DNA of 64,000 bases from Hydrogenophaga sp. (GTDB lineage Bacteria > Pseudomonadota > Gammaproteobacteria > Burkholderiales > Burkholderiaceae_C): NCBI RefSeq assembly GCF_018780075.1, contig NZ_JADMKB010000153.1, forward strand, positions 1-64,000, written 5' to 3'. Position 1 is the first letter of the stretch. Every line of letters starts with the position of its first letter. This document shows, in pieces, positions 1 through 64,000 of this stretch. The notes under the pieces were generated by a model that worked only from the letters and a program-made list of their open reading frames with translations, ran no database searches and was not told where the DNA came from. The position numbers were made by a program, and so were the translations under genes.

Positions 1-482
1 TGCAGCAGTTCAAGGACGACTACGCCAAGAACCAGCCGATGTGGCGCATCCTGCCCGAGTTCTGCCAGAAGCACCCGCGCTACGAGCAGATGGGCCTGCG
101 CGATCTGTGTCAGCACGTGCACCAGTTGTACGCCCGTTATGACATCGCGCGCCTGACCACCGAGATGTACCTGAGCGACCTCACGCCGGCGATGAAGCCG
201 AGCGACGCCTTTGCCCACATCGCCCAGCGCACCACCGAGCGCGTGCCGATCGACGACCTGATTGGTCGCATCACGACCAGCCTGGTCACGCCATACCCGC
301 CGGGCATTCCGCTGCTGATCCCGGGCGAGGTGTTCAACAAGAAGATCGTCGATTACCTCAAGTTCGCGCGCGAGTTCAATGCGCTGTGCCCCGGTTTCGA
401 GACCGACATCCACGGTCTGGTCGAGCAGCAGGACGCGGATGGCAAGAAACACTATTTTGCCGATTGCGTGAAGGCGGCGTAA
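1..482 (+). CDS. Orn/Lys/Arg decarboxylase, C-terminal part (partial)
   Basis: This is the last ~160 residues of a PLP-dependent basic amino-acid decarboxylase of the ~750-residue Orn/Lys/Arg decarboxylase family. The gene runs in from the left; the first complete codon is at 3. The visible part is the C-terminal domain, recognised by YPPGIPLLIPGE and the following helix (VDYLKFAREFNALCPGF). The catalytic lysine lies outside the window, so the substrate (arginine, lysine or ornithine) cannot be told. A short YdcH-like gene follows 28 bases after the stop. Confidence 0.85.
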   Translation, partial: QQFKDDYAKNQPMWRILPEFCQKHPRYEQMGLRDLCQHVHQLYARYDIARLTTEMYLSDLTPAMKPSDAFAHIAQRTTERVPIDDLIGRITTSLVTPYPPGIPLLIPGEVFNKKIVDYLKFAREFNALCPGFETDIHGLVEQQDADGKKHYFADCVKAA

Positions 483-510
483 GCTGGCGCTCCACATCCA
501 AGGAGCGCCC

Positions 511-726
511 ATGTTTCCGGAGTACCGCGACCTGATCACCCGCCTCAAGGGCCACGACCACCATTTCACCCGCCTGTTCGACAAGCACAACGAGCTGGAT
601 CAGACGATCAAGAACATGGAGGCGCACATCCAGCCCGCGACGGTGACCGAGATTGAGCAGCTCAAGAAGGAAAAGCTGGCACTCAAGGACCAGATCTACG
701 CCTTGCTCCGCCAGGCAGCCGCCTGA
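511..726 (+). CDS. YdcH-family (DUF465) small protein
   Basis: A 71-residue, highly charged helical protein. The pattern MFPEYRDLITRLKGHDHHFTRL followed by a second helix rich in Lys/Glu (EIEQLKKEKLALKDQI) fits the DUF465/YdcH family, small cytoplasmic proteins of unknown role expected to form a helical hairpin. The start has a good ribosome-binding site (AAGGAG, 8 bases upstream). It lies just downstream of the decarboxylase on the same strand and converges with the DNA ligase gene 19 bases further on. Confidence 0.8.
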   Translation: MFPEYRDLITRLKGHDHHFTRLFDKHNELDQTIKNMEAHIQPATVTEIEQLKKEKLALKDQIYALLRQAAA

Positions 727-745
727 TCGGAGCACCTGCCCGCGG

Positions 746-1624
746 TCAGGGCCGTGGCCCTGAGGCCGCTGGCTGAACATCCGGGCGCTCGCGCAAAAAC
801 GTGGCAAAGCGTGGCAAGCCACTGTCGTTGAGGCCACGGTAGCGGTAGGTGACCCACACGCCTTCGGCAGGAGGGTGTTCGCGCTGGGCATCGGTGAGCC
901 CCGTGCCGAGCCGGAAGCGCCGACCCTGTGGCGTTTCCACCAGCAGCGCACCCAGCCGACCGCTGTGGCGCCCTTTGCCGGGCAAATGGCCGACGACCCT
1001 GGCTTCCGCGTCGTCGTGGGTCTTGAGCTTGATCAGGTCGTCGCTGCGGATGCCCCGGTACGCGGAGTCGCCCCGGTGCAGCATCAAGCCTTCGCCACCC
1101 GCACGCACCATCTGTTGCAACCGGGCACCCAGCTCGGCATGGCTGGTGACCTTCTCCTGCGGCACCGCCACGACCCACGGCCGGTTCAAGCGGCCCACCA
1201 GATCCTGGTAGGCCGTCAGGCGTTCGTCGAATATCCCCGGATGGGCGGGCAGATCGAACACCATGAACCGGATGCGGCGCCAGGCGGCGTCGTTCGGAAC
1301 CTGCTGGCGCACGGTGGACGTGGCTTCTTCGAACCGGCCACGTCCGGCCCAGAGCTCGCCGTCCAGGGGCACCGCTGGCCAGCCCTCGGTGAACCAGGCA
1401 GGCGGGTTCAGCACTTCGCCACCGCGGCTCAGCAGGCGCTGTCCGTCCCAGTAGCCCCGCAATCCATCGTATTTTTCACTGACCCAGTAGGCGCCAAGAT
1501 CGAGACCCGGGTGGTACTTCTCCGCCAGCATGAGGGCAGGTGCGGCACCGGCGGCTCGAAGCGTGGGCGTGAGCAGCAGGCCGGCGACAGCCAGCAGCCA
1601 GCCACGCCTGCGCAGAACAGACAT
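746..1624 (-). CDS. Exported ATP-dependent DNA ligase (LigE-like)
   Basis: A 292-residue minimal ATP-dependent DNA ligase. It has an N-terminal signal peptide (MSVLRRRGWLLAVAGLLL... to about residue 25), then the nucleotidyltransferase motifs: motif I SEKYDGLRG with the adenylated lysine K51, motif III FMVFDLP, motif IV EGLMLHRG and motif V LIKLKTHDD. A short OB-fold-like C-terminus follows; no extra DNA-binding domain is seen. The layout fits LigE ligases, which are thought to act in the periplasm, possibly on incoming DNA during transformation (family knowledge). The start lies 26 bases after the fabI stop on the same strand, so co-transcription with fabI is likely. Confidence 0.85.
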   Translation of the reverse strand: MSVLRRRGWLLAVAGLLLTPTLRAAGAAPALMLAEKYHPGLDLGAYWVSEKYDGLRGYWDGQRLLSRGGEVLNPPAWFTEGWPAVPLDGELWAGRGRFEEATSTVRQQVPNDAAWRRIRFMVFDLPAHPGIFDERLTAYQDLVGRLNRPWVVAVPQEKVTSHAELGARLQQMVRAGGEGLMLHRGDSAYRGIRSDDLIKLKTHDDAEARVVGHLPGKGRHSGRLGALLVETPQGRRFRLGTGLTDAQREHPPAEGVWVTYRYRGLNDSGLPRFATFLRERPDVQPAASGPRP

Positions 1625-1650
1625 GTTGACCGGTCCGTTCTGCGGGTGGA

Positions 1651-2448
1651 TCAGGCCACCGATTCGCTGTCGCGGCTGATGCCGGCGGTCTGGCTGAAGC
1701 CCCCGTCCACATAGGTGATCTCGGAGGTCACGCCCGAGGCCAGGTCCGACAGCAGGAAGGCGGCCACGTTACCGACGTCGTCAATGGTCACGTTGCGGCG
1801 CAGGGGCGAAGCTGCGGCCACCATGCCCAGCAGCTTGCCGAAGTCTTTGATGCCACTGGCGGCCAAGGTCTTGATCGGACCGGCGCTGATGCCGTTGACG
1901 CGCATGCCGCGCGGGCCGAGCGATTCGGCCAGGTAGCGCACGCTGGCTTCCAGGCTGGCCTTGGCCAAGCCCATGGTGTTGTAGTTGGGAATGGTGCGCA
2001 GAGCACCGAGGTAACTCAGCGTGAGCAGCGAGGCCTTGGGCGCCAGGAAGGGCAGGGCGGCCTTGGCCATGGCGGGAAAGCTGTAGGCGCTGATGTCGTG
2101 CGCGATGCGGAAGTTCTCGCGCGTCAGGCCGTCGAGAAAATCGCCGGCGATGGCTTCGCGCGGAGCGAAACCGATGCTGTGCACAAAGCCGTCGAACTGG
2201 GGCCAGACCTGGGACAGGTCGGCAAACAGCTTGTCGATCTGCGCGTCGTCGCCGACATCGCAGTCGAAGATGAGCGTCGAATTGAAATCGGCGGCGAATT
2301 CGGTGATGCGATCCTTGAACCGTTCGCCCACGTAGCTGAATGCCAGCTCAGCGCCTTGCGCGTGGCAGGCCTTGGCGATGCCATAGGCGATGGACCGGTT
2401 GGACAGCACGCCCGTGATCAGCAATTTTTTGCCGGCAAGAAAACCCAT
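1651..2448 (-). CDS. fabI: Enoyl-[acyl-carrier-protein] reductase (NADH)
   Basis: A 265-residue short-chain dehydrogenase fold enzyme that carries out the last reduction of fatty-acid elongation. The sequence begins [25 protein letters not shown], the FabI form of the nucleotide-binding loop. HSIGFAP and the active-site Tyr-x6-Lys (NYNTMGLAK) are present, followed by [18 protein letters not shown], typical of FabI. Length is normal. The gene is divergent from yejA across a 38-base gap, and the exported ligase gene follows it. Confidence 0.96.
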
Positions 2449-2486
2449 TGTTCTGACTCCAAAGAAAATTCCAGCAGAATTGTCGC

Positions 2487-4331
2487 ATGCATGCCCGCCC
2501 CCCCCGACTCCACCGCGCTCTTGCGCTGTTGCTGCTCGCGGCGATGGGGGGCCCCAGCTGGGCTGCCCATGGCTACGCCCTGTGGGATGAGCTCCGGTAC
2601 CCGCCGGACTTCCCGCACTTCGCCTACGTCAACCCGGGTGCCCCCAAGGGTGGCGAGTTGCGTCTGGTCAGCAACCTGCGGGTCTCCACCTTCGACAAGT
2701 ACAACCCCTTCACCCAGCGGGGCAGTGCACCGGCGTACCTGTCGGCACTGATGTTCGACAGCTTGCTGACCAGCGCGCTCGACGAAACCGGCGCGGCCTA
2801 TGGCTTGCTGGCCGAGGACGTGTCGCTGGCACCCGACCGCTTGTCCGCCACGTTCCGCCTGCGGCGCGAAGCCCGGTTCCACAACGGCGCGCCCGTGCTC
2901 GCGGCCGACGTCAAACACAGCTTCGACACCCTGATCGGGCCGCACACCTCGCCGGCGTACAAAACCATCCTGGACGATGTGGCCGGGTTGGACGTCATCG
3001 ACGAGCGCACCGTGCGCTACCGCTTCAAAAAGGCCAACCGCGAGCTGCCACTCACGGTGGGCGGCCTGCCGGTGTTCAGTCGCGCCTGGGGCGACGAGAA
3101 AGACCCGAAGACTGGTCAGCGCAAGGGCTTTGACCAGGTGGTGATGGATGTGCCCATCGGCAGCGGTCCCTACAAGATCGGGCCTGTGCGCTTCGGCAAG
3201 GACATCACCTATGTCCGGGACGCCAACTATTGGGCGCGGGAATTGCCGGTGAGGCGGGGCACGGCCAACTTCGACCGCATCACGGTCAAGATTTACAAAG
3301 ACAACACCGCCAGGCTGGAGGCGCTCAAAGCGGGCGAGTTCGACCTGATGCGGTTCTTTTCGGCGGGCGACTGGGCACGCCGGGTGAACGGCAAACGCTT
3401 CGACAGCGGCGAACTGGTGAAGGCCGAGTTCACGCACCGCCTGCCCACCGGCTTCCAGAGCTATGTGCTCAACACCCGCCGCCCGCCGCTGGACGACATC
3501 CGCGTGCGCCAGGCGCTGGGTCTTGCCATCGACTACGAGTGGATGAACCGCCAGATGTTCTACGGCGGCTACCAGCGGGTGCAGGGGCTGTTCGGCAACA
3601 CCGATTGCGCGGCGGAGGGCCCGCCCGGCCCTGCGGAATTGAACCTGTTGCAACCCTGGCGCGCCCAGTTGCCGACCACCGTGTTTGGTCCGGCCTACCG
3701 CTCGCCGCGCACCGATGGTGAGCACTCGTTGCGCGCCAACCTGCGGCAAGCGCAGGCGCTGCTGCGCGAAGCAGGGTGGGTGGTCAAGGACGGCGCATTG
3801 CGCAATGCCCAAGGGGCGCCTTTCCGCATCGAGTACCTCGACAGCGCGGAGACCGGCGCACGCGTCGTCACGCCGTGGGTGCGCAACCTGGAGAAGCTGG
3901 GCATCGAGCTGAGGTTTCGCCCGGTGGACTTCGCGCTGTACCAGGAGCGCCTGCGCACCTTCAATTTCGACATCACCTCACTTGCCTACGGCGGCACGCA
4001 CAACCCGGGGCCGGAATACGCCGACCTGTTCGGCAGCAAGGCGGCGAACACCGAAGACTCCGGCAACATGGCCGGCGTGCGCAGCCCGGCGGTGGATGCC
4101 CTGATCACCCGCATGGTCGATGCCGAGACACGGCCGGATTTCCTGGCCGCCTGCCGCGCGCTGGAGCGCGTGATCACGCATGGCCACTATCTGGTGCCGC
4201 AATGGTCGGCCAGCACCCACCGCATGGTCTACAACGCAAAGCGCTTGTCGCGCCCCGAAAAAATGCCGCCCTACGCCGCGGGTGAAGACTGGGCCATCGA
4301 CACCTGGTGGTCCCGGACAGGAGCCCCATGA
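2487..4331 (+). CDS. yejA: Extracellular solute-binding protein of a peptide/microcin-C-type ABC transporter (YejA)
   Basis: A 614-residue family-5 solute-binding protein, exported to the periplasm by an N-terminal signal peptide ([19 protein letters not shown], cut near residue 30). Family hallmarks are [20 protein letters not shown] near the N-terminus and YNPFTQRG, both typical of YejA-like proteins, then the lobe II region with [21 protein letters not shown]. It probably delivers oligopeptides to the YejBE permease encoded next. The stop overlaps the yejB start (ATGA). Confidence 0.92.
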
Positions 4332-5359
4332 TCATGTGGGTCTACATCCTCAAACGCCTCTTGCTCATGATCCCGACGCTGTTCGGGGTCTTGCTGCTGA
4401 CCTTCGTGGTCATCCAGTTCGTGCCCGGCGGCCCGGTGGAACAGTACCTGGCCGAGGCGCGCACGGCGGGCGGCAGCAGCGCTGAAGGCGGGTCGGTGTA
4501 CCGGGGCGCGCAGGGGGTGGACCCGCAGCGGCTGGAGCAGATCAAGGCCTTGTACGGCTTCGACAAGCCTGCGCACGAGCGCTTTGGCCAGATGCTGGCC
4601 CAGTTCGCCCGCTTTGACCTGGGCACGAGTTTTTTCCAGAACAAGGCGGTGTCGACGCTGATCCTGGAGAAGCTCCCGGTCTCGATCAGCCTGGGCCTGT
4701 GGACCTTTTTCATCAGCTACCTGGTCGCCGTCCCGCTGGGTGTGGCCAAGGCGGTGAGGGCGGGTTCGAGGTTCGATCTGGTGACGACGCTGCTGGTGCT
4801 GATTGGCTACGCCATTCCCGGCTTTGTGCTGGGTGTGGCGCTGCTGGTGGTGTTTGGTGGTCAGTTGCAGTGGTTCCCGCTGCGCGGCCTGACCTCGTCC
4901 AACTGGGAGGAGCTGAGCTGGGGGGCTCGCATCGCCGACTACCTCTGGCACATCACCTTGCCGGTGACCGCCATGATGCTGGGCAGCTTTGCCGTGACGG
5001 CGATGCTCACCAAAAACGCCTTCCTCGAAGAAATCCGCAAACACTATGTGATGACGGCTCGCGCGAAAGGGTTGTCTGAGCGGCAGGTGCTCTGGAAGCA
5101 TGTGTTCCGCAATGCGCTGATTCCCATCGTGACCGGTTTCCCCGCCGCGTTCATCGGTGCGTTCTTCACCGGCGCATTGCTGATTGAAACCCAGTTCTCG
5201 CTGGACGGCCTGGGTCTGCTGGGCTATGAGAGCGTGATCCGTCGCGACTACCCCGTGGTGATGGGCACGCTGTTCCTGTTCACCCTCATCGGTTTGGTGA
5301 CCAAGCTGGTGTCCGACCTGTGTTACGTGTGGGTGGACCCCCGCGTGAAGTTCGATTGA
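4328..5359 (+). CDS. yejB: ABC transporter permease YejB
   Basis: A 343-residue inner-membrane permease of the dipeptide/oligopeptide (DppB) type. The start at 4328 overlaps the yejA stop by four bases (ATGA), which favours it over the in-frame GTG 21 bases upstream. It has an N-terminal membrane helix (ILKRLLLMIPTLFGVLLLTFVVIQFVPGGP), a periplasmic stretch and five further predicted helices. The EAA loop that contacts the ATPase is seen near YVMTARAKGLSERQVLWKH. Confidence 0.92.
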   Translation: MIMWVYILKRLLLMIPTLFGVLLLTFVVIQFVPGGPVEQYLAEARTAGGSSAEGGSVYRGAQGVDPQRLEQIKALYGFDKPAHERFGQMLAQFARFDLGTSFFQNKAVSTLILEKLPVSISLGLWTFFISYLVAVPLGVAKAVRAGSRFDLVTTLLVLIGYAIPGFVLGVALLVVFGGQLQWFPLRGLTSSNWEELSWGARIADYLWHITLPVTAMMLGSFAVTAMLTKNAFLEEIRKHYVMTARAKGLSERQVLWKHVFRNALIPIVTGFPAAFIGAFFTGALLIETQFSLDGLGLLGYESVIRRDYPVVMGTLFLFTLIGLVTKLVSDLCYVWVDPRVKFD

Positions 5360-5364
5360 TCGCC

Positions 5365-6393
5365 ATGGCCTCAACGTCCCCTTCCCGCCGCGCCTGGCAA
5401 CGCTTCAAGCGCAACCGGCTGGGCTACTGGAGTCTGGTGGCGTTCTGCACGCTGGTGGTGCTCAGCCTGTTCGCCGAGCTGCTGTCGAACGACAAGCCGC
5501 TGATCGTGCGATACGAAGGGCAAACCTATTTGCCGATGTTGCGGGACCACCCCGAAACCACGTTCGGCGGTGACTTCGAGTCGGCCACCGACTACCTCGA
5601 CCCGTTCGTGCAAGCGCAGATCACGAAGGGCGACAACTGGGCGGTGTACGCGCCCAATCCGTACGGGCCGAGGACCCTGAATTACTTCGCGAAAGAGCCC
5701 AACCCGTCCCCGCCCACCCGGGACAACTGGATGGGCACCGACGACCGGGGGCGTGACCTGCTGGCGCAGCTGATTTATGGCTTTCGCGTGAGCGTGCTGT
5801 TTGCGCTGGCGTTGACGTTCGTTGGTACCGTGCTGGGGGTGCTCACGGGCGCGATTCAGGGGTTTCTGGGGGGGTGGACCGATCTGGTGTTTCAGCGTTT
5901 CATCGAGATCTGGTCGTCCATGCCGGAGCTGTACCTGCTCATCATCTTCTCGGCCGTGCTGTCGCCCAGCATCGGTCTGCTGCTGGTGCTGCTCAGCCTG
6001 TTTGGCTGGATGGGTCTGTCGGACTACGTGCGCGCCGAGTTCCTGCGCAACCGCCAGCTGGACTATGTGCGCGCCGCGCGGGCGATGGGGCTGTCCAGCC
6101 TTCAGATCATCTGGCGCCATGTGCTGCCCAACAGCCTGACGCCCGTGGTGACCTTTTTGCCGTTCCGCATGAGTGCGGCCATCCTGGCGCTGACCTCGCT
6201 CGACTTCCTGGGCCTGGGCGTTCCGCCAGGCACGCCGTCGCTGGGTGAACTGCTGAGCCAGGGCAAGAACAACATCGACGCCTGGTGGATTTCGCTCTCC
6301 ACCTTCGCGGTGCTGGTGCTCACGCTGTTGCTGCTCACCTTCATGGGCGACGCGCTGCGCGATGCGCTCGACCCGAGAAAGGCCGAGCGATGA
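5365..6393 (+). CDS. yejE: ABC transporter permease YejE
   Basis: A 342-residue second permease of the transporter. It has an N-terminal cytoplasmic segment and helix (RLGYWSLVAFCTLVVLSLFAE), then a periplasmic domain containing YLPMLRDHPETTFGGDFE, characteristic of YejE. The core permease domain follows, with MGTDDRGRDLLAQLIYGFR and the EAA loop (YVRAARAMGLSSLQIIWRH). The start at 5365 lies five bases after the yejB stop. The stop overlaps yejF (ATGA at 6390). Confidence 0.92.
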   Translation: MASTSPSRRAWQRFKRNRLGYWSLVAFCTLVVLSLFAELLSNDKPLIVRYEGQTYLPMLRDHPETTFGGDFESATDYLDPFVQAQITKGDNWAVYAPNPYGPRTLNYFAKEPNPSPPTRDNWMGTDDRGRDLLAQLIYGFRVSVLFALALTFVGTVLGVLTGAIQGFLGGWTDLVFQRFIEIWSSMPELYLLIIFSAVLSPSIGLLLVLLSLFGWMGLSDYVRAEFLRNRQLDYVRAARAMGLSSLQIIWRHVLPNSLTPVVTFLPFRMSAAILALTSLDFLGLGVPPGTPSLGELLSQGKNNIDAWWISLSTFAVLVLTLLLLTFMGDALRDALDPRKAER

Positions 6394-7988
6394 GTGCCTT
6401 GCTGGAGGTCCGGAACCTGCGGGTGTCCTTCAACGGACAGGAGGTGGTGCACGGCATCGACTTTTCGTTGGCGGCGGGGGAGAAGCTGGCCTTGGTGGGC
6501 GAATCCGGCTCGGGCAAGACCGTGTCGGCGCTGTCACTGCTGCGCTTGCTGCACGGCGCGCAGGTGTCGGGCTCCGCGGCCTTGAACGGGCGGGATCTGT
6601 TGACGCTGAGCGAACACCAGCTGCGGGCCGTGCGGGGCGACCAGGTGGCCGTGATCTTCCAGGAGCCGATGACCTCGCTCAACCCGCTTTACAGCGTGGG
6701 CGAGCAGATCGCCGAGGTGCTGCAGCTCAAGAAGGGTCTGACCGCAGCGCAGGCCAAGGCGTCCACGGTGGAGTTGCTGGCCTCGACCGGCATCCCCGAA
6801 CCGGCCCGCCGGGCGGGCGCTTTTCCGCATCAGCTGAGCGGTGGGCAACGACAGCGGGCGATGATCGCGATGGCGCTGGCGAGCGCCCCCCAACTGTTGC
6901 TGGCCGATGAACCGACCACCGCGCTCGATGTGACGGTGCGGGCCCAGATCCTGGATCTGTTGTCCGATCTGCAGCGGCAACATGGCATGGCGGTGCTGCT
7001 GATTACCCACGACCTGAACCTGGTGCGTCGGTTCGCCGACCGTGTGGCGGTGATGGAGCAGGGCCACCTGGTGGAGCAGGGGGCCGTGGCGCAGGTGTAC
7101 AGCGCGCCGCAACACCCTTACACGCAACGCCTGCTGGCCAGCCAAGCGCGGCGCGATGTGGTCGACGCCATGGCCTCGGACGCAGAGCCGGTGTTGCAGG
7201 CCAGCGGTTTGCGTGTGAGCTACCCGGTGCCGCTGCCCGGCTTCAGGGGCTGGTTTCGGCAAGGCGCCTTCGTGGCGCTGGAGGGCGCCGACTTCGCCAT
7301 CGCGCCTGGGACCACGCTGGGCGTGGTGGGGGAGTCGGGCTCGGGCAAGTCGACCCTGGCGCTGGCCGCGCTGGGCCTGCTGCCGCATGAAGGCAGTCTT
7401 CGCGTGGCCGGCTCCGGCTGGACCGAGGCACAGGCCGCAGGGAGAACAAGAGCCCTGCGCCAGCGCGTGCAGGTGGTGTTCCAGGACCCTTTTTCATCTC
7501 TGTCGCCCCGGTTGACCGTGGAGCAAATTGTGGGCGAAGGGCTGACCGTTCACGAGCCGACGTTGGGCGCACCGCAGCGCCGCGAGCGCGTGCAGGCGGC
7601 ACTGGCCGACGTCGGGCTGGTGCAAGACCCGGCGCAGGCGGGCGACTGGCTGCAACGCTATCCCCACGAGTTTTCCGGCGGACAGCGCCAGCGGCTGGCG
7701 ATCGCCCGCGCCCTGATTGTTCAGCCAAGCCTGCTGGTGCTGGACGAACCGACCAGCGCGCTCGATGTCACGGTGCAGCAGCAGGTGTTGGCGCTGCTGC
7801 AACGCTTGCAGCGGGAACGCGGGTTGAGCTACCTGCTGATCACCCACGACGTGGCCGTGATCCGTGCCATGGCCCATGAGGTGTTGGTGCTCAAAGACGG
7901 ACAGGTCCTGGAGCATGGCAGCGTTGATCAGGTCTTGAACCATCCCCGTCACGCGTACACGCAGGCGCTCGTGAAAGCCGCAGCCTGA
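6390..7988 (+). CDS. yejF: Double ATP-binding subunit of the peptide ABC transporter, YejF
   Basis: A 532-residue protein with two complete ABC ATPase cassettes in tandem. First half: Walker A GESGSGKT (residues 37-44), signature LSGGQRQR, Walker B LLLADEP. Second half: Walker A GESGSGKS, signature FSGGQRQR, Walker B LLVLDEP. It energises YejBE from the cytoplasmic face. ATG 6390 overlaps the yejE stop by four bases and is preferred over a longer reading frame that begins inside yejE. It ends the yejABEF operon. Confidence 0.93.
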   Translation: MSALLEVRNLRVSFNGQEVVHGIDFSLAAGEKLALVGESGSGKTVSALSLLRLLHGAQVSGSAALNGRDLLTLSEHQLRAVRGDQVAVIFQEPMTSLNPLYSVGEQIAEVLQLKKGLTAAQAKASTVELLASTGIPEPARRAGAFPHQLSGGQRQRAMIAMALASAPQLLLADEPTTALDVTVRAQILDLLSDLQRQHGMAVLLITHDLNLVRRFADRVAVMEQGHLVEQGAVAQVYSAPQHPYTQRLLASQARRDVVDAMASDAEPVLQASGLRVSYPVPLPGFRGWFRQGAFVALEGADFAIAPGTTLGVVGESGSGKSTLALAALGLLPHEGSLRVAGSGWTEAQAAGRTRALRQRVQVVFQDPFSSLSPRLTVEQIVGEGLTVHEPTLGAPQRRERVQAALADVGLVQDPAQAGDWLQRYPHEFSGGQRQRLAIARALIVQPSLLVLDEPTSALDVTVQQQVLALLQRLQRERGLSYLLITHDVAVIRAMAHEVLVLKDGQVLEHGSVDQVLNHPRHAYTQALVKAAA

Positions 7989-8067
7989 GCCTGGACTACG
8001 ATCGGTGCCTGCGCTTCATCACGCGTGCCGGGTTCACACCAACGCGCAACCCCACAGATCCATTCCC

Positions 8068-8853
8068 ATGAAACACACCACCCTTCCTGTGGCGTCCCGA
8101 CCCATCCCCGTGGACATGATGTCGCCGACCCGGTGGATCGAACTCGGCTGGGAAGACCTTAGTGCGAACCCGCTGCCCGGCCTGGTCCACGGCCTGGCCC
8201 TGGCGGTCATCGGCTGGATTTTGCTGTGGGCAGCCCGGGACCGGTTCTGGCTGCTCGCGGGTGCGTTTTCTGGCTTTCTCATCGTGGCGCCGGTGCTGGC
8301 CACGGGTCTGTACCACGTCAGCCGCGAACGCGCCGCCGGCCGGCTCGCCGACCTGGGCGACGTGGTGGCGCTCTGGCGTTCGTTTGACGGCAGGCTGGTG
8401 CGCTTCGGCCTGTTGCTGGGGTTGGCTGGCACCGGCTGGGTGCTCACGTCGGCCGGTTTGATCACCTTGTGGTCACCCGTCCCGATTCACAAGCCCGCTG
8501 ACTTTCTGCGCCATGTGGTGCTGGTCCGGGACGTGGGCCTGTTCGAGGCCTGGCTGGTTCTGGGGGCCTTGCTGGCGGCACCCGTGTTTGCGTCCAGCGT
8601 CGTCGCGATACCGATGCTGGTCGATAAAAGTGTGCCGGTGAGCATGGCCGTCTCCGCCAGCTGGCGCGCCGTGGCCGACCACCCGGGGCCGCTGGTTTGG
8701 TGGGCGGTGCTGATTGCGATGCTGGTGGGCCTGGGCATGATGACCGCCTTGCTGGGGCTGACCGTGGTCATCCCGCTGATCGCACACGCCAGCTGGCACG
8801 CCTACCGCGATCTCACCGCGCCCAAGTCCCCTGTGCCGGTGTCGGCCCACTGA
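8068..8853 (+). CDS. DUF2189-type integral membrane protein
   Basis: A 261-residue protein with about six hydrophobic segments. It starts with a short soluble part ending PTRWIELGWEDLSANPLPGL, followed by LAVIGWILLW. The motif WEDL...P...LVHG..LAVIGW and the ending SWHAYRDL fit the DUF2189 family of predicted inner-membrane proteins with no known function. ATG 8068 was chosen over an upstream in-frame start because the protein then begins in the usual family manner. A small DUF2788-type gene follows after 17 bases. Confidence 0.75.
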   Translation: MKHTTLPVASRPIPVDMMSPTRWIELGWEDLSANPLPGLVHGLALAVIGWILLWAARDRFWLLAGAFSGFLIVAPVLATGLYHVSRERAAGRLADLGDVVALWRSFDGRLVRFGLLLGLAGTGWVLTSAGLITLWSPVPIHKPADFLRHVVLVRDVGLFEAWLVLGALLAAPVFASSVVAIPMLVDKSVPVSMAVSASWRAVADHPGPLVWWAVLIAMLVGLGMMTALLGLTVVIPLIAHASWHAYRDLTAPKSPVPVSAH

Positions 8854-8870
8854 GCCCACCGGGTCCCTTC

Positions 8871-9092
8871 ATGGAAAACACGATTTTTGGCCTGACCGAA
8901 GGGCAGATTGCCCAATTTGGTCTCACCTTCGGTGTCGGCGCCTTCATTCTTTACATGCTGTTCATCGTCCTCAACTTGGCGCTGGAAGCCAAGGCTGGCA
9001 AGTTCGGCACCTTCATTCTGTTTCTGGTTTTGTCCTTTGGCATGCTGGGTTTTGTGGCCAAAAGCGTCATTCAATGGGTGCTGGGCATCTGA
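8871..9092 (+). CDS. DUF2788-type small membrane protein
   Basis: A 73-residue protein with two membrane helices (FGLTFGVGAFILYMLFIVLNLA and FGTFILFLVLSFGMLGFVA) joined by a short charged loop (EAKAGK). The architecture and sequence style fit the DUF2788 family found widely in Betaproteobacteria. Function unknown. It probably shares a transcript with the DUF2189 gene upstream and ends 25 bases before the promoter assigned to rimP. Confidence 0.75.
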   Translation: MENTIFGLTEGQIAQFGLTFGVGAFILYMLFIVLNLALEAKAGKFGTFILFLVLSFGMLGFVAKSVIQWVLGI

Positions 9093-9117
9093 ACAGTGCG
9101 AATCCCTGGCCCCAATC

Positions 9118-9147
9118 TTGCAAAGGTGCTTCCAAACGGGTTACAAT
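9118..9147 (+). promoter_or_regulatory. Sigma-70-type promoter of the rimP-nusA-infB operon
   Basis: TTGCAA at 9118-9123 and TACAAT at 9142-9147 are separated by 18 bases. Transcription should begin near 9154, giving a ~125-base leader before the rimP start. No better promoter is seen between the DUF2788 gene and rimP. Confidence 0.65.
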
Positions 9148-9162
9148 GCGAGCTTCACGACC

Positions 9163-9195
9163 AAATGGGCGGGTAACTACCGGCCCATTTTTTTT
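9163..9195 (+). terminator. Intrinsic-terminator-like hairpin in the rimP leader (possible attenuator)
   Basis: The arms AAATGGGC (9163-9170) and GCCCATTT (9183-9190) pair perfectly, with further pairing inside (GGTA/TACC), and an eight-T run follows at 9188-9195. Because it begins only ~10 bases after the predicted start site and ~85 bases before rimP, it looks more like an attenuator than the terminator of the upstream gene, though it could also stop read-through. Confidence 0.65.
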
Positions 9196-9279
9196 GGCCG
9201 AACGTTTTTGATCTTTCGCCGGACGCTGGGGCGTCGGGTTTGTGATTCACCGAAATTCAACAAGGCAGATACCGTACAG

Positions 9280-9873
9280 ATGGGCTGGCAAGACACCGTA
9301 ACGCAAACCGTGACAGGACTGGGTTTTGACCTGGTGGACCTTGAGCGCTCCGCCGGTGGCCTGTTGCGTGTCACGATCGATTTGCCATGGTCGCCGCCCG
9401 AGCCCGGTCAGCCGGTCCCGCCCGAGCAGTTTGTGACGGTGGAGGACTGCGAGAAGATCACCCGCCAGTTGCACTACCTGCTGGAGGTGGAGGGGCTGGA
9501 GTACAGGCGCCTGGAAGTGGGCTCCCCGGGCATTGACCGGCCTTTGCGTCACGAGGTTGACTTCATCCGGTTTGAGGGCCGCGTGGTGGATCTGACGCTC
9601 AAGGCGCCGATCGGCGTCACCGATTCGACGGTGTCGGCCAGTCGAAAAAAGTTTCGCGGCACGCTGGAGCGTGCTGCCGATGGGGTGATGTGGCAGGTGG
9701 TGTGGAGCGATGAGCCCGAGCCCAAGCCGGGTCAGCGCGTGAGCAAGAAGCGCGTGCCGGCCCCCCTGCAGGCCCTGACGTTTGTGCTGGACGATATCCA
9801 GCAGGCGCGTCTGGCCCCGATTGTGAATTTCAAGGGCCGCCAGTCGGCAACCGCCGGGCCCGGTCCGGTGTGA
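9280..9873 (+). CDS. rimP: Ribosome maturation factor RimP
   Basis: A 197-residue 30S assembly factor. Recognisable parts are the N-terminal domain (LGFDLVDLERSAGGLLRVTID), the linker CEKITRQLHYLLEVEG and the strongly conserved YRRLEVGSPGIDRPL, followed by the C-terminal Sm-like domain. The ATG at 9280 matches the usual N-terminus (MGWQDTVTQTVTGLG). It is the first gene of the rimP-nusA-infB cluster, in the standard bacterial order. The C-terminal tail is slightly longer than in E. coli. Confidence 0.93.
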   Translation: MGWQDTVTQTVTGLGFDLVDLERSAGGLLRVTIDLPWSPPEPGQPVPPEQFVTVEDCEKITRQLHYLLEVEGLEYRRLEVGSPGIDRPLRHEVDFIRFEGRVVDLTLKAPIGVTDSTVSASRKKFRGTLERAADGVMWQVVWSDEPEPKPGQRVSKKRVPAPLQALTFVLDDIQQARLAPIVNFKGRQSATAGPGPV

Positions 9874-9951
9874 TGTCTGCGCTGTGTGTGTTGTTGTGGC
9901 AATGAATGTTTGTGACTCTGAAAATAGAGCTTCGGAAAGGTGGCGAGTGAT

Positions 9952-11451
9952 ATGAACCGCGAAATGTTGATGCTGATCGATGCCATCTCACGCGAGAAAA
10001 ACGTCGAGCGTGACGTCGTGTTGAGTGCTGTTGAGCTGGCACTGGCCTCGGCCACCAAAAAACTCTACAAGGGCGATGTGGACATCCGCGTGGCCATGGA
10101 TCCCGACAACGGTTCTTACGAAACCTTCCGTCGCTGGTTGGTTGTGCCCGATGAGGCCGGTCTGCAGAATCCCGACGCCGAAGAGCTGCTCACCGATGCC
10201 CGCGACGAGATCGCCGACATCGAAGAGGGTGATTTCATCGAGAAGCCGGTGGAAAGCGTGCCGATTGGCCGCATCGGCGCCATGGCCGCCAAGCAGGTCA
10301 TCCTGCAGAAAATCCGCGATGCCGAGCGCGAGATGCTGCTCAACGACTTCATGTCGCGTGGTGACAAGGTGTTCGTCGGCACTGTCAAGCGCATGGACAA
10401 GGGCGATCTGATCGTCGAGAGCGGCCGCGTTGAAGGCCGCCTCAAGCGCGGCGAGATGATCCCGAAGGAAAACTTCCGCACCGGCGACCGCGTGCGCGCC
10501 ATCATTCTGGAGGTGGATCTGACGCTGCGTGGCGCGCCCATCATCCTGTCGCGTTCTTCGCCTGCCTTCATGATCGAACTCTTCCGCCAGGAAGTGCCGG
10601 AAATCGAACAAGGCCTGCTGGAGATCAAGACCTGCGCCCGTGACCCGGGTTCGCGTGCCAAGATCGCCGTGCTCTCGCACGACAAGCGCATCGACCCCAT
10701 CGGCACCTGTGTCGGTGTGCGCGGTTCGCGCGTCAACGGCGTGACCAACGAGCTCGCTGGCGAGCGCGTGGACATCGTGCTGTGGTCGGAGGACCCCGCT
10801 CAGTTCGTGATCGGCGCGCTGGCACCGGCCAACGTCGTGTCCATCGTGGTGGACGAAGAGCGCCATGCGATGGATGTGGTGGTGGACGAGGAAAACCTCG
10901 CGATTGCCATCGGTCGCGGCGGCCAGAATGTGCGCCTGGCGTCCGAGTTGACCGGCTGGCGCATCAACATCATGACGGCCGATGAGTCGGCCCAGAAACA
11001 GGCGGAAGAAGCCGACGGCATTCGCAAGCTGTTCATGGCCAAGCTGGACGTGGACCAGGAAATTGCCGACATTCTGATCGAAGAAGGTTTCACCAGCCTC
11101 GAAGAAGTGGCCTATGTGCCGCTGCAGGAAATGCTGGAAATCGAATCTTTCGACGAAGACACCGTCAACGAATTGCGCACACGTGCCAAGGATGCGCTGT
11201 TGACCATGGAGATCGCACGCGAGGAAAGCGTTGAAGCGGTTTCGCAGGATCTGCGCGACCTGGAGGGTTTGACCCCCGAACTGATTGCCAAGTTGGCAGA
11301 CGGTGGCGTGCACACCCGTGATGAACTGGCCGATCTGGCCACCGACGAATTGACCGATATGACCGGCCAGACGCCTGAAGAGGCAACGGCACTGATCATG
11401 TTGGCCCGCGCTCACTGGTTCGCCGGTGAGGAAACGCCTGCTTCCCATTGA
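9952..11451 (+). CDS. nusA: Transcription termination/antitermination factor NusA
   Basis: A 499-residue protein. Domains in order: N-terminal RNA-polymerase-binding domain ([23 protein letters not shown]), S1 domain (~residues 135-200, [20 protein letters not shown]), two KH domains ([19 protein letters not shown] and [16 protein letters not shown]) and two acidic C-terminal repeats, as in proteobacterial NusA. ATG 9952 matches the family N-terminus; the GTG 12 bases upstream is less likely. NusA promotes pausing at hairpins, which is relevant to the hairpin in its own operon leader. Confidence 0.96.
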
Positions 11452-11482
11452 ACCGCGCAGGCCCGAGCGGAGAAAAACACCT

Positions 11483-14347
11483 ATGACCAGTACCACCGTC
11501 GCCGAATTGGCTGCCGAGCTGAACAAGCCCACCCATACCCTGCTGGAGCAACTCTCCGCCGCAGGGGTGCCCAAAACCGAGGGGACCGATCGGGTCACCG
11601 AGTCCGACAAGCAAATGCTGCTGGGCCACCTCAAGGCCAGTCACGGCACGGCCAGCGCCGAGCGCAAGAAAATCACGCTGGTGAAGAAATCCACCACCGA
11701 GATCAAGCAAGCCGACGCCACCGGGCGTGCCCGCACGATCCAGGTCGAGGTTCGAAAGAAGCGGACTTTCGTCAAGCGGGACGACGAAGTCGCCACGCCC
11801 GATGTGCCTGCAGAGCCCGCTGAGCCGGCCGTGCCCGTGATCGACGCTGCCGAGCTCGCTCGTCGCGAAGAGGAAGCACGCCATCAGGCCGAATTGCTGC
11901 GCCGCCAGGAAGAAGATCTGGCCCAGAAGCGCCAGGAGCGCGAGGCCGAAGAGGCTCGCCTGGCCGAGCAGGCGCGCCAGGCGGCAGAGGCGGCGGAAGC
12001 CGCTGCTCGCGCCCAGAAGGAAGCGGCCGCTGCCGCGCCGGCGCTGGACGCACCGGGTTCTGCCGTCGCACGCATTGCCGAACAGGCCGAAGCCCACCAT
12101 GCCGCCCTGGAGCGTGAGTCGGCTGCCCGTGTGCTGGCAGACAAGAAGGCCGAGGTCAAGAAAGCCGATGACCTGCGTGCGCAAGACCTGCTGGACCGTC
12201 GCCGCAAGGCCGAAGCCGAAGCAGCCAATATCCGCGCGATGATGGCGGCGCCTGCGAAGACGATGGTGGCCAAGAAGCCTGAACCGGTGCCAGATCCGAA
12301 GGCCATCAAAGGCACGCTGCACAAACCCGCCGGAACGCCGGGCGCCAAGCCAGCGGGCACGACCGCTGCGGCGGCTGGGGCGGCGGCGGGTGGCAAGAAG
12401 GAAGTCAAGTCAGAGAATCTGTCGTCGACCTGGAAGGACGACGCGGCCAAGAAAAAAGAAATCAAGACCCGTGGCGACACGAGTGCGGGCCGCTCCAACT
12501 GGCGCGGTGGCCCTCGCAGCGGTGGTCGTCGCAACGACCGTGACAGCCGTGACAACTCGGCGAGCACTTTCGTGGCGCCGACCGAGAACAAGGTTATCGA
12601 AGTGCACGTGCCGGAAACCATCACGGTGGCCGAGCTGGCGCACAAGATGAGCTTGAAATCGTCCGAGGTCATCAAGCAGTTGATGAAGCTGGGCCAGATG
12701 GTCACCATCAACCAGCCGCTGGACCAGGACACCGCCATGATCGTGGTGGAAGAACTGGGCCACACGGCCGTGATCGCTGCGCTGGACGACCCGGAGGCCT
12801 TCACGGAAGAGGAGGGCACCCAGCAACAGGCCGAAGCCTTGCCGCGTGCGCCCGTGGTCACGGTCATGGGTCACGTCGACCACGGCAAGACCTCGCTGCT
12901 GGACTACATCCGCCGTGCCAAGGTGGCCGCGGGCGAAGCCGGCGGCATCACGCAGCACATCGGCGCCTACCACGTGGAAACCCCGCGCGGCATGGTGTCC
13001 TTCCTCGACACCCCGGGTCACGAGGCGTTCACCGCCATGCGTGCCCGCGGTGCACAGGCCACCGACATCGTGATTCTGGTGTGTGCGGCCGACGACGGCG
13101 TGATGCCCCAGACCAAGGAAGCCATCAAGCACGCGAAAGCGGCGGGTGTGCCCCTGGTGGTGGCGCTGACCAAGATCGACAAGCCCGGTATCAATCTGGA
13201 ACGCGTGCGCTCCGAGCTGGTGGCCGAAGAGGTCGTCCCTGAAGAGTTTGGTGGCGATGTGCCGTTCGTGGGCGTGTCCGCCAAGACCGGCGAGGGCGTA
13301 GACGCTCTGCTGGAACAGGTGCTGCTGCAGGCCGAAGTGCTGGAGCTCAAGGCACCGGTGGATGCCATGGCCAAGGGCCTGGTGATCGAAGCCCGCCTCG
13401 ACAAGGGTCGCGGCTCTGTGGCCACGGTGCTGGTGCAGAGCGGCACGCTCAAGACCGGCGACGTGGTGCTGGTGGGCCAGACCTCCGGCCGCGTGCGGGC
13501 CATGCTTGATGAAAACGGCAAGCCGATCAAGTCCGCGGGTCCTTCGATCCCGGTGGAGATTCAGGGCCTGTCGGAAGTGCCTCAGGCGGGCGACGACTTC
13601 ATGGTGATGCTCGACGAGCGGCGTGCGCGCGAGATCGCCACCTACCGCGCTGGCAAGTTCCGCAACACCAAGCTGGCCAAGCAGCAAGCGGCCAAGCTGG
13701 AGAACATGTTCACCGACATCTCGGCGGGCGAAGTCAAGGTCTTGCCGATCATCGTCAAGGCCGACGTACAGGGTTCGCAGGAAGCGCTGGGCGCCTCGCT
13801 GCTCAAGCTCTCGACCGACGAGGTCAAGGTGCAGCTGGTGTTCTCCGGCGTCGGTGGCGTGAGCGAAAGCGACGTGAACCTGGCCATTGCCTCCAAGGCG
13901 GTCATCATCGGCTTCAACGTGCGGGCCGACGTGGGCGCACGCAAGCTGGCCGAAGGCAACGATGTCGATCTGCGCTACTACAACATCATTTACGACGCCG
14001 TCGATGAGTTGAAAGCAGCCATGTCCGGCATGCTGGCGCCCGAAAAACGCGAAGAGGTCATCGGCTCGGCCGAGATCCGCACCGTGTTCGTGGCAACCAA
14101 GATCGGCACCATCGCCGGTTGTATGGTCACCTCAGGCATGGTCACCCGAAACGCCCATTTCCGCCTGCTGCGCGAGAACGTCGTGGTCTACACCGGCGAG
14201 ATCGACACGCTCAAGCGCCTGAAAGACGACGTGCGCGAAGTCAAGGAAGGCTTCGAGTGCGGTATCAAGCTCAAGAACTACAACGACATCAAAGAAGGTG
14301 ATCAGCTGGAGTTCTTCGAGATCAAGGAAGTGGCTCGCACGCTGTAA
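11483..14347 (+). CDS. infB: Translation initiation factor IF-2
   Basis: A 954-residue initiation GTPase that places fMet-tRNA on the 30S subunit. The N-terminal IF2N motif ([21 protein letters not shown]) is followed by a long Ala/Glu/Lys/Arg-rich linker (~residues 90-350), then a second IF2N region. The G domain has G1 GHVDHGKTS (near residue 462), G3 DTPGHEAF and G4 TKID. The C-terminal domains end [15 protein letters not shown] 11483 has a GGAG site ~10 bases upstream and gives the family N-terminus. Confidence 0.96.
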
Positions 14348-14350
14348 ACC

Positions 14351-14725
14351 ATGGCCCGCAAAGCGTCCTCCGTCCCCAACCGCGGTTTCCGCGTGGCCGA
14401 CCAGATTCAGCGCGATCTGGCCGAGTTGATCGCGCGCGAGCTCAAGGACCCCAGGGTGGGCATGGTCACGATCAACGCGGTCGAGGTCACGCCCGACTAC
14501 GCGCACGCCAAGGTGTTTTTCAGCCTGTTGACCGGCAACCCGGACGAAACCCAGCAGGGCCTCAACGCCGCCGCTGGTTTTCTGCGCACAGGCTTGTTCA
14601 AACGCCTGCACATCCACACCGTGCCCACGTTGCATTTCGTGTTCGACCGCACCACCGAGCGCGCGGCCGACATGAATGCACTCATCTCGAAGGCCGTGGC
14701 CTCTCGTTCAAAGGACGAAGACTGA
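14351..14725 (+). CDS. rbfA: 30S ribosome-binding factor RbfA
   Basis: A 124-residue KH-fold protein needed for late 16S rRNA 5'-end maturation. Signature stretches: [31 protein letters not shown] and [13 protein letters not shown], with [17 protein letters not shown] near the end. It starts three bases after infB and ends two bases before truB, so it is tightly coupled. Confidence 0.95.
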
Positions 14726-14727
14726 CC

Positions 14728-15717
14728 ATGCAGGGCCAACGCACAAGGGTGCCGCGGCGCCCTTTGCACGGGGTGCTGCTGCTGGACAAACCGCTGGGAC
14801 TTTCCAGCAACCAGGCTTTGCAAAAGGCCAAGTGGTTGCTGCGCGCGGAGAAAGCGGGCCACACCGGCACGCTGGACCCGCTGGCCACCGGCGTGTTGCC
14901 GCTGTGCTTTGGCGCCGCGACCAAGTTCAGCCAGTTGCACCTGGATGCCGACAAGACCTATGAGACCACGGTGCGCCTGGGCGTGAAAACGTCGACGGGT
15001 GACGCCGAAGGGGCTGTGATTCACACGCGTCCGGTTGCCTGCACCGCCGGCCAGGTGGTCGAGGTGCTTGACCGGTTCATGGGGCCGATCAGCCAGGTGC
15101 CGCCGATGCACAGCGCCCTGAAAAGAGATGGCAAGCCGCTCTACGAATATGCGCGCGAAGGCGAAACGGTGGAGCGAGAGGCCCGGCACGTGGTCATCCA
15201 CGATCTGGAGTTGCTGGACATGCGATTGCAGGGCGACGAGCCACAATTGCGCCTGCGTGTGACCTGCAGCAAAGGCACCTACATCCGGACCCTGGGCGAA
15301 GACATCGCCGAGGCGCTGGGATGCGGTGGGCACCTGGTGGCATTGCGCCGTGTGGCCACCGGTCCTTTCAGCGAGGCGCAGTGCATCACGATCGACGCGC
15401 TGGAGGCAGCCAGCGACACGGAGCGGCAAACGCACCTGCTGCCGCTGGAGTGCCTGCTCGACCGTCACTCCCGACTCACGCTGGGCACAGAAGATGCAAA
15501 GCGATTCCTCAACGGTCTGCGCCGTCGCGGGGACTGGTCCGATCAGCCGCTGGTGGCGGTGTACGGGCCCTCCGACGCCGTCTCACCACATGAACCCTTG
15601 TCCTCGGTCCTGCTGGGCAGCGCCCGCACCGAGGGTGGCGAACTGATCCCGGGGCGGCTGCTGAGCCCCATCGAAATACAGCACATCCTGGAAACCTCAC
15701 CGGAACTCACATCATGA
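14728..15717 (+). CDS. truB: tRNA pseudouridine(55) synthase TruB
   Basis: A 329-residue enzyme that makes pseudouridine 55 in the T-loop of tRNAs. [19 protein letters not shown] opens the catalytic domain. The catalytic aspartate is D50 in [16 protein letters not shown]. The TruB motifs [13 protein letters not shown] and [10 protein letters not shown] are present, and a C-terminal extension carries the PUA-like part. The stop overlaps the typA start (ATGA at 15714). Confidence 0.95.
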
Positions 15718-17534
15718 GCAAACAAATCCGCAACATCGCCATCATTGCCCACGTTGACCATGGCAAAACCACCATGGTGGACCAGTTGCTGCGCCAGTCT
15801 GGCACCTTCGCCGAGCACGAAAAAGTGGTCGACACGGTGATGGACAACAACGCGATCGAACGTGAGCGCGGCATCACCATCCTGGCCAAGAACTGTGCCG
15901 TGAGCTGGGAAGGCACGCACATCAACATCGTTGACACCCCCGGCCACGCGGACTTCGGTGGTGAGGTGGAGCGCGCACTGTCCATGGTCGACGGCGTGGT
16001 GCTGCTGATCGACGCGCAGGAAGGCCCGATGCCGCAGACCCGTTTCGTGACCAAGAAGGCGCTGGCTCTGGGGCTCAAGCCGATTCTGGTGGTCAACAAG
16101 GTGGACAAGCCCGGCGCCCGTCCGCAGCACGTGGTGAACGCCGCGTTCGACCTGTTCGACAAGCTGGGTGCAACCGACGAACAGCTCGATTTTCCCGTGG
16201 TCTACGCCTCGGGCATCAACGGCTGGACGTCGCTGGAAGAGGGGGCTCCGGGCGAACAGTGGGGACCGGACATGTCGGCCCTGTTCAACACCGTGCTGCA
16301 ACACGTGCCAGCCCAGAAGGGTGACCCGGCTGCACCGCTGCAACTGCAGATCTCTGCGCTGGACTTCTCCACCTTCGTGGGCCGCATTGGCGTGGGCCGC
16401 ATCAGCCAGGGCACGATCAAGCCGCAGATGGACGTGCTGGTGATGGAGGGTCCTGATGGCAAGTCCATCAAGGGCCGCGTCAACCAGGTGCTGACCTTCC
16501 AGGGTCTGGACCGTGTGCAGGCCTCCGAAGCCGGCCCCGGCGACATTGTGCTGATCAACGGCATTCCCGAGATCGGCATTGGCGTGACCGTGACGGACGT
16601 GACCACCCCCGCCCCGCTGCCCATGCTCAAGGTCGACGAGCCGACGCTGACCATGAATTTCTGCGTCAACACCAGCCCGCTGGCCGGCCGCGAAGGCAAG
16701 TTCGTGACCAGCCGCCAGATCTGGGACCGCCTGCAGAAAGAGCTGCAATCCAACGTGGCGTTGCGCGTGCGGGAAACCGACGAAGACGGCATCTTTGAAG
16801 TCATGGGCCGCGGCGAACTGCACCTGACCATCCTGCTGGAAAACATGCGCCGCGAAGGCTACGAACTGGCGGTGTCCAAGCCACGCGTGGTGTTCCGTGA
16901 CGTCGACGGCGTGCGCCACGAGCCGATCGAGCTGGTGACGGCCGACATCGAAGAACAGCACCAGGGTGGCGTGATGCAGGCCCTGGGCGAACGCAAGGGC
17001 GAACTGGCCAACATGGAGCCGGACGGCCGTGGCCGTGTGCGCCTGGAGTACCGCATCCCGGCCCGTGGCCTGATTGGGTTCACCAACGAATTCCTGAACC
17101 TGACACGCGGTTCTGGCCTGATCTCCAATATCTTCGACAGCTACGAACCGCACAAAGGCGAGATCGCCAGCCGCAAGAACGGCGTGTTGATCTCCATGGA
17201 CGACGGTGAAATCTTCACCTACGCCCTGGGCAAGCTGGACGACCGCGGCCGCATGTTCGTGAAGGCCGGTGATCCGGTGTACGAGGGCATGATCGTCGGC
17301 ATCCACAGCCGCGACAACGACCTCGTGGTCAACGCCACACGCACCAAGCAGCTGACCAACTTCCGTGTGTCCGGCAAGGAAGACGCGATCAAGATCACGC
17401 CGCCGATCGACCTGAACCTCGAATACGGCGTCGAGTTCATCGAAGACGACGAACTGGTCGAAATCACGCCCAAGTCGGTCCGTCTGCGCAAGCGCTTCCT
17501 GAAGGAAAGCGACCGCAAGCGCAACCGCGACTGA
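15714..17534 (+). CDS. typA: Ribosome-associated GTPase TypA/BipA
   Basis: A 606-residue translational GTPase related to EF-G. G1 AHVDHGKTT (residues 12-20), switch region RGITI and G3 [16 protein letters not shown] are followed by domain II, the EF-G-like domains III and V, and the TypA-specific C-terminal domain with [20 protein letters not shown]. It acts in ribosome assembly and stress growth (family knowledge). It overlaps truB by four bases, so it belongs to the rimP-infB transcript; a GC-rich hairpin follows the stop. Confidence 0.95.
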
Positions 17535-17543
17535 TGACTCCTT

Positions 17544-17571
17544 CAACACGGCCTCGCGCCGTGTTGTTGTG
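17544..17571 (+). terminator. Hairpin after typA (probable terminator of the rimP-typA operon)
   Basis: A perfect nine-base stem, CAACACGGC (17544-17552) with GCCGTGTTG (17558-17566), has a five-base loop and is followed by TTGTGT. The T-tract is weak, so termination may be partial. It sits ten bases after the typA stop. Confidence 0.5.
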
Positions 17572-17577
17572 TCAACC

Positions 17578-18594
17578 ATGCCCTTTCGTGCCCTGAGCCG
17601 CCTGAGTCACACCCAGGCGGTGTTCATGATGATCGCGGTGACCCTCATGTGGTCCATCGCGGGGGTGGTGTCTCGCCAGCTCGAATCGGCCGCGCGCTTT
17701 GAGGTGACCTTCTGGCGCAGCGCCTTCACTGCGCTGTCGCTGCTGATCATCCTGCCGGTCTGGCGTGCGGCCGATCGGGCCTCTGGCGTGCTCGACGCGC
17801 CCGCAGGGCAAGGCCGTCTGCAACGCCACTGGGGGGTGTTGGCCACCTCGCGCGCGTTCTGGGTCTCTGGTGTCTGCTGGAGTGTGATGTTCACCGCCTT
17901 CATGCTGGCGCTGACCTTCACCAGCGTGGCCAACGTGCTGATCATCATGTCGGTCGGCCCCCTGTTCACCGCCCTGCTGGCACGCTTTGCCATCGGTCAG
18001 CAACTGCCGCTGAGAACCTGGACGGCCATCGTGGCGGCCGGTGCGGGCATTGCCTACATGTACGGCAGCCAGATGCTTCAGGCCTTCGCAGAACCCAGCG
18101 CCAATCCGTCGGGACTGCTGATCGGTTCGATTGCGGCGCTGTGTGTGCCCGTCGCCGGTGCCATCAACTGGACCGTCGTGCAACGCAGCCAGTCGCACGG
18201 GCAGCAGATCGACCTCGTGCCTTCGGTCTTGCTCGGCGCGGTCATTTCTTCGCTGCTGACCTTGCCGATGGCTGCCCCATTTGCAGCCACGGCCAACGAC
18301 GTGGCCTGGCTGGCCATGCTGGGCCTGGTGCAACTCGCCATTCCCTGCGCGCTCGCGGTCGTCTGCGCTCGTTCGCTCAAAGCGCCCGAGGTCTCGCTGC
18401 TGGCCTTGCTGGAGGTGATCTTCGGCATCGTCTGGGCCTGGCTCTGGGCCAACGAAACACCCGGGCGCGAAGTGCTGCTCGGTGGTAGTGTGGTGATCAC
18501 CGCGCTGCTGCTCAACGAGCTGTTGGCCTGGCGCGACCGCAATGCCACCCCGATGCCGACCCAACCCGACGAAAGCGGCGCCATGCCGCATTGA
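17578..18594 (+). CDS. EamA-type (DMT) transporter
   Basis: A 338-residue integral membrane protein with about ten hydrophobic segments in two repeats, as in the drug/metabolite transporter superfamily. The first EamA repeat starts QAVFMMIAVTLMWSIAGVVSR. The second starts GLLIGSIAALCVPVAGAINWTVVQR and ends with the usual E...W.WL..NE segment (EVIFGIVWAWLWANE). The substrate cannot be inferred. ATG 17578 is preferred over a GTG nine bases upstream. Confidence 0.85.
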   Translation: MPFRALSRLSHTQAVFMMIAVTLMWSIAGVVSRQLESAARFEVTFWRSAFTALSLLIILPVWRAADRASGVLDAPAGQGRLQRHWGVLATSRAFWVSGVCWSVMFTAFMLALTFTSVANVLIIMSVGPLFTALLARFAIGQQLPLRTWTAIVAAGAGIAYMYGSQMLQAFAEPSANPSGLLIGSIAALCVPVAGAINWTVVQRSQSHGQQIDLVPSVLLGAVISSLLTLPMAAPFAATANDVAWLAMLGLVQLAIPCALAVVCARSLKAPEVSLLALLEVIFGIVWAWLWANETPGREVLLGGSVVITALLLNELLAWRDRNATPMPTQPDESGAMPH

Positions 18595-18615
18595 TTCTCT
18601 CCAGGAAACACCGCC

Positions 18616-19716
18616 ATGAGCCCGACGCCCGTTGAACAGCATGTCATCACCGAAGTCCGTGGTCGCGTTGGTTGCATCACCCTGAACCGGCCCAAGGCGC
18701 TCAACGCGCTCTCGCTGGGCATGATCCGTGACATCGCCGCGGCACTGATCGCCTGGCGTGACGACCCCCAGGTGCTGGCGGTGGTAGTGCGTGGCATGAG
18801 CCGGGAAGGCCCGTTCGGTGCCTTTTGTGCCGGCGGCGACATCCGCTTTTTCCACCAGGCGGCACTGGCCGGCAATCCCGAACTGGACGACTTCTTCACC
18901 GAAGAATATGCACTCAACCACCTGGTGCACACCTACGCCAAGCCCTACATCGCCTTGATGGACGGCATCTGCATGGGCGGAGGCATGGGTATCAGCCAGG
19001 GCGCCAGTCTGCGGATCGTCACCGAACGCAGCCAGCTGGCCATGCCCGAAACCGGCATCGGGCTGTTCCCCGACGTCGGTGGTGGCTACTTTCTGAGTCA
19101 CTGCCCGGGTCGGGTCGGTGAGTACCTGGCACTCACCGGGCTGGTGCTCAAGGGCTCGCAGGCCATGGCAGTGGGCCTGGCCGACGCCCAGGTGGACAGT
19201 GGCCGTTTGCAGAGCCTGTGGGACAGTCTGGGGCAGACCCCCTACGAGACCGGCGAGGCGGTGCAACGCTGGTGCCAGAACCACGTGCAGAAACACGTGG
19301 AGCCCAGTGACTTGCCTCTGGCTGAGATCGACCGGGTGTTCTCGCTGGACAGCGTTGGCGCCATACTGAGTGCGTTGGAACTTGGTGACAGCGACTGGTC
19401 ACAACAGACCGCTGCGGTGCTACGCAAGCGTTCGCCGTTGATGTTGCACGTGGTGCTGGAACAGATCCGCCGCGCACGGCACATGGGGCTGACCGACAGC
19501 CTGCGCATGGAGCGCGACATGGTACGCCGCTGCTTCCACCTGCGGCCCGGTGCCGCCAGCGAAACGGTGGAGGGCATTCGGGCGCTGGCCATCGACAAGG
19601 ACCACGCACCGAAATGGAATCCTGTGAGGTCAGAAGACGTGACGCCCGCCATGGTCGCTCCGTTCTTCGACAGCCCCTGGCCAGCCCACGCCCATCCGCT
19701 TCGACCGCTTGGCTGA
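18616..19716 (+). CDS. 3-hydroxyisobutyryl-CoA hydrolase-like protein (enoyl-CoA hydratase/isomerase family)
   Basis: A 366-residue crotonase-fold protein. Its length (~100 residues longer than a simple enoyl-CoA hydratase) and the motifs FCAGGDIRFFHQ, CMGGGMGIS and MPETGIGLFPDVGGGYFLS fit the 3-hydroxyisobutyryl-CoA hydrolase branch, a valine catabolism enzyme. The Glu and Asp in PETGIGLFPDVGG are the expected catalytic residues. It probably acts in the cytoplasm on acyl-CoA thioesters. It follows the DMT transporter by 21 bases on the same strand and converges with smpB. Confidence 0.85.
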   Translation: MSPTPVEQHVITEVRGRVGCITLNRPKALNALSLGMIRDIAAALIAWRDDPQVLAVVVRGMSREGPFGAFCAGGDIRFFHQAALAGNPELDDFFTEEYALNHLVHTYAKPYIALMDGICMGGGMGISQGASLRIVTERSQLAMPETGIGLFPDVGGGYFLSHCPGRVGEYLALTGLVLKGSQAMAVGLADAQVDSGRLQSLWDSLGQTPYETGEAVQRWCQNHVQKHVEPSDLPLAEIDRVFSLDSVGAILSALELGDSDWSQQTAAVLRKRSPLMLHVVLEQIRRARHMGLTDSLRMERDMVRRCFHLRPGAASETVEGIRALAIDKDHAPKWNPVRSEDVTPAMVAPFFDSPWPAHAHPLRPLG

Positions 19717-19761
19717 CAGCTCAGGCTCCTCCTGTGGTCGGCCGAACGCGCATGGCAGGAG

Positions 19762-20256
19762 TCAGCGGGTGCGGCTTTTCATGACCCGCTCGACTTCGCG
19801 CTTGCCTTCACGCTCCTTGATGGTGTCGCGCTTGTCGTGTTCGGCCTTGCCTTTGGCCAGCGCCATTTCGCACTTCACCTTGCCGTTCTTCCAGTGCAGG
19901 TTCAGCGGCACCAGCGTGTAGCCCTTCTGCTCGACCTTGCCAATCAGACGGCGAATCTGCTCACGGTGCAGCAACAGCTTCTTGGTTCGCACCGAATCCG
20001 GGCTGACGTGCGTCGAGGCCGTGTTCAGCGGGTTGATCTGGCAGCCAATCAGGAACAGCTCACCTTCGCGAATGACCACATAGCCATCCGTGAGTTGCAC
20101 CTTGCCCTCTCGAAGGGCTTTCACCTCCCAGCCCTCGAGCACCATGCCGGCCTCGAAACGTTCTTCAATCGCGTAGTTGAAGAGCGCTTTCCTGTTGTCG
20201 GCGATGCGGCTGTCAACGCCCTTGACGGGCGCGGTTTTGCTGGGTTTGGTGGCCAT
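19762..20256 (-). CDS. smpB: SsrA-binding protein SmpB
   Basis: A 164-residue partner of tmRNA in trans-translation. [43 protein letters not shown] is the classic SmpB N-terminal part, followed by the RNA-binding OB fold and a basic C-terminal tail ([20 protein letters not shown]) that enters the ribosomal mRNA path. Length is normal. It diverges from ratA. The tmRNA gene ssrA is not in this window. Confidence 0.96.
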
Positions 20257-20359
20257 GGGGTGTCAGTTGCGGCCGTTTCAGGCCAATACAATGGCAGCGA
20301 AGTAGCTGCCGGGCGGCGTGCCGAATGTGGCGTGTTGCCTTGAGTGCCCGCCCGATTGT

Positions 20360-20803
20360 ATGAAAACGATTCAAAAGTCTGTTTTGCTCTGGCACAGCGC
20401 GCACGAAATGTTCGCGCTGGTGACCGATGTGCACCACTACCCGCAGTTTTTACCCTGGTGCGACCACAGCGAGGTGGTCGAAAGCGACGACGCCGGGATG
20501 GTGGCCAAAGTGGGCATGTCCATCAGCGGCCTTCGCCAGAGCTTCACCACCCGCAACACCCATGTGGACGACCGCCAGGTGCAGATGGAGCTGGTGGATG
20601 GACCGTTTTCCCACCTCGAAGGGGTCTGGGACTTCACCCCCCTGGGGGATGGCACGCAACGGGCCTGCAAGGTGGAGTTTCGCCTGACCTACGGTTTCTC
20701 CAGCCAAGCGCTGGCGACGCTGGTCGGCCCCGTTTTTGATCGCATTGCCGGCAGTCTGGTGGACGCTTTCGTCAAACGGGCCGACCAGGTGTACGGGGCA
20801 TGA
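20360..20803 (+). CDS. ratA: RatA/COQ10-type START-domain protein
   Basis: A 147-residue protein of the polyketide cyclase/START fold. MKTIQKSVLLWHSAHEMFALVTDVHHYPQFLPWC and the C-terminal helix (PVFDRIAGSLVDAFVKRADQVYG) match the RatA/COQ10 family. In E. coli RatA has been reported to interfere with 70S formation, while homologues in mitochondria bind ubiquinone; which role applies here is uncertain. The smpB/ratA/rnfH arrangement is conserved in many Proteobacteria. ATG 20360 gives the family N-terminus. The stop overlaps the rnfH start (ATGA). Confidence 0.88.
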   Translation: MKTIQKSVLLWHSAHEMFALVTDVHHYPQFLPWCDHSEVVESDDAGMVAKVGMSISGLRQSFTTRNTHVDDRQVQMELVDGPFSHLEGVWDFTPLGDGTQRACKVEFRLTYGFSSQALATLVGPVFDRIAGSLVDAFVKRADQVYGA

Positions 20804-21132
20804 TGGACATTGTTCTGGTGTTCGCGCCCGCGGCGCGCGAGGTGCATGACATGCGCCTGTCTGTGCCAGAGGGCACGTCGCTCAAGGAAGCGCTGCACCT
20901 GGCGGGGTGGCTGGAGCGCTTTCCCGCCATCGAGCAAGCGCAGATGGAGGTCGGTATCTGGGGACGCAAAGCCTCGGCACGCACGCCGTTGAGACAGGGG
21001 GACCGGGTCGAGATCTACCGGACGTTGCGCGTGGACCCGAAAGTGGCTCGCCGTGAGCGCTTTGTGGGCCAAGGCTCCCGGGGCGCAGGCTTGTTTGCCC
21101 AGCGCCGCCCAGGGTCCAAAGCCGGTTACTGA
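20800..21132 (+). CDS. RnfH-family protein (RatB-like)
   Basis: A 110-residue ubiquitin-fold protein of the RnfH/RatB family, seen in LVFAPAAREVHDMRLSVPEGTSLKEAL and GIWGRKASARTPLRQGDRVEIYRTLRVDPKVARRERF. It lies directly after ratA with a four-base overlap, the usual pairing. The C-terminal tail overlaps the end of the convergent DUF4124 gene by seven bases. Function is not established. Confidence 0.87.
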   Translation: MMDIVLVFAPAAREVHDMRLSVPEGTSLKEALHLAGWLERFPAIEQAQMEVGIWGRKASARTPLRQGDRVEIYRTLRVDPKVARRERFVGQGSRGAGLFAQRRPGSKAGY

Positions 21133-21701
21133 ACGGTCGCCTGCGGGCCGGCTGCCTGCGGCATCGGGCCACAATCGGCGCGGATGATCTCGTCGAGCCG
21201 CTTGGTTTCAGCGCCTCGGGTCTTGTCGTCCATGATCTCGCGCTCACCTTTGGCGTTGGTGGTGGCGATGCGGATGCCGGAGTCGAACGTTGTCTTGGCG
21301 CGTTTGGCGCGTTCACAGTTCTCTGCGCGTGCCTTGGCCAACTTTTCAGTCTCGGCCTTTTTCTTTGCTTGAGCGGCATCTTCCGCCTGCTTCTCGGCTT
21401 GTTTCTTCTTGGCTTCGAGCTGTTCGTCCCGACCCGTCAACTTGGGGGCTGGTGCGGCAGCGGGTGCCCCGGCTGCAGCGTCGGTGGCAGGCTCCGGGGT
21501 CTTGACTTCGGTTCGCGCGCCCGGCCTTTTGAGGATGTTCTTGTCAGGGATGCCCGGAGGTGGCGCTGTGTCGCTGAACACTTTGGCGCCAGAGCCGTCA
21601 ATCCATTGCCATTGCGCCTGCGCCCCACCGCTGGCCAGGACGGTCAGCAAGGCAAACGCGACGGGGCGCCAGAGTGAGAGGGAGGTGTGACGATGAGACA
21701 T
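21126..21701 (-). CDS. DUF4124-domain exported protein
   Basis: A 191-residue secreted or periplasmic protein. A signal peptide (residues 1-29, ending GGAQAQ) precedes the DUF4124 motif [27 protein letters not shown]. Then come an Ala/Pro linker, a Lys/Ala/Glu coiled-coil-like stretch (~residues 90-130) and a C-terminal part with one Cys pair (ENCERAK and RADCGP). Function unknown. The gene is divergent from guaB and overlaps rnfH tail-to-tail. Confidence 0.8.
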
Positions 21702-21836
21702 CGGGCCAGTTTACCTGCTGACCACCTCCAACGCACCCCTGTCCTGCTGCCCAGCGGTGAACAAGTTGCGTTTTGTGCGAATGGAGGCATCGCCTTGTCA
21801 CGCAGAGCCAGGGCCATGTGGCTGGTTGGCCCCGGG

Positions 21837-21842
21837 TACAAT
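21837..21842 (+). promoter_or_regulatory. Probable -10 element of guaB
   Basis: TACAAT lies 23 bases before the guaB start in the DUF4124/guaB gap. No convincing -35 hexamer is seen at the right distance, so the assignment is weak. Confidence 0.35.
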
Positions 21843-21864
21843 CGTGTTTTTGGAGCTTTACCCC

Positions 21865-23334
<1,470 letters not shown>

Positions 23335-23350
23335 GCACACAAGCTCCGGT

Positions 23351-23375
23351 GGCCGTCCTGATGGACGGCCTTTTT
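23351..23375 (+). terminator. Intrinsic terminator between guaB and guaA
   Basis: GGCCGTCC (23351-23358) pairs perfectly with GGACGGCC (23363-23370) around a TGAT loop, followed directly by five T. It begins 17 bases after the guaB stop. Confidence 0.9.
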
Positions 23376-23405
23376 GCTTTCTGAACAGCCCAGCCAGACA
23401 ACGCC

Positions 23406-25022
23406 ATGCAACACCAGAAAATCCTCATCCTCGATTTCGGTTCCCAGGTCACCCAGCTCATCGCCCGCCGCGTGCGCGAAGCCCATGTGTACTGCGAAGT
23501 GCATCCCTGCGACGTGAGCAGCGACTGGGTCCGTGAATTCGCCGGCGACGGCCAGCTCAAGGGCGTGATCCTCTCCGGCAGCCACGCCAGCGTGTACGAG
23601 GTGGACGACAAGGCACCCGATGCCGTGTTCGAGCTGGGCGTGCCGGTGCTGGGCATCTGCTACGGCATGCAGACCATGGCGCAGCAACTGGGCGGCAAGG
23701 TGGAAGCCGGCAAGACCCGTGAGTTCGGCTATGCCGAAGTCCGTGCCCGTGGCCACACCGCCCTGCTCAAGGGCATCGAGGACTTCCACACCCCCGAAGG
23801 CCACGGCATGCTCAAGGTCTGGATGAGCCACGGCGACAAGGTCACCGACATGCCGCCGGGCTTCAAGCTCATGGCCAGCACCGACAGCTGCCCGATCGCC
23901 GGCATGGCCGACGAGGCGCGTGGCTACTACGCGGTGCAGTTCCATCCCGAAGTGACGCACACGGTGCAGGGCAGGGCGCTGCTGGAGCGCTTCGTGCTGG
24001 AGATCTGTGGTACGCGACCCGACTGGGTGATGCGCGACCACATCGAAGAGGCGGTGCAGAAGATCCGCGAGCAGGTGGGCGATGAGGAAGTCATCCTGGG
24101 CCTGTCCGGCGGTGTCGATTCGTCGGTGGCCGCGGCCCTGATCCACCGCGCCATCGGAGACCAGCTGACCTGCGTGTTCGTGGACCATGGCCTGCTGCGC
24201 CTGAACGAGGGCGACATGGTGATGGACATGTTCGTCGGCAAGCTGCACGCCAAGGTGATCCGTGTCGATGCGGCCGATCAGTTCCTCGACCACCTGGCCG
24301 GCGTGAGCGATCCGGAAGCCAAACGCAAGATCATCGGCCGCGAATTCGTCGAGGTTTTCAAGGCTGAAGCCGCCAAACTGATCTCAAGTGGTGCATCAAC
24401 AAAAGGTGCCAAGTGGTTGGCACAAGGCACTATTTACCCGGACGTGATCGAGTCCGGCGGGGCCAAGAGCAAGAAGGCCGTGACCATCAAGAGCCACCAC
24501 AACGTGGGCGGCCTGCCCGAGCAGCTGGGCCTGAAACTGCTGGAACCGCTGCGCGACCTGTTCAAGGACGAGGTGCGCGAACTCGGCGTGGCGCTGGGCC
24601 TGCCACACGACATGGTCTACCGCCACCCCTTCCCCGGCCCCGGCCTGGGCGTGCGCATCCTGGGCGAGGTGAAGAAGGAATACGCCGACCTGCTGCGCCG
24701 GGCCGACGCGATCTTCATCGAAGAACTGCGCTCCACCATCGACCACCCCAGCGGCAAGAGCTGGTACGACCTCACCAGCCAGGCCTTCACCGTGTTCCTG
24801 CCGGTGAAGAGCGTCGGCGTGATGGGCGACGGCCGCACCTACGACTACGTGGTGGCCCTGCGCGCGGTGCAGACCAGCGATTTCATGACCGCCGATTGGG
24901 CGGAGCTGCCGTACGCGCTGCTCAAGAAGGTGTCGAGCCGAATCATCAACGAGGTGCGCGGCATCAACCGCGTGACCTACGACGTGAGCAGCAAGCCGCC
25001 AGCGACCATCGAGTGGGAATAA
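23406..25022 (+). CDS. guaA: GMP synthase (glutamine-hydrolysing)
   Basis: A 538-residue two-domain enzyme converting XMP to GMP. The N-terminal class I glutamine amidotransferase domain has catalytic C85 (LGICYGMQ) and the His/Glu pair in QFHPEVTHT. The ATP-pyrophosphatase domain has PP-loop [12 protein letters not shown] (~residue 235) and [10 protein letters not shown]. The C-terminal dimerisation domain ends with [20 protein letters not shown] stretch around 24370-24440 has codon use and base composition unlike the rest of the gene (see findings). Confidence 0.97.
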
Positions 25023-25037
25023 GAGCACCTGCGCGAA

Positions 25038-25071
25038 AGGCCATGTGGCGGTCGTCGCCGCCTCATGGCCT
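25038..25071. terminator. Hairpin between convergent guaA and NAD(P)-binding protein gene
   Basis: AGGCCATG (25038-25045) pairs with CATGGCCT (25064-25071), with further inner pairing of GGCG and CGCC. There is no clear T-tract on either side. A bidirectional transcript-end structure is plausible from its place between two gene tails. Confidence 0.4.
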
Positions 25072-25125
25072 CGAGTTCGTGCTCGGCTTCGTCTTGGGCT
25101 GGCCCACGCTTGCGGTGCCAGCGCC

Positions 25126-26148
25126 TTATCCAGCCAAGGGCACCCCGAACAGCTGCAGCGCCGAGCCGTGCAGTGATCTGATCAGGTCCAGTGGATCGAC
25201 AGCTTCCGCCACCGCGAGCGCGCCACTGCGCCCGTACGAGGGCGCCAGCAGGCGCAAGGCGACCTCGGTCACGATGGGTGCTGTGACAGCGTAGATGTCC
25301 TGCCCTCGCACGCCGGCCGTCGTGGTCCGGCCGTGCTGCACAAGGCGGACCATCAGCTCGAATCGCTGCGCCGAACGCCCGAGGTCGTCCGCTGCCGTGG
25401 GCGGGGGCGTCGAGGCATCACGGATGTCGGCCAACGCCGAGCGGTTCAGCAATGAACGGACCTCTCGGACCTTGAGGTGATGGGCCAGCGTGATGACTTC
25501 GCTGAAAGGCATGTCGATCATGGCCTGTTGGCCCAGCGGCTCGGAGAAGACCCAGTCCGGTACCTCGGCCGAGGGCTGCAACGGGACCAGGAGCCCATCC
25601 TTGACCACCAGCCGCGGCGCCTTGTTGCGCTCGCCGGTCTTGCGTGTCCCTTCGGTGGGCCACCAATGGTCGAGCGCGATCGCGACCGTGATCTCGTCAA
25701 TCTCGCCCTCGGTGGCCAGTGCGCTGGCAAGCAGATCAGCCAGTCCGCCGTAGAAGGCCGCTGCCGGTATCGCCACGCGGCCGGCGTCGCGCGCCGGCGC
25801 ATCGAGGCCGGCAAGGCTGGTCTGCGCGCTGGGCTGCTCCGCCGTCACGTCGATGTAGTGGCAGTTGGCGCGCAGCGCCGCGAGCGCCACCGGAGTCGCG
25901 GTGTCCAGAAAAGGCCCCGCGCAGTTGATCACCACCGCGCAGCCTGCGAAGGCCTGTTCAAGACTGGCTGGATCGTCGACCGCGGCAACCCGCCGGATCA
26001 CACCCACTGGCATGGTTTGGTCGAGCCTGGCGGCGCTGCGCCCGACGGCGACCACCGAGAGCCCGCGGCGCAGCACTTCGTTGACGACAAATTGGCCGGT
26101 GTGGCCCGTGGCGCCCACCACGGCGATGCATTGGTTGCTGGACATCAT
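25126..26148 (-). CDS. Saccharopine dehydrogenase-like NAD(P)-binding protein
   Basis: A 340-residue protein whose N-terminal Rossmann fold shows IAVVGATGHTGQFVVNEVLRRG (GxxGxxG) and then VVINCAGPF and YIDVTAEQ, as in the saccharopine dehydrogenase/trans-acting enoyl reductase superfamily. The C-terminal part is not specific to a known enzyme. It diverges from a TetR regulator gene across a 63-bp gap with two palindromic operators, so it is probably the main target of that repressor. The substrate is unknown; a role in handling a small hydrophobic or toxic compound is only a guess. Confidence 0.75.
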   Translation of the reverse strand: MMSSNQCIAVVGATGHTGQFVVNEVLRRGLSVVAVGRSAARLDQTMPVGVIRRVAAVDDPASLEQAFAGCAVVINCAGPFLDTATPVALAALRANCHYIDVTAEQPSAQTSLAGLDAPARDAGRVAIPAAAFYGGLADLLASALATEGEIDEITVAIALDHWWPTEGTRKTGERNKAPRLVVKDGLLVPLQPSAEVPDWVFSEPLGQQAMIDMPFSEVITLAHHLKVREVRSLLNRSALADIRDASTPPPTAADDLGRSAQRFELMVRLVQHGRTTTAGVRGQDIYAVTAPIVTEVALRLLAPSYGRSGALAVAEAVDPLDLIRSLHGSALQLFGVPLAG

Positions 26149-26168
26149 GAAAGCTCCTTGGATTAGAT

Positions 26169-26208
26169 ACAGACCTGTCTGTTCTTTTAAGATTACAGAC
26201 AGGTCTGT
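26169..26208. promoter_or_regulatory. Paired palindromic operator in the TetR/NAD(P)-protein intergenic region
   Basis: ACAGACCTGTCTGT (26169-26182) and ACAGACAGGTCTGT (26195-26208) are reverse complements of each other. Each is also a palindrome with six-base arms (ACAGAC/GTCTGT) around a two-base centre. Their centres are 26 bp apart. The second copy ends three bases before the TetR start codon. This is the expected form of a TetR-family operator controlling both divergent genes. Confidence 0.75.
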
Positions 26209-26211
26209 AGC

Positions 26212-26913
26212 ATGTCAAGCATGCGCACACCCTTTGTTCCTCTCCCACCCCAAGTCCTGTCACCCGCGGCCCACTCAGGTGCGACGTCGAAACCCCGGGC
26301 AACGCCGATGCCCCGCACCGCGGGCGCTGCGGCGGTCGAACCCGCCCCAGACGTCCGGGCGCGCATCCTGGACACCGCTTCCCGGCTGTTTTATGAGCGA
26401 GGAGTGCGCGCGGTCGGCGTCGATCTGGTGGTGCTGGAGGCCGCGGTGGCCAAAACCAGTCTGTACCGCCATTTCCCCACCAAAGACGACCTCATCGTCG
26501 CCTTCCTTGAGCGGGAGGACCTTGAGTTCTGGGGGCACTGGGACAGCGTGGCCGAGCAGTTTCCCGACGATCCCGCCGGTGAGTTGGACGCCCACATGCG
26601 CTGGATCGGCGAACGCCTGGCCCGCTCTAACTACCGCGGCTGTCCCCAGATCAACGTCGCTGCGGAGTTCGCCGAGCAGGACCACCCCGCTCGCCTGGTG
26701 TCGTTGCGACACATGCATGCACTTCGGGGGCGCCTGCTGAAGATCGCCCAGCGGATGGACGTCGCACAGCCCGACCAGCTTGCCGCACAACTCGCCGTGC
26801 TCGTGAACGGCGCGTTTGTCAGCTCGGGTCTGCTCGGCCCCGACGAAGCCACCGGTGTGCTGCGAGCGGCGCTGAAGGCTTTGCTGGCCGGGGCGCGGAC
26901 CGGGCAAGGATAG
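26212..26913 (+). CDS. TetR/AcrR family transcriptional regulator
   Basis: A 233-residue repressor-type regulator. A poorly conserved ~45-residue N-terminal extension precedes the DNA-binding domain: VRARILDTASRLFYERGVRAVGVDLVV, then the helix-turn-helix with KTSLYRHFPTKDDLIVAFLE. The C-terminal ligand-binding domain has no close named family. The start could also be the ATG at 26221. Two operators lie directly upstream, so it probably represses itself and the divergent NAD(P)-binding protein gene. Confidence 0.87.
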   Translation: MSSMRTPFVPLPPQVLSPAAHSGATSKPRATPMPRTAGAAAVEPAPDVRARILDTASRLFYERGVRAVGVDLVVLEAAVAKTSLYRHFPTKDDLIVAFLEREDLEFWGHWDSVAEQFPDDPAGELDAHMRWIGERLARSNYRGCPQINVAAEFAEQDHPARLVSLRHMHALRGRLLKIAQRMDVAQPDQLAAQLAVLVNGAFVSSGLLGPDEATGVLRAALKALLAGARTGQG

Positions 26914-27005
26914 AGGCGGCGCCCATGGGCAGGTGGTCGGGCTGGCAACCCCCCAAGCGAAGGGCGGGGCTTCCCAGGTGGGTGTTGCGCCGTAGGATGT
27001 AACAT

Positions 27006-27025
27006 AACTGTACAAATAAACAGTA
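27006..27025. promoter_or_regulatory. SOS (LexA)-like box upstream of the 2H phosphoesterase gene
   Basis: AACTGTACAAATAAACAGTA contains CTGT-N8-ACAG with an AT-rich centre and TA after the second arm, the form of the proteobacterial LexA operator. It lies 46 bases before the ATG at 27072. A lexA gene is not in the window. No other CTGT-N8-ACAG with flanking AT was noticed. Confidence 0.6.
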
Positions 27026-27071
27026 TGCACTGCAAAATGCCGTCTTCAAGCGCAACCCAAGGAGCTGTGGC

Positions 27072-29056
<1,985 letters not shown>

Positions 29057-29084
29057 TCCAACCCATCGCTTTTCAAGTCATTCC

Positions 29085-30026
29085 ATGAGCCACATCTACA
29101 TCTACTCTCCCTCCAGCGCCGTGCGCGACAAAGCGGCCTTCCGCCGTGGCGTGGCCCGGCTCAAAACCTTGGGCCACGAGGTGGAGATTGACGAAGCTGC
29201 GCTGAGCAGCCACATGCGTTTTGCCGGCGACGACGCCACCCGCCTGGCTGCGATCACCCGCGCAGCCGCCAGCGGGGCAGACGTGGCCCTGATCTCGCGT
29301 GGTGGCTACGGCCTGACGCGCATTCTCCCCGAACTGCCCTACAAGAAAATCGCGCAGGCCACCGAGCGCGGCACCCGATTTGTCGGTTTGAGCGATTTCA
29401 CGGCCCTGCAATGCGCGTTGCTGGCCAAGACCGGCGCGGTCACCTGGGCGGGGCCGGCGCTGGGCGAAGACTTCGGCACGGAAGAGACGCCAGACGACAT
29501 CATGGAAGCCTGTTTCGATGACCTGCTTTGTGGGCAAGGGGAGGGCAGTGGCTGGCAATTGCCGAAATCCGATCTCCCGGCGCTGTCAGCCTGGCAAAAG
29601 AACCCTCCGGTGGAGGGGCCTGAATTGAGGGTGCGCAACGCCACCCTCTGGGGCGGGAACCTCACAGTGCTCTGTTCACTGGTGGGGACACCCTGGTTGC
29701 CCCAGGTCAAGGGTGGTGTGCTGTTTCTGGAGGATGCCAACGAACACCCGTATCGCATCGAGCGGCAGCTGACCCAGTTGCTGTTGGCCGGGGTGCTTGA
29801 TCAGCAGAAGGCGGTGGTGCTGGGTGCTTTCAACCGCTTCAAGCTGGTGCCACACGACAAAGGCTTCAAGCTGCAAACGGTGGTGGACTGGCTGCGAACG
29901 CAGACCCGAACCCCGGTGCTCACGGGTCTCCCATTTGGCCACGTCACCACCAAGGTGGTGTTGCCCGTGGGGCAGAAAGTGGAGCTGATGGTGCAGGGCA
30001 GGGATGCCCTCTTGTATTGGGGTTGA
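29085..30026 (+). CDS. LD-carboxypeptidase (S66 family, LdcA-like)
   Basis: A 313-residue cytoplasmic peptidoglycan-recycling enzyme that removes the terminal D-Ala from tetrapeptides. Catalytic-triad contexts of the family are seen: Ser in FVGLSDF, Glu in GGVLFLEDANE and His in GLPFGHVTT, along with SRGGYGLTRILP. ATG 29085 gives the standard N-terminus (IYIYSPSSAVRDK). It follows the tadA fusion gene by 28 bases. No signal peptide is seen. Confidence 0.9.
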   Translation: MSHIYIYSPSSAVRDKAAFRRGVARLKTLGHEVEIDEAALSSHMRFAGDDATRLAAITRAAASGADVALISRGGYGLTRILPELPYKKIAQATERGTRFVGLSDFTALQCALLAKTGAVTWAGPALGEDFGTEETPDDIMEACFDDLLCGQGEGSGWQLPKSDLPALSAWQKNPPVEGPELRVRNATLWGGNLTVLCSLVGTPWLPQVKGGVLFLEDANEHPYRIERQLTQLLLAGVLDQQKAVVLGAFNRFKLVPHDKGFKLQTVVDWLRTQTRTPVLTGLPFGHVTTKVVLPVGQKVELMVQGRDALLYWG

Positions 30027-30030
30027 GGCT

Positions 30031-30363
30031 TCAGCGCCCCATGCGGTGTGATTCCATGAGGCTCTTGGGAATCAGCCCTTCAAACACAGGCGTCAGGCCC
30101 CTCACGGCGTCACCGGCCTTGGCTTCGCCATGCAAGCGGCTGAGCACCGCCATGACTTCGGAACGGGCAAACCACAGCGCGTGTGCGTCGTGGACATACA
30201 GCAAGCGGTGCTTGAGACGTGGATTCATTTCTGCCCCCTCGGTCCCCAGCGTGGCCAACATGGCCTGTCGGACCGGTTCCAGCGATTCTGGCGAGTGCTT
30301 GCGCACCTCCGTGCCCAGCAGAGCGGAAATGCTGTGGCGTAAAGCGGGCTTGATCCAGCGCAT
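30031..30363 (-). CDS. Hypothetical protein
   Basis: A 110-residue protein of unknown function: MRWIKPALRHSISALLGTE, then mostly helical sequence with GLTPVFEGLIPKSLMESHRMGR at the end. The start at 30363 has GAGGG eight bases upstream and is preferred over a longer frame. It converges with the LD-carboxypeptidase gene (four-base gap). No signal peptide or membrane segment. No family recognised. Confidence 0.6.
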   Translation of the reverse strand: MRWIKPALRHSISALLGTEVRKHSPESLEPVRQAMLATLGTEGAEMNPRLKHRLLYVHDAHALWFARSEVMAVLSRLHGEAKAGDAVRGLTPVFEGLIPKSLMESHRMGR

Positions 30364-30751
30364 TTTGAAACCCTCAACGACGTTTTTGTCTGTGCCCGCA
30401 GAATACGCCCTGATACAGTCCGCGCGCAAGGCGCTGAACCTGAGTAAAGTCAAGAAAACAACAGGCAAATCAAGCGTTTAACAAGACTGTTTAAGATAGT
30501 GCCTGCAGTGATTGAGTACCTTGGCGATACATTCCGACACGCATGACATGCAACGGGTGGTATCGGTAGGTCCTTTGAACGAACCGTCTCAACCTGGATG
30601 AATTGACCGGGAAACCACGGGAAATTTCACGCTTAGCTGTTCGAAAGTGTGTGTTAAACCACACAATTGTGTGTCGCGGACGGCCACCTTTTTTGCCTTG
30701 ATTGAGCCCGTTTCACCGCATGTGCCCAACACGGAAGACCTGACTGACCCC
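30364..30751. other. Intergenic region with GTGTG/CACAC repeats upstream of the cyclase gene
   Basis: A 388-base gap between divergent genes. It is AT-richer than its surroundings. Around 30649-30673 it holds GTGTG-TTAAAC-CACAC-AATT-GTGTG, including the perfect 14-base palindrome CACACAATTGTGTG (30660-30673). This is a candidate regulator-binding site ~80 bases before the cyclase start. No gene of its own is convincing here. Confidence 0.45.
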
Positions 30752-31696
30752 ATGGCCGAACTGACGATTGCCTTTGTGGACCTGACCGGGAGCGTGTCGG
30801 TATTTGAAACACTGGGCAACGACCGTGCCGCGAAGGCCGTCACCAAACTCACCCAGTGGATCGGTGCCGTGGGCCTGGAGCACAACGGCAAGGTGGTCAA
30901 GATGCTGGGCGACGGCGTCTTGCTGTCGTTCACCAACAACCGTCTCGCGGTGGAGTGCATGAGCCTGATCCAGCAAGAGCATGCCCAGCGAGTGGCGCAG
31001 TGGCCGAACCGGCTCAAGCTCATGATGCAGATCGGCATGGCCCGCGGGCAGGTCGTGCAGGTGGACGGCGACTGTTTCGGCGATGCGGTGAACGTCGCCT
31101 CCCGCCTCAGCGACCTGGCGGGTCCGGAGCAGATTCTGGTCAACGAAACCGTGATCCGCAAGCTCGGCAAAGGCCCGAGCGTGCGCAGCCGCAGCCTGGG
31201 ACCCATCCGCATCAAGGGGCGGGTGGAACCGGCGGAGGTGTTCCGCATCGAGTGGCAGACCGAGATGCTGTCGGAATTTCTGACGCTCCCGGCCGACCTG
31301 CACGCCTTGCGCAAGACCGCCGAGTCGGTGTTCGGGGGCATTGAACTGGGCTGGCTGGACGCCAGCCAGTCGTTCAATCTCACCGACCTGCCATTGAAGA
31401 TCGGGCGCGTGCCTGAGGCGAGTTTCGTGGTGAACGACCCCCGCGTGTCCCGCCTGCACGCGAGCATTGACATCCGGTCTGGCAACTACCTGCTGGAAGA
31501 CACCAGCAGCTACGGCACCTGGGTGCGCTTCGCTGGTGGCGAGAACACGATCGCTCTTCGGCGGCAGGAGTGTCTGCTGCACAGCGATGGCGAGTTCGCC
31601 ATGGGCGCCCCCTTCACCGACATCAGCGCCCCCACTGTCAGCTTCCGGCTGGTCGACGGCCAGATGGTGCTGGGCCACGGGCTGCCGCGCTCCTGA
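30752..31696 (+). CDS. Class III adenylate cyclase with C-terminal FHA domain
   Basis: A 314-residue cytoplasmic protein. The N-terminal class III cyclase homology domain has both metal aspartates, D10 (FVDLTGS) and D54 (KMLGDG). The substrate-selecting Lys (K50) and Asp (FGDAVNVASRL) suggest ATP, and the transition-state Asn/Arg pair is in the same motif. After a ~50-residue linker comes an FHA phosphothreonine-binding domain (LKIGRVPEASFVVNDPRVSRLHASI, then EDTSSYGTWVRF). The combination suggests cAMP synthesis tied to Ser/Thr phosphorylation. The start could instead be GTG 30722. No membrane segment. Confidence 0.82.
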   Translation: MAELTIAFVDLTGSVSVFETLGNDRAAKAVTKLTQWIGAVGLEHNGKVVKMLGDGVLLSFTNNRLAVECMSLIQQEHAQRVAQWPNRLKLMMQIGMARGQVVQVDGDCFGDAVNVASRLSDLAGPEQILVNETVIRKLGKGPSVRSRSLGPIRIKGRVEPAEVFRIEWQTEMLSEFLTLPADLHALRKTAESVFGGIELGWLDASQSFNLTDLPLKIGRVPEASFVVNDPRVSRLHASIDIRSGNYLLEDTSSYGTWVRFAGGENTIALRRQECLLHSDGEFAMGAPFTDISAPTVSFRLVDGQMVLGHGLPRS

Positions 31697-31767
31697 GCGA
31701 TGTCGTTCGGTGGACACCGCAGCGGCGCTGCGGCATGGCACCATGCGGGCACTACAAGGAGTCCGAC

Positions 31768-34257
31768 GTGCGCTGGTTGAAACGTTCTGCACTGTGGTTT
31801 GCTGGCTTGCTGGTGATCGTCCTCATGGCCTGCGCGCTGTATGCGTGGCGCAGCCTGCCCCAGGTCGACGGTGAGTTGAAGCTGCCGGGTCTGCGCGCGG
31901 CGGTGAAGGTGCAGCGTGATGCCAGCGACGTCACCCACATTCTCGCCAGCGACCCCCGCGACGCCTGGATGGCGATGGGCTATGTGCATGCGCAGGAACG
32001 CGGCTGGCAACTGGAATTCAACCGCCGCGTCATGCGCGGCACGCTGTCCGAGGTGTTTGGCCCCTCAACGCTCGACACCGACATGCTGATGCGCACGCTG
32101 GGCATTCGCGAAGCGGCCAAGGCGCAGGTTGCCGGGGCCAGCGACGAAGCCCGGCAGGCGTTGCAGGCCTACAGCGATGGCGTGAACGCGTTTTTTGCGT
32201 ACCGGGAGCAGGCGCTGTCGCCCGAGTTCCAGATCCTGCGCATCGACCCACGCGACGAAGCCGCCGAGGGCCGCTATTGGGATGCCGAAGACAGTGCGGG
32301 CTGGGCGCTCATGATGGCGCTGGACCTGGGCGGCAACTGGGGCAACGAGCTGGCCCGTTTGTCCGCACTGCAGGTGCTGGACACCCAGGCCCTCTGGCAG
32401 CTCTTTCCTGCCTACCCGGGCGAGACACCCGCTGCCACGGCCGATCTGGGCCGCTTGTACCGGGAGCTGGGGGTGTTCCGCGCAGCACCGCTCAAGACCT
32501 CGGCCGCCAGCGATGCCAGTGCGTCGGGCTGGCGCACCCAGCTCGCCTCGGGTATCCAGGAGTGGACCCGGTCGCTGGGCGACATCGAAGGCAAAGGCTC
32601 GAACAACTGGGTCGTGTCCGGAGCGCGCAGCGTCAGCGGCAAACCCTTGCTCGCCAACGACCCCCACCTGGGCCTGAGCGCTCCCGCGATCTGGTACTTC
32701 GCCCGGCTCCAGGCACCCGACGTGGACGGCATCAAGGGCATGGACGTCATGGGCGCGACCTTGCCCGGCACGCCTTTCGTGGTGCTCGGTCGCACCAGCG
32801 AAGTCGCCTGGGGGTTCACCAACACGGGGCCAGATGTGCAGGATCTGTACCTGGAGCAGCTGAACCCCACCGATCCCCAGCGCTACCGCACGCCCGCGCC
32901 ACAAGGCCAGGACGCCTGGGCCACTTTCACCCAGCGGACCGAGATCTTCAAGGTCAAGGGCCAGGCCGACGTGACCCATGTCGTGCGCAGCACCCGTCAT
33001 GGCCCGGTGCTCAGCGACATTCCCGGGCGCACACGCAACCTGATCGACACCGACCGTTATGCGGTGGCCCTGCGCTGGACGGCGCTGGATGCGGACAACC
33101 GCAATGTCATGGCCACGCTGGCATCGAACCGGGTGCGTTCGGTCGACGAGCTCATCACGGCCTACCGCGATTTCCATTCACCGATGCAAAACGCCGTGAT
33201 GGCCGACCGCAGCGGCCGCATCGCGTACAAAGCGGTGGGCCGCGTGCCCCTGCGCGCGGCGGACAACGACATCCGGGGTGTGGCACCCGCGCCGGGCTGG
33301 GACCCGCGTTACGACTGGACGGGCTGGCTGCCGTACGAGAGCACGCCGCAAGACGATGGCAACAAGGACTGGATCGCCACCGCCAACCAGCGCATTCACG
33401 CACCCGACTACCCCCATTTCCTGACCCAGGACTGGGCAGCACCTTACCGGCAGGAGCGCATTGAGTCGCTGTTGGACCAGACGCCGAAACACAGCATCGA
33501 GAGTTTCCAGGCCCTGCACGGTGACCAGTTGTCGGCGGCCACCGTGAAGCTGCTGCCGTTCCTGGTGAGGGCGCCGTCGTCCCACGCCTTGGCCGCCGCG
33601 GCCAGGGCCGAGCTGGAAGGTTTCAAGGGCGAGATGCTCGCCGAGCGGGCCGCACCGCTGATCTACAGCGTGTGGGTGGACGAGTTCACCCGGGCGGTGA
33701 TCGGCGGTCGCTTGGGCAAGGACAAGTTCGAAGGCCTGTACGGCAAACGGCTGTTTCGCAACGCGGTGGAAGACCTGCTGCTGCGCGACGACAAGGACTG
33801 GTGTGGCGCCCAGGGCTGCATGGCGGCCAGTGGTGCGGCCCTGGACAGGGCGCTGGACCGCATCCAGGCGCAACAGGGTGCTGACGTGAAGCGCTGGCGC
33901 TGGGGCGAGGCGCATCCCGCCATTTCGATCCACCGGCCGTTCAGCAACGTGGGCGCGCTGGCGCCGCTGTTTGAGGTGCGGCGCGCCACCGGCGGGGACC
34001 CGTTCACCGTCAACGTGGGCCAGTACCACCTGGACAAGGCGGATGCGCCGCTGGCCAACCGGCACGCTGCCAGCCTGCGGACCATTTACGACCTCGCCGA
34101 TCTGGAGAACTCGCTGTTCATCTACCAGACCGGGCAGAGCGGCAACGTCTTTTCAAGCCGCTACCGCGACATGAGCGAGGACTGGGTGGCGGTCAGGTAC
34201 CGGCCCTTGCAGATGCGACCCACGCAGTGGGCCAGCCGCTTGAGCCTGCTGCCTTGA
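31768..34257 (+). CDS. Penicillin acylase family protein (Ntn hydrolase)
   Basis: An 829-residue protein with an N-terminal membrane anchor or signal (ALWFAGLLVIVLMACALYAW). It then follows the S45 penicillin amidase order: small-subunit region, linker, and the nucleophile serine (S278) in KGSNNWVVSGARSVSGKPLLANDPHLGL, where autocleavage would expose an N-terminal Ser. It acts outside the cytoplasm, possibly on acyl-homoserine lactones or other amides; the substrate cannot be told from sequence. GTG 31768 has AGGAG six bases upstream and is preferred over the ATG at 31735. Confidence 0.88.
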   Translation: MRWLKRSALWFAGLLVIVLMACALYAWRSLPQVDGELKLPGLRAAVKVQRDASDVTHILASDPRDAWMAMGYVHAQERGWQLEFNRRVMRGTLSEVFGPSTLDTDMLMRTLGIREAAKAQVAGASDEARQALQAYSDGVNAFFAYREQALSPEFQILRIDPRDEAAEGRYWDAEDSAGWALMMALDLGGNWGNELARLSALQVLDTQALWQLFPAYPGETPAATADLGRLYRELGVFRAAPLKTSAASDASASGWRTQLASGIQEWTRSLGDIEGKGSNNWVVSGARSVSGKPLLANDPHLGLSAPAIWYFARLQAPDVDGIKGMDVMGATLPGTPFVVLGRTSEVAWGFTNTGPDVQDLYLEQLNPTDPQRYRTPAPQGQDAWATFTQRTEIFKVKGQADVTHVVRSTRHGPVLSDIPGRTRNLIDTDRYAVALRWTALDADNRNVMATLASNRVRSVDELITAYRDFHSPMQNAVMADRSGRIAYKAVGRVPLRAADNDIRGVAPAPGWDPRYDWTGWLPYESTPQDDGNKDWIATANQRIHAPDYPHFLTQDWAAPYRQERIESLLDQTPKHSIESFQALHGDQLSAATVKLLPFLVRAPSSHALAAAARAELEGFKGEMLAERAAPLIYSVWVDEFTRAVIGGRLGKDKFEGLYGKRLFRNAVEDLLLRDDKDWCGAQGCMAASGAALDRALDRIQAQQGADVKRWRWGEAHPAISIHRPFSNVGALAPLFEVRRATGGDPFTVNVGQYHLDKADAPLANRHAASLRTIYDLADLENSLFIYQTGQSGNVFSSRYRDMSEDWVAVRYRPLQMRPTQWASRLSLLP

Positions 34258-34263
34258 ACCCGC

Positions 34264-35046
34264 TCAAGCCGTGGCGTTGAGCGTGCTGGTGCTGGTGGTA
34301 CCGGTTCCGGCCAGGGCGGTTTCGTTGTAGCGGCGGGTCGCGGCCTCTGCCTGGGCGCTGATCTGGGCCATGAAGGTGTTCAGTTCGGCACCGGAGATTT
34401 CGCCATCGCCGTCTGCGTCGACCGAACTCATCAGGGCCTGCAATTGCTCCTCACTCACCGCGGCCTGCGTGACGCCGGTGCTGTCGGCTTCGGGGGTGGC
34501 TGCTGCTGTATCGACAGCGGTGGATGCCGCGGGCGCGGCTGCGGCCACCCCTGTGGTTCCCTCGGTCCCGGTGATCGGCTCGTGGATGGTGCTGACCACC
34601 GTGGTGGTCGTCGTCGTGCTCACCACCGTGCCTTCGGGCAGCGAGGCCTCGGGGGTGATGCCGAATTCGGCCATGGAGATCTGGCCATCGGCGTCGGCGT
34701 CCAGTTCGGCAAAACGCGCTTCATCGCCCCGGGACTGGACGAAGGCCTGGGTGTCTGAAGGGGGGGTGAACAGCTGTTGCAGCAGCTGGCCCACCTCGCT
34801 GCCATTGAGCGAGCCGTCGCTGTCGGCGTCAAGCGACGCGTACAGCGCTTCGGCGCCTTCACCCGCATCGACGCCCAGCTTGCCGGCGACCTTTTCCAGG
34901 GCGGCTTTGAATTCGGTCTGGTCAACGCCGCCGCTGCTGTCGGTGTCCATCTTCTTCAGCATCTTGTCCTGCAGGTGCGTGGACAAGGCAGAACTGATGG
35001 ACGACAGGGTCTGGGCCCAGGCGCTGGTGGATTCGACGGTGCTCAT
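34264..35046 (-). CDS. EF-hand domain protein with four calcium-binding loops
   Basis: A 260-residue protein with four canonical EF-hand loops: DTDSSGGVDQTEF, DADSDGSLNGSEV, DADADGQISMAEF and DADGDGEISGAEL. Thr-rich (TTTTTTVV) and Ala/Pro-rich stretches separate the third and fourth. No signal peptide is apparent, so it is probably cytoplasmic or exported by another route. Function unknown; calcium buffering or sensing is an inference from the loops. The start at 35046 has AAGGAA upstream. It converges with the penicillin acylase gene (six-base gap). Confidence 0.82.
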   Translation of the reverse strand: MSTVESTSAWAQTLSSISSALSTHLQDKMLKKMDTDSSGGVDQTEFKAALEKVAGKLGVDAGEGAEALYASLDADSDGSLNGSEVGQLLQQLFTPPSDTQAFVQSRGDEARFAELDADADGQISMAEFGITPEASLPEGTVVSTTTTTTVVSTIHEPITGTEGTTGVAAAAPAASTAVDTAAATPEADSTGVTQAAVSEEQLQALMSSVDADGDGEISGAELNTFMAQISAQAEAATRRYNETALAGTGTTSTSTLNATA

Positions 35047-35098
35047 GGGGGTTCCTTTCTGGGGACTTGCCGTACAGGTGACGACACAATGGTCCGAC

Positions 35099-35133
35099 AA
35101 AAAGAGCCCCTCCAAGCCGGGCAACAAAGGGGC
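35099..35133 (-). terminator. Intrinsic terminator of the aot operon (minus strand)
   Basis: Read on the minus strand, GCCCCT (35133-35128) pairs with AGGGGC (35111-35106) across a long loop, followed after one base by a five-T run (35103-35099). It lies just past the aotP stop and ahead of the EF-hand gene. Confidence 0.6.
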
Positions 35134-35175
35134 GGGAACCCCGCTGTTCCGGCGATTGCCGGTGCGCCCCTCGCG

Positions 35176-35943
35176 CTACTTGAGCTTGCCCGAAAGGAAC
35201 TGCGCCAGGCGCTCGGACTTCGGGTTGACCAGCACCTCGCGCGGATTGCCCTGTTCCTCGATACGCCCCTGGTGCAGGAACAGCAGGTGGTTGCTGACCT
35301 CGCGGGCGAAGCCCATTTCGTGGGTCACCACCACCATGGTGCGGCCCTCTTCGGCCAGGGTGCGCATCACGCGCAACACTTCGGTCACCAGCTCCGGGTC
35401 GAGCGCGCTGGTGGGCTCGTCAAACAGCATCACCTCGGGCTCCATGGCCAGCGCGCGCGCGATCGCCACGCGCTGCTGCTGGCCGCCGGACATGTGGGCC
35501 GGGTACTTGCCTTCGACATCCCGCAGCCCGACCTTCTCCAGGTACTTGCGGGCCGTGACCACGGCTTCTTCCTTGGCTTTGCCCAGCACGTGCATGGGCG
35601 CCTCGATGACGTTCTCCAACACCGTCAGGTGCGACCAGAGGTTGAAGTGCTGGAACACCATGGCCAGCTTGGCGCGGGCGCGCTGCAGCTGTTTGTCGTC
35701 GGCGGCCTTGAGCATGCCGTCTTTCGCGGTCACGAGCTTGAGCTCTTCGCCGGCCACGATGATGCGGCCCTGCTGAGGGCGCTCCAGCAGGTTCATGCAG
35801 CGCAGGAAGGTGGACTTGCCGGAGCCCGAGGAACCGATGATGCTGATCACGTCCCCGGCTTGAGCGGTGAGCGACATGCCCTTGAGCACCTCGTGCGAGC
35901 CGTAGCTCTTGCGGATGTCGATGGCTTCGAGTTTGGTGGTCAT
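35176..35943 (-). CDS. aotP: Arginine/ornithine ABC transporter ATP-binding protein AotP
   Basis: A 255-residue ATPase of the HisP/GlnQ type for basic amino-acid uptake. Walker [10 protein letters not shown] (~residues 38-46), Q-loop [21 protein letters not shown], signature MSGGQQQR, Walker [13 protein letters not shown] and the switch His (THEMGFARE) are all present. The inserted stretch [22 protein letters not shown] is typical of HisP-like ATPases. It is the last gene of a five-gene operon in the order of Pseudomonas aotJQMOP. Confidence 0.92.
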
Positions 35944-35959
35944 GGCGGTGCTCTGGAAA

Positions 35960-37081
35960 TCAGGGGCTCAGCAGGTTGCCAGAGCGGATGGGGGTGCGGC
36001 CGGCGACACGGCAGAGTTCCATGCCGGTGGTGGCCCAGCGCAGGTTGTGTCGGGCATACACCACGCCTTCGATGGCGGCGTGGATGGCCGTTTCCTGGGT
36101 GGACAGTGGGTCGATCACACGGGCGAGCAGCTGACCCGCCTGGACCACTTCGCCCACGTCGGCGGCAAACACGATCACGCCCGCGTGCGGCGCGTGGAGG
36201 GACTCGGTGCCGGCCAATGGCGTGGCTTCGCACAAAGGATCGGGCAGGGCAGGGGCCGGCCCGGCCAGCACGCCGATGTGGCGCAGGTAAGCCACGATGG
36301 CCTCGCTGTCTTGCGCGGCGAGCGCATCCGACACATCGGTCTGCCCACGCAGTTCGACGGTCGTGCTGGCACAGGCCAGCGGCACGGGCGCCTTGTCGGC
36401 GAAATGTTCGCGCAGCCGCCACCAGGGGCCCGAGAGCGCCTCGTCAAAGGAGATCAACGGCCCGGAGCCCCGGGCCCAGAGCAGGGCGCGGGCACCCAGC
36501 AGGCGCGCCAGCGGCTCCATCTGGTCCACCATGGGCTGCTCCACGTACAGGTGCATCACCGCTTCGAAATCGCAATGCAGGTCCAGCACCACGTCGGCGT
36601 CGCAGGCCAGCGTCATCAGGACGTGGCGCAGGCTCTGCAACTCGGTGGTCGGCGTCTGCGCCTGAAGTGCGCGGTGCATCGCTGCGCGGATCAACCGCTT
36701 GTTCGCGTCGGCATCGGGCCCCAGCTCGGCGGCAACCTCGTCCTTCACCAGCGCGAAGAAATCCGGGTAGTTCCGGTTGAAGTTGTCCATGCTGCCCAGT
36801 TCGAACCGGCCCATCTGGTGGTGCATCACGCTCTGGCTCAGGCCGATGGGGTTGCACACGGGCACCAGCACCACCTCGCCCACCAGCTCGCCGCGCTGTT
36901 CGGCCGCTTCCAGCCGCGCGCGAAGGTGGTGGGCGGTGAGCATTCCCGGCAGTTCGTCGGCGTGCAGGCTGGCCTGCACATAGGCCTTGGGGCCAGCGCC
37001 AGGCGTGCCGAAGTGCAGGCTGGTGACCTGACGCTGGGTTCCGATCGAGGGAGAGAGAAGAGGGTGGTGAACCTGTTGCAT
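35960..37081 (-). CDS. aotO: AotO-like succinylglutamate desuccinylase/aspartoacylase family protein
   Basis: A 373-residue zinc-dependent M14-like hydrolase. Likely zinc-ligand motifs are SLHADELPG (His and Glu) and [17 protein letters not shown] (His). The succinylglutamate desuccinylase/aspartoacylase fold and a C-terminal beta-rich segment ([26 protein letters not shown], biotinyl-like) are visible. It lies between permease and ATPase genes exactly as aotO does in Pseudomonas, where its exact role is unclear. Intracellular processing of a modified basic amino acid is an inference. Confidence 0.82.
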
Positions 37082-37096
37082 CAGGCAAATAAAAGG

Positions 37097-37813
37097 TCAG
37101 TGCGTGCGGGGACGCAGGTAGGCGAGGAATCGGCGCTCCAGCAGGCGGAACACATACACCAGCGCGAAAGTGAGGATGAAATACAGCACCGCAACCACGA
37201 TGAAGGGCTGGAACGCGAGGTAGTAGGTCTTGTAGATCGCATAGGCCGCGTTGGTCAGGTCGTACAGCGACGGCACCACGCTGGCCAGCGAGGTGGCGTG
37301 CAGCATCATCACCACCTCGTTGGAGTACCCGGGCAAGGTGCGCCGCAGGGCACTGGGCAGGACCAGCCGGAACATCATGTTCCATTTGCTGTACCCCGCC
37401 GCCTGGGCGGCTTCGATTTCGCCGGCAGGGGTTTCCTTGATCGCGCCGGCCAGCATTTCGATGGTGTAGGCGCAGGTGTTGAGCGTGAAGGCCAGCACGG
37501 CGCAGAAGAAGGGATCTTTGAACCAGGTGAACGGCCAGTGGGTGTCCCACAGGCCTTGCACCCATTCGAGTTGGGCGATGCCGTAGTAGATGAAATACAC
37601 CTGGATCAGCAGCGGCGTGCCGCGCACGACATAGGTGAACAGCCAGACCGGTCCGTGGACCCAGCGGTTGCGAGACACGCGCATCAGCGTGAGCGGCAGG
37701 GTCAGCAGGCCACCGGCGATCAGGCTGACCGCGAGCAACTCCATGGTGGCGACAAAACCGGTCCAGTACAGGGCCAGGTTCTCTGGCTGAAAAATGATGG
37801 CGAACTTGTCCAT
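37097..37813 (-). CDS. aotM: Arginine/ornithine ABC transporter permease AotM
   Basis: A 238-residue HisM-type permease with about five membrane segments. VVRGTPLLIQVYFIYYGIAQLEW and the EAA loop region (GEIEAAQAAGYSKWNMMFRLVLPSALRRTLPGYSNE) are typical. The start codon overlaps the aotQ stop (TGATG). It forms the inner-membrane channel with AotQ. Confidence 0.92.
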   Translation of the reverse strand: MDKFAIIFQPENLALYWTGFVATMELLAVSLIAGGLLTLPLTLMRVSRNRWVHGPVWLFTYVVRGTPLLIQVYFIYYGIAQLEWVQGLWDTHWPFTWFKDPFFCAVLAFTLNTCAYTIEMLAGAIKETPAGEIEAAQAAGYSKWNMMFRLVLPSALRRTLPGYSNEVVMMLHATSLASVVPSLYDLTNAAYAIYKTYYLAFQPFIVVAVLYFILTFALVYVFRLLERRFLAYLRPRTH

Positions 37814-38514
37814 CAGAAGTCGCCCCGTTTCACGCCCACCGAGTAGCGGGCCTCGGCCTTGCGCAGCAGGAGCAGGCTGATGGAGGAAATCAGGAGGTAG
37901 AGCACACCGGCAAACGCCATGAACAGGATGGCCGCGCCCGGAATTTCGCCGCGAGCGGCCGCGCCGGCCTGCTTGGCGAGGTTGGTGATGTCGGCCAGAC
38001 CGATCACCGAGACCAGCGCCGTGGCTTTCAGCAGCACCAGCCAGTTGTTGGTGAAGCTGGGGAGGGCGAAGCGCACCATTTGCGGGAGCACCATGCGCCG
38101 GAAGGTGTAAAGGCGGCTCATGCCAAACGCCCAGCCGGCCTCCGACTGGCCCTTGGGCACGCTCATGATGGCGCCGCGAAAGGTCTCGGTCATGTAGGCG
38201 CCGTACACGAAACCGATGGTCAGCACGCCAGCAACAAAGGGATTGATCTGCGGACCGCTGCGGTAACCCAGCAATTCCGCAATGTCGTTGACCAGGATCT
38301 GCCCGCCGAAATACAGCAGCAGCATCCACACCAGGTCCGGGACACCCCGGATTACGGTGGAATAGATGTCGCCGACCCAGTTGAGCCAGCGGTAGGGAGA
38401 GAGTTTGGCCGCCGCCCCGGCCAAGCCGAGCACGGCGGCGAACACCAGCGCGCCGAGCGCGACACCGAGGGTGACGAACAGGCCTTGAAGGATGTTCAGC
38501 AGGTAGGTCGTCAT
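37813..38514 (-). CDS. aotQ: Arginine/ornithine ABC transporter permease AotQ
   Basis: A 233-residue HisQ-type permease. STVIRGVPDLVWMLLLYFGGQ and the EAA loop (GQSEAGWAFGMSRLYTFRRMVLPQMVRFALPSFTNNW) match the family. It follows aotJ by 22 bases, and its stop overlaps the start of aotM. Confidence 0.92.
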   Translation of the reverse strand: MTTYLLNILQGLFVTLGVALGALVFAAVLGLAGAAAKLSPYRWLNWVGDIYSTVIRGVPDLVWMLLLYFGGQILVNDIAELLGYRSGPQINPFVAGVLTIGFVYGAYMTETFRGAIMSVPKGQSEAGWAFGMSRLYTFRRMVLPQMVRFALPSFTNNWLVLLKATALVSVIGLADITNLAKQAGAAARGEIPGAAILFMAFAGVLYLLISSISLLLLRKAEARYSVGVKRGDF

Positions 38515-38536
38515 CGGTGCGCGCCGGCTCAGTGGA

Positions 38537-39406
38537 TCAGGAACCCCAGATGTCCACGCCGGGCACGTGCTTCTCGGACAGCTCTTTCCACTTGCCGTTG
38601 TCGCGGATGGCCTTGATGCCGGCGTTCAGCGCATCGCGCAGGGCCGTGTCTTCCTTGCGCAGGGCCACACCGGCGCCAGCGCCGAAGTACTTGGCGTCGA
38701 ACTCCACCGGGATGCGGGTGCCGGCGCAGCTGTAGTCCTTGCCGTCGGGCGTGGACAGGAAACCGCCATTCACTTCCACGACGTCGGCCACGGTGCCGTC
38801 CAGGCGGCCCGACTTGATGTCGAGGTAGACCTGGTCTTGCGCGTCGTAAGGCACGATGGTCGCACCCGCGGTCTTCAGTTCACCCATGGCGTACTTTTCC
38901 TGGGTGGAGGCTTTCAGGACACCGATCTTCTTGCCTTTGAAGTTGGCCGCTTCGGCGCCCAGTTTGAGGGCCGTCTTCACGACCACGCAGGACGGCGTGT
39001 TGTAGTACTTGCCCGTGAAGTCCACGGCCTGCTTGCGCTCTTCGGTGATGGACATCGACGAGATGATCACGTCGTATTTCTTGGCCTGCAGGCCGGGGAT
39101 CATGCCGTCCCAGGCCTGTTCGACGAACACGCACTTGCTCTTGAGCTCGTCGCACAGCGCCTTGGCCACGTCCACGTCAAAACCGGCCGGCTCGCCCGCG
39201 TCGGTCTTGTAGGTGAAGGGCTTGTAGGTCGGGTCGATGGCGACACGCAGCTCGGGCCATGGGCTCGCTGGAGCCGGTGCGGCAGCGGGTGCTTCGGCGG
39301 TCGGTGCGGGAGCGGCCGGCGCAGCGGGTGCGGGCGTCTCGGTCTTGCCGCAGCCAACGAGGGCAGCTGCGCCGATGAGGCTGAGCGAGAGGAACAGGTG
39401 TTTCAT
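38537..39406 (-). CDS. aotJ: Basic amino-acid-binding lipoprotein AotJ (ArgT/HisJ-like)
   Basis: A 289-residue solute-binding protein. The N-terminal signal ends in a lipobox LVGC, so C19 should be lipidated. A Pro/Ala linker (~residues 25-48) precedes the family-3 binding domain: LRVAIDPTYKPFTYKTDAGEPAGFDVDVAKALC and ISSMSITEERKQAVDFTGKYYNTP. First gene of the aotJQMOP operon; its upstream region carries the dif-like site and the start of the mobile element. Confidence 0.9.
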   Translation of the reverse strand: MKHLFLSLSLIGAAALVGCGKTETPAPAAPAAPAPTAEAPAAAPAPASPWPELRVAIDPTYKPFTYKTDAGEPAGFDVDVAKALCDELKSKCVFVEQAWDGMIPGLQAKKYDVIISSMSITEERKQAVDFTGKYYNTPSCVVVKTALKLGAEAANFKGKKIGVLKASTQEKYAMGELKTAGATIVPYDAQDQVYLDIKSGRLDGTVADVVEVNGGFLSTPDGKDYSCAGTRIPVEFDAKYFGAGAGVALRKEDTALRDALNAGIKAIRDNGKWKELSEKHVPGVDIWGS

Positions 39407-39579
39407 GTATGTCCTTGAACAGGTTGAATGAAGGTGGCCGGATTGGACTCCTGCCGGTGGTCAACATTGTAGGTCTGGGCAGTCCAATTTCCGGATGCAC
39501 CATGCTGGTGTTTCCCCGGATGCGGGGCGGTCGCGGGGAATGCATACGCAACATTCGGGCCTTCCTGCAGATTGTTCAT

Positions 39580-39607
39580 TATTAACATAATATACATCGT
39601 GGAATGT
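39580..39607 (-). other. dif-like (XerCD) site with divergent XerC arm; candidate ICE attachment junction
   Basis: On the minus strand, ATGTATATTATGTTAA (39597-39582) is identical over 16 bases to the E. coli dif site (centre TGTATA plus nine bases of the XerD arm). The XerC arm (39597-39607) matches at only 3 of 11 positions. The XerD arm faces the chromosome (aotJ) and the divergent arm faces the element, as expected for a hybrid site made by Xer-mediated integration. Chance occurrence of such a match in 64 kb is very unlikely. Confidence 0.6.
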
Positions 39608-39624
39608 CAAAAACATCTAAAAAA

Positions 39625-39650
39625 GCAGGCGTTGAGCCTGCAAGTCTTTT
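39625..39650. terminator. Terminator-like hairpin at the element edge
   Basis: GCAGGC (39625-39630) and GCCTGC (39636-39641) around GTTGA, with an A-rich run before and CTTTT after, so it could work in both directions. It lies inside a wider inverted repeat TCGTGGAA (39597-39604)/TTCCACGA (39649-39656), whose left arm is the divergent XerC arm of the dif-like site. Confidence 0.5.
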
Positions 39651-39761
39651 CCACGAATATGTCTGAAGCGCGATGATCTATGCCGATCCCGCCTGATGCA
39701 CGTGTGCAATGTATCCATACTGCAGCCAAGTGTCAAACTTTGCTACGCATCTCCTGTCAAG

Positions 39762-42254
39762 TCATGCAATATGTAGAACCGGGTTGCTGGGTGGCACTGG
39801 CATAACCCAGCGCTCCGGCCTGATCAGGACGACCGCACTGAGCTTTCCGACTGGCACGCCACCGCGACCGAGCACATGATATTTAAGGATGTTTGACTTG
39901 CCTGGCCCCAACAAGTGCCAGCTTGCCTTGATGACCTCGCGCTGCACCTGCAGCGCCTTGGCTTCGGCTTCGGAGTCGTTCACCGACTCATGATTTGCCA
40001 CGTAGGCTTTGAAAACCAGCGGCGATACCAAGGCCATTCCCTCGGCCGTGAAGTGGATCATTGCACCCGTTTCGTTGTACTTCAGGTCACGGCTGGCCAA
40101 CCCCTGCTGCAGCCAGGTCACAAACGCCAAGGCGACGGTGGTGGGTTCAACTTGCTTGCCCGCCGACTCATGTGGGAGTTCTGGCAAGAACGGTGTCAGG
40201 ACCACCGGCGCGTGTTGAATGCGCGGTGACGAGGACGTGTCCGATCTGTCGGTCATGGAAGGACGACAGGTTCGTGACAGCAATGGACGGTGATCGGGTG
40301 GCTCCGGCATCGGCGGCAGCTCGGCCCTGGTGCTTTCTGCCTTCACCTGCGTTTTGGGTGACGTGGTTGTCGCAGGTTTGGATGCGATGGGAACGATTGG
40401 CGCAGTCGTCTTGGCCGCTGATGTGTTTGCACTCGCTGGAGGCGCCTCGGCTCTTTGAGGGGCCTTGGGTGCCTCTTTGAACAGCGCTGCATCGTCCTCA
40501 AAGTCCAACCACTTGTTCTTTGCATTGAAACCATCAGGTCCACCCATCTGCAGCGGTTCAAAATCTGTGGCAACTGGCTGCGATGGAGGTGCTGTGACAA
40601 CCTTGTGGTGGGTTGCCCCCTTCGTGTTGACATCAACCTTGGGCAGTTTGGTTGCGACAGCTTTGGTCCGATTGAACGCAGGAGCACGCAGGGCTGGTAT
40701 AGATTTGTCGCGAAAGCCTTTGGAGCCAGTGGAGGGTGCTGTAACTGCGCCAGTGTGCTCAACAACTGGTTTTGGCCCAGCTTGAGGTTTGCTGTCGTCA
40801 GGGGCTCGTGTGGGCGCTGAATATGGGTTCTCGTGACCCTGCGGTTGAAGGATTGCGCCAGCAGCATGTTCGGTCGAGGTTGCGACACGCTTTTGCTGGA
40901 TCTCGATACGCCCCACCATGGCAGGTGGGTACTGGTCTGCGTCAGGAAACAGCTTGTCCAGCGGAAAGCGCAACATGGTGAGCGAGTGGGAATAGGTTGC
41001 CCCACCCTCTTCCTGCTTGTCTTCATGGTTGTGACCCTGCAATCCACCAGCAGATGCGCCAGTTGAGGATTCGCCATGCACCTGCACATACCAGACAGCT
41101 TGTCCCGAATGAGGATTCAACTGGATGCAGCCGTATTCCTGCCATGTATCAAAAAGGCGGTCGTTTTTGTTCTCACCAGGGATGGATTCTTCGGGATGGT
41201 GCAGCTTGATGTGTTGCCTCACGCCATCGGCCAGGCGCTTTGCCACAAACCAGATGGCGCCTTCGTAGACCCAGCCTGCCGCGCCACTGCGGTTCAGCGG
41301 GAGCGCCGTACCGCTTCTGAGCATGTCCTTGATGGATTGCATCAGCAAGTCGATCAAGGGCACGCTTGTTGAGGTCGCAAATCGAGCACGGCTGCCACTG
41401 GTCAAGGCTTGTTGGGTGGAGGTCTGATCCGCTTTGCGGATGAGGGTGGCGAGCAAGCTGGTCTTGTCGCATCCAGACAGGTACTGCGCCAGCGAATCGA
41501 AGGCAAGCGGGCGGCGAGCCAGAAAGCTCAAGGCCGATGGCGGTGCAATCTGCTGCAACAACCCCATGGAGAGCTTGGAGTGGGCCTGGTAGTCGCGTGC
41601 TGATTTCGGGGTGAACTCGACCAGGTACTCGCCGCCTATGCGGTGCTGCGCCATCTCGGTGAGCGGGCCAGTCATGGGCACCCACCGCAACGGTGAATCC
41701 ATGTCGCCGCAGATCCAGGAAACCCGAAGGTCGGTCATGATCTTGCCGACATCGTGGAGCAGGGCCGCGAAGAAGACCACGTAGGTCCATTCATCGCGTT
41801 GTGCGTCCATTTCTTCAACAGGCGCACCCTCAGGGAAGAAATGCCCGTTGCGCCAGGTCATGGCCGCAAGCGTCATTTCCAGGGTGTGTGCAAGCAGGCC
41901 ACCGACGTGAGCGTGGTGGTGGCTCTCTGATGCGGGCATGAGCTGCACATACTCTGCGTAGCGCTGCACAGCGGGCTGTAGATCGCGGCGCCAGACCTGT
42001 GAGGATAAGCGTGACTGCCGCCACATCGCCTCCATGGCTCTGGAGCTTTGCACCAGCTCCAACAGGTCAACGGCGCTCAGGATTCGCAACCAGCCGTCGG
42101 CGTGTCCACGACATTCAATCTGCTTCCTGGGAGCTTCTTCCAGCGCGGCCAAGGCGCTGGCCGAAGCGGAAGGGCTTGCAGGGGCAGCCAATGGTGCGGG
42201 TCTGGGTGACCTAGGGTCCCACCGCTTGATCCAACGCATGCACTGACCAAACAT
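39762..42254 (-). CDS. traI: MobH-family conjugative relaxase (TraI-like, HD-domain)
   Basis: An 830-residue relaxase of the ICE/SXT TraI type (TraI_2/MobH). The N-terminal catalytic region has the H-rich metal-binding pattern SESHHHAHVGGLLAHTLEM and the HD signature FFAALLHDVGKIMTD (~residues 110-175). A long, low-complexity Pro/Ala/Thr middle (~residues 430-690) follows, and then the C-terminal TraI domain (AFVTWLQQGL...IRPERWVMP). MobH relaxases nick oriT and lead the transferred strand. The start is eight bases from the stop of the upstream small gene. Confidence 0.85.
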   Translation of the reverse strand: MFGQCMRWIKRWDPRSPRPAPLAAPASPSASASALAALEEAPRKQIECRGHADGWLRILSAVDLLELVQSSRAMEAMWRQSRLSSQVWRRDLQPAVQRYAEYVQLMPASESHHHAHVGGLLAHTLEMTLAAMTWRNGHFFPEGAPVEEMDAQRDEWTYVVFFAALLHDVGKIMTDLRVSWICGDMDSPLRWVPMTGPLTEMAQHRIGGEYLVEFTPKSARDYQAHSKLSMGLLQQIAPPSALSFLARRPLAFDSLAQYLSGCDKTSLLATLIRKADQTSTQQALTSGSRARFATSTSVPLIDLLMQSIKDMLRSGTALPLNRSGAAGWVYEGAIWFVAKRLADGVRQHIKLHHPEESIPGENKNDRLFDTWQEYGCIQLNPHSGQAVWYVQVHGESSTGASAGGLQGHNHEDKQEEGGATYSHSLTMLRFPLDKLFPDADQYPPAMVGRIEIQQKRVATSTEHAAGAILQPQGHENPYSAPTRAPDDSKPQAGPKPVVEHTGAVTAPSTGSKGFRDKSIPALRAPAFNRTKAVATKLPKVDVNTKGATHHKVVTAPPSQPVATDFEPLQMGGPDGFNAKNKWLDFEDDAALFKEAPKAPQRAEAPPASANTSAAKTTAPIVPIASKPATTTSPKTQVKAESTRAELPPMPEPPDHRPLLSRTCRPSMTDRSDTSSSPRIQHAPVVLTPFLPELPHESAGKQVEPTTVALAFVTWLQQGLASRDLKYNETGAMIHFTAEGMALVSPLVFKAYVANHESVNDSEAEAKALQVQREVIKASWHLLGPGKSNILKYHVLGRGGVPVGKLSAVVLIRPERWVMPVPPSNPVLHIA

Positions 42255-42261
42255 GGGTGTT

Positions 42262-42783
42262 TCAGCGCTCCATCAGGTATTCAATCAAGCTCTGCGCAGA
42301 AGCGCGGTACTCGCAGGGGCCGGAGAGATACAGGCGTGTGTAGTCGGGCAGCGTTTCACGCTTTGCAAGAAAGGACAACCAGGATTGTTCCAGTGGGTTC
42401 CACCAGATCGACTTCATCGGATCATCCAGGTTGCGCTGAATTTTGAAAGCAGCTCCATAGCTGGCAACGGGTGCGTTGGCCATGGCCACCGCCAGTCGAA
42501 AGCGCAAGGCACTCACGTCATCCTTGGCTTTCCGCTGCACCTCTTTGAACAGCAACTGCCGCACAAAATCGACCGCTTCGATGTCACCCGGCTCAAGCCA
42601 GGACTCGATGCCGTCGTACATGCGCAGGTAGCCCATGACGCGGCACGTCCAGTCTGCGAGACCGAGCTGCTCCAGGTACAGGGCCACCAGATACGGTCCG
42701 TGCTGCTGATCCAGGAAGTGCCGTCCATACGCCAGATCCAAGCTTGATGGCAACTGTTCGCGCTCTGGATACGCATGCGACAT
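42262..42783 (-). CDS. Hypothetical ICE protein next to the relaxase gene
   Basis: A 173-residue, probably soluble protein, helical and rich in aromatic residues (LAYGRHFLDQQHGPYLVALYLEQL; NPLEQSWLSFLAKRETLPDYTRLYLSG). No family recognised. It starts at 42783 with AGGGAAG upstream and ends seven bases before the relaxase start, so the two are co-transcribed. A relaxase accessory or oriT-binding role is only an inference from position. Confidence 0.65.
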   Translation of the reverse strand: MSHAYPEREQLPSSLDLAYGRHFLDQQHGPYLVALYLEQLGLADWTCRVMGYLRMYDGIESWLEPGDIEAVDFVRQLLFKEVQRKAKDDVSALRFRLAVAMANAPVASYGAAFKIQRNLDDPMKSIWWNPLEQSWLSFLAKRETLPDYTRLYLSGPCEYRASAQSLIEYLMER

Positions 42784-42908
42784 GTCGGACTTCCCTGTGT
42801 TTTTGACGTCACGACTCTAGGCAGGCAAACCCTTTCGCACAACCGGAAACCGGTTTTCGTTCAGGCAGGTTTCCGCTTGACGCAGGAGGGTTGTTTTGCT
42901 AGCGCATT

Positions 42909-42944
42909 GAGGGCGTCTCAATGCCCCGCCATTGAGACGCCCTC
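42909..42944. repeat. 15-bp perfect inverted repeat
   Basis: GAGGGCGTCTCAATG (42909-42923) and CATTGAGACGCCCTC (42930-42944) with a CCCCGC loop. The strongest hairpin in the gap; no T-tract follows, so it is not an ordinary terminator. Candidate relaxase or accessory-protein recognition structure. Confidence 0.7.
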
Positions 42945-43057
42945 CCCTTGCCTGTATCACCCGAATCCCCCGTTCCAGTAAGCCCTTTGCCACCGGAACC
43001 TTGGAGGTGGCGCCCTTTGGATAAGGCCATTAACCGGTAGAGAACCGTTACCCCGTC

Positions 43058-43079
43058 GTTGCCCGGCCCTCCGGGCAAC
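43058..43079. repeat. 9-bp perfect hairpin
   Basis: GTTGCCCGG (43058-43066) pairs with CCGGGCAAC (43071-43079) around CCCT. No T-run follows. Confidence 0.6.
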
Positions 43080-43174
43080 CCGCCTGCGCATCAGCGTGAT
43101 ACGAATAAGGAATGCTTCGAAACGTGCGAGCCTCTTTCTGTTCGTTACATCATTTCAACTACACCGTCAAGCCG

Positions 43175-43200
43175 AAACCTGCCCGCGAAATGGCAGGTTT
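43175..43200. repeat. 9-bp perfect hairpin overlapping an iteron
   Basis: AAACCTGCC (43175-43183) pairs with GGCAGGTTT (43192-43200) with an eight-base loop. Its right arm is part of the GGCAGGTTTCCG repeat. Confidence 0.6.
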
Positions 43201-43330
43201 CCGGTGGAGTTCTTCAACCCCGAATCTGACACTGCATGCACTGGCGACGCATCTCATGGACGCGTCACTTTTGCCCTAACCCTCGTCTTCATAGGCGATG
43301 CGCAGGGCGTCTTTTATGCAAGGTGTCTCG

Positions 43331-43888
43331 ATGAAACAGGGCTTCTTCTTCGGCTTGATCGCCATGGTGATGTTGGTGCCGTCGGTGTGGGCGCAGACGC
43401 GCGAAACCGCTGGCACTGATCAGGTCCAAGTGGGTCGATACACCACCCAATCGGCGCAACCGACCGCCGAACTCGCTGAGCCGCTGTCGGTCAACGCACA
43501 GCTCAATTTCCCGCGCCAGACCGTCTCCACGGTCGGCCAGGCGCTGGACTACACACTGATTCGCACGGGATACCGGATGGTGGACCCAATGGCGCTGAGC
43601 GACCAGGCGCGCAGCTTCCTGAATCTGCCGCTGCCTGAGTCTCAGCGGCGCATGGGACCGTATCCCGTAAGAACCATCCTCCAGATTTTGCTCAGCAAGA
43701 CATGGTCCCTCAAGACGGATGCGATCAGCCGACAAGTGTGGTTTGAACTGGCGGACACCACCAGCGCTGCGAGCGCGCCTGTCGTGGCTCGAACGGTCAG
43801 CAGAGAGCCAACGGAGCAACTGGTGGAGCCGGTCACATCGAGTGATGTCGACGCGAAGCGCGATGCAAAGCTCATGTACCGGAAGTGA
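43331..43888 (+). CDS. PilL-N/TIGR03748-like conjugative transfer protein
   Basis: A 185-residue exported protein with a signal peptide (FFFGLIAMVMLVPSVWAQ). The central pattern (VGRYTT, then VGQALDYTLIRTGYRMVDP and LNLPLPESQRRMGPYPVRTILQILLSKTWSLKTD) matches the PilL N-terminal/TIGR03748 family of ICE transfer regions, a type IV pilus-related periplasmic or outer-membrane module. First plus-strand gene after the candidate oriT region; the next gene starts 14 bases downstream. Confidence 0.75.
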   Translation: MKQGFFFGLIAMVMLVPSVWAQTRETAGTDQVQVGRYTTQSAQPTAELAEPLSVNAQLNFPRQTVSTVGQALDYTLIRTGYRMVDPMALSDQARSFLNLPLPESQRRMGPYPVRTILQILLSKTWSLKTDAISRQVWFELADTTSAASAPVVARTVSREPTEQLVEPVTSSDVDAKRDAKLMYRK

Positions 43889-43902
43889 TCGGGAGCAGCG
43901 AC

Positions 43903-44835
43903 ATGGACGACCTGCAGGAACACCAACGCCGCCAGGATGAAGACGAATTCTGGGAAGACAAGCAACGGGACGCGACGCGCCCAAGGCACCTTCGACCACG
44001 CGACCTTTCCACCCCCAACAACGACGCACCAGTAGCAATGACCTCACGACCTGTGCAAGAAGACCTCCGCAACGAAGCGACGGCTCACCACGCTGCTGAT
44101 GCCCCAGTTTTCAGGGAATCGGTTGCTCAGCAGCCAGCACGCAAGAAGAGCAGCATGGGCATGCTGCTGATCCTTGCGTTCTTGGTGCTCGGAGCCCTCG
44201 CCTACCAGGGGTACCGGATGTGGCAGAAACGCAATGCCACGGCAACTGAAGCGGGCGGCGAGCAGTCTGCCGCGGCACTCGCTCCGGCGCTCCCGCCAGT
44301 TCTAGGCGCAGCACCGCTGCCAGCGACGGTGGGCGTTCCCATCCAGGTGGTGGCACCGGTTGAGCCAGCTGCTCCCACGCCCGAGCAGATCGAACTCAAT
44401 GCGCGGCTGGACCGCATGGAAGCTCGGATGACCGAAGTCATCGAAGGCTTGCGCGCACAGGGCTACATCATCGGCGACGCTGGCGCGAACGGAGCACCGC
44501 TGCCCGCCACAGCCTTTGCGCCGCGCCAGGTCATCCCAACGGCACCTGTGGTTGCGAAGCCAGTGCGCCGGGTGTCTGTTCGCAGGTTCAACCCAGCTAC
44601 TTCGGTTGCCAAGGCGCAGCCAGCAGTCACGCGGCAACAACTGCTGTCGGTTGACATGTGGGATGGCCGTCCTTCGGTGGTGGTCGGCAATGGCGATGCG
44701 AAGAACCCGCAGGTCAAGGTTCTCCAGCAAGGCGACACCTTCAACGGCGTCACCCTGAATACGGTGGATGTCGCTGGCCAACGGGCGACCTTCATCGATG
44801 GCGCTCGCTCCATCTCCTTGGACGTTTCCAACTGA
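43903..44835 (+). CDS. Conjugation-associated bitopic membrane protein, PilP-like C-terminus (putative)
   Basis: A 310-residue protein. A charged cytoplasmic N-terminus (~85 residues) is followed by one membrane helix (MGMLLILAFLVLGALAYQGY), a Pro/Ala linker, a short coiled segment (LNARLDRMEARMTEVIEGLRAQ) and a C-terminal domain (VVVGNGDAKNPQVKVLQQGDTFNGVTLNTV...ISLDV). That last domain resembles the beta-rich C-termini of PilP-like assembly proteins. This similarity is by eye only. ATG 43903 has GGGAG eight bases upstream. Confidence 0.6.
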   Translation: MDDLQEHQRRQDEDEFWEDKQRDATRPRHLRPRDLSTPNNDAPVAMTSRPVQEDLRNEATAHHAADAPVFRESVAQQPARKKSSMGMLLILAFLVLGALAYQGYRMWQKRNATATEAGGEQSAAALAPALPPVLGAAPLPATVGVPIQVVAPVEPAAPTPEQIELNARLDRMEARMTEVIEGLRAQGYIIGDAGANGAPLPATAFAPRQVIPTAPVVAKPVRRVSVRRFNPATSVAKAQPAVTRQQLLSVDMWDGRPSVVVGNGDAKNPQVKVLQQGDTFNGVTLNTVDVAGQRATFIDGARSISLDVSN

Positions 44836-44843
44836 GCCGCGCC

Positions 44844-45413
44844 ATGAAACACCAACGCATCAAAACGGCCCAGGCCGTGGCGATCACGCTGATCAGCGCG
44901 GTTCTGTGTAGCGGAGCATTGGCGCAATCACGCTTCATGAACCAGACGCAGGAGCAACAAACACAGACGGGTGAGTCGTCCCAACAGCGTGTCGCGCGCC
45001 TGCACTCCCAACTGGATGCCAACGACCTCCTGGTGGCCCAAATCTGGGGTCTGAGCACGGAGGAGATGGTCCGCGCCAAGGTGCTGCTCAAAGGGCCGCG
45101 CGCATCGTTCTCCGTGGAGAACCTCTCGCCTGTCGAAGCACTGGGCATCCACGCCCGCGATGAAAAAGAGCGCACGAAGTACGCGGAGATGTTCGCCCGT
45201 GCCCTGCAGGCCGATGTGGAACGCAGCCTGGCATGGAACCGGACCTTCATGGAGGTCCAAGGTCGCTTGTTCCCGAATCAGTCGGTGATGGACTACGCGG
45301 GACAAGAGCCCGTGGCAGCGCCGACAGCCACCGCCGACATGCTGGGTGTGCCACGCACGCTGATCAGAGACCCCTCGTCGCCAGCTCGCGCAGTACCCGC
45401 CAAAAAGCGCTGA
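44844..45413 (+). CDS. TIGR03759 (PFL_4693) family ICE protein
   Basis: A 189-residue exported protein with a signal peptide ending GALAQ. The family core is visible: IWGLSTEEMVRAKVLLKGPRASFSVENLSPVEALGIHARDEKERTKYAEMF and RTFMEVQGRLFP. Function within the transfer apparatus is unknown; in other ICEs it sits before the lytic transglycosylase, as here. Eight bases separate it from the preceding gene. Confidence 0.8.
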   Translation: MKHQRIKTAQAVAITLISAVLCSGALAQSRFMNQTQEQQTQTGESSQQRVARLHSQLDANDLLVAQIWGLSTEEMVRAKVLLKGPRASFSVENLSPVEALGIHARDEKERTKYAEMFARALQADVERSLAWNRTFMEVQGRLFPNQSVMDYAGQEPVAAPTATADMLGVPRTLIRDPSSPARAVPAKKR

Positions 45414-45420
45414 TCCAGTC

Positions 45421-46233
45421 ATGTCGCAGCAGTCCATCATGTCCAACACTTGCCAGGCACTTCGCCTGTGGCGGGTGTCGCGCACGCTTGCCGTGCTGGT
45501 GGCTGTCTCGGTGCAAGGGATTTCGGCACGTGCCCAAGGTGATGGAACGTCCTGGATTGATCCAGGACTGCACACCAAGACCATCTACCCTGCAGCATCC
45601 GGCGCGGTGCACCGCACACCCACCTCCATGGTGATGTCCGGTCCTGACACAGAAACCGACACCAAGGTGATCTGGCCCAAGGCACTGAGCGAGACAGAAA
45701 GAGCCATCGTCGCCCGCCGCTTGCTGCCTCAGGCATTCGAGGCATCCGCTGCGCAAAGGCCAGAGGCCGTCACACGTTCGTCCAGGGCCACTCCCTTGAT
45801 GCTCAAGACGCTGGTTCAGGCTGCTGAGCGGTTCCAGGTCGATGCCTACCTTGTCAAGGCGGTTATCCACGCTGAGTCAGCCTTCAACCCGCGTGCCCGC
45901 AGTCCCAAGAATGCCATTGGCCTGATGCAGGTTTTGCCAGGTACGGCGCGTGATCTGGGCTTGTCGGCCCAACCCACCGCATCGGTCGAGCAGCTGCTAA
46001 CCGATCCGCGAGTGAGCATCGTGGTGGGCACCAAATACCTAGCCGAACAGCTTGAGCGTTTCGGCGGCAATGTCGAGCTGGCCGTCGCCGCCTACAACGC
46101 TGGCCCGGGCGCCGTGATCAGGGCAGGGAACAAGGTGCCGCCCTACGCTGAAACACGGGCCTACGTCCAGCGGGTGATGTCGCTGGCACGCAGCTACCGG
46201 CAGCGCCAAACTTTGCAGGAGGTGCAGTCATGA
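45421..46233 (+). CDS. Lytic transglycosylase (SLT domain) of the transfer system
   Basis: A 270-residue periplasmic peptidoglycan hydrolase (VirB1-like role: local opening of the cell wall for the secretion channel). After a signal peptide and a ~100-residue variable part, the SLT domain begins at ~residue 125. It has the catalytic Glu in VIHAESAFNPRARSPKNAIGLMQ, then GTKYLAEQL and VAAYNAGPGAV. It overlaps the next gene by four bases (ATGA at 46230). Confidence 0.88.
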   Translation: MSQQSIMSNTCQALRLWRVSRTLAVLVAVSVQGISARAQGDGTSWIDPGLHTKTIYPAASGAVHRTPTSMVMSGPDTETDTKVIWPKALSETERAIVARRLLPQAFEASAAQRPEAVTRSSRATPLMLKTLVQAAERFQVDAYLVKAVIHAESAFNPRARSPKNAIGLMQVLPGTARDLGLSAQPTASVEQLLTDPRVSIVVGTKYLAEQLERFGGNVELAVAAYNAGPGAVIRAGNKVPPYAETRAYVQRVMSLARSYRQRQTLQEVQS

Positions 46234-46802
46234 GCGCCCTGCATTTTTGGTGGGTCACCCGCGTGCTCGCACGGCTGTCGCTCGTGGCTCTGACTGCCCT
46301 GCCCTTGGCAGCACCCTGCGCCGATCTGACAGTGATCCATGACGGCGCGGGCAGTGTGCCGCTGGGCACCTATTACGGCCACCTGGTTGCCGGTGTTGAC
46401 CAGCCTGGCGTGTTGCCCGGAACGAAGTTCCCCTTGGCTTCACGGCTCCAACCCGGGCAGTTGGCAAACGGCAAAGTGGGCAAGGGTTTGTTTGAAGCCC
46501 ATTGGCTGGCACACCCGATTTTTGTGCTGGGCACCGACAAGTTGAGCTTTCAATGGTTGCAACTGCACCGCCAGACACTGACGGAACTGGGCGCATCAGG
46601 GCTGGTGATCGAGGCCGGTTCTGAAACCGACTACAAAGACCTGCAGGCGTTTGCGGGTGGCTTGTCGTTGGCACCCGTGCGGGGTGATTGGCTGGAGCGA
46701 AAGCTCATGTCCGCAGGCATCACGGTATACCCACTGGTGGTGATGCCCGATGGCTTCATCACCAACTCCCCCAGCAGCCCATCAGCGTTGGGTGTGCAAT
46801 GA
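46230..46802 (+). CDS. TIGR03765 (PFL_4695) family ICE protein
   Basis: A 190-residue exported protein with a signal peptide (LARLSLVALTALPLAAPCA). Family features: LTVIHDGAGSVPLGTYY, LEPGQL-like SRLQPGQLANGKV, and the C-terminal GDWLERKLMSAGITVYPLVVMPDGF. Function unknown; it always precedes the TraD coupling gene in this ICE class. It overlaps both neighbours by four bases. Confidence 0.82.
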   Translation: MSALHFWWVTRVLARLSLVALTALPLAAPCADLTVIHDGAGSVPLGTYYGHLVAGVDQPGVLPGTKFPLASRLQPGQLANGKVGKGLFEAHWLAHPIFVLGTDKLSFQWLQLHRQTLTELGASGLVIEAGSETDYKDLQAFAGGLSLAPVRGDWLERKLMSAGITVYPLVVMPDGFITNSPSSPSALGVQ

Positions 46803-49096
46803 AGAACGACAACGCACTCGAAGCGCTCTTGCGCCCGCCAGTCGAGCTGTGGAGCACGGCCATGGCATGGGGTGTGGCGTTGGTGGCCATCGCTGCGCCC
46901 TGGGCCTTGATGATGCCGCCCGTGCTGGGCTGGGCCATTGCCGTTCTCGCTGGCTACTTCGGATGGGTCCGCTGCAAACAGGCTATCGAGATCCTGCGCT
47001 ACCAGCACGGGATGAAATATTACAAGGTCACCAAGGTGGCCCCGCACAAGATTCCCGTAGGCGCGGGCCAGTATTACCTGGGTCAAGGCTTCGAATGGAC
47101 CCAGCAGCACACACAGCGCAAGCGCGATGCCACGCGAACGGATGCGGAGCGGTTTGTCAGGCCGCAGCCACGCGAACTGGCCTTGCGCAAGGTGGGCGTG
47201 CAACTTCGGGAGTGGTCTGTATCGGTCCCTGAACTGCCCTCAAAGCTCAAGGCAGTGAAACAGGTCGCTGGCGTGATCGCGAATTACGACAGCTGGCTGA
47301 ACCCCTTCCAGGCCCATGCCGATCTGGGAGGTTCGCCCATCCTTCACGGTGTCGGCGCGCTGGCTGAGCGGCCCATCACCATGCGCCAGTCATCGCGCAC
47401 GGGTCACATGATCGTGCTGGGCACCACGCGGGTGGGCAAGACGCGCATGCTGGAGATGCTGGCCACCCAGGACATCCATGCGGGACACGTGACCATCGTC
47501 ATCGATCCCAAGGGCGATGCTGACCTCATGCTGCGGCTGTATGCCGAGGCGCAGCGCGCCGGGCGCGCCGATCAGTTCTACCTGTTTCACCTGGGCTACC
47601 CGGACATTTCCGCGCGCTACAACGGCATCGGCAACTTCAGTCGCATCACCGAGGTGGCAGGCCGTGCCACCAACGCCCTGCCCTCGTCGGGCAACAGCGC
47701 GGCGTTCAAAGAATTCTCCTGGCGCTTCACGAACATCGTGGCGCAGGCACAGGTCGCGCTGGGTCGCGTGCCGACCTACGAGACGCTGCTGGCCGACGTG
47801 ACAGGCATCGACCCCCTGTTCATGGACTACGCCATGATGGTCTTCCGGGCCAAGGCCGCAGAGGGCCAGTTCACCGACTTCCAGGACCGTCTGGAGCACC
47901 TGGCCGGCCTGATCGAGAAAAAGAAGGCGCCCGTCCCGCGCAGCCTGGCCGACCGCCCGGTCGAGCTGGTCGCCATGTTCCTGCTCATCAAGGAAGCTCG
48001 GATCGTTGACAAAGTGTTGACGGGCCTGGCCGCAGCTTTCTCGTATGAGCGCAGCTTCTACGAAAAGATCATCGCCAGCCTGGGGCCGTTCCTGGAGAAG
48101 CTCACCTCCGGCGCCGTGGGCAAGCTGATCTCTCCAGACTATTTCGATCCCGACGACAAGCGCCCGATCTTCGACTGGATGACGGTCATGCGCCAGGGCG
48201 GCATCGTCTACGTGGGCCTTGATGCCTTGTCCGATGCGGTGGTGTCCTCAGCGGTCGGCAACAGCATGCTGGCCGACCTGGTGTCCGTGGGCGGCAAGCT
48301 CTACAAGTCCGGGCTAGATCCGCACCACCCTGAGGGCAAGATCATCCTGCCGACGGTGTGCTGTCATTTCGACGAGGTGAACGAAATCTGTGGTCCCGAG
48401 TTCGTGCCCATGGTCAACAAGCTGGGCGGCTCCGGGTTTCGTATCACGGCCTACACCCAGTCGATGTTCGACATCGAGGCCAAGGTTGGCGACAAGGCCA
48501 AAGCGGGCCAGATTCTGGACAACTTCAACCACCTGGTGATGCTCCGGGTCCGCTCGGTCACCACGGCCAACCTGTTGGCCGAACAGGTGCCGCAGGTGGA
48601 TGTGGTGCACCTGACCCCCATGAGCGGCGTCAGCGACACCGCTGCCGAAGGCACTGGCGTGGACTTCACCAGCCGCAACAACGACATCGTGACCACCACC
48701 AAGGTCGCCATGATCGAAGCGGCCGATGTGCTGGAGCTGCCGCAAGGCCAAGCATTTGCCTTGCTTGAAGGCAACCGGCGATTCAAGCTGCGCATCCCGT
48801 TGGCCGACACCGCCAACGATCCGTTCGTGCCCGAGTCGCTCAAGAAGGTCGCGACGGACATGAAAGCACGCTACCGGACATCCGAGCAGTGGGCTCGCGA
48901 AACCGATTGGCTGGGCAATCAACCTTTGGGTGCCAATGCCACAGGCGTGATCGACACCAACCTGGCCTTCGGCGAGGAAGATGAATCCGTGGCTGAGGGC
49001 AGCGAAGCCGCCCATGCTGGGACGGAAGCACGCAGCGCTGCACAAACCGTTGAAGCCAACACGGCCTTCACCGAGATGGCTGGAGGTCTGGGATGA
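46799..49096 (+). CDS. traD: Conjugative coupling factor TraD (SXT/TOL subfamily)
   Basis: A 765-residue VirD4-type coupling ATPase linking the relaxosome to the secretion channel at the inner membrane. Two N-terminal membrane segments (STAMAWGVALVAIAAPWALMM and VLGWAIAVLAGYFGW) precede the P-loop (LGTTRVGKTRM, ~residues 210-220) with VIDPKGDADLM nearby, the Walker B-like FDEVNEICG and the arginine-finger region further on. ATG 46799 overlaps the previous stop (ATGA) and is preferred over a longer frame. Confidence 0.9.
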   Translation: MKNDNALEALLRPPVELWSTAMAWGVALVAIAAPWALMMPPVLGWAIAVLAGYFGWVRCKQAIEILRYQHGMKYYKVTKVAPHKIPVGAGQYYLGQGFEWTQQHTQRKRDATRTDAERFVRPQPRELALRKVGVQLREWSVSVPELPSKLKAVKQVAGVIANYDSWLNPFQAHADLGGSPILHGVGALAERPITMRQSSRTGHMIVLGTTRVGKTRMLEMLATQDIHAGHVTIVIDPKGDADLMLRLYAEAQRAGRADQFYLFHLGYPDISARYNGIGNFSRITEVAGRATNALPSSGNSAAFKEFSWRFTNIVAQAQVALGRVPTYETLLADVTGIDPLFMDYAMMVFRAKAAEGQFTDFQDRLEHLAGLIEKKKAPVPRSLADRPVELVAMFLLIKEARIVDKVLTGLAAAFSYERSFYEKIIASLGPFLEKLTSGAVGKLISPDYFDPDDKRPIFDWMTVMRQGGIVYVGLDALSDAVVSSAVGNSMLADLVSVGGKLYKSGLDPHHPEGKIILPTVCCHFDEVNEICGPEFVPMVNKLGGSGFRITAYTQSMFDIEAKVGDKAKAGQILDNFNHLVMLRVRSVTTANLLAEQVPQVDVVHLTPMSGVSDTAAEGTGVDFTSRNNDIVTTTKVAMIEAADVLELPQGQAFALLEGNRRFKLRIPLADTANDPFVPESLKKVATDMKARYRTSEQWARETDWLGNQPLGANATGVIDTNLAFGEEDESVAEGSEAAHAGTEARSAAQTVEANTAFTEMAGGLG

Positions 49097-49857
49097 GCGC
49101 GGCACCGAGCAAAGGGCCAGCCCGTGCCCGCACGCGGGGACCGGTCGAGCTGGGCCTGGAAGTGGCTTTCGGGTTGTTGTTCGTCACCCTCTTTGCCTGG
49201 TTCATCGGCGTCCTGATCGAGATCGTGGGCTCGTACACGCTGTGGCGGGAGGAAGGTGAGCTTCACTCCCAGGAGATCGTCGCCCAGGATCTGGAGTACA
49301 TCGCCATGGCGCCGCGCAGCTTGCTGGTGCGTGACACCGTTGAATGGTCCCACCGCGTGGTGGGCTGGGTCGAGCTGCCTTACGAACGGGTGGGCCTCAA
49401 GCGCTGGTACGAGCGTTTGCACGGAGAGAACGCGCCCGTGCTGTCGCAGCCCTCGGCCCAACAGTCGATCCTGAGCCAGCGCGTGGGCAAGGCCAATGCC
49501 TCCCTGCAGCACAACCTGAGCAAGTGGGTGCTGATGTCCATGTACGTCGCGCAAGACGTGCTGTTGCGACTGAGCGTGGCCGCTTTCGCCCTGCCCGCTT
49601 TTGTCCTCGCCTGCATGGTCGGCATCGTCGATGGACTGGTGCGCCGAGACCTGCGGCGATGGGGCGGTGGACGGGAAAGCTCCTTCGTCTACCACCACGC
49701 CAAACGCTACACGCAATGGGCACTCACAGGCGGTTTCGGCCTGTACCTGGCCTGGCCGTTTGGCGGCTTCAACCCGGCCTACATGGTGTTCGTTTTCACG
49801 ATGCTCGTCGCTTTCACGATGTCCACAGCAGTCGCCGCCTTCAAGAAATATGTCTGA
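49093..49857 (+). CDS. TIGR03747 (PFL_4697) family ICE membrane protein
   Basis: A 254-residue inner-membrane protein with about four hydrophobic segments (VAFGLLFVTLFAWFIGVLIEIVG; LLRLSVAAFALPAFVLACMVGIVDG; two near the C-terminus). DGLVRRDLRRWGGGRESSFVYHHAKR is the family hallmark. It overlaps traD by four bases and probably works with it. Confidence 0.85.
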   Translation: MSAAPSKGPARARTRGPVELGLEVAFGLLFVTLFAWFIGVLIEIVGSYTLWREEGELHSQEIVAQDLEYIAMAPRSLLVRDTVEWSHRVVGWVELPYERVGLKRWYERLHGENAPVLSQPSAQQSILSQRVGKANASLQHNLSKWVLMSMYVAQDVLLRLSVAAFALPAFVLACMVGIVDGLVRRDLRRWGGGRESSFVYHHAKRYTQWALTGGFGLYLAWPFGGFNPAYMVFVFTMLVAFTMSTAVAAFKKYV

Positions 49858-49885
49858 CCCAACCCATCAACCCACTGGAGCCTCT

Positions 49886-50251
49886 ATGTCCCACAAGCAA
49901 GTCCAGGCCGCGCCGCATGTGGTGCAGCCCACCGAACAGCCCAAGGCGCACCGCGCATGGTTGATCGCCATGCTGATCGCCTGCGCCAGCGCGGCCCCCA
50001 TGGCGCAGGCCGCATCGGGCGATACCGACACCGAGCGCGAGAACCTCGCTCGCATTGATTCGGAGCTGGAGCGGGTGCAGGTGATGGTGAAGGACGCTGC
50101 AGACCGCGCCCCGAGCGGGCAGCGCGTCAAGTTCCGCTACGACTGGTTGCTGCAAGACCTGCAGTTGCTGCGCAAAGGCGTGGCGGACCACGTTGACGCG
50201 CCGCGCCAACCGCGCCCGGTGCCGCCGCTTCGCGGCGACTACCGCCAGTAA
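49886..50251 (+). CDS. RAQPRD-family ICE protein
   Basis: A 121-residue periplasmic protein with a signal peptide (WLIAMLIACASAAPMAQA). The mature part, ENLARIDSELERVQVMVKDAA and RVKFRYDWLLQDLQLLRKGVADHVDAPRQPRPV, fits the RAQPRD family, whose name motif appears here in altered form. It lies between PFL_4697 and PFL_4701 genes as usual. Confidence 0.8.
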   Translation: MSHKQVQAAPHVVQPTEQPKAHRAWLIAMLIACASAAPMAQAASGDTDTERENLARIDSELERVQVMVKDAADRAPSGQRVKFRYDWLLQDLQLLRKGVADHVDAPRQPRPVPPLRGDYRQ

Positions 50252-50270
50252 GGCCACGGGAAATCACACG

Positions 50271-50504
50271 ATGAATTCCACCATGGCCGCCGCCTTCGAG
50301 GTGGGCTCGGGGGTAGACCCCAGCGCACTGAGGGTTTCGATTCAGGTGATCGCCATGGGCGTGATCTTTCTCGTGTTTGCCTGGGTCATGTCCCAGATTT
50401 TCAGCGCCTATCAGAGCGACCGTGCAACGGTCTCTGAGGCAGTCACAAGTTCCCTCAAAGCCACCGTGATTTTGTGCTTGTTGGTCACGGTGATTTTCTG
50501 GTGA
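50271..50504 (+). CDS. TIGR03758 (PFL_4701) family small ICE membrane protein
   Basis: A 77-residue protein with two membrane helices (VIAMGVIFLVFAWVMSQIFSAY and ATVILCLLVTVIFW). FEVGSGVDPSALRV and the overall form fit the PFL_4701 family. Likely part of the mating-pair channel or a pilin-like component. Confidence 0.82.
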   Translation: MNSTMAAAFEVGSGVDPSALRVSIQVIAMGVIFLVFAWVMSQIFSAYQSDRATVSEAVTSSLKATVILCLLVTVIFW

Positions 50505-50574
50505 CGCAAGTCGCCATCTCGGTGCCCTTGTTCCTCAACTTGCTCATTTGATTTTTTAACCAGGAGAAATGTCC

Positions 50575-50976
50575 ATGTCACCTCATCCCCTCGTCAACAA
50601 GGTGCGTGCTGCGCGCAGCAAGCTCAGCCAGTGGGCACTTGTCCCCGGCGTTGCCCTCATGTGCAGCCCGGTGTTCGCCGCGCTACCCACCATGCCCACA
50701 CCGGGCACCGACATGAACGGCAACGCGGTCGCAGCCGGCGACTGGATGGGCTCCATGAGTGCCTGGTTCAAGGCCGGTCTCGCGATTCTGGGCCTGGTGT
50801 TGCTGGCTTTCATGTTCTTCAAGGTCGTCGGCGGCGCCGTCACCAAGTGGGGTGAGTACACCAAGGGGCGTGCGGACATCGGTGACCTGAAGGAGTACCT
50901 GATCATGGGCATCATCGTGGTGGGCTTTGCCATCCTGATGGTGACCTATGCGTTCCAGACCATCGGTCAGACCTGA
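50575..50976 (+). CDS. TIGR03745 (PFL_4702) family ICE membrane protein
   Basis: A 133-residue protein: signal sequence (ALVPGVALMCSPVFAALP), then two membrane helices (FKAGLAILGLVLLAFMFFKVVGGAV and YLIMGIIVVGFAILMVTYAFQTI) with GEYTKGRADIGDLKEY between them. The layout resembles VirB2/TrbC-type pilins. ATG 50575 has AGGAG at the right distance; an ATG six bases earlier is too close to it. Confidence 0.83.
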   Translation: MSPHPLVNKVRAARSKLSQWALVPGVALMCSPVFAALPTMPTPGTDMNGNAVAAGDWMGSMSAWFKAGLAILGLVLLAFMFFKVVGGAVTKWGEYTKGRADIGDLKEYLIMGIIVVGFAILMVTYAFQTIGQT

Positions 50977-50998
50977 TCGGCGCTGAGCGAGAACCAGC

Positions 50999-51478
50999 AT
51001 GAACGCAGAAGCCGAATCAGAACGCAACGCTCAGCAGGAGGCCGACCCGACGCGCTTTCGTGCGCCGGTCACGGACCGTGTGAACGTCGAGCCCGCGATC
51101 ATTCGCGGCATGACCGTGACGGAGGCCAAGGTCATTTCCTGGGTGACCGTTCCGCTGTTCCTACTGCTCGGCGGCATCTTGTTGCTGATCACCGGCTTCT
51201 GGCAGTTCATCCTGGTCCTCGGCGTCGCAGGCCCCTTGGTGTCTCTCTGGTACGCCTCGGCGTACCTGCAAAAGGCCAAGCGCGGTCGCCCGGACGGGTA
51301 CTACACCCAGGCCATCCACCTGTGGCTGGCCAAGCGCGGCTTGGTCACCAACAAGTTCCTCACCCACAACGGCCAGTGGGATCTCGGACGTTCCTTGGAC
51401 CTCAATCTCGCTCATCCGTATGAGCTGAATGCGAAATCCGCCAAGACGCACACCACCACCCAACGCAAGACACCATGA
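50999..51478 (+). CDS. TIGR03750 family conjugative transfer protein
   Basis: A 159-residue inner-membrane protein. Family marks: DRVNVEPAIIRGMTVTEAKV, two membrane helices (VTVPLFLLLGGILLLITGFWQFILVLG), then LQKAKRGRPDGYYTQAIHLWLAKRG. The position before PFL_4703 is standard; comparable in place to VirB3/TraL. Four-base overlap with the next gene. Confidence 0.83.
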   Translation: MNAEAESERNAQQEADPTRFRAPVTDRVNVEPAIIRGMTVTEAKVISWVTVPLFLLLGGILLLITGFWQFILVLGVAGPLVSLWYASAYLQKAKRGRPDGYYTQAIHLWLAKRGLVTNKFLTHNGQWDLGRSLDLNLAHPYELNAKSAKTHTTTQRKTP

Positions 51479-52287
51479 GCAGCCAACAATCCCTGGACGC
51501 CCTCGCCAATGAGCGCGCGAGCCACGCCAACACACGGCGCTTGTTTCTGGGTCTGACCATCGTCTCGGTGGTCGGCATGGCGCTCCTGTGGGCCAAGCCC
51601 AAGCAGATCGACCTGCACATCAACCCGGACCTGCGTGCTGGTGAGCAGGTGACCGTCTCGAACGGTACGGCGCCCGTGCCCAATCCCAACGTGTACAGCT
51701 TCGCTTACTACGTGTGGCAGCAGGTCAACCGCTGGCAAACCGATGGTGGCGCCGATTACGGCACCCAGATCTACAACTTCCAGTCCTACCTGACACCCCG
51801 TTGTCAGGCCCAGCTCCAGGGCGACATGGATGCCCGCAGCCGCAGCGGCGAGCTGCGCATGCGCACGCGCCAGATCACAGAAATCCCTGGCCTCGGTTTT
51901 CAGGACAACCGCGTCCTCAGCGAAGGCCCTGCCGCATGGAATGTGCTGCTGGACATGCAGGTGATGGAAACGTTCCGTGGCCAGGCCGTCAAGGACACCT
52001 TTGTCCGCTACCCCGTTCGGGTGGTGCGCTTCGATGTGGACCGCGAGCGCAACCCATTCCGCCTGGCCTTGGACTGCTTTGGCAGCAACAAGCCCGCCCG
52101 CATTGACGTGAAGGACAGCGCCGTCAGCGGTTCGACCGCAGCCAGCGTGGCACCCGCGTTGCTGCCCGGCCTGAGCGATCAACCGGCCTCGGCCCTGGGT
52201 TCACAGAACCGGGACATGCCTGCGGTCGCTGTGCCCCCTGCTGCTCCAGTGGCACTGCCTGCAGCCGGTGCGCTCTTGAAACCTTGA
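51475..52287 (+). CDS. TIGR03746 (PFL_4703) family ICE protein (VirB8/TraE-like)
   Basis: A 270-residue protein with one N-terminal membrane helix (RRLFLGLTIVSVVGMALLWA). A periplasmic domain with VYSFAYYVWQQVNRWQTDGGADYGTQIYNFQSYLTPRCQAQLQ follows, typical of PFL_4703. The arrangement is like TraE/VirB8 scaffold proteins. The C-terminus is Ala/Pro/Val-rich. It starts within the preceding stop codon. Confidence 0.85.
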   Translation: MSSQQSLDALANERASHANTRRLFLGLTIVSVVGMALLWAKPKQIDLHINPDLRAGEQVTVSNGTAPVPNPNVYSFAYYVWQQVNRWQTDGGADYGTQIYNFQSYLTPRCQAQLQGDMDARSRSGELRMRTRQITEIPGLGFQDNRVLSEGPAAWNVLLDMQVMETFRGQAVKDTFVRYPVRVVRFDVDRERNPFRLALDCFGSNKPARIDVKDSAVSGSTAASVAPALLPGLSDQPASALGSQNRDMPAVAVPPAAPVALPAAGALLKP

Positions 52288-52302
52288 TGAAGGAATCTGA
52301 AC

Positions 52303-53406
52303 ATGACACAACCATCACGCTTCCGTCTGATCCAGCGTCCAAGCCAAACGGCACTCACCCTGGCCATGGGCCTGGTGAGCTGTATCGCCTTCTCCGCTTT
52401 TGCGCAGGTCCATGACCTGGGCACCGTCGGCGCAGCGCCTGAACTGATCGGCACAGCACCGGTGAATCCACCCATGGTCGCAGCGGCACCCGCAGCCGCA
52501 TCGGCCAAGTCCGCGCCCATGGTGGGCGATCTCGACCTTGGGCAGAACATGGGTGAAGCGACATCCGGGAAAGCAGCCGCCGCAGCTGTCGCCGGGGTCG
52601 CCCGCAAGGCCGCTCAGGAAGCCGAACAGGGCCGTTCGGCTTCCCCCAATGCGCGCAAAAAGCCGGTGATCAATGCCTTGCCCGCCCACCGCGAGGGCGT
52701 TGAACGCGCCGTCTTTGCCCGCCTGCCGGTGCGGGTGGGTCTGCCGGTGAAGCGCGAACGCCTGATCACCCTGCCCTCTCCCGCAGTCCTGCATGTACCC
52801 AGTGACATCGAGGCCGTGGCCCGTGTGGAGGCCATCGACCGAACGATCTATGTCACGGCACTGGTCCCGTTCACCTCCATTCGCATCGTGGCCGAGCTGA
52901 TCGAAGGCGGGCAGCAGATTCCGTTGGACCTGGTGGCCAATGCGCAAACCGCCGCCGCCAGCCAGGAGCTGGAGATTTTCATTGAACGCGGCCGGGGCAC
53001 TGCTGCTGAGGCTCAGGCTGCGGCCACCGCCGATGAGACACCGGCTGCGGACATGGTGGAACTGACCCGGTTCGCCTCACGCATGTTGTACGCACCCCGG
53101 CGTCTCGCCGTGGGGCAACCGGGCGTCAGCCAGGTGCAGGTGAGCAACCGCCCTGTGGTGGGTCTGGTGCGCGGCGCTCTCGTCGAAACCGTACCGATGG
53201 GCCAGTGGCGCTCGGCAGGTCTGTATGTCACAGCCGTTCGCATCACCAACAAGTCCAAGCAGCCCTTGGAGATCCCGTTGGACAACCTGCGCGGCAAATG
53301 GATCGCTGTCACCGCCCAGCACGGACGGCTGGGCGCGGCCGGCAGCGAAACCGACACCAGCGCGCTCTACCTGATCTGCGACCGGGCGTTTGACGCCTGC
53401 CTCTGA
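52303..53406 (+). CDS. TIGR03749 (PFL_4704) family ICE protein (TraK-like)
   Basis: A 367-residue exported protein with an N-terminal hydrophobic signal (TLAMGLVSCIAFSAFA). An Ala-rich linker follows, then the conserved region starting EGVERAVFARLPVRVGLPVKRERLITLPSPAVLHVP and, near the C-terminus, GLYVTAVRITNKSKQPLEIPLDNLRGKWIAVTAQHGRLG. By position it is the TraK/VirB9-like outer-ring component. Confidence 0.85.
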   Translation: MTQPSRFRLIQRPSQTALTLAMGLVSCIAFSAFAQVHDLGTVGAAPELIGTAPVNPPMVAAAPAAASAKSAPMVGDLDLGQNMGEATSGKAAAAAVAGVARKAAQEAEQGRSASPNARKKPVINALPAHREGVERAVFARLPVRVGLPVKRERLITLPSPAVLHVPSDIEAVARVEAIDRTIYVTALVPFTSIRIVAELIEGGQQIPLDLVANAQTAAASQELEIFIERGRGTAAEAQAAATADETPAADMVELTRFASRMLYAPRRLAVGQPGVSQVQVSNRPVVGLVRGALVETVPMGQWRSAGLYVTAVRITNKSKQPLEIPLDNLRGKWIAVTAQHGRLGAAGSETDTSALYLICDRAFDACL

Positions 53407-53416
53407 GGAACACACC

Positions 53417-54859
53417 ATGGCAGTCAAACAAAACACGTTGCTTCCGGTTCTGGGCGTTTTGGGCTTGGTGATCGTGGGCACCATCCTGTATCAGCAATTC
53501 ACCTCTGACGGCGCTGAGAAGCCGGGCGACCCCATCGCTCAAGTTCCCAAGCCTGCGCCATTGCCCGCTGAAAAAGGCGCCGATGGGGACAACCCCACCG
53601 AAACCCTCAAGTCGGTGGTGGCCAGCAATGAAGAATTGCGCAAAGATGTCCAAGCGATCCTCAAGCGCAACGAGGAACTGGAGAAAGGCGCCGCCACGGG
53701 GCATGCGGTTCCGAAAAGCGCTCCCGAACAGGGCACGGGGGGAATCACGATGGACGCTGCAGGGCGTGCCGCCGACAACCTGCTCAACGGCATGCCTTCC
53801 TTCAACGGCCCTGCGCCAAAGAATCTGCCCGGTTCGCAGGTGGGCCGGGTGATCAACGCAGCGCCCATCGTTGGCGACATGGCGCTCGATCCCGCTGAGG
53901 GCATGCCTGGTGCAGTGGCCTACCAAAAGAAGATTCCGCTCGGGTTTGCCGCCTTTGAAGACACCCGAAACCGCAATCAGGGACCGGTACAGACCCAGTA
54001 CGTCCGCACCACGGCCACATCGGGCGGTGCGGATGGTGCCGCCATGCAGGCAGGCGCAGGGCGCGGTGCGGCGCAGGCTCGCGCCAGCGAACCCGTGGAC
54101 GAGGCTTACTTCACCATCCCAGAGAACGCCACGCTGGTGGGCGTGAAGGCCATGACCAGCATCATCGGCCGGGTGCCAATCGACGGGCGAGTCACCGATC
54201 CGATGCAGTTCAAAGCCGTCGTTGGTCGCGAGAACCTCGCAGCCAACGGGTGGGAGTTGCCCGACGACCTCGCCGGCATGATCGTGACCGGTGTGGCCAT
54301 CGGCGACATGGCACTGTCCTGCTCAGAGGGAAAGATCCGTTCGGCCACCTTCGTGTTCAACGACGGCACGATCCGCACCGTCTCCTCACGTGCCCGAGCA
54401 GGGTCCGGTGGAGGGAGCGGAATTTCGGGTGACCTGGGGTTCATCAGCGATCCACACGGCAACCCTTGCATCGCTGGCAAGTTCGTGACCAATGCACCCG
54501 CCTACCTGACCGACATCGTCGGTGCACGCACCTTGGGTGTCGCAGCCTCAGCGTTCGCAGACGCGGCCAAGCTGGTCACACAGAACAGCTCCACGGGTTC
54601 CACCACCACCCAGATCACCGACACCAACCGGTACGTCCTGGGCCAAGCCGTATCGGGTGCCAGCGACGAGTTCACGACCTGGTTGCTCAGCCGCCTCAAG
54701 AACAGTTTCGATGCCGTGGTTACCCCATCTGGCCACGAGCTGGTCGTTCATCTGGATCAGGAGCTTCGACTGGACAAGTTGGTCAACGCCCGGAAATTGA
54801 CCCACCGTCAACAAGCCTCACAAACGTCTACCCGTGGAGCACTCTATGGCCTCGAATAA
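53417..54859 (+). CDS. TIGR03752 (PFL_4705) family ICE protein (TraB/VirB10-like)
   Basis: A 480-residue protein with one N-terminal membrane helix (LLPVLGVLGLVIVGTILYQQF) and a coiled-coil region (LKSVVASNEELRKDVQAILKRNEELEKG). A periplasmic beta-rich domain contains AYFTIPENATLVGVKAMTSIIGRVPIDG, characteristic of TraB/VirB10-like proteins. The C-terminus is TraB-like too. It spans both membranes as the core-channel protein in this family. Confidence 0.87.
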   Translation: MAVKQNTLLPVLGVLGLVIVGTILYQQFTSDGAEKPGDPIAQVPKPAPLPAEKGADGDNPTETLKSVVASNEELRKDVQAILKRNEELEKGAATGHAVPKSAPEQGTGGITMDAAGRAADNLLNGMPSFNGPAPKNLPGSQVGRVINAAPIVGDMALDPAEGMPGAVAYQKKIPLGFAAFEDTRNRNQGPVQTQYVRTTATSGGADGAAMQAGAGRGAAQARASEPVDEAYFTIPENATLVGVKAMTSIIGRVPIDGRVTDPMQFKAVVGRENLAANGWELPDDLAGMIVTGVAIGDMALSCSEGKIRSATFVFNDGTIRTVSSRARAGSGGGSGISGDLGFISDPHGNPCIAGKFVTNAPAYLTDIVGARTLGVAASAFADAAKLVTQNSSTGSTTTQITDTNRYVLGQAVSGASDEFTTWLLSRLKNSFDAVVTPSGHELVVHLDQELRLDKLVNARKLTHRQQASQTSTRGALYGLE

Positions 54860-55343
54860 CTTCACCCACCTGACCCGCATTGCATCCGTTGCGGCATGTG
54901 TTCTGTCTCTCCTGGCACTCACTGCGTGCTCGGTCAGCGGACCGCGTGAGTCCCCCCTCAATGAGGTCACAGCGGGCAGTCCCACGGTGTCTGAAGTCTT
55001 TCGTGGCACCGATGGTGCGCAGACGGACAACAACCGCGCCAAAGAGCGATTCAACGTCAGCGGACGCGCGCGACCTGTTGGGCAGCTGGACGCGCAGCAA
55101 AGCCCGTACTGGACCCCTCTGCAACCGATGCAGCAGCGTTTCTCCCGCGTGCCCAACCCGGACATGGTGATGGTGGTCTATCCCCACCTTTCTCGTGGCA
55201 AGTACCCGGTGCCGGGCTATGTGACGGTGTTCCCGATGTACGAGCAAACGCAGTACGCCCTCCCTGGGGAAGTCGAGCAGGAAGACGGCGAGGCGCGCGA
55301 GCGCTACATGTCCGCCCCTCCGGGCAAGACGGCCACGCGCTGA
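54846..55343 (+). CDS. TIGR03751 family conjugative transfer lipoprotein (VirB7/TraV-like)
   Basis: A 165-residue lipoprotein. The signal ends in the lipobox LTAC (lipidated Cys at residue 27). The mature part has PYWTPLQPMQQRFSRVPNPDMVMVVYPHLSRGKYPVPGYVTVFPMYE, the core of the TIGR03751 family. ATG 54846 has GGAG nine bases upstream and overlaps the preceding gene by 14 bases. It likely anchors the outer-membrane core. Confidence 0.85.
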   Translation: MASNNFTHLTRIASVAACVLSLLALTACSVSGPRESPLNEVTAGSPTVSEVFRGTDGAQTDNNRAKERFNVSGRARPVGQLDAQQSPYWTPLQPMQQRFSRVPNPDMVMVVYPHLSRGKYPVPGYVTVFPMYEQTQYALPGEVEQEDGEARERYMSAPPGKTATR

Positions 55344-55401
55344 TCACCCACTCGAACCGCCTTTCACATCTTCAATCGACGCAGAGCAAGAGAACACAAC
55401 C

Positions 55402-58356
55402 ATGTGGATGAACAAACTGGGCTTGGGCTTTCTGGGCGAAAAGCTGGGCTTGGCCCCCGATGGTTCGGGCGGTCAAGCCAAGACGGGCAAGGCGGGTGGT
55501 CAGACCAAGGGCGAACGCCAACGCATGGCGCATCGCCCGCCCTCGTTCACGGACATGCTGCCCTACGTCGCCTATGCACCCGAGGACAAGGTGTTTGTGC
55601 TCAAAGACGGGACCACGCTGGGGGCGTTGTTTGAACTCGGCCCTGTTCCCACCGAGGCCCAGGCCCCAGCCTACCTGGCCGAGCGCGCCAGAAAGGTCCA
55701 GGAGGCCCTGCAGGCGATTCCCGAGTCCGAGGGTTCTCCCTGGATCGTCCAGTTCTTTCTCTCCGACGACCGGGACATCAGCAGTCTGAATTGCTACCTG
55801 GCCGACTACATCGCCAAACAACACGCGAAGTACCCCGAGCGCCGGGACGCCATCCTGAACTCGCCCTACACCCAGGCGGTGCTCAAGCAGTTCGAGGAGC
55901 ACCTGGCCCTGGTGTCCCGTCCCGAAGGCCTATTCGTGGACACCCTGGTCAGCGGTCAGGAATGGCGCGGGCAACAGCGCCGTGTGCGCTGTGCCATCTA
56001 CAAGCGCTTTGCGGGTCTGGCCGACAACTCGGCACCGGCACGCGATCAGATGGAGGCCGTGGCCATCACGCTCATGGCCACCTTCGTCGAAGCCGGTGTC
56101 ACGGCCAAGCGTTGCACCTCCATCGAGTTCTACGAGTGGCTGCTGCCCTTCTTCAACCGTGCCGTGCCTTGGGCCAGCAAGCACTCGGGCGATCTGTTGG
56201 CCCAGATGCCCTATCCGGGCGATGTATCCCCTTTGAAGGATGCCGATGGGCGCGATTGCGCACCGATCTTCGGCTGGGACATGTCGGACATGCTCAACAT
56301 GACGCCGCCCGTGTCTGACGTCGAAGCTGGGCTGTTCGAGTTCGACGGCGTGCCGGTCAAGGCACTGACTTTGCAGAGCCTGCGCACCCAGCCCAACATC
56401 GGCCACTTTTCGGCAGAGCGCACCAGCGGGAAAGAATCGTTCGCACGCTTTGACCGACTGCCAGCCGGGTGCATGTTGTCCATCACCATGACGGTGGAGT
56501 CCCAGTACAAGCTGGAAAACCACATCACGCGCATCCGCGATGCGTCGCGGGCGCGCACGCCGGCAGCGCGGGAGACGTTCAACGAATGCGACATGGTGCT
56601 CAAGCGCATGTTGAACAACGACAAACTCTTTCCCATGCTGATGACCTTGTACGTCACAGCGCCGAACCGGGAAGAACTCAGCGCGTCGATTTCTCAGGTC
56701 AACGCCTTGTTGGTCCCATCTGGCCTGCGCTTCATCGACACCCGTCAGGATCTGGTCCCCCTGGACTCGTTCATGCGTGGGTTGCCGTTCAACTTTGATC
56801 CCGCTTTCGACGCCAAAGCCCTGCGGCGCAGCCGCCTGACCTTTGCCTCCCAGATTGCCGCACTGCTCCCGACCTACGGGCGCTCTCGCGGCACACCCAA
56901 CCCGGGCATGTGGTTCTGGAACCGTGGCGGTGAACCGATGTGGCTGGACCCGCTGAACAAGGACGACCGAAAGAAGAACGCGCACATGCTGGTGCTCGGC
57001 CCGACGGGCGCGGGCAAGAGCGCCACGCTGAACTACATCTCCTTGTTGACGATGGCGGTTCACAGGCCGCGCCTGGTCATTGCCGATGCCGGCAAGTCGT
57101 TTGCGCTGCTGCTGGACTATTTCAAACTCATGGGCCTGAGCACGTACAGCGTGACGCTGACCGCCGAAGCCGACGTGTCCTTGCCCCCCTTCTTTCATGC
57201 CCACCGGCTGCTGCAGGACGAGGACGTGATGTCCTCCTACCGTGCGGCCGAGCGGCAAGCTCGCATGAATGCGGGTCTGCCCGAAGACGCCAGCCTGGAC
57301 GCCTTGCTCGGAGGCGAGTCAAAGGTGAAGGCCGCTGCCGACGGCGCGGAGGCCGACACAGCCGACCAGGACGACGAAGACGGAACAGAAAAGCGTGATC
57401 TGCTGGGTGAAATGCTGATTGCGGCCGTCATGATGATCACGGGCGGCGAAGAGCAGGAAGTGCAGCGCATGTCGCGGGCCGACCGCTACCTGGTCACGAA
57501 CGCCATCATCCGTGCGGCTTCCAAGTCCATGGCCGAAGGCCGCAAGCACCCCTTGACCCATGACGTGGCCATCGAGCTGATGGGCATGCACAGCGAAGGC
57601 ACGCTCTCCCCCGCTCGCCAGGTGCGGGCCGAAGAGATGGGGCAGTCGATGATGACCTTCTGCCAGGGCCTGCGCGGCAAGCTCTTCAACCGCGAGGGCG
57701 TGGACTGGCCCGATGCCGACGTCACCCTGGTGGAAATGGGCACGATGACCCAGGACGGCTATGGCGACGCGCTGGCCTTGGCCTACTCCAGCCTGCTCGA
57801 CTCGGTGCAGTCTCGGGGTGAACGCTTCCAGGCCGAGGACCGCCCGTTGATCATGCTGACCGACGAGGGTCACTTGATCACCACCAATGATCTGCTGGGG
57901 CCAAAGATCGCCAAGGGCACCAAGATGTGGCGAAAGCTGAACATCTGGTTCTGGCTGGCCACCCAGAACTTGAAGGACTTCCCAGATTCGATGAGCCGCG
58001 TGCTGTCGATGTGCGAGTACTGGATGCTGCTGACCATGGACCGCTCGGAGATCGAGGAGGTGGCGCGGTTTCGGAGTCTCACGCCCGAGCAGCGCGCCAT
58101 GATGGAGTCGGCCCGCAAATCGCCTGGCCAGTACACCGAGGGTGTGCTGATCTCAGCGTCCGACCAGATGCTGTTCCGCAATGTGCCACCGGCATTGCCG
58201 ATTGCCCTGGCCATGACCGAAGGCCATGAAAAAGCCCATCGCCGCCGCCTGATGGACAAACATGGCTGCACCGAAATGGAAGCTGCTCAGCTGGTCGCGC
58301 ACGAGCTGAACGCCAGTCGCTCCAGGCCTGAAAAGAAGAAAGAGGCCACGCGATGA
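55402..58356 (+). CDS. traC: Conjugative transfer ATPase, PFL_4706 family (VirB4/TraC-like)
   Basis: A 984-residue VirB4-class ATPase that powers pilus assembly and substrate transfer at the inner membrane. It has a large N-terminal VirB4 domain, then the P-loop GPTGAGKSATL (~residues 533-543). An acidic insertion (~residues 640-665, DGAEADTADQDDEDGTEKRD) follows, with Walker B MLTDEGH and WLATQNLKDFPDSM further on. Length is normal. The stop overlaps the next start (ATGA). Confidence 0.92.
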   Translation: MWMNKLGLGFLGEKLGLAPDGSGGQAKTGKAGGQTKGERQRMAHRPPSFTDMLPYVAYAPEDKVFVLKDGTTLGALFELGPVPTEAQAPAYLAERARKVQEALQAIPESEGSPWIVQFFLSDDRDISSLNCYLADYIAKQHAKYPERRDAILNSPYTQAVLKQFEEHLALVSRPEGLFVDTLVSGQEWRGQQRRVRCAIYKRFAGLADNSAPARDQMEAVAITLMATFVEAGVTAKRCTSIEFYEWLLPFFNRAVPWASKHSGDLLAQMPYPGDVSPLKDADGRDCAPIFGWDMSDMLNMTPPVSDVEAGLFEFDGVPVKALTLQSLRTQPNIGHFSAERTSGKESFARFDRLPAGCMLSITMTVESQYKLENHITRIRDASRARTPAARETFNECDMVLKRMLNNDKLFPMLMTLYVTAPNREELSASISQVNALLVPSGLRFIDTRQDLVPLDSFMRGLPFNFDPAFDAKALRRSRLTFASQIAALLPTYGRSRGTPNPGMWFWNRGGEPMWLDPLNKDDRKKNAHMLVLGPTGAGKSATLNYISLLTMAVHRPRLVIADAGKSFALLLDYFKLMGLSTYSVTLTAEADVSLPPFFHAHRLLQDEDVMSSYRAAERQARMNAGLPEDASLDALLGGESKVKAAADGAEADTADQDDEDGTEKRDLLGEMLIAAVMMITGGEEQEVQRMSRADRYLVTNAIIRAASKSMAEGRKHPLTHDVAIELMGMHSEGTLSPARQVRAEEMGQSMMTFCQGLRGKLFNREGVDWPDADVTLVEMGTMTQDGYGDALALAYSSLLDSVQSRGERFQAEDRPLIMLTDEGHLITTNDLLGPKIAKGTKMWRKLNIWFWLATQNLKDFPDSMSRVLSMCEYWMLLTMDRSEIEEVARFRSLTPEQRAMMESARKSPGQYTEGVLISASDQMLFRNVPPALPIALAMTEGHEKAHRRRLMDKHGCTEMEAAQLVAHELNASRSRPEKKKEATR

Positions 58357-58592
58357 GCAGCGAACTGGTGAGCTTTTCAGAAGGTCGTTGGAGCGACATG
58401 TGCGTCACCCTGGCCGCACAAGCGGCTCGAAGCTGCGGCACTTCCCATGAACTCTACGTCCAGAGGTTCAGCGAACTCATTGACACCAAGGTCAACGAGC
58501 TGCCGGATGACTTTCGAGGGAAGGCCATCGCCCAGGCTGAGCGTTGGGACTACGTCAGTGCTGAAGCGCGTATGAAGAGGATCTGCGCATGA
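58353..58592 (+). CDS. Small hypothetical ICE protein between TraC and PFL_4709
   Basis: A 79-residue soluble protein, helical, with three Cys (DMCVTLA, RSCGTSHE and the end RMKRICA). It overlaps traC (ATGA at 58353) and the next gene by four bases (ATGA at 58589), which strongly suggests it is really translated. No family recognised. A function in the transfer system is an inference from its position inside the operon. Confidence 0.65.
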   Translation: MSSELVSFSEGRWSDMCVTLAAQAARSCGTSHELYVQRFSELIDTKVNELPDDFRGKAIAQAERWDYVSAEARMKRICA

Positions 58593-59041
58593 GTAACCCG
58601 ACATTGGGCAGGCGCTGCCTGGTGCTGCTGGGCTTCGCGGTCGCTGCGTTGCCGGCCCTGGCTCAGGCACAGGATCTGTACCAAGGCATCACCAAGGTCG
58701 AGGTGTTTGCCAATTCCGCCATGGTGATCGCCCCTATCCAGGCTGATCGCTACCAGCTTGTGATCTACCGCCTTGACGCCCTCAAGAACGTCGAGGCAGC
58801 CATCAACCAGAACATCCCCAAAACAGAGGCCGCTGCGCGGGCCTACTTCGCTGCGAACCAGGCTGAGATCAAGAAACGGATCACGCCCTCTGTGCTCAAT
58901 GGCGCCAACGGGATTGCGCTGGCGCGGCACTACAAGCTGGAACGCATTCCGGCCATCGTGATCGATGGCGTTTCTGTGATCTACGGTGTGACTAACGTCG
59001 ATCAGGCCATTGCGATGGTGCAAAAGCACCGGGGGCGCTGA
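58589..59041 (+). CDS. TIGR03757 (PFL_4709) family ICE protein
   Basis: A 150-residue exported protein with a signal peptide ending ALAQAQ. VEVFANSAMVIAPI, YRLDALKNVEAAINQNIP and ERIPAIVIDGVSVIYGVTNVDQAI match the PFL_4709 family, which has a thioredoxin-like look (PAIVIDG) but lacks a CxxC motif here. It stands first of the PFL_4709-4710-4711 trio. Confidence 0.83.
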   Translation: MSNPTLGRRCLVLLGFAVAALPALAQAQDLYQGITKVEVFANSAMVIAPIQADRYQLVIYRLDALKNVEAAINQNIPKTEAAARAYFAANQAEIKKRITPSVLNGANGIALARHYKLERIPAIVIDGVSVIYGVTNVDQAIAMVQKHRGR

Positions 59042-59042
59042 C

Positions 59043-60320
59043 ATGAGGACAGCTCTGGCCAGATTCCTCGCTGCTCTGGCGCTGACATGTGCCACAGGCC
59101 TTGCGAACGCCCAAACCAACACCATGGGCGTGGTGTCGGCAACGCTGGCCTCGGCGCCGAGCTGCATCTCGTACAGGGTGACTGGCGTTTGCTTTTTCCT
59201 GCGCTGCACACCCTTCGGCTGCACGGTGGAGACCAGCATCCGCGTGAGCCACTACATGCCCGACGTGGTGGTCAGCACCTTCAATGACCAGTACATCCAC
59301 CCGTGGCGCGATGTGGGTGGCGCAGTCTCGAACATCGGGGACAGGGTCGGCAGCGCAATGCTCAGATCTCCATTGGATGCCTCAGGCAACACAGGGGAAG
59401 CCAAGCAGTCCACGGCAGAACCCACCACCAACAAGAACGCGGACGCCATCGGGAATCCGGTGGTCTTGGTGAACAACGTCGGGACCAACCTGGTGGTGCC
59501 CGGCGTCACCGAGTTGATGAATTTCCCGTCCACCTTGCCGCAGATCATGCGGGAGTGGGCCACCGCTCCCGCATCGCTGATCACGAACGTGCCCAGCGAA
59601 GTGGTGGGCTGGATGACCAATCCGAGCACCTTGCTCAACACCGTCACCGGCGCGAGCAACCTGGTCGGCGGGATGATGCCCGACATCGGCTCGATGTCAC
59701 CCACCGCGAGCAGCACCGGGAATCAGTCGTCGTTCCAGGGCCAGCTGCAGCAGTTCAAGACCATGCTCGATGGTGCGGCCGCTTCAGGTGGTGACAACGA
59801 CCTGCTGTGCCCGAGTTCCGCCGATGCCTTCGGCGTGTACTTCCAGAGCGATGCCGACAGCTACTTCTGGCGCTCGATGATCCCGCTCGATCTGCTGTAC
59901 GTCGGTTCATGGTTGCCCGGCTACAGGGAGGTGTCGCAGACGGGCGGGCTCAACACCTGGGGCAGCATCTACCCCCGCCAGGGCCAACTGGTCCAACAGC
60001 ACCCTGTGAAGGCCTCAGCGGTGTTTGCCAAGCGCGTCTCCACCATCATTCTGAATCCTGCCCAGCCACACATCTATTCCCGCCTGAGGGGCAAGAGCCC
60101 GCGCTCCTACGTGTGGTTCGCTCAGGTGGCCGACCCGAAGTTTTCCATGGTTTATCCCTTGCCTACGGGCTGCACGACCTTCGGTGAAAACGACAGCGTG
60201 AGTCTGGTCTCCTACGGCGACGGCCGCACGACACCCACCAACGGTCATGTCTGGAACATGTGGACCCGCTACGAATGCTGCAAACGCAAAACCGAGATTT
60301 TCCTGTTCGCTGTTCCCTGA
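59043..60320 (+). CDS. TIGR03756 (PFL_4710) family ICE protein (TraU-like)
   Basis: A 425-residue exported protein (signal peptide ending GLANAQ), Cys-rich at the N-terminus (SCISYRVTGVCFFLRCTPFGCTVETS) and again near the C-terminus (GCTTFG, WTRYECCKRK). The family resembles TraU, a periplasmic protein of F-type pilus assembly, and the cysteines should form disulfides. The start follows the previous stop by one base. Confidence 0.85.
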   Translation: MRTALARFLAALALTCATGLANAQTNTMGVVSATLASAPSCISYRVTGVCFFLRCTPFGCTVETSIRVSHYMPDVVVSTFNDQYIHPWRDVGGAVSNIGDRVGSAMLRSPLDASGNTGEAKQSTAEPTTNKNADAIGNPVVLVNNVGTNLVVPGVTELMNFPSTLPQIMREWATAPASLITNVPSEVVGWMTNPSTLLNTVTGASNLVGGMMPDIGSMSPTASSTGNQSSFQGQLQQFKTMLDGAAASGGDNDLLCPSSADAFGVYFQSDADSYFWRSMIPLDLLYVGSWLPGYREVSQTGGLNTWGSIYPRQGQLVQQHPVKASAVFAKRVSTIILNPAQPHIYSRLRGKSPRSYVWFAQVADPKFSMVYPLPTGCTTFGENDSVSLVSYGDGRTTPTNGHVWNMWTRYECCKRKTEIFLFAVP

Positions 60321-60334
60321 ACGTGGAGCCACCC

Positions 60335-61726
60335 ATGAAGCACCTTCCTTGCCCACCCTCCCCTGTCTCCCTTGCATCAATGAAAGCCACTGCATTCGCT
60401 GCTGCTCTGGTCGTGGCCACGTTGATGGCCACCGCCCAGCCAGTGCAGGCCCAAACCCGCAGTTCGGCCCTGTACTACCAGATGGGCGGTAGCTCACCGG
60501 GTGGGTTGGCCAACTACAAGTCCACGATCCCCATCCAGATCGGTCTGGCTGTCGATCTGCGCCTGAACTACTCCTGTGGCAAGTTCGATCTCGGTCTGTC
60601 CTGGACCACGCTGATGAACAACGTCCGCAACCTGGGCCAGACGTTCTCCAACGCGCTCAGGGCGGGCATCGCATCGCTGCCCATGTACATCTTCCAGCGG
60701 GCGCAGCCTGGGCTGTATCAGCTCTTTCAGACCTACTCGGCCAAGGCCGACGCCATCATTGAAGCTTCACTGAAGACCTGCGAAGAAATGGAAGCGCAGA
60801 TCAAGGCCGGTGGCAACCCCTACGAAGACTGGGTGAACAACGCCAAGGGCGAGACTTGGCGCGCAAAGGCATCGCTCCAGGGCGATGTGGTTCAGGCCAA
60901 GACCGACATCAACAGGAATGAAGAGGCTCAAAGGAACGGGGTGTCGTGGATCTTCGGTGGTGCCAAAGCCGGTGGTGTGGGCACCCAGCCGCTGCGACCG
61001 GTCCGCGACCTGTCGGTGGCGGGCTACAACGTCACGTTGAACCGACCCACGACGTCGGGTGCCGGGTCGGGAGGCCCTGCCGGCACACGACTGACGAACG
61101 CCTTCGCGACGCCAGAGACACTGGCGGAGTGGACCACCAAGGTGCTGGGAGACCAGCAAATCTACCTCTGCGAGGGCATCGTCAATTGCCCTGCGGCCAC
61201 GTCCACCTCTACCGCCTCTGGCCTGGGCCCACGGCTGGACGCCGAGCTGGACATCATCCGTCCCAGACTCGCCGCCCTGGTCGCTGGCACCGCCACCAAC
61301 AATGCGGTGGCCTTGAGCGAGATCGCTGCACCTGGCCTGGCGATCACGCCCCAGCTCCTGCAGGCACTGCGCACCATGCCACCAGACAGCCAGGCGCTGG
61401 CCATGGGACGCCTCGCCCACGAGCTGGCGATGCAACGGGTGATCGACAAAGCGCTGGTGGCGCGCAACGTGTTGCAGTCCGGTCTGAGCCTGCCGGAGGT
61501 GACAGCCGCTGGCAAGGTCTCCAAGGACATGCAGGAGAAGGTGGACCGGCTGACGCAGCTGATCGAAGACCTGATGTTCGAGCACCGCGTCCGCAAGGAA
61601 ATGACCTCGAACACCGCGCTCACCATCATGGACGACGCCACCCAGCGCGACAGCCAGGCTGCGCGCCTGAGCAGGACGCAGCGCGGAGAGTCAACGCCCG
61701 TGGAAGAAGGACGGGTCAGGCCATGA
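60335..61726 (+). CDS. TIGR03755 (PFL_4711) family ICE protein (TraH-like)
   Basis: A 463-residue exported protein. Family features: SALYYQMGGSSPGGLANYKSTIPIQIGL, NYSCGKFDLGLSWTTLMNNVRNLG and SWIFGGAKAGG. The start at 60335 has GGAG nine bases upstream, but the ATG at 60380 gives a cleaner signal peptide (MKATAFAAALVVATLMATAQPVQAQ) and could be the true start. Analogous by place to TraH of F-like systems. Four-base overlap with the next gene. Confidence 0.85.
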   Translation: MKHLPCPPSPVSLASMKATAFAAALVVATLMATAQPVQAQTRSSALYYQMGGSSPGGLANYKSTIPIQIGLAVDLRLNYSCGKFDLGLSWTTLMNNVRNLGQTFSNALRAGIASLPMYIFQRAQPGLYQLFQTYSAKADAIIEASLKTCEEMEAQIKAGGNPYEDWVNNAKGETWRAKASLQGDVVQAKTDINRNEEAQRNGVSWIFGGAKAGGVGTQPLRPVRDLSVAGYNVTLNRPTTSGAGSGGPAGTRLTNAFATPETLAEWTTKVLGDQQIYLCEGIVNCPAATSTSTASGLGPRLDAELDIIRPRLAALVAGTATNNAVALSEIAAPGLAITPQLLQALRTMPPDSQALAMGRLAHELAMQRVIDKALVARNVLQSGLSLPEVTAAGKVSKDMQEKVDRLTQLIEDLMFEHRVRKEMTSNTALTIMDDATQRDSQAARLSRTQRGESTPVEEGRVRP

Positions 61727-62145
61727 CCGTCGATGTGGGCTCCACGCTGGTCACCAGCCCTGAAGCCACCGGCACCACGCCCCCGAAGCCCAAGGGCCGT
61801 TGGCGTCGCATCCTGATGACCGCGCTTTGGGTGACGCTTGCCATCGCTTCGATGGTCCTGGGTGTCGTTGTCTTGGTCAACAGTGGTCTGGACATCTTCA
61901 AGGTCCAGTCGGTTGTCTCCCAGCTGCGTTGGGTGGGTGTTGCGCTCCAGATGCTGATCGTGGCCCTGATCGGCCTGCGCTGGCGTGCGCTGGTGCGCTG
62001 GGGTCAACGGCGCAACATGGTCCAACTTCCCGAGGTGGAGCGTGCGATGGCATTCCGGCCCAAGGCGATGGCTTTCTTGTGCGCCTACCTGGTGCTGATC
62101 CCCATCGGCCCGCAAACGCTCTTTAAGCTCCTGGGCCTGATCTGA
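61723..62145 (+). CDS. Small ICE inner-membrane protein between PFL_4711 and TraG-N
   Basis: A 140-residue protein with three hydrophobic segments (ILMTALWVTLAIASMVLGVVVLV; LRWVGVALQMLIVALIGLRW; FLCAYLVLIPIGPQTLFKLLGLI). ATGA overlap with the preceding gene. No named family recognised; a membrane protein of similar size is common at this point in MPF-G elements. Confidence 0.72.
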   Translation: MTVDVGSTLVTSPEATGTTPPKPKGRWRRILMTALWVTLAIASMVLGVVVLVNSGLDIFKVQSVVSQLRWVGVALQMLIVALIGLRWRALVRWGQRRNMVQLPEVERAMAFRPKAMAFLCAYLVLIPIGPQTLFKLLGLI

Positions 62146-62191
62146 GCGCTCGATCCCGACACCCCCACCCATTGCGCTCCTGGAGCCACAA

Positions 62192-63775
62192 ATGCAGCTC
62201 GACAGCTATCTCGAAATTTTCACGACGATGTACGGGTGGGCGTTCGCCAACATCTTTGGCGAGATCATCACCGGCACCGGCCTGGTGGTGATCCCCTTCA
62301 TGCTGATCGTCTTCAACGCCTGGCGCGAGGCCAAAGAGCAAGGTGCGGAAACCGTTGGTGTGTTCGGTGTCATCGACCGTATCGGCACACAGTTGATCGC
62401 GGCTCTTTTCGTGTTCTCGGTCTGTTTCGCCACGCTCCCGGTCACTTCGTTGCACTCGATCAGCCTGTCGTACAAGCCGCGGCCGACGGCCACAGACCCG
62501 AATCCGGCACCGGTGACCCGGGACGGTGGCACGGGGTCCACCTTTGACACCGCCATGGTCGATGCCATCGACGGCAGCATGAGCGGTGCCGGTGGATCGT
62601 TGTCCAACGTGCCCGCCTGGTGGTTCACGGTCATGTCGATCTCTGCGGGCATGAACACGGCGCTGCGCGCCGGCATCAACAACAGCGAGAGCGAGATCCG
62701 CGCCATCGAGGAGCTGGCCAGGATCGCCACCATCGAAGACCCGGCCCTGTTGCACTCGGTTCAGCGCTTCTACAGCGAGTGTTTCAAGCCTGCCCAAAGC
62801 CGGTACATCAACACCGTCAGGACGGACATTTCTGCGTCGGGACAGGCCATTCTCGCGATCACCAACACCAACTACGGTCCCAACGATGTGGGCTGGATGG
62901 GCAGTCAGTTGTTCCGCACTGAGCCTGGCTTCTACGCCGACATGCGCGCGGCCAATCCAGTGCAGGGGTTTCCCATCAACTTCGCGCGGGATGGGGACTA
63001 CTACAACCCGTCTGCTGGTGCGCCGCCACCCTATGAGGGCTATGTGAACCCCGACTGGGGTCGCCCGACCTGCAAGGAGTGGTGGGAAGATGCCGCTGGG
63101 GTACGTGAGGCCATGATCAGGCAAAGCGATCGCTGGCAGAACCTGTCTAACCGGATTGCCCTGGTTTTCACCGACCCTGACAGGGCCAAGGACCAACTCG
63201 CCATGCTGGCCGAGCACCTGGCCAACCCCTCGTTCGTGGACACGACACGCGCATTGGGCTTCGATGCCTCCATCCAACAGAACGTGGGTGGCGCGGTGTC
63301 CACCATCGGGGTGTTCCTGACCCAGTTGTTCTCCTACGTGACGATCAACCCGCTGCTTAACGGCTTGCTCATGATGCAAGCCATCATCTTGATGGGCATG
63401 TACATGTTCCTGCCGCTGATCACCTTCCTCTCAGGCTACAACCTGAAGGTGATGCTCTACGGTGCGGTGGCAGTTTTCACGGTGAAGTTCTGGGCCATCT
63501 TGTGGTCATTCACCGTCTGGATGGATGCTCACCTGGTCAATGCGATGTACCCGGAAGGCTTCAAGGTCACCGACTTCATCCGGTCCACGGGCAACGACTA
63601 CAAGCTGACCCTGATGGCCATGCTCATGATGACGATGTTTTTAGGACTGCCAGCGTTGTGGACTGTCATGATGAGTTGGATCGGCATCCGCATGGGGACG
63701 ACTTTGGACAGTATGGTTAGCTCTACTTCAAAGACCGCAGAAGGTGCGGCCAACCGCTCAGTCGGGAGAAGGTGA
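62192..63775 (+). CDS. TraG N-terminal-domain conjugative transfer protein
   Basis: A 527-residue inner-membrane protein with about five membrane segments: three at the N-terminus (YLEIFTTMYGWAFANIFGEIITGTGLVVIPFMLIVFNAW; LIAALFVFSVCFATLPV) and several after residue 385. A large periplasmic part contains Cys residues (CFKPAQSRY, PTCKEWWED). This matches the TraG-N family that stabilises mating pairs, without the long cytoplasmic C-terminal part. GGAG site nine bases upstream. Last plus-strand transfer gene visible. Confidence 0.85.
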   Translation: MQLDSYLEIFTTMYGWAFANIFGEIITGTGLVVIPFMLIVFNAWREAKEQGAETVGVFGVIDRIGTQLIAALFVFSVCFATLPVTSLHSISLSYKPRPTATDPNPAPVTRDGGTGSTFDTAMVDAIDGSMSGAGGSLSNVPAWWFTVMSISAGMNTALRAGINNSESEIRAIEELARIATIEDPALLHSVQRFYSECFKPAQSRYINTVRTDISASGQAILAITNTNYGPNDVGWMGSQLFRTEPGFYADMRAANPVQGFPINFARDGDYYNPSAGAPPPYEGYVNPDWGRPTCKEWWEDAAGVREAMIRQSDRWQNLSNRIALVFTDPDRAKDQLAMLAEHLANPSFVDTTRALGFDASIQQNVGGAVSTIGVFLTQLFSYVTINPLLNGLLMMQAIILMGMYMFLPLITFLSGYNLKVMLYGAVAVFTVKFWAILWSFTVWMDAHLVNAMYPEGFKVTDFIRSTGNDYKLTLMAMLMMTMFLGLPALWTVMMSWIGIRMGTTLDSMVSSTSKTAEGAANRSVGRR

Positions 63776-63777
63776 AA

Positions 63778-64000
63778 TCACCCTCTATCACCGTAATAGG
63801 CTTCCCACTGAGCGTGGCTTGAGTTCTCGTAGTACGGTGTCCCGTCAGGGTAGCAGCCGTACTCCCTATCGCTTGTTTGCGACCGGCCAGTAGGGGCACT
63901 AGCAGCAAATGCACCAACCACTGCGGGAGCCAGTATTCCGACAGCTCGCAGCAGGAAGATGCCGCCGTGCTTGAGCAGCTTGAAAATGAATTTCAGGATG
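63778..64000 (-). CDS. Hypothetical ICE membrane protein, C-terminal part (partial)
   Basis: Read on the minus strand in from the right edge: a hydrophobic segment (FLLRAVGILAPAVVGAFAA) preceded by a basic stretch (FKLLKHGGI), then a polar, Tyr-rich tail (REYGCYPDGTPYYENSSHAQWEAYYGDRG) and a stop at 63778. The start is outside the window. The composition is protein-like and the frame is open for all 74 codons, but no family is recognised. It converges with the TraG-N gene two bases away. Confidence 0.5.
   Translation of the reverse strand, partial: ILKFIFKLLKHGGIFLLRAVGILAPAVVGAFAASAPTGRSQTSDREYGCYPDGTPYYENSSHAQWEAYYGDRG

Follow-up and report, generated by a model that had tools for sequence, protein, structure and literature searches.

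Organization of the locus

The stretch of DNA analysed here (hereafter the window) comprises 64,000 nucleotides of a Hydrogenophaga genome (G000) and is part of contig C105, which runs to position 65200. It contains a chromosomal flank, a dif site and the traI end of a putative ICE, the other end of which is located on contig C38 (66108-66135). The following features were assigned:

38537..39406, minus strand: chromosomal flank, gene for an aotJ-type amino-acid-binding protein (PF00497)
39580..39607, minus strand: dif, traI-side attachment site of 28 bp, consisting of XerC arm ACATTCCACGA, centre TGTATA and XerD arm TTATGTTAATA
39580..39590, minus strand: XerD arm, intact and host-derived by comparison with same-genus arms and empty-site genomes
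39591-39596, minus strand: centre TGTATA
39597..39607, minus strand: XerC arm ACATTCCACGA, normal for the genus and probably element-derived
39597..64000, no strand: part of the ICE inside the window
39619..39641, minus strand: terminator-like hairpin GCAGGC/GCCTGC followed by T's, downstream of traI, from the sequence
39649..39656, plus strand: the XerC-arm octamer TTCCACGA in inverted form, retained mainly at Hydrogenophaga-type ends
39762..42254, minus strand: traI, MobH relaxase of PFGI-1 class (PF07514/PF07515, NF041494 MobH, TIGR03760)
45421..46233, plus strand: lytic transglycosylase (PF01464), presumably of the conjugation apparatus
46230..46802, plus strand: PFL_4695-family ICE protein (TIGR03765)
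46688..49096, plus strand: traD coupling protein (TIGR03754, 928 bits), open frame given from the frame start, not necessarily the true start
49093..49857, plus strand: TIGR03747 ICE membrane protein (DUF4400)
51475..58356, plus strand: core of the mating apparatus with PFL_4703, TIGR03749, TIGR03752 and the TraC/PFL_4706 ATPase
59010..61726, plus strand: TIGR03756 and TIGR03755 ICE proteins

A MobH-type traI, traD and the PFL_47xx set are all present, as in ICEs of the MPF-G/MobH type, and the matches to TIGR03744, 03746, 03749, 03752, 03755 and 03756 point to a PFL_47xx-type apparatus, which we take to be of class MPF-G, and not to MPF-F. With the ICE_PFGI_1 ParB model the ParB of the element scores 137 bits, below the cut-off of 144. 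The 3' end of traI is separated from dif by 154 bp without any listed open frame, and the hairpin with its T run in this interval reads as an intrinsic terminator downstream of traI; judged by eye, a similar hairpin is found at many related ends. No tRNA gene was detected in the window with ARAGORN, in line with an earlier interpretation made from the letters of the window alone (the sequence-only reading). An E1-E2-type ATPase and a DsbB-like protein are among the likely cargo on the second contig (G000 C38:7510-10014 and 5594-6541; L068).

Characterization of the dif site

The core ATGTATATTATGTTAA is located on the minus strand at 39582-39597, where the sequence-only reading had recognized identity to 16 consecutive bases of E. 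coli dif; its orientation, with the XerD arm facing aotJ and the XerC arm facing the element, was confirmed as well. Within the whole assembly of 5.39 Mb and 191 contigs, TATNTTATGTTAA occurs once, namely at the window site. The suggested check for another intact dif yielded no other dif core in the assembly, and no site with up to three mismatches to the E. coli-type form CGCATAATGTATATTATGTTAA was found anywhere in these 5.39 Mb.

The same reading had regarded the XerC arm as broken. The exact core ATNTATATTATGTTAA was detected in 21 of 60 genomes, 17 of 36 from the same genus (a count that includes the window's own genome) and 4 of 24 from the same order; many of the remaining 19 same-genus genomes, which lack the exact core, are partial assemblies. 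All 17 same-genus genomes with the exact core carry an XerC arm of the pattern TTC[CTG]AC[GA]A. Since this pattern is shared by all of them, the interpretation of a broken arm was dropped: the XerC arm departs from E. coli but represents the norm of the genus, so that 39580-39607 can be regarded as an intact dif and, judged by its sequence, is a real site and the host's own. Genuine alteration is found outside the window, in the XerD arm that belongs to the second site (contig C38).

Concerning the position on the chromosome, the orthologous site was examined in Hydrogenophaga crassostreae (G005) by a skew scan of 20 samples of 20 kb each. GC skew is positive up to 2.36 Mb (first sample -0.009) and negative from 2.56 Mb, which places dif (2.53 Mb) at the skew switch, the position proposed for checking by the sequence-only reading. 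KOPS motifs are distributed 28:11 before the switch and 9:21 after it.

The octamer TTCCACGA had further been described as recurring in inverted form around the hairpin, in analogy to the folded half-sites of CTX phage. The inverted copy is indeed present at 39649-39656, but is not general across related ends. Over 19 ends the best inverted 12-base match amounts to 8 in the window, 10 in G005, G027, G021, L083 and L085 (the last with another spacing), 9 in L093 and between 5 and 8 at the other 12 ends, and the CTX analogy was abandoned. An inverted repeat of CTX type replacing the XerD arm was also rejected: over 13 ends the summed match was 90 compared with a shuffle mean of 87, a value reached by 54 of 300 shuffles, and a p of 0.04 was obtained for one of the 13 ends (G005).

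Empty site and second site

An element-free relative had been expected to join the aotJ flank to an intact dif, and this is the arrangement of the complete genome G025, which aligns to the window with 92% identity from 19615 to 39609, where homology ends. Homology of a second genome, G035 (84%), extends up to 39611. In both genomes dif is located at the end of homology, the aotJ-type gene adjoins it, and no relative of the window's TraI was detected at 1e-20. Homologues of the traI region lie on the same side of dif in G005, G027 and G021.

A second dif-like site bounding the other end of the element, which had likewise been predicted, was found both in H. crassostreae and in the window's own genome. 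In G005, which carries a homologous 132-kb element, a further site in direct orientation is found 131.8 kb from dif (28-mer matches at 2400998 and 2532822, the latter near the skew switch), and this further site has a conserved XerC arm and centre and a divergent XerD arm. The second site of the window genome, C38:66108-66135, reads ATATTCCACGA-TGTATA-TTATTGGATTA in an 11+6+11 alignment and equally combines an intact XerC arm and centre with a divergent XerD arm. The element therefore lies at the host dif and has a dif-like site at each end. Outside this site C38 is colinear with the right flank of the G025 dif, at 76.6% for 0.6 kb and 90.4% for a further 9.3 kb, G025 containing roughly 7 kb of additional DNA in this region; inside it, C38 matches the parA end of the G005 element with 73.7% over 2.2 kb. 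The XerC arm ATATTCCACGA is common to the empty site of G025 and the second site on C38: recombination in silico of this arm with the centre and XerD arm of the window yields the exact 28-bp dif of G025, and the present XerC arm of the window is one base off that dif. Comparison of the ends thus places the point of insertion in the 6-bp centre of dif.

Based on the second site, the colinear flanks and the arm recombination, the element can be assigned to C105:39597-65200 and C38:1-66135. This corresponds to about 92 kb on two contigs, if all of C38:1-66135 belongs to it, and unassembled DNA may lie between the two parts. It counts against this assignment that the two ends are found on different contigs with an unjoined middle.

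Distribution of dif-adjacent elements

For a broader view, 62 loci containing a relative of traI were taken from GTDB genomes; 60 of them include 310 bp of sequence on the downstream side of the gene. In 12 of the 60 loci these 310 bp contain a dif-like core matching at 14 or more of 16 bases, always in the same orientation, two of the 12 (L084 and L086) being G021 and G027 again; for the 60 loci there was none on the other strand, none in an upstream control stretch and none in 50 shuffles. Within 4 kb downstream, a set that includes GGI-like traI-traD-DUF4400 elements, a core was found on the plus strand in 22 of 52 loci and on the minus strand in two (L131, which also has one on plus, and L136). 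The dif-adjacent elements recur in records of Hydrogenophaga, Acidovorax, Diaphorobacter, Comamonas, Alcaligenes and Pseudorhodoferax. When 27 genomes were searched for a dif core with up to one mismatch, 22 yielded a single copy, two yielded more than one and three yielded none.

At the opposite end, parA homologues were identified in 15 of 23 genomes, and 11 of these 15 have, by pattern, a site composed of XerC arm and centre about 100-145 bp upstream of parA (in G027 at a contig edge). Of the others, three have centres that appear altered by eye and one has no site. Where both lie on the same contig (G067, G069, G070, G073, G005), the distance from parA to dif is 88-141 kb. Strain TGS_PRO26 shows the pattern that an exchange of arms at the centre would produce: its traI end has a foreign XerC arm, ATAAGAGACAA, and its parA end has the Hydrogenophaga arm GATTCCACGA. 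In the contig of L083 the traI end continues into a 99-base stretch that matches the parA end of G060, a genome of the same sample series (08E140C01), at all 99 positions. These joined ends could represent the predicted circle junction, for which the sequence-only reading had proposed to search, or a tandem array.

Several observations count against insertion of these elements at dif by Xer recombination. For 30 of the 62 traI loci, some of them short, no nearby dif was assigned. In G060 the parA-side site is present and no dif was found within 10 kb of traI. In four genomes (G060, G061, G068 and G079) traI and the dif core, whether exact or with one mismatch, lie on separate contigs, although the element ends are joined in G061 and G068 has a dif-like site of another centre. 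The parA-side sites of Alcaligenes and Pseudorhodoferax have changed centres, which is odd for an exchange through the centre.

Three further loci deserve mention. In Hydrogenophaga NFH-34 (L085) two dif-like cores are found 6.9 kb apart beyond traI (G063:C1:27271 and 34185) and perhaps delimit a second small dif-bounded module. Pseudorhodoferax soli (G068:C11) has dif-like sites with the centre CATACA at about 155.3 kb (traI end) and about 144.2 kb (parA end); with the dif core on another contig, these possibly represent the dif of a second replicon. A Methylophilaceae genome (G084:C4:330795 and 443740; L262-L267) harbors an element in mirror orientation at dif, whose ends share the XerD arm and bases beyond and diverge in the XerC arm; between the two sites an XerD is encoded which is sister to another XerD of the same genome.

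We interpret these loci as a family of MobH ICEs of Burkholderiales that reside at dif. For the window, the second site, the sole dif core, the skew position in H. crassostreae, the empty site of a related genome and the joined ends of a relative support the proposal of the sequence-only reading that an ICE of PFL_47xx type entered at dif via Xer. We assign a probability of roughly 0.88 to the reading that a MobH, PFL_47xx/MPF-G ICE of about 92 kb on two contigs was inserted at dif by Xer recombination, with its traI end in the window.

Comparison with known elements

Among conjugation-type islands, the gonococcal genetic island (GGI), a large integrative mobile element exploiting Xer (IMEX) of Neisseria, has been the standing example of residence at dif; it is not known to encode a XerD paralogue. 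As summarized in the relevant part of a review, one of its ends carries an intact dif, and the site at the opposite end combines a conserved XerC arm and centre with a divergent XerD arm (PMC5357621); GGI-like elements are described as carrying a MobH relaxase, parA, parB and an MPF-F apparatus (PMC4207684). The elements presented here resemble the GGI in their location at dif, the same two-site layout and the MobH relaxase, parA and parB, and one divergent XerD arm with conserved XerC arm and centre is found in G000, G005 and 11 of 15 parA-side loci. They differ in their PFL_47xx/MPF-G genes and in size, with 88-141 kb between parA and dif compared with the 57 kb of the GGI. TLC, a vibriophage of Vibrio cholerae, is the IMEX of this species encoding XafT, and its attP has the same layout as the sites described here. 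This attP consists of a dif-like XerC arm and centre with a divergent XerD side (PMC5357621), and XafT is described in an excerpt of PMC9765430 as a XerD-activating factor, not a XerD paralogue. The layout found here is of the type of the gonococcal island and TLC phage; the analogy to CTX is not supported.

ICEs of the PFGI-1/ICEclc type, known examples of which use a P4-type integrase at a tRNA, have traI, traD and PFL_46xx/47xx proteins of an MPF-G apparatus in common with the element, which differs from them in having neither a tRNA in the window nor a listed frame between traI and its end. LME-1 of Legionella is located at dif, uses the host Xer system and has one modified and one wild-type site (PMC9765430). 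It is thus alike in being a mobile element at dif with this pair of sites, but is phage-like and depends on the single-recombinase XerL system.

Recombinases and proposed mechanism

The sequence-only reading had assumed the lack of an integrase. The element does encode tyrosine recombinases, on contig C38 and far from the ends:

C38 11773-12900: element-encoded XerD-like tyrosine recombinase of 375 aa
C38 54936-56957: DUF3701 tyrosine recombinase of 673 aa

In addition, pieces of host XerC and XerD were identified. The search for tyrosine recombinases covered 13 genomes in which an MPF-G-type traI lies at dif; other dif-located elements, such as L087, L093, L095, L099 and L103, were outside its scope. 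The XerD-like protein is encoded on the element side of dif or parA in 11 of them (G000, G005, G021, G027, G063, G066, G067, G069, G073, G075 and G078); for G000, G021, G027, G063, G066, G075 and G078 only one element end lies on the same contig as the protein. It is absent from the complete genome of Alcaligenes faecalis AU14 (G070), the element of which contains one other tyrosine recombinase (a 409-aa frame), and was not found in G077, a MAG for which no second host-type Xer is listed either. Pseudorhodoferax soli (G068), with its dif-like site of another centre, also encodes the protein; it was not detected in the stretches taken of G060, G080 and G003, although a homologue (61%) is attributed to the G060 MAG.

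The 12 XerD-like proteins form one clade with a support of 100/100, placed beside host XerD rather than XerC; the fork separating the XerD and XerC sides is weak (58/85), and a tree of 38 rows retains the clade with weak deep forks. The catalytic residues R, H, R, H and Y are conserved in all 12 proteins, and the catalytic lysine is replaced by R in two. The best database relatives outside their own close group, among the best 120 of 364 listed, show 36-43% identity, the named ones being mostly called XerD, and the search for plasmid homologues at 1e-40 gave one match (36%). Independence from FtsK was also considered from the contact residues E183/E184 of E. coli XerD (PMC5052618): the pair is unmatched in the element protein and, by the alignments, also in the host's own XerD, and is uninformative. 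In two genomes with GGI-like dif elements, extra XerC-type proteins which are sisters to each other (G082:C16:80152-81096 and G086:C7 at about 330.5 kb) are encoded at distances of about 40 kb and 30 kb from dif, toward the element, and represent possible cases of an element-borne XerC.

By comparison of the sites, the attachment site of the circular form of the element is composed of a XerC arm, the TGTATA centre and the divergent XerD-side arm; most likely it pairs with dif. XerC and a XerD, of host or element origin, would then exchange strands at the centre, a reaction suggested by the arm exchange. By the same comparison, the traI end after integration consists of a complete dif with the XerC arm of the element and the XerD arm of the host, and the parA end of a degenerate site with the XerC arm of the host and the divergent arm of the element. 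The acting enzymes and the role of FtsK we infer: host XerC presumably acts at the XerC arm, and the divergent arm would be served either by weak action of host XerD, on the model of the gonococcal island, or by the element's own XerD-like recombinase, which most of these elements encode.

The first of these options, in which host XerC and XerD carry out the whole reaction strictly as in the gonococcal island and the XerD-like protein has another task such as the resolution of multimers of the circular form, has in our estimate a nearly even chance. It is in agreement with difGGI, which has the same layout and, according to the part of the review concerned, works with host XerCD (PMC5357621), with the two of 13 element genomes (Alcaligenes faecalis AU14 and G077) in which no XerD-like protein was found, and with the position of the xerD-like gene in the middle of the element, adjoining neither end. 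A XerD-like protein that is catalytically complete by its residues in 11 of 13 genomes argues against it, as does the parA-side site of the Alcaligenes element, which lacks the protein and carries a XerD-type arm (TTATGTTAAGT); this would fit a need for the additional protein wherever the arm is divergent, although it is one case.

The same observations suggest, with a likelihood clearly below even, that the XerD-like protein serves the divergent arm; our estimate was lowered slightly because the protein was not found in G077. Equally tentative is the wider proposal that the captured XerD paralogue recognizes this arm and pairs with host XerC, which would form a hybrid complex at dif under the control of the element, and that the elements have resided at dif for a time sufficient to gain a KOPS polarity that guides FtsK, which would make them integral components of the terminus and not visitors.

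Insertion at dif by the 673-aa DUF3701 recombinase near the parA end, independently of host Xer, is improbable. Its catalytic motifs are visible by eye, and DUF3701 recombinases are encoded by the four Hydrogenophaga elements G000, G005, G021 and G027, with a homologue of the 673-aa protein in G073. But with phmmer at 1e-5 no counterpart was found in the elements of Alcaligenes (G070) or Diaphorobacter (G069, where the only match was one of 27 bits to its XerD-like protein), three same-genus genomes without a traI relative at 1e-20 (G001, G032 and G033) encode DUF3701 proteins as well, and the gene lies 9-10 kb inside the element end. That a conjugative element inserted elsewhere came to lie beside dif by chance is hardly credible given the exact dif boundary, the second site, the empty site, the recurrence in several genera and the 12 of 60 loci compared with none in shuffles.

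Polarity of KOPS

Counted from parA to traI in seven elements or element parts, KOPS (GGGNAGGG) occurs 113 times in forward and six times in reverse orientation, and thus points toward the intact dif; this count includes four homologous Hydrogenophaga elements, and G000, G069, G070 and G073 alone give 68:2. Among 7183 gapped 7-mers, limited to motifs with forward excess and at least 15 copies, KOPS ranks first for skew with a z of 9.8, followed by 5.3 for the next motif. The bias is similar in forward frames (44:2), reverse frames (52:1) and elsewhere (17:3), and for the 55 alternative arrangements of six G, one A and one N the count is 2161:1133. For the subset G005/G021/G027, KOPS is first by z and third by fraction. 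A further element, G067, has a ratio of 27:1, and the mirror-orientation element of G084 one of 10:1, again toward the intact dif at the traI end. The chromosome beside dif shows the expected bias in weaker form (7:2, 2:4, 7:2, 2:7, 1:5 and 5:1).

In the vicinity of traI, KOPS was counted 76:4 in 17 loci with dif, 34:6 in 15 GGI-like loci also with dif and 54:39 in 30 loci without an assigned dif. Four loci (L082, L090, L097 and L101, each 4:0) are polar despite having no assigned dif. Ratios of 15:9 and 0:4 were obtained for the Variovorax contig G080:C6 and for 60 kb of G003:C4, respectively. Reversed KOPS were observed in four loci where no dif was found near traI (L106, L107 and L113 with 0:5 each and L118 with 0:6, in total 0:21).

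Inserts near the terminus and prophages are described in an excerpt of PMC5993296 as carrying KOPS in the permissive direction. As the relatives without dif are mixed and some of them polar, selection in place is not fully separable from inheritance, that is, from a polarity due to shared ancestry. If the ICE was inserted at dif by Xer recombination as proposed above, FtsK steered by KOPS would cross the element and arrive at the intact dif next to traI. Because FtsK would be led to this site, dimer resolution could continue and the degenerate site would not be fired at each division. In the GGI, FtsK dissociates XerCD from the degenerate site and inhibits excision, as stated in the part of the review dealing with it (PMC5357621), and by analogy this inhibition may hold here as well.

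Significance of dif-resident ICEs

The element is of a known kind, namely an IMEX with the layout of the GGI. For GGI-like sequences elsewhere, the describers of the GGI could not determine the insertion site, according to a passage of PMC4207684. As far as the literature was searched, MPF-G ICEs at dif in several Burkholderiales genera, together with the XerD clade and the KOPS polarity, are new: no equivalent of dif-located ICEs, of an ICE-encoded XerD or of KOPS in ICEs, and no description of KOPS polarity in ICEs, was found among the literature matches listed. In particular the element-encoded XerD-like recombinase and the polarity of KOPS look new.

The present results extend residence at dif to a group of large ICEs found in several genera of Burkholderiales, for which an empty site, joined ends and an exchange of arms were observed. 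The XerD clade and the KOPS polarity make it a testable question how elements at dif escape or recruit the control by FtsK, and likewise whether mobile elements adapt to the chromosome terminus. Together, both features suggest how an insert of 90-140 kb beside dif may be tolerated.
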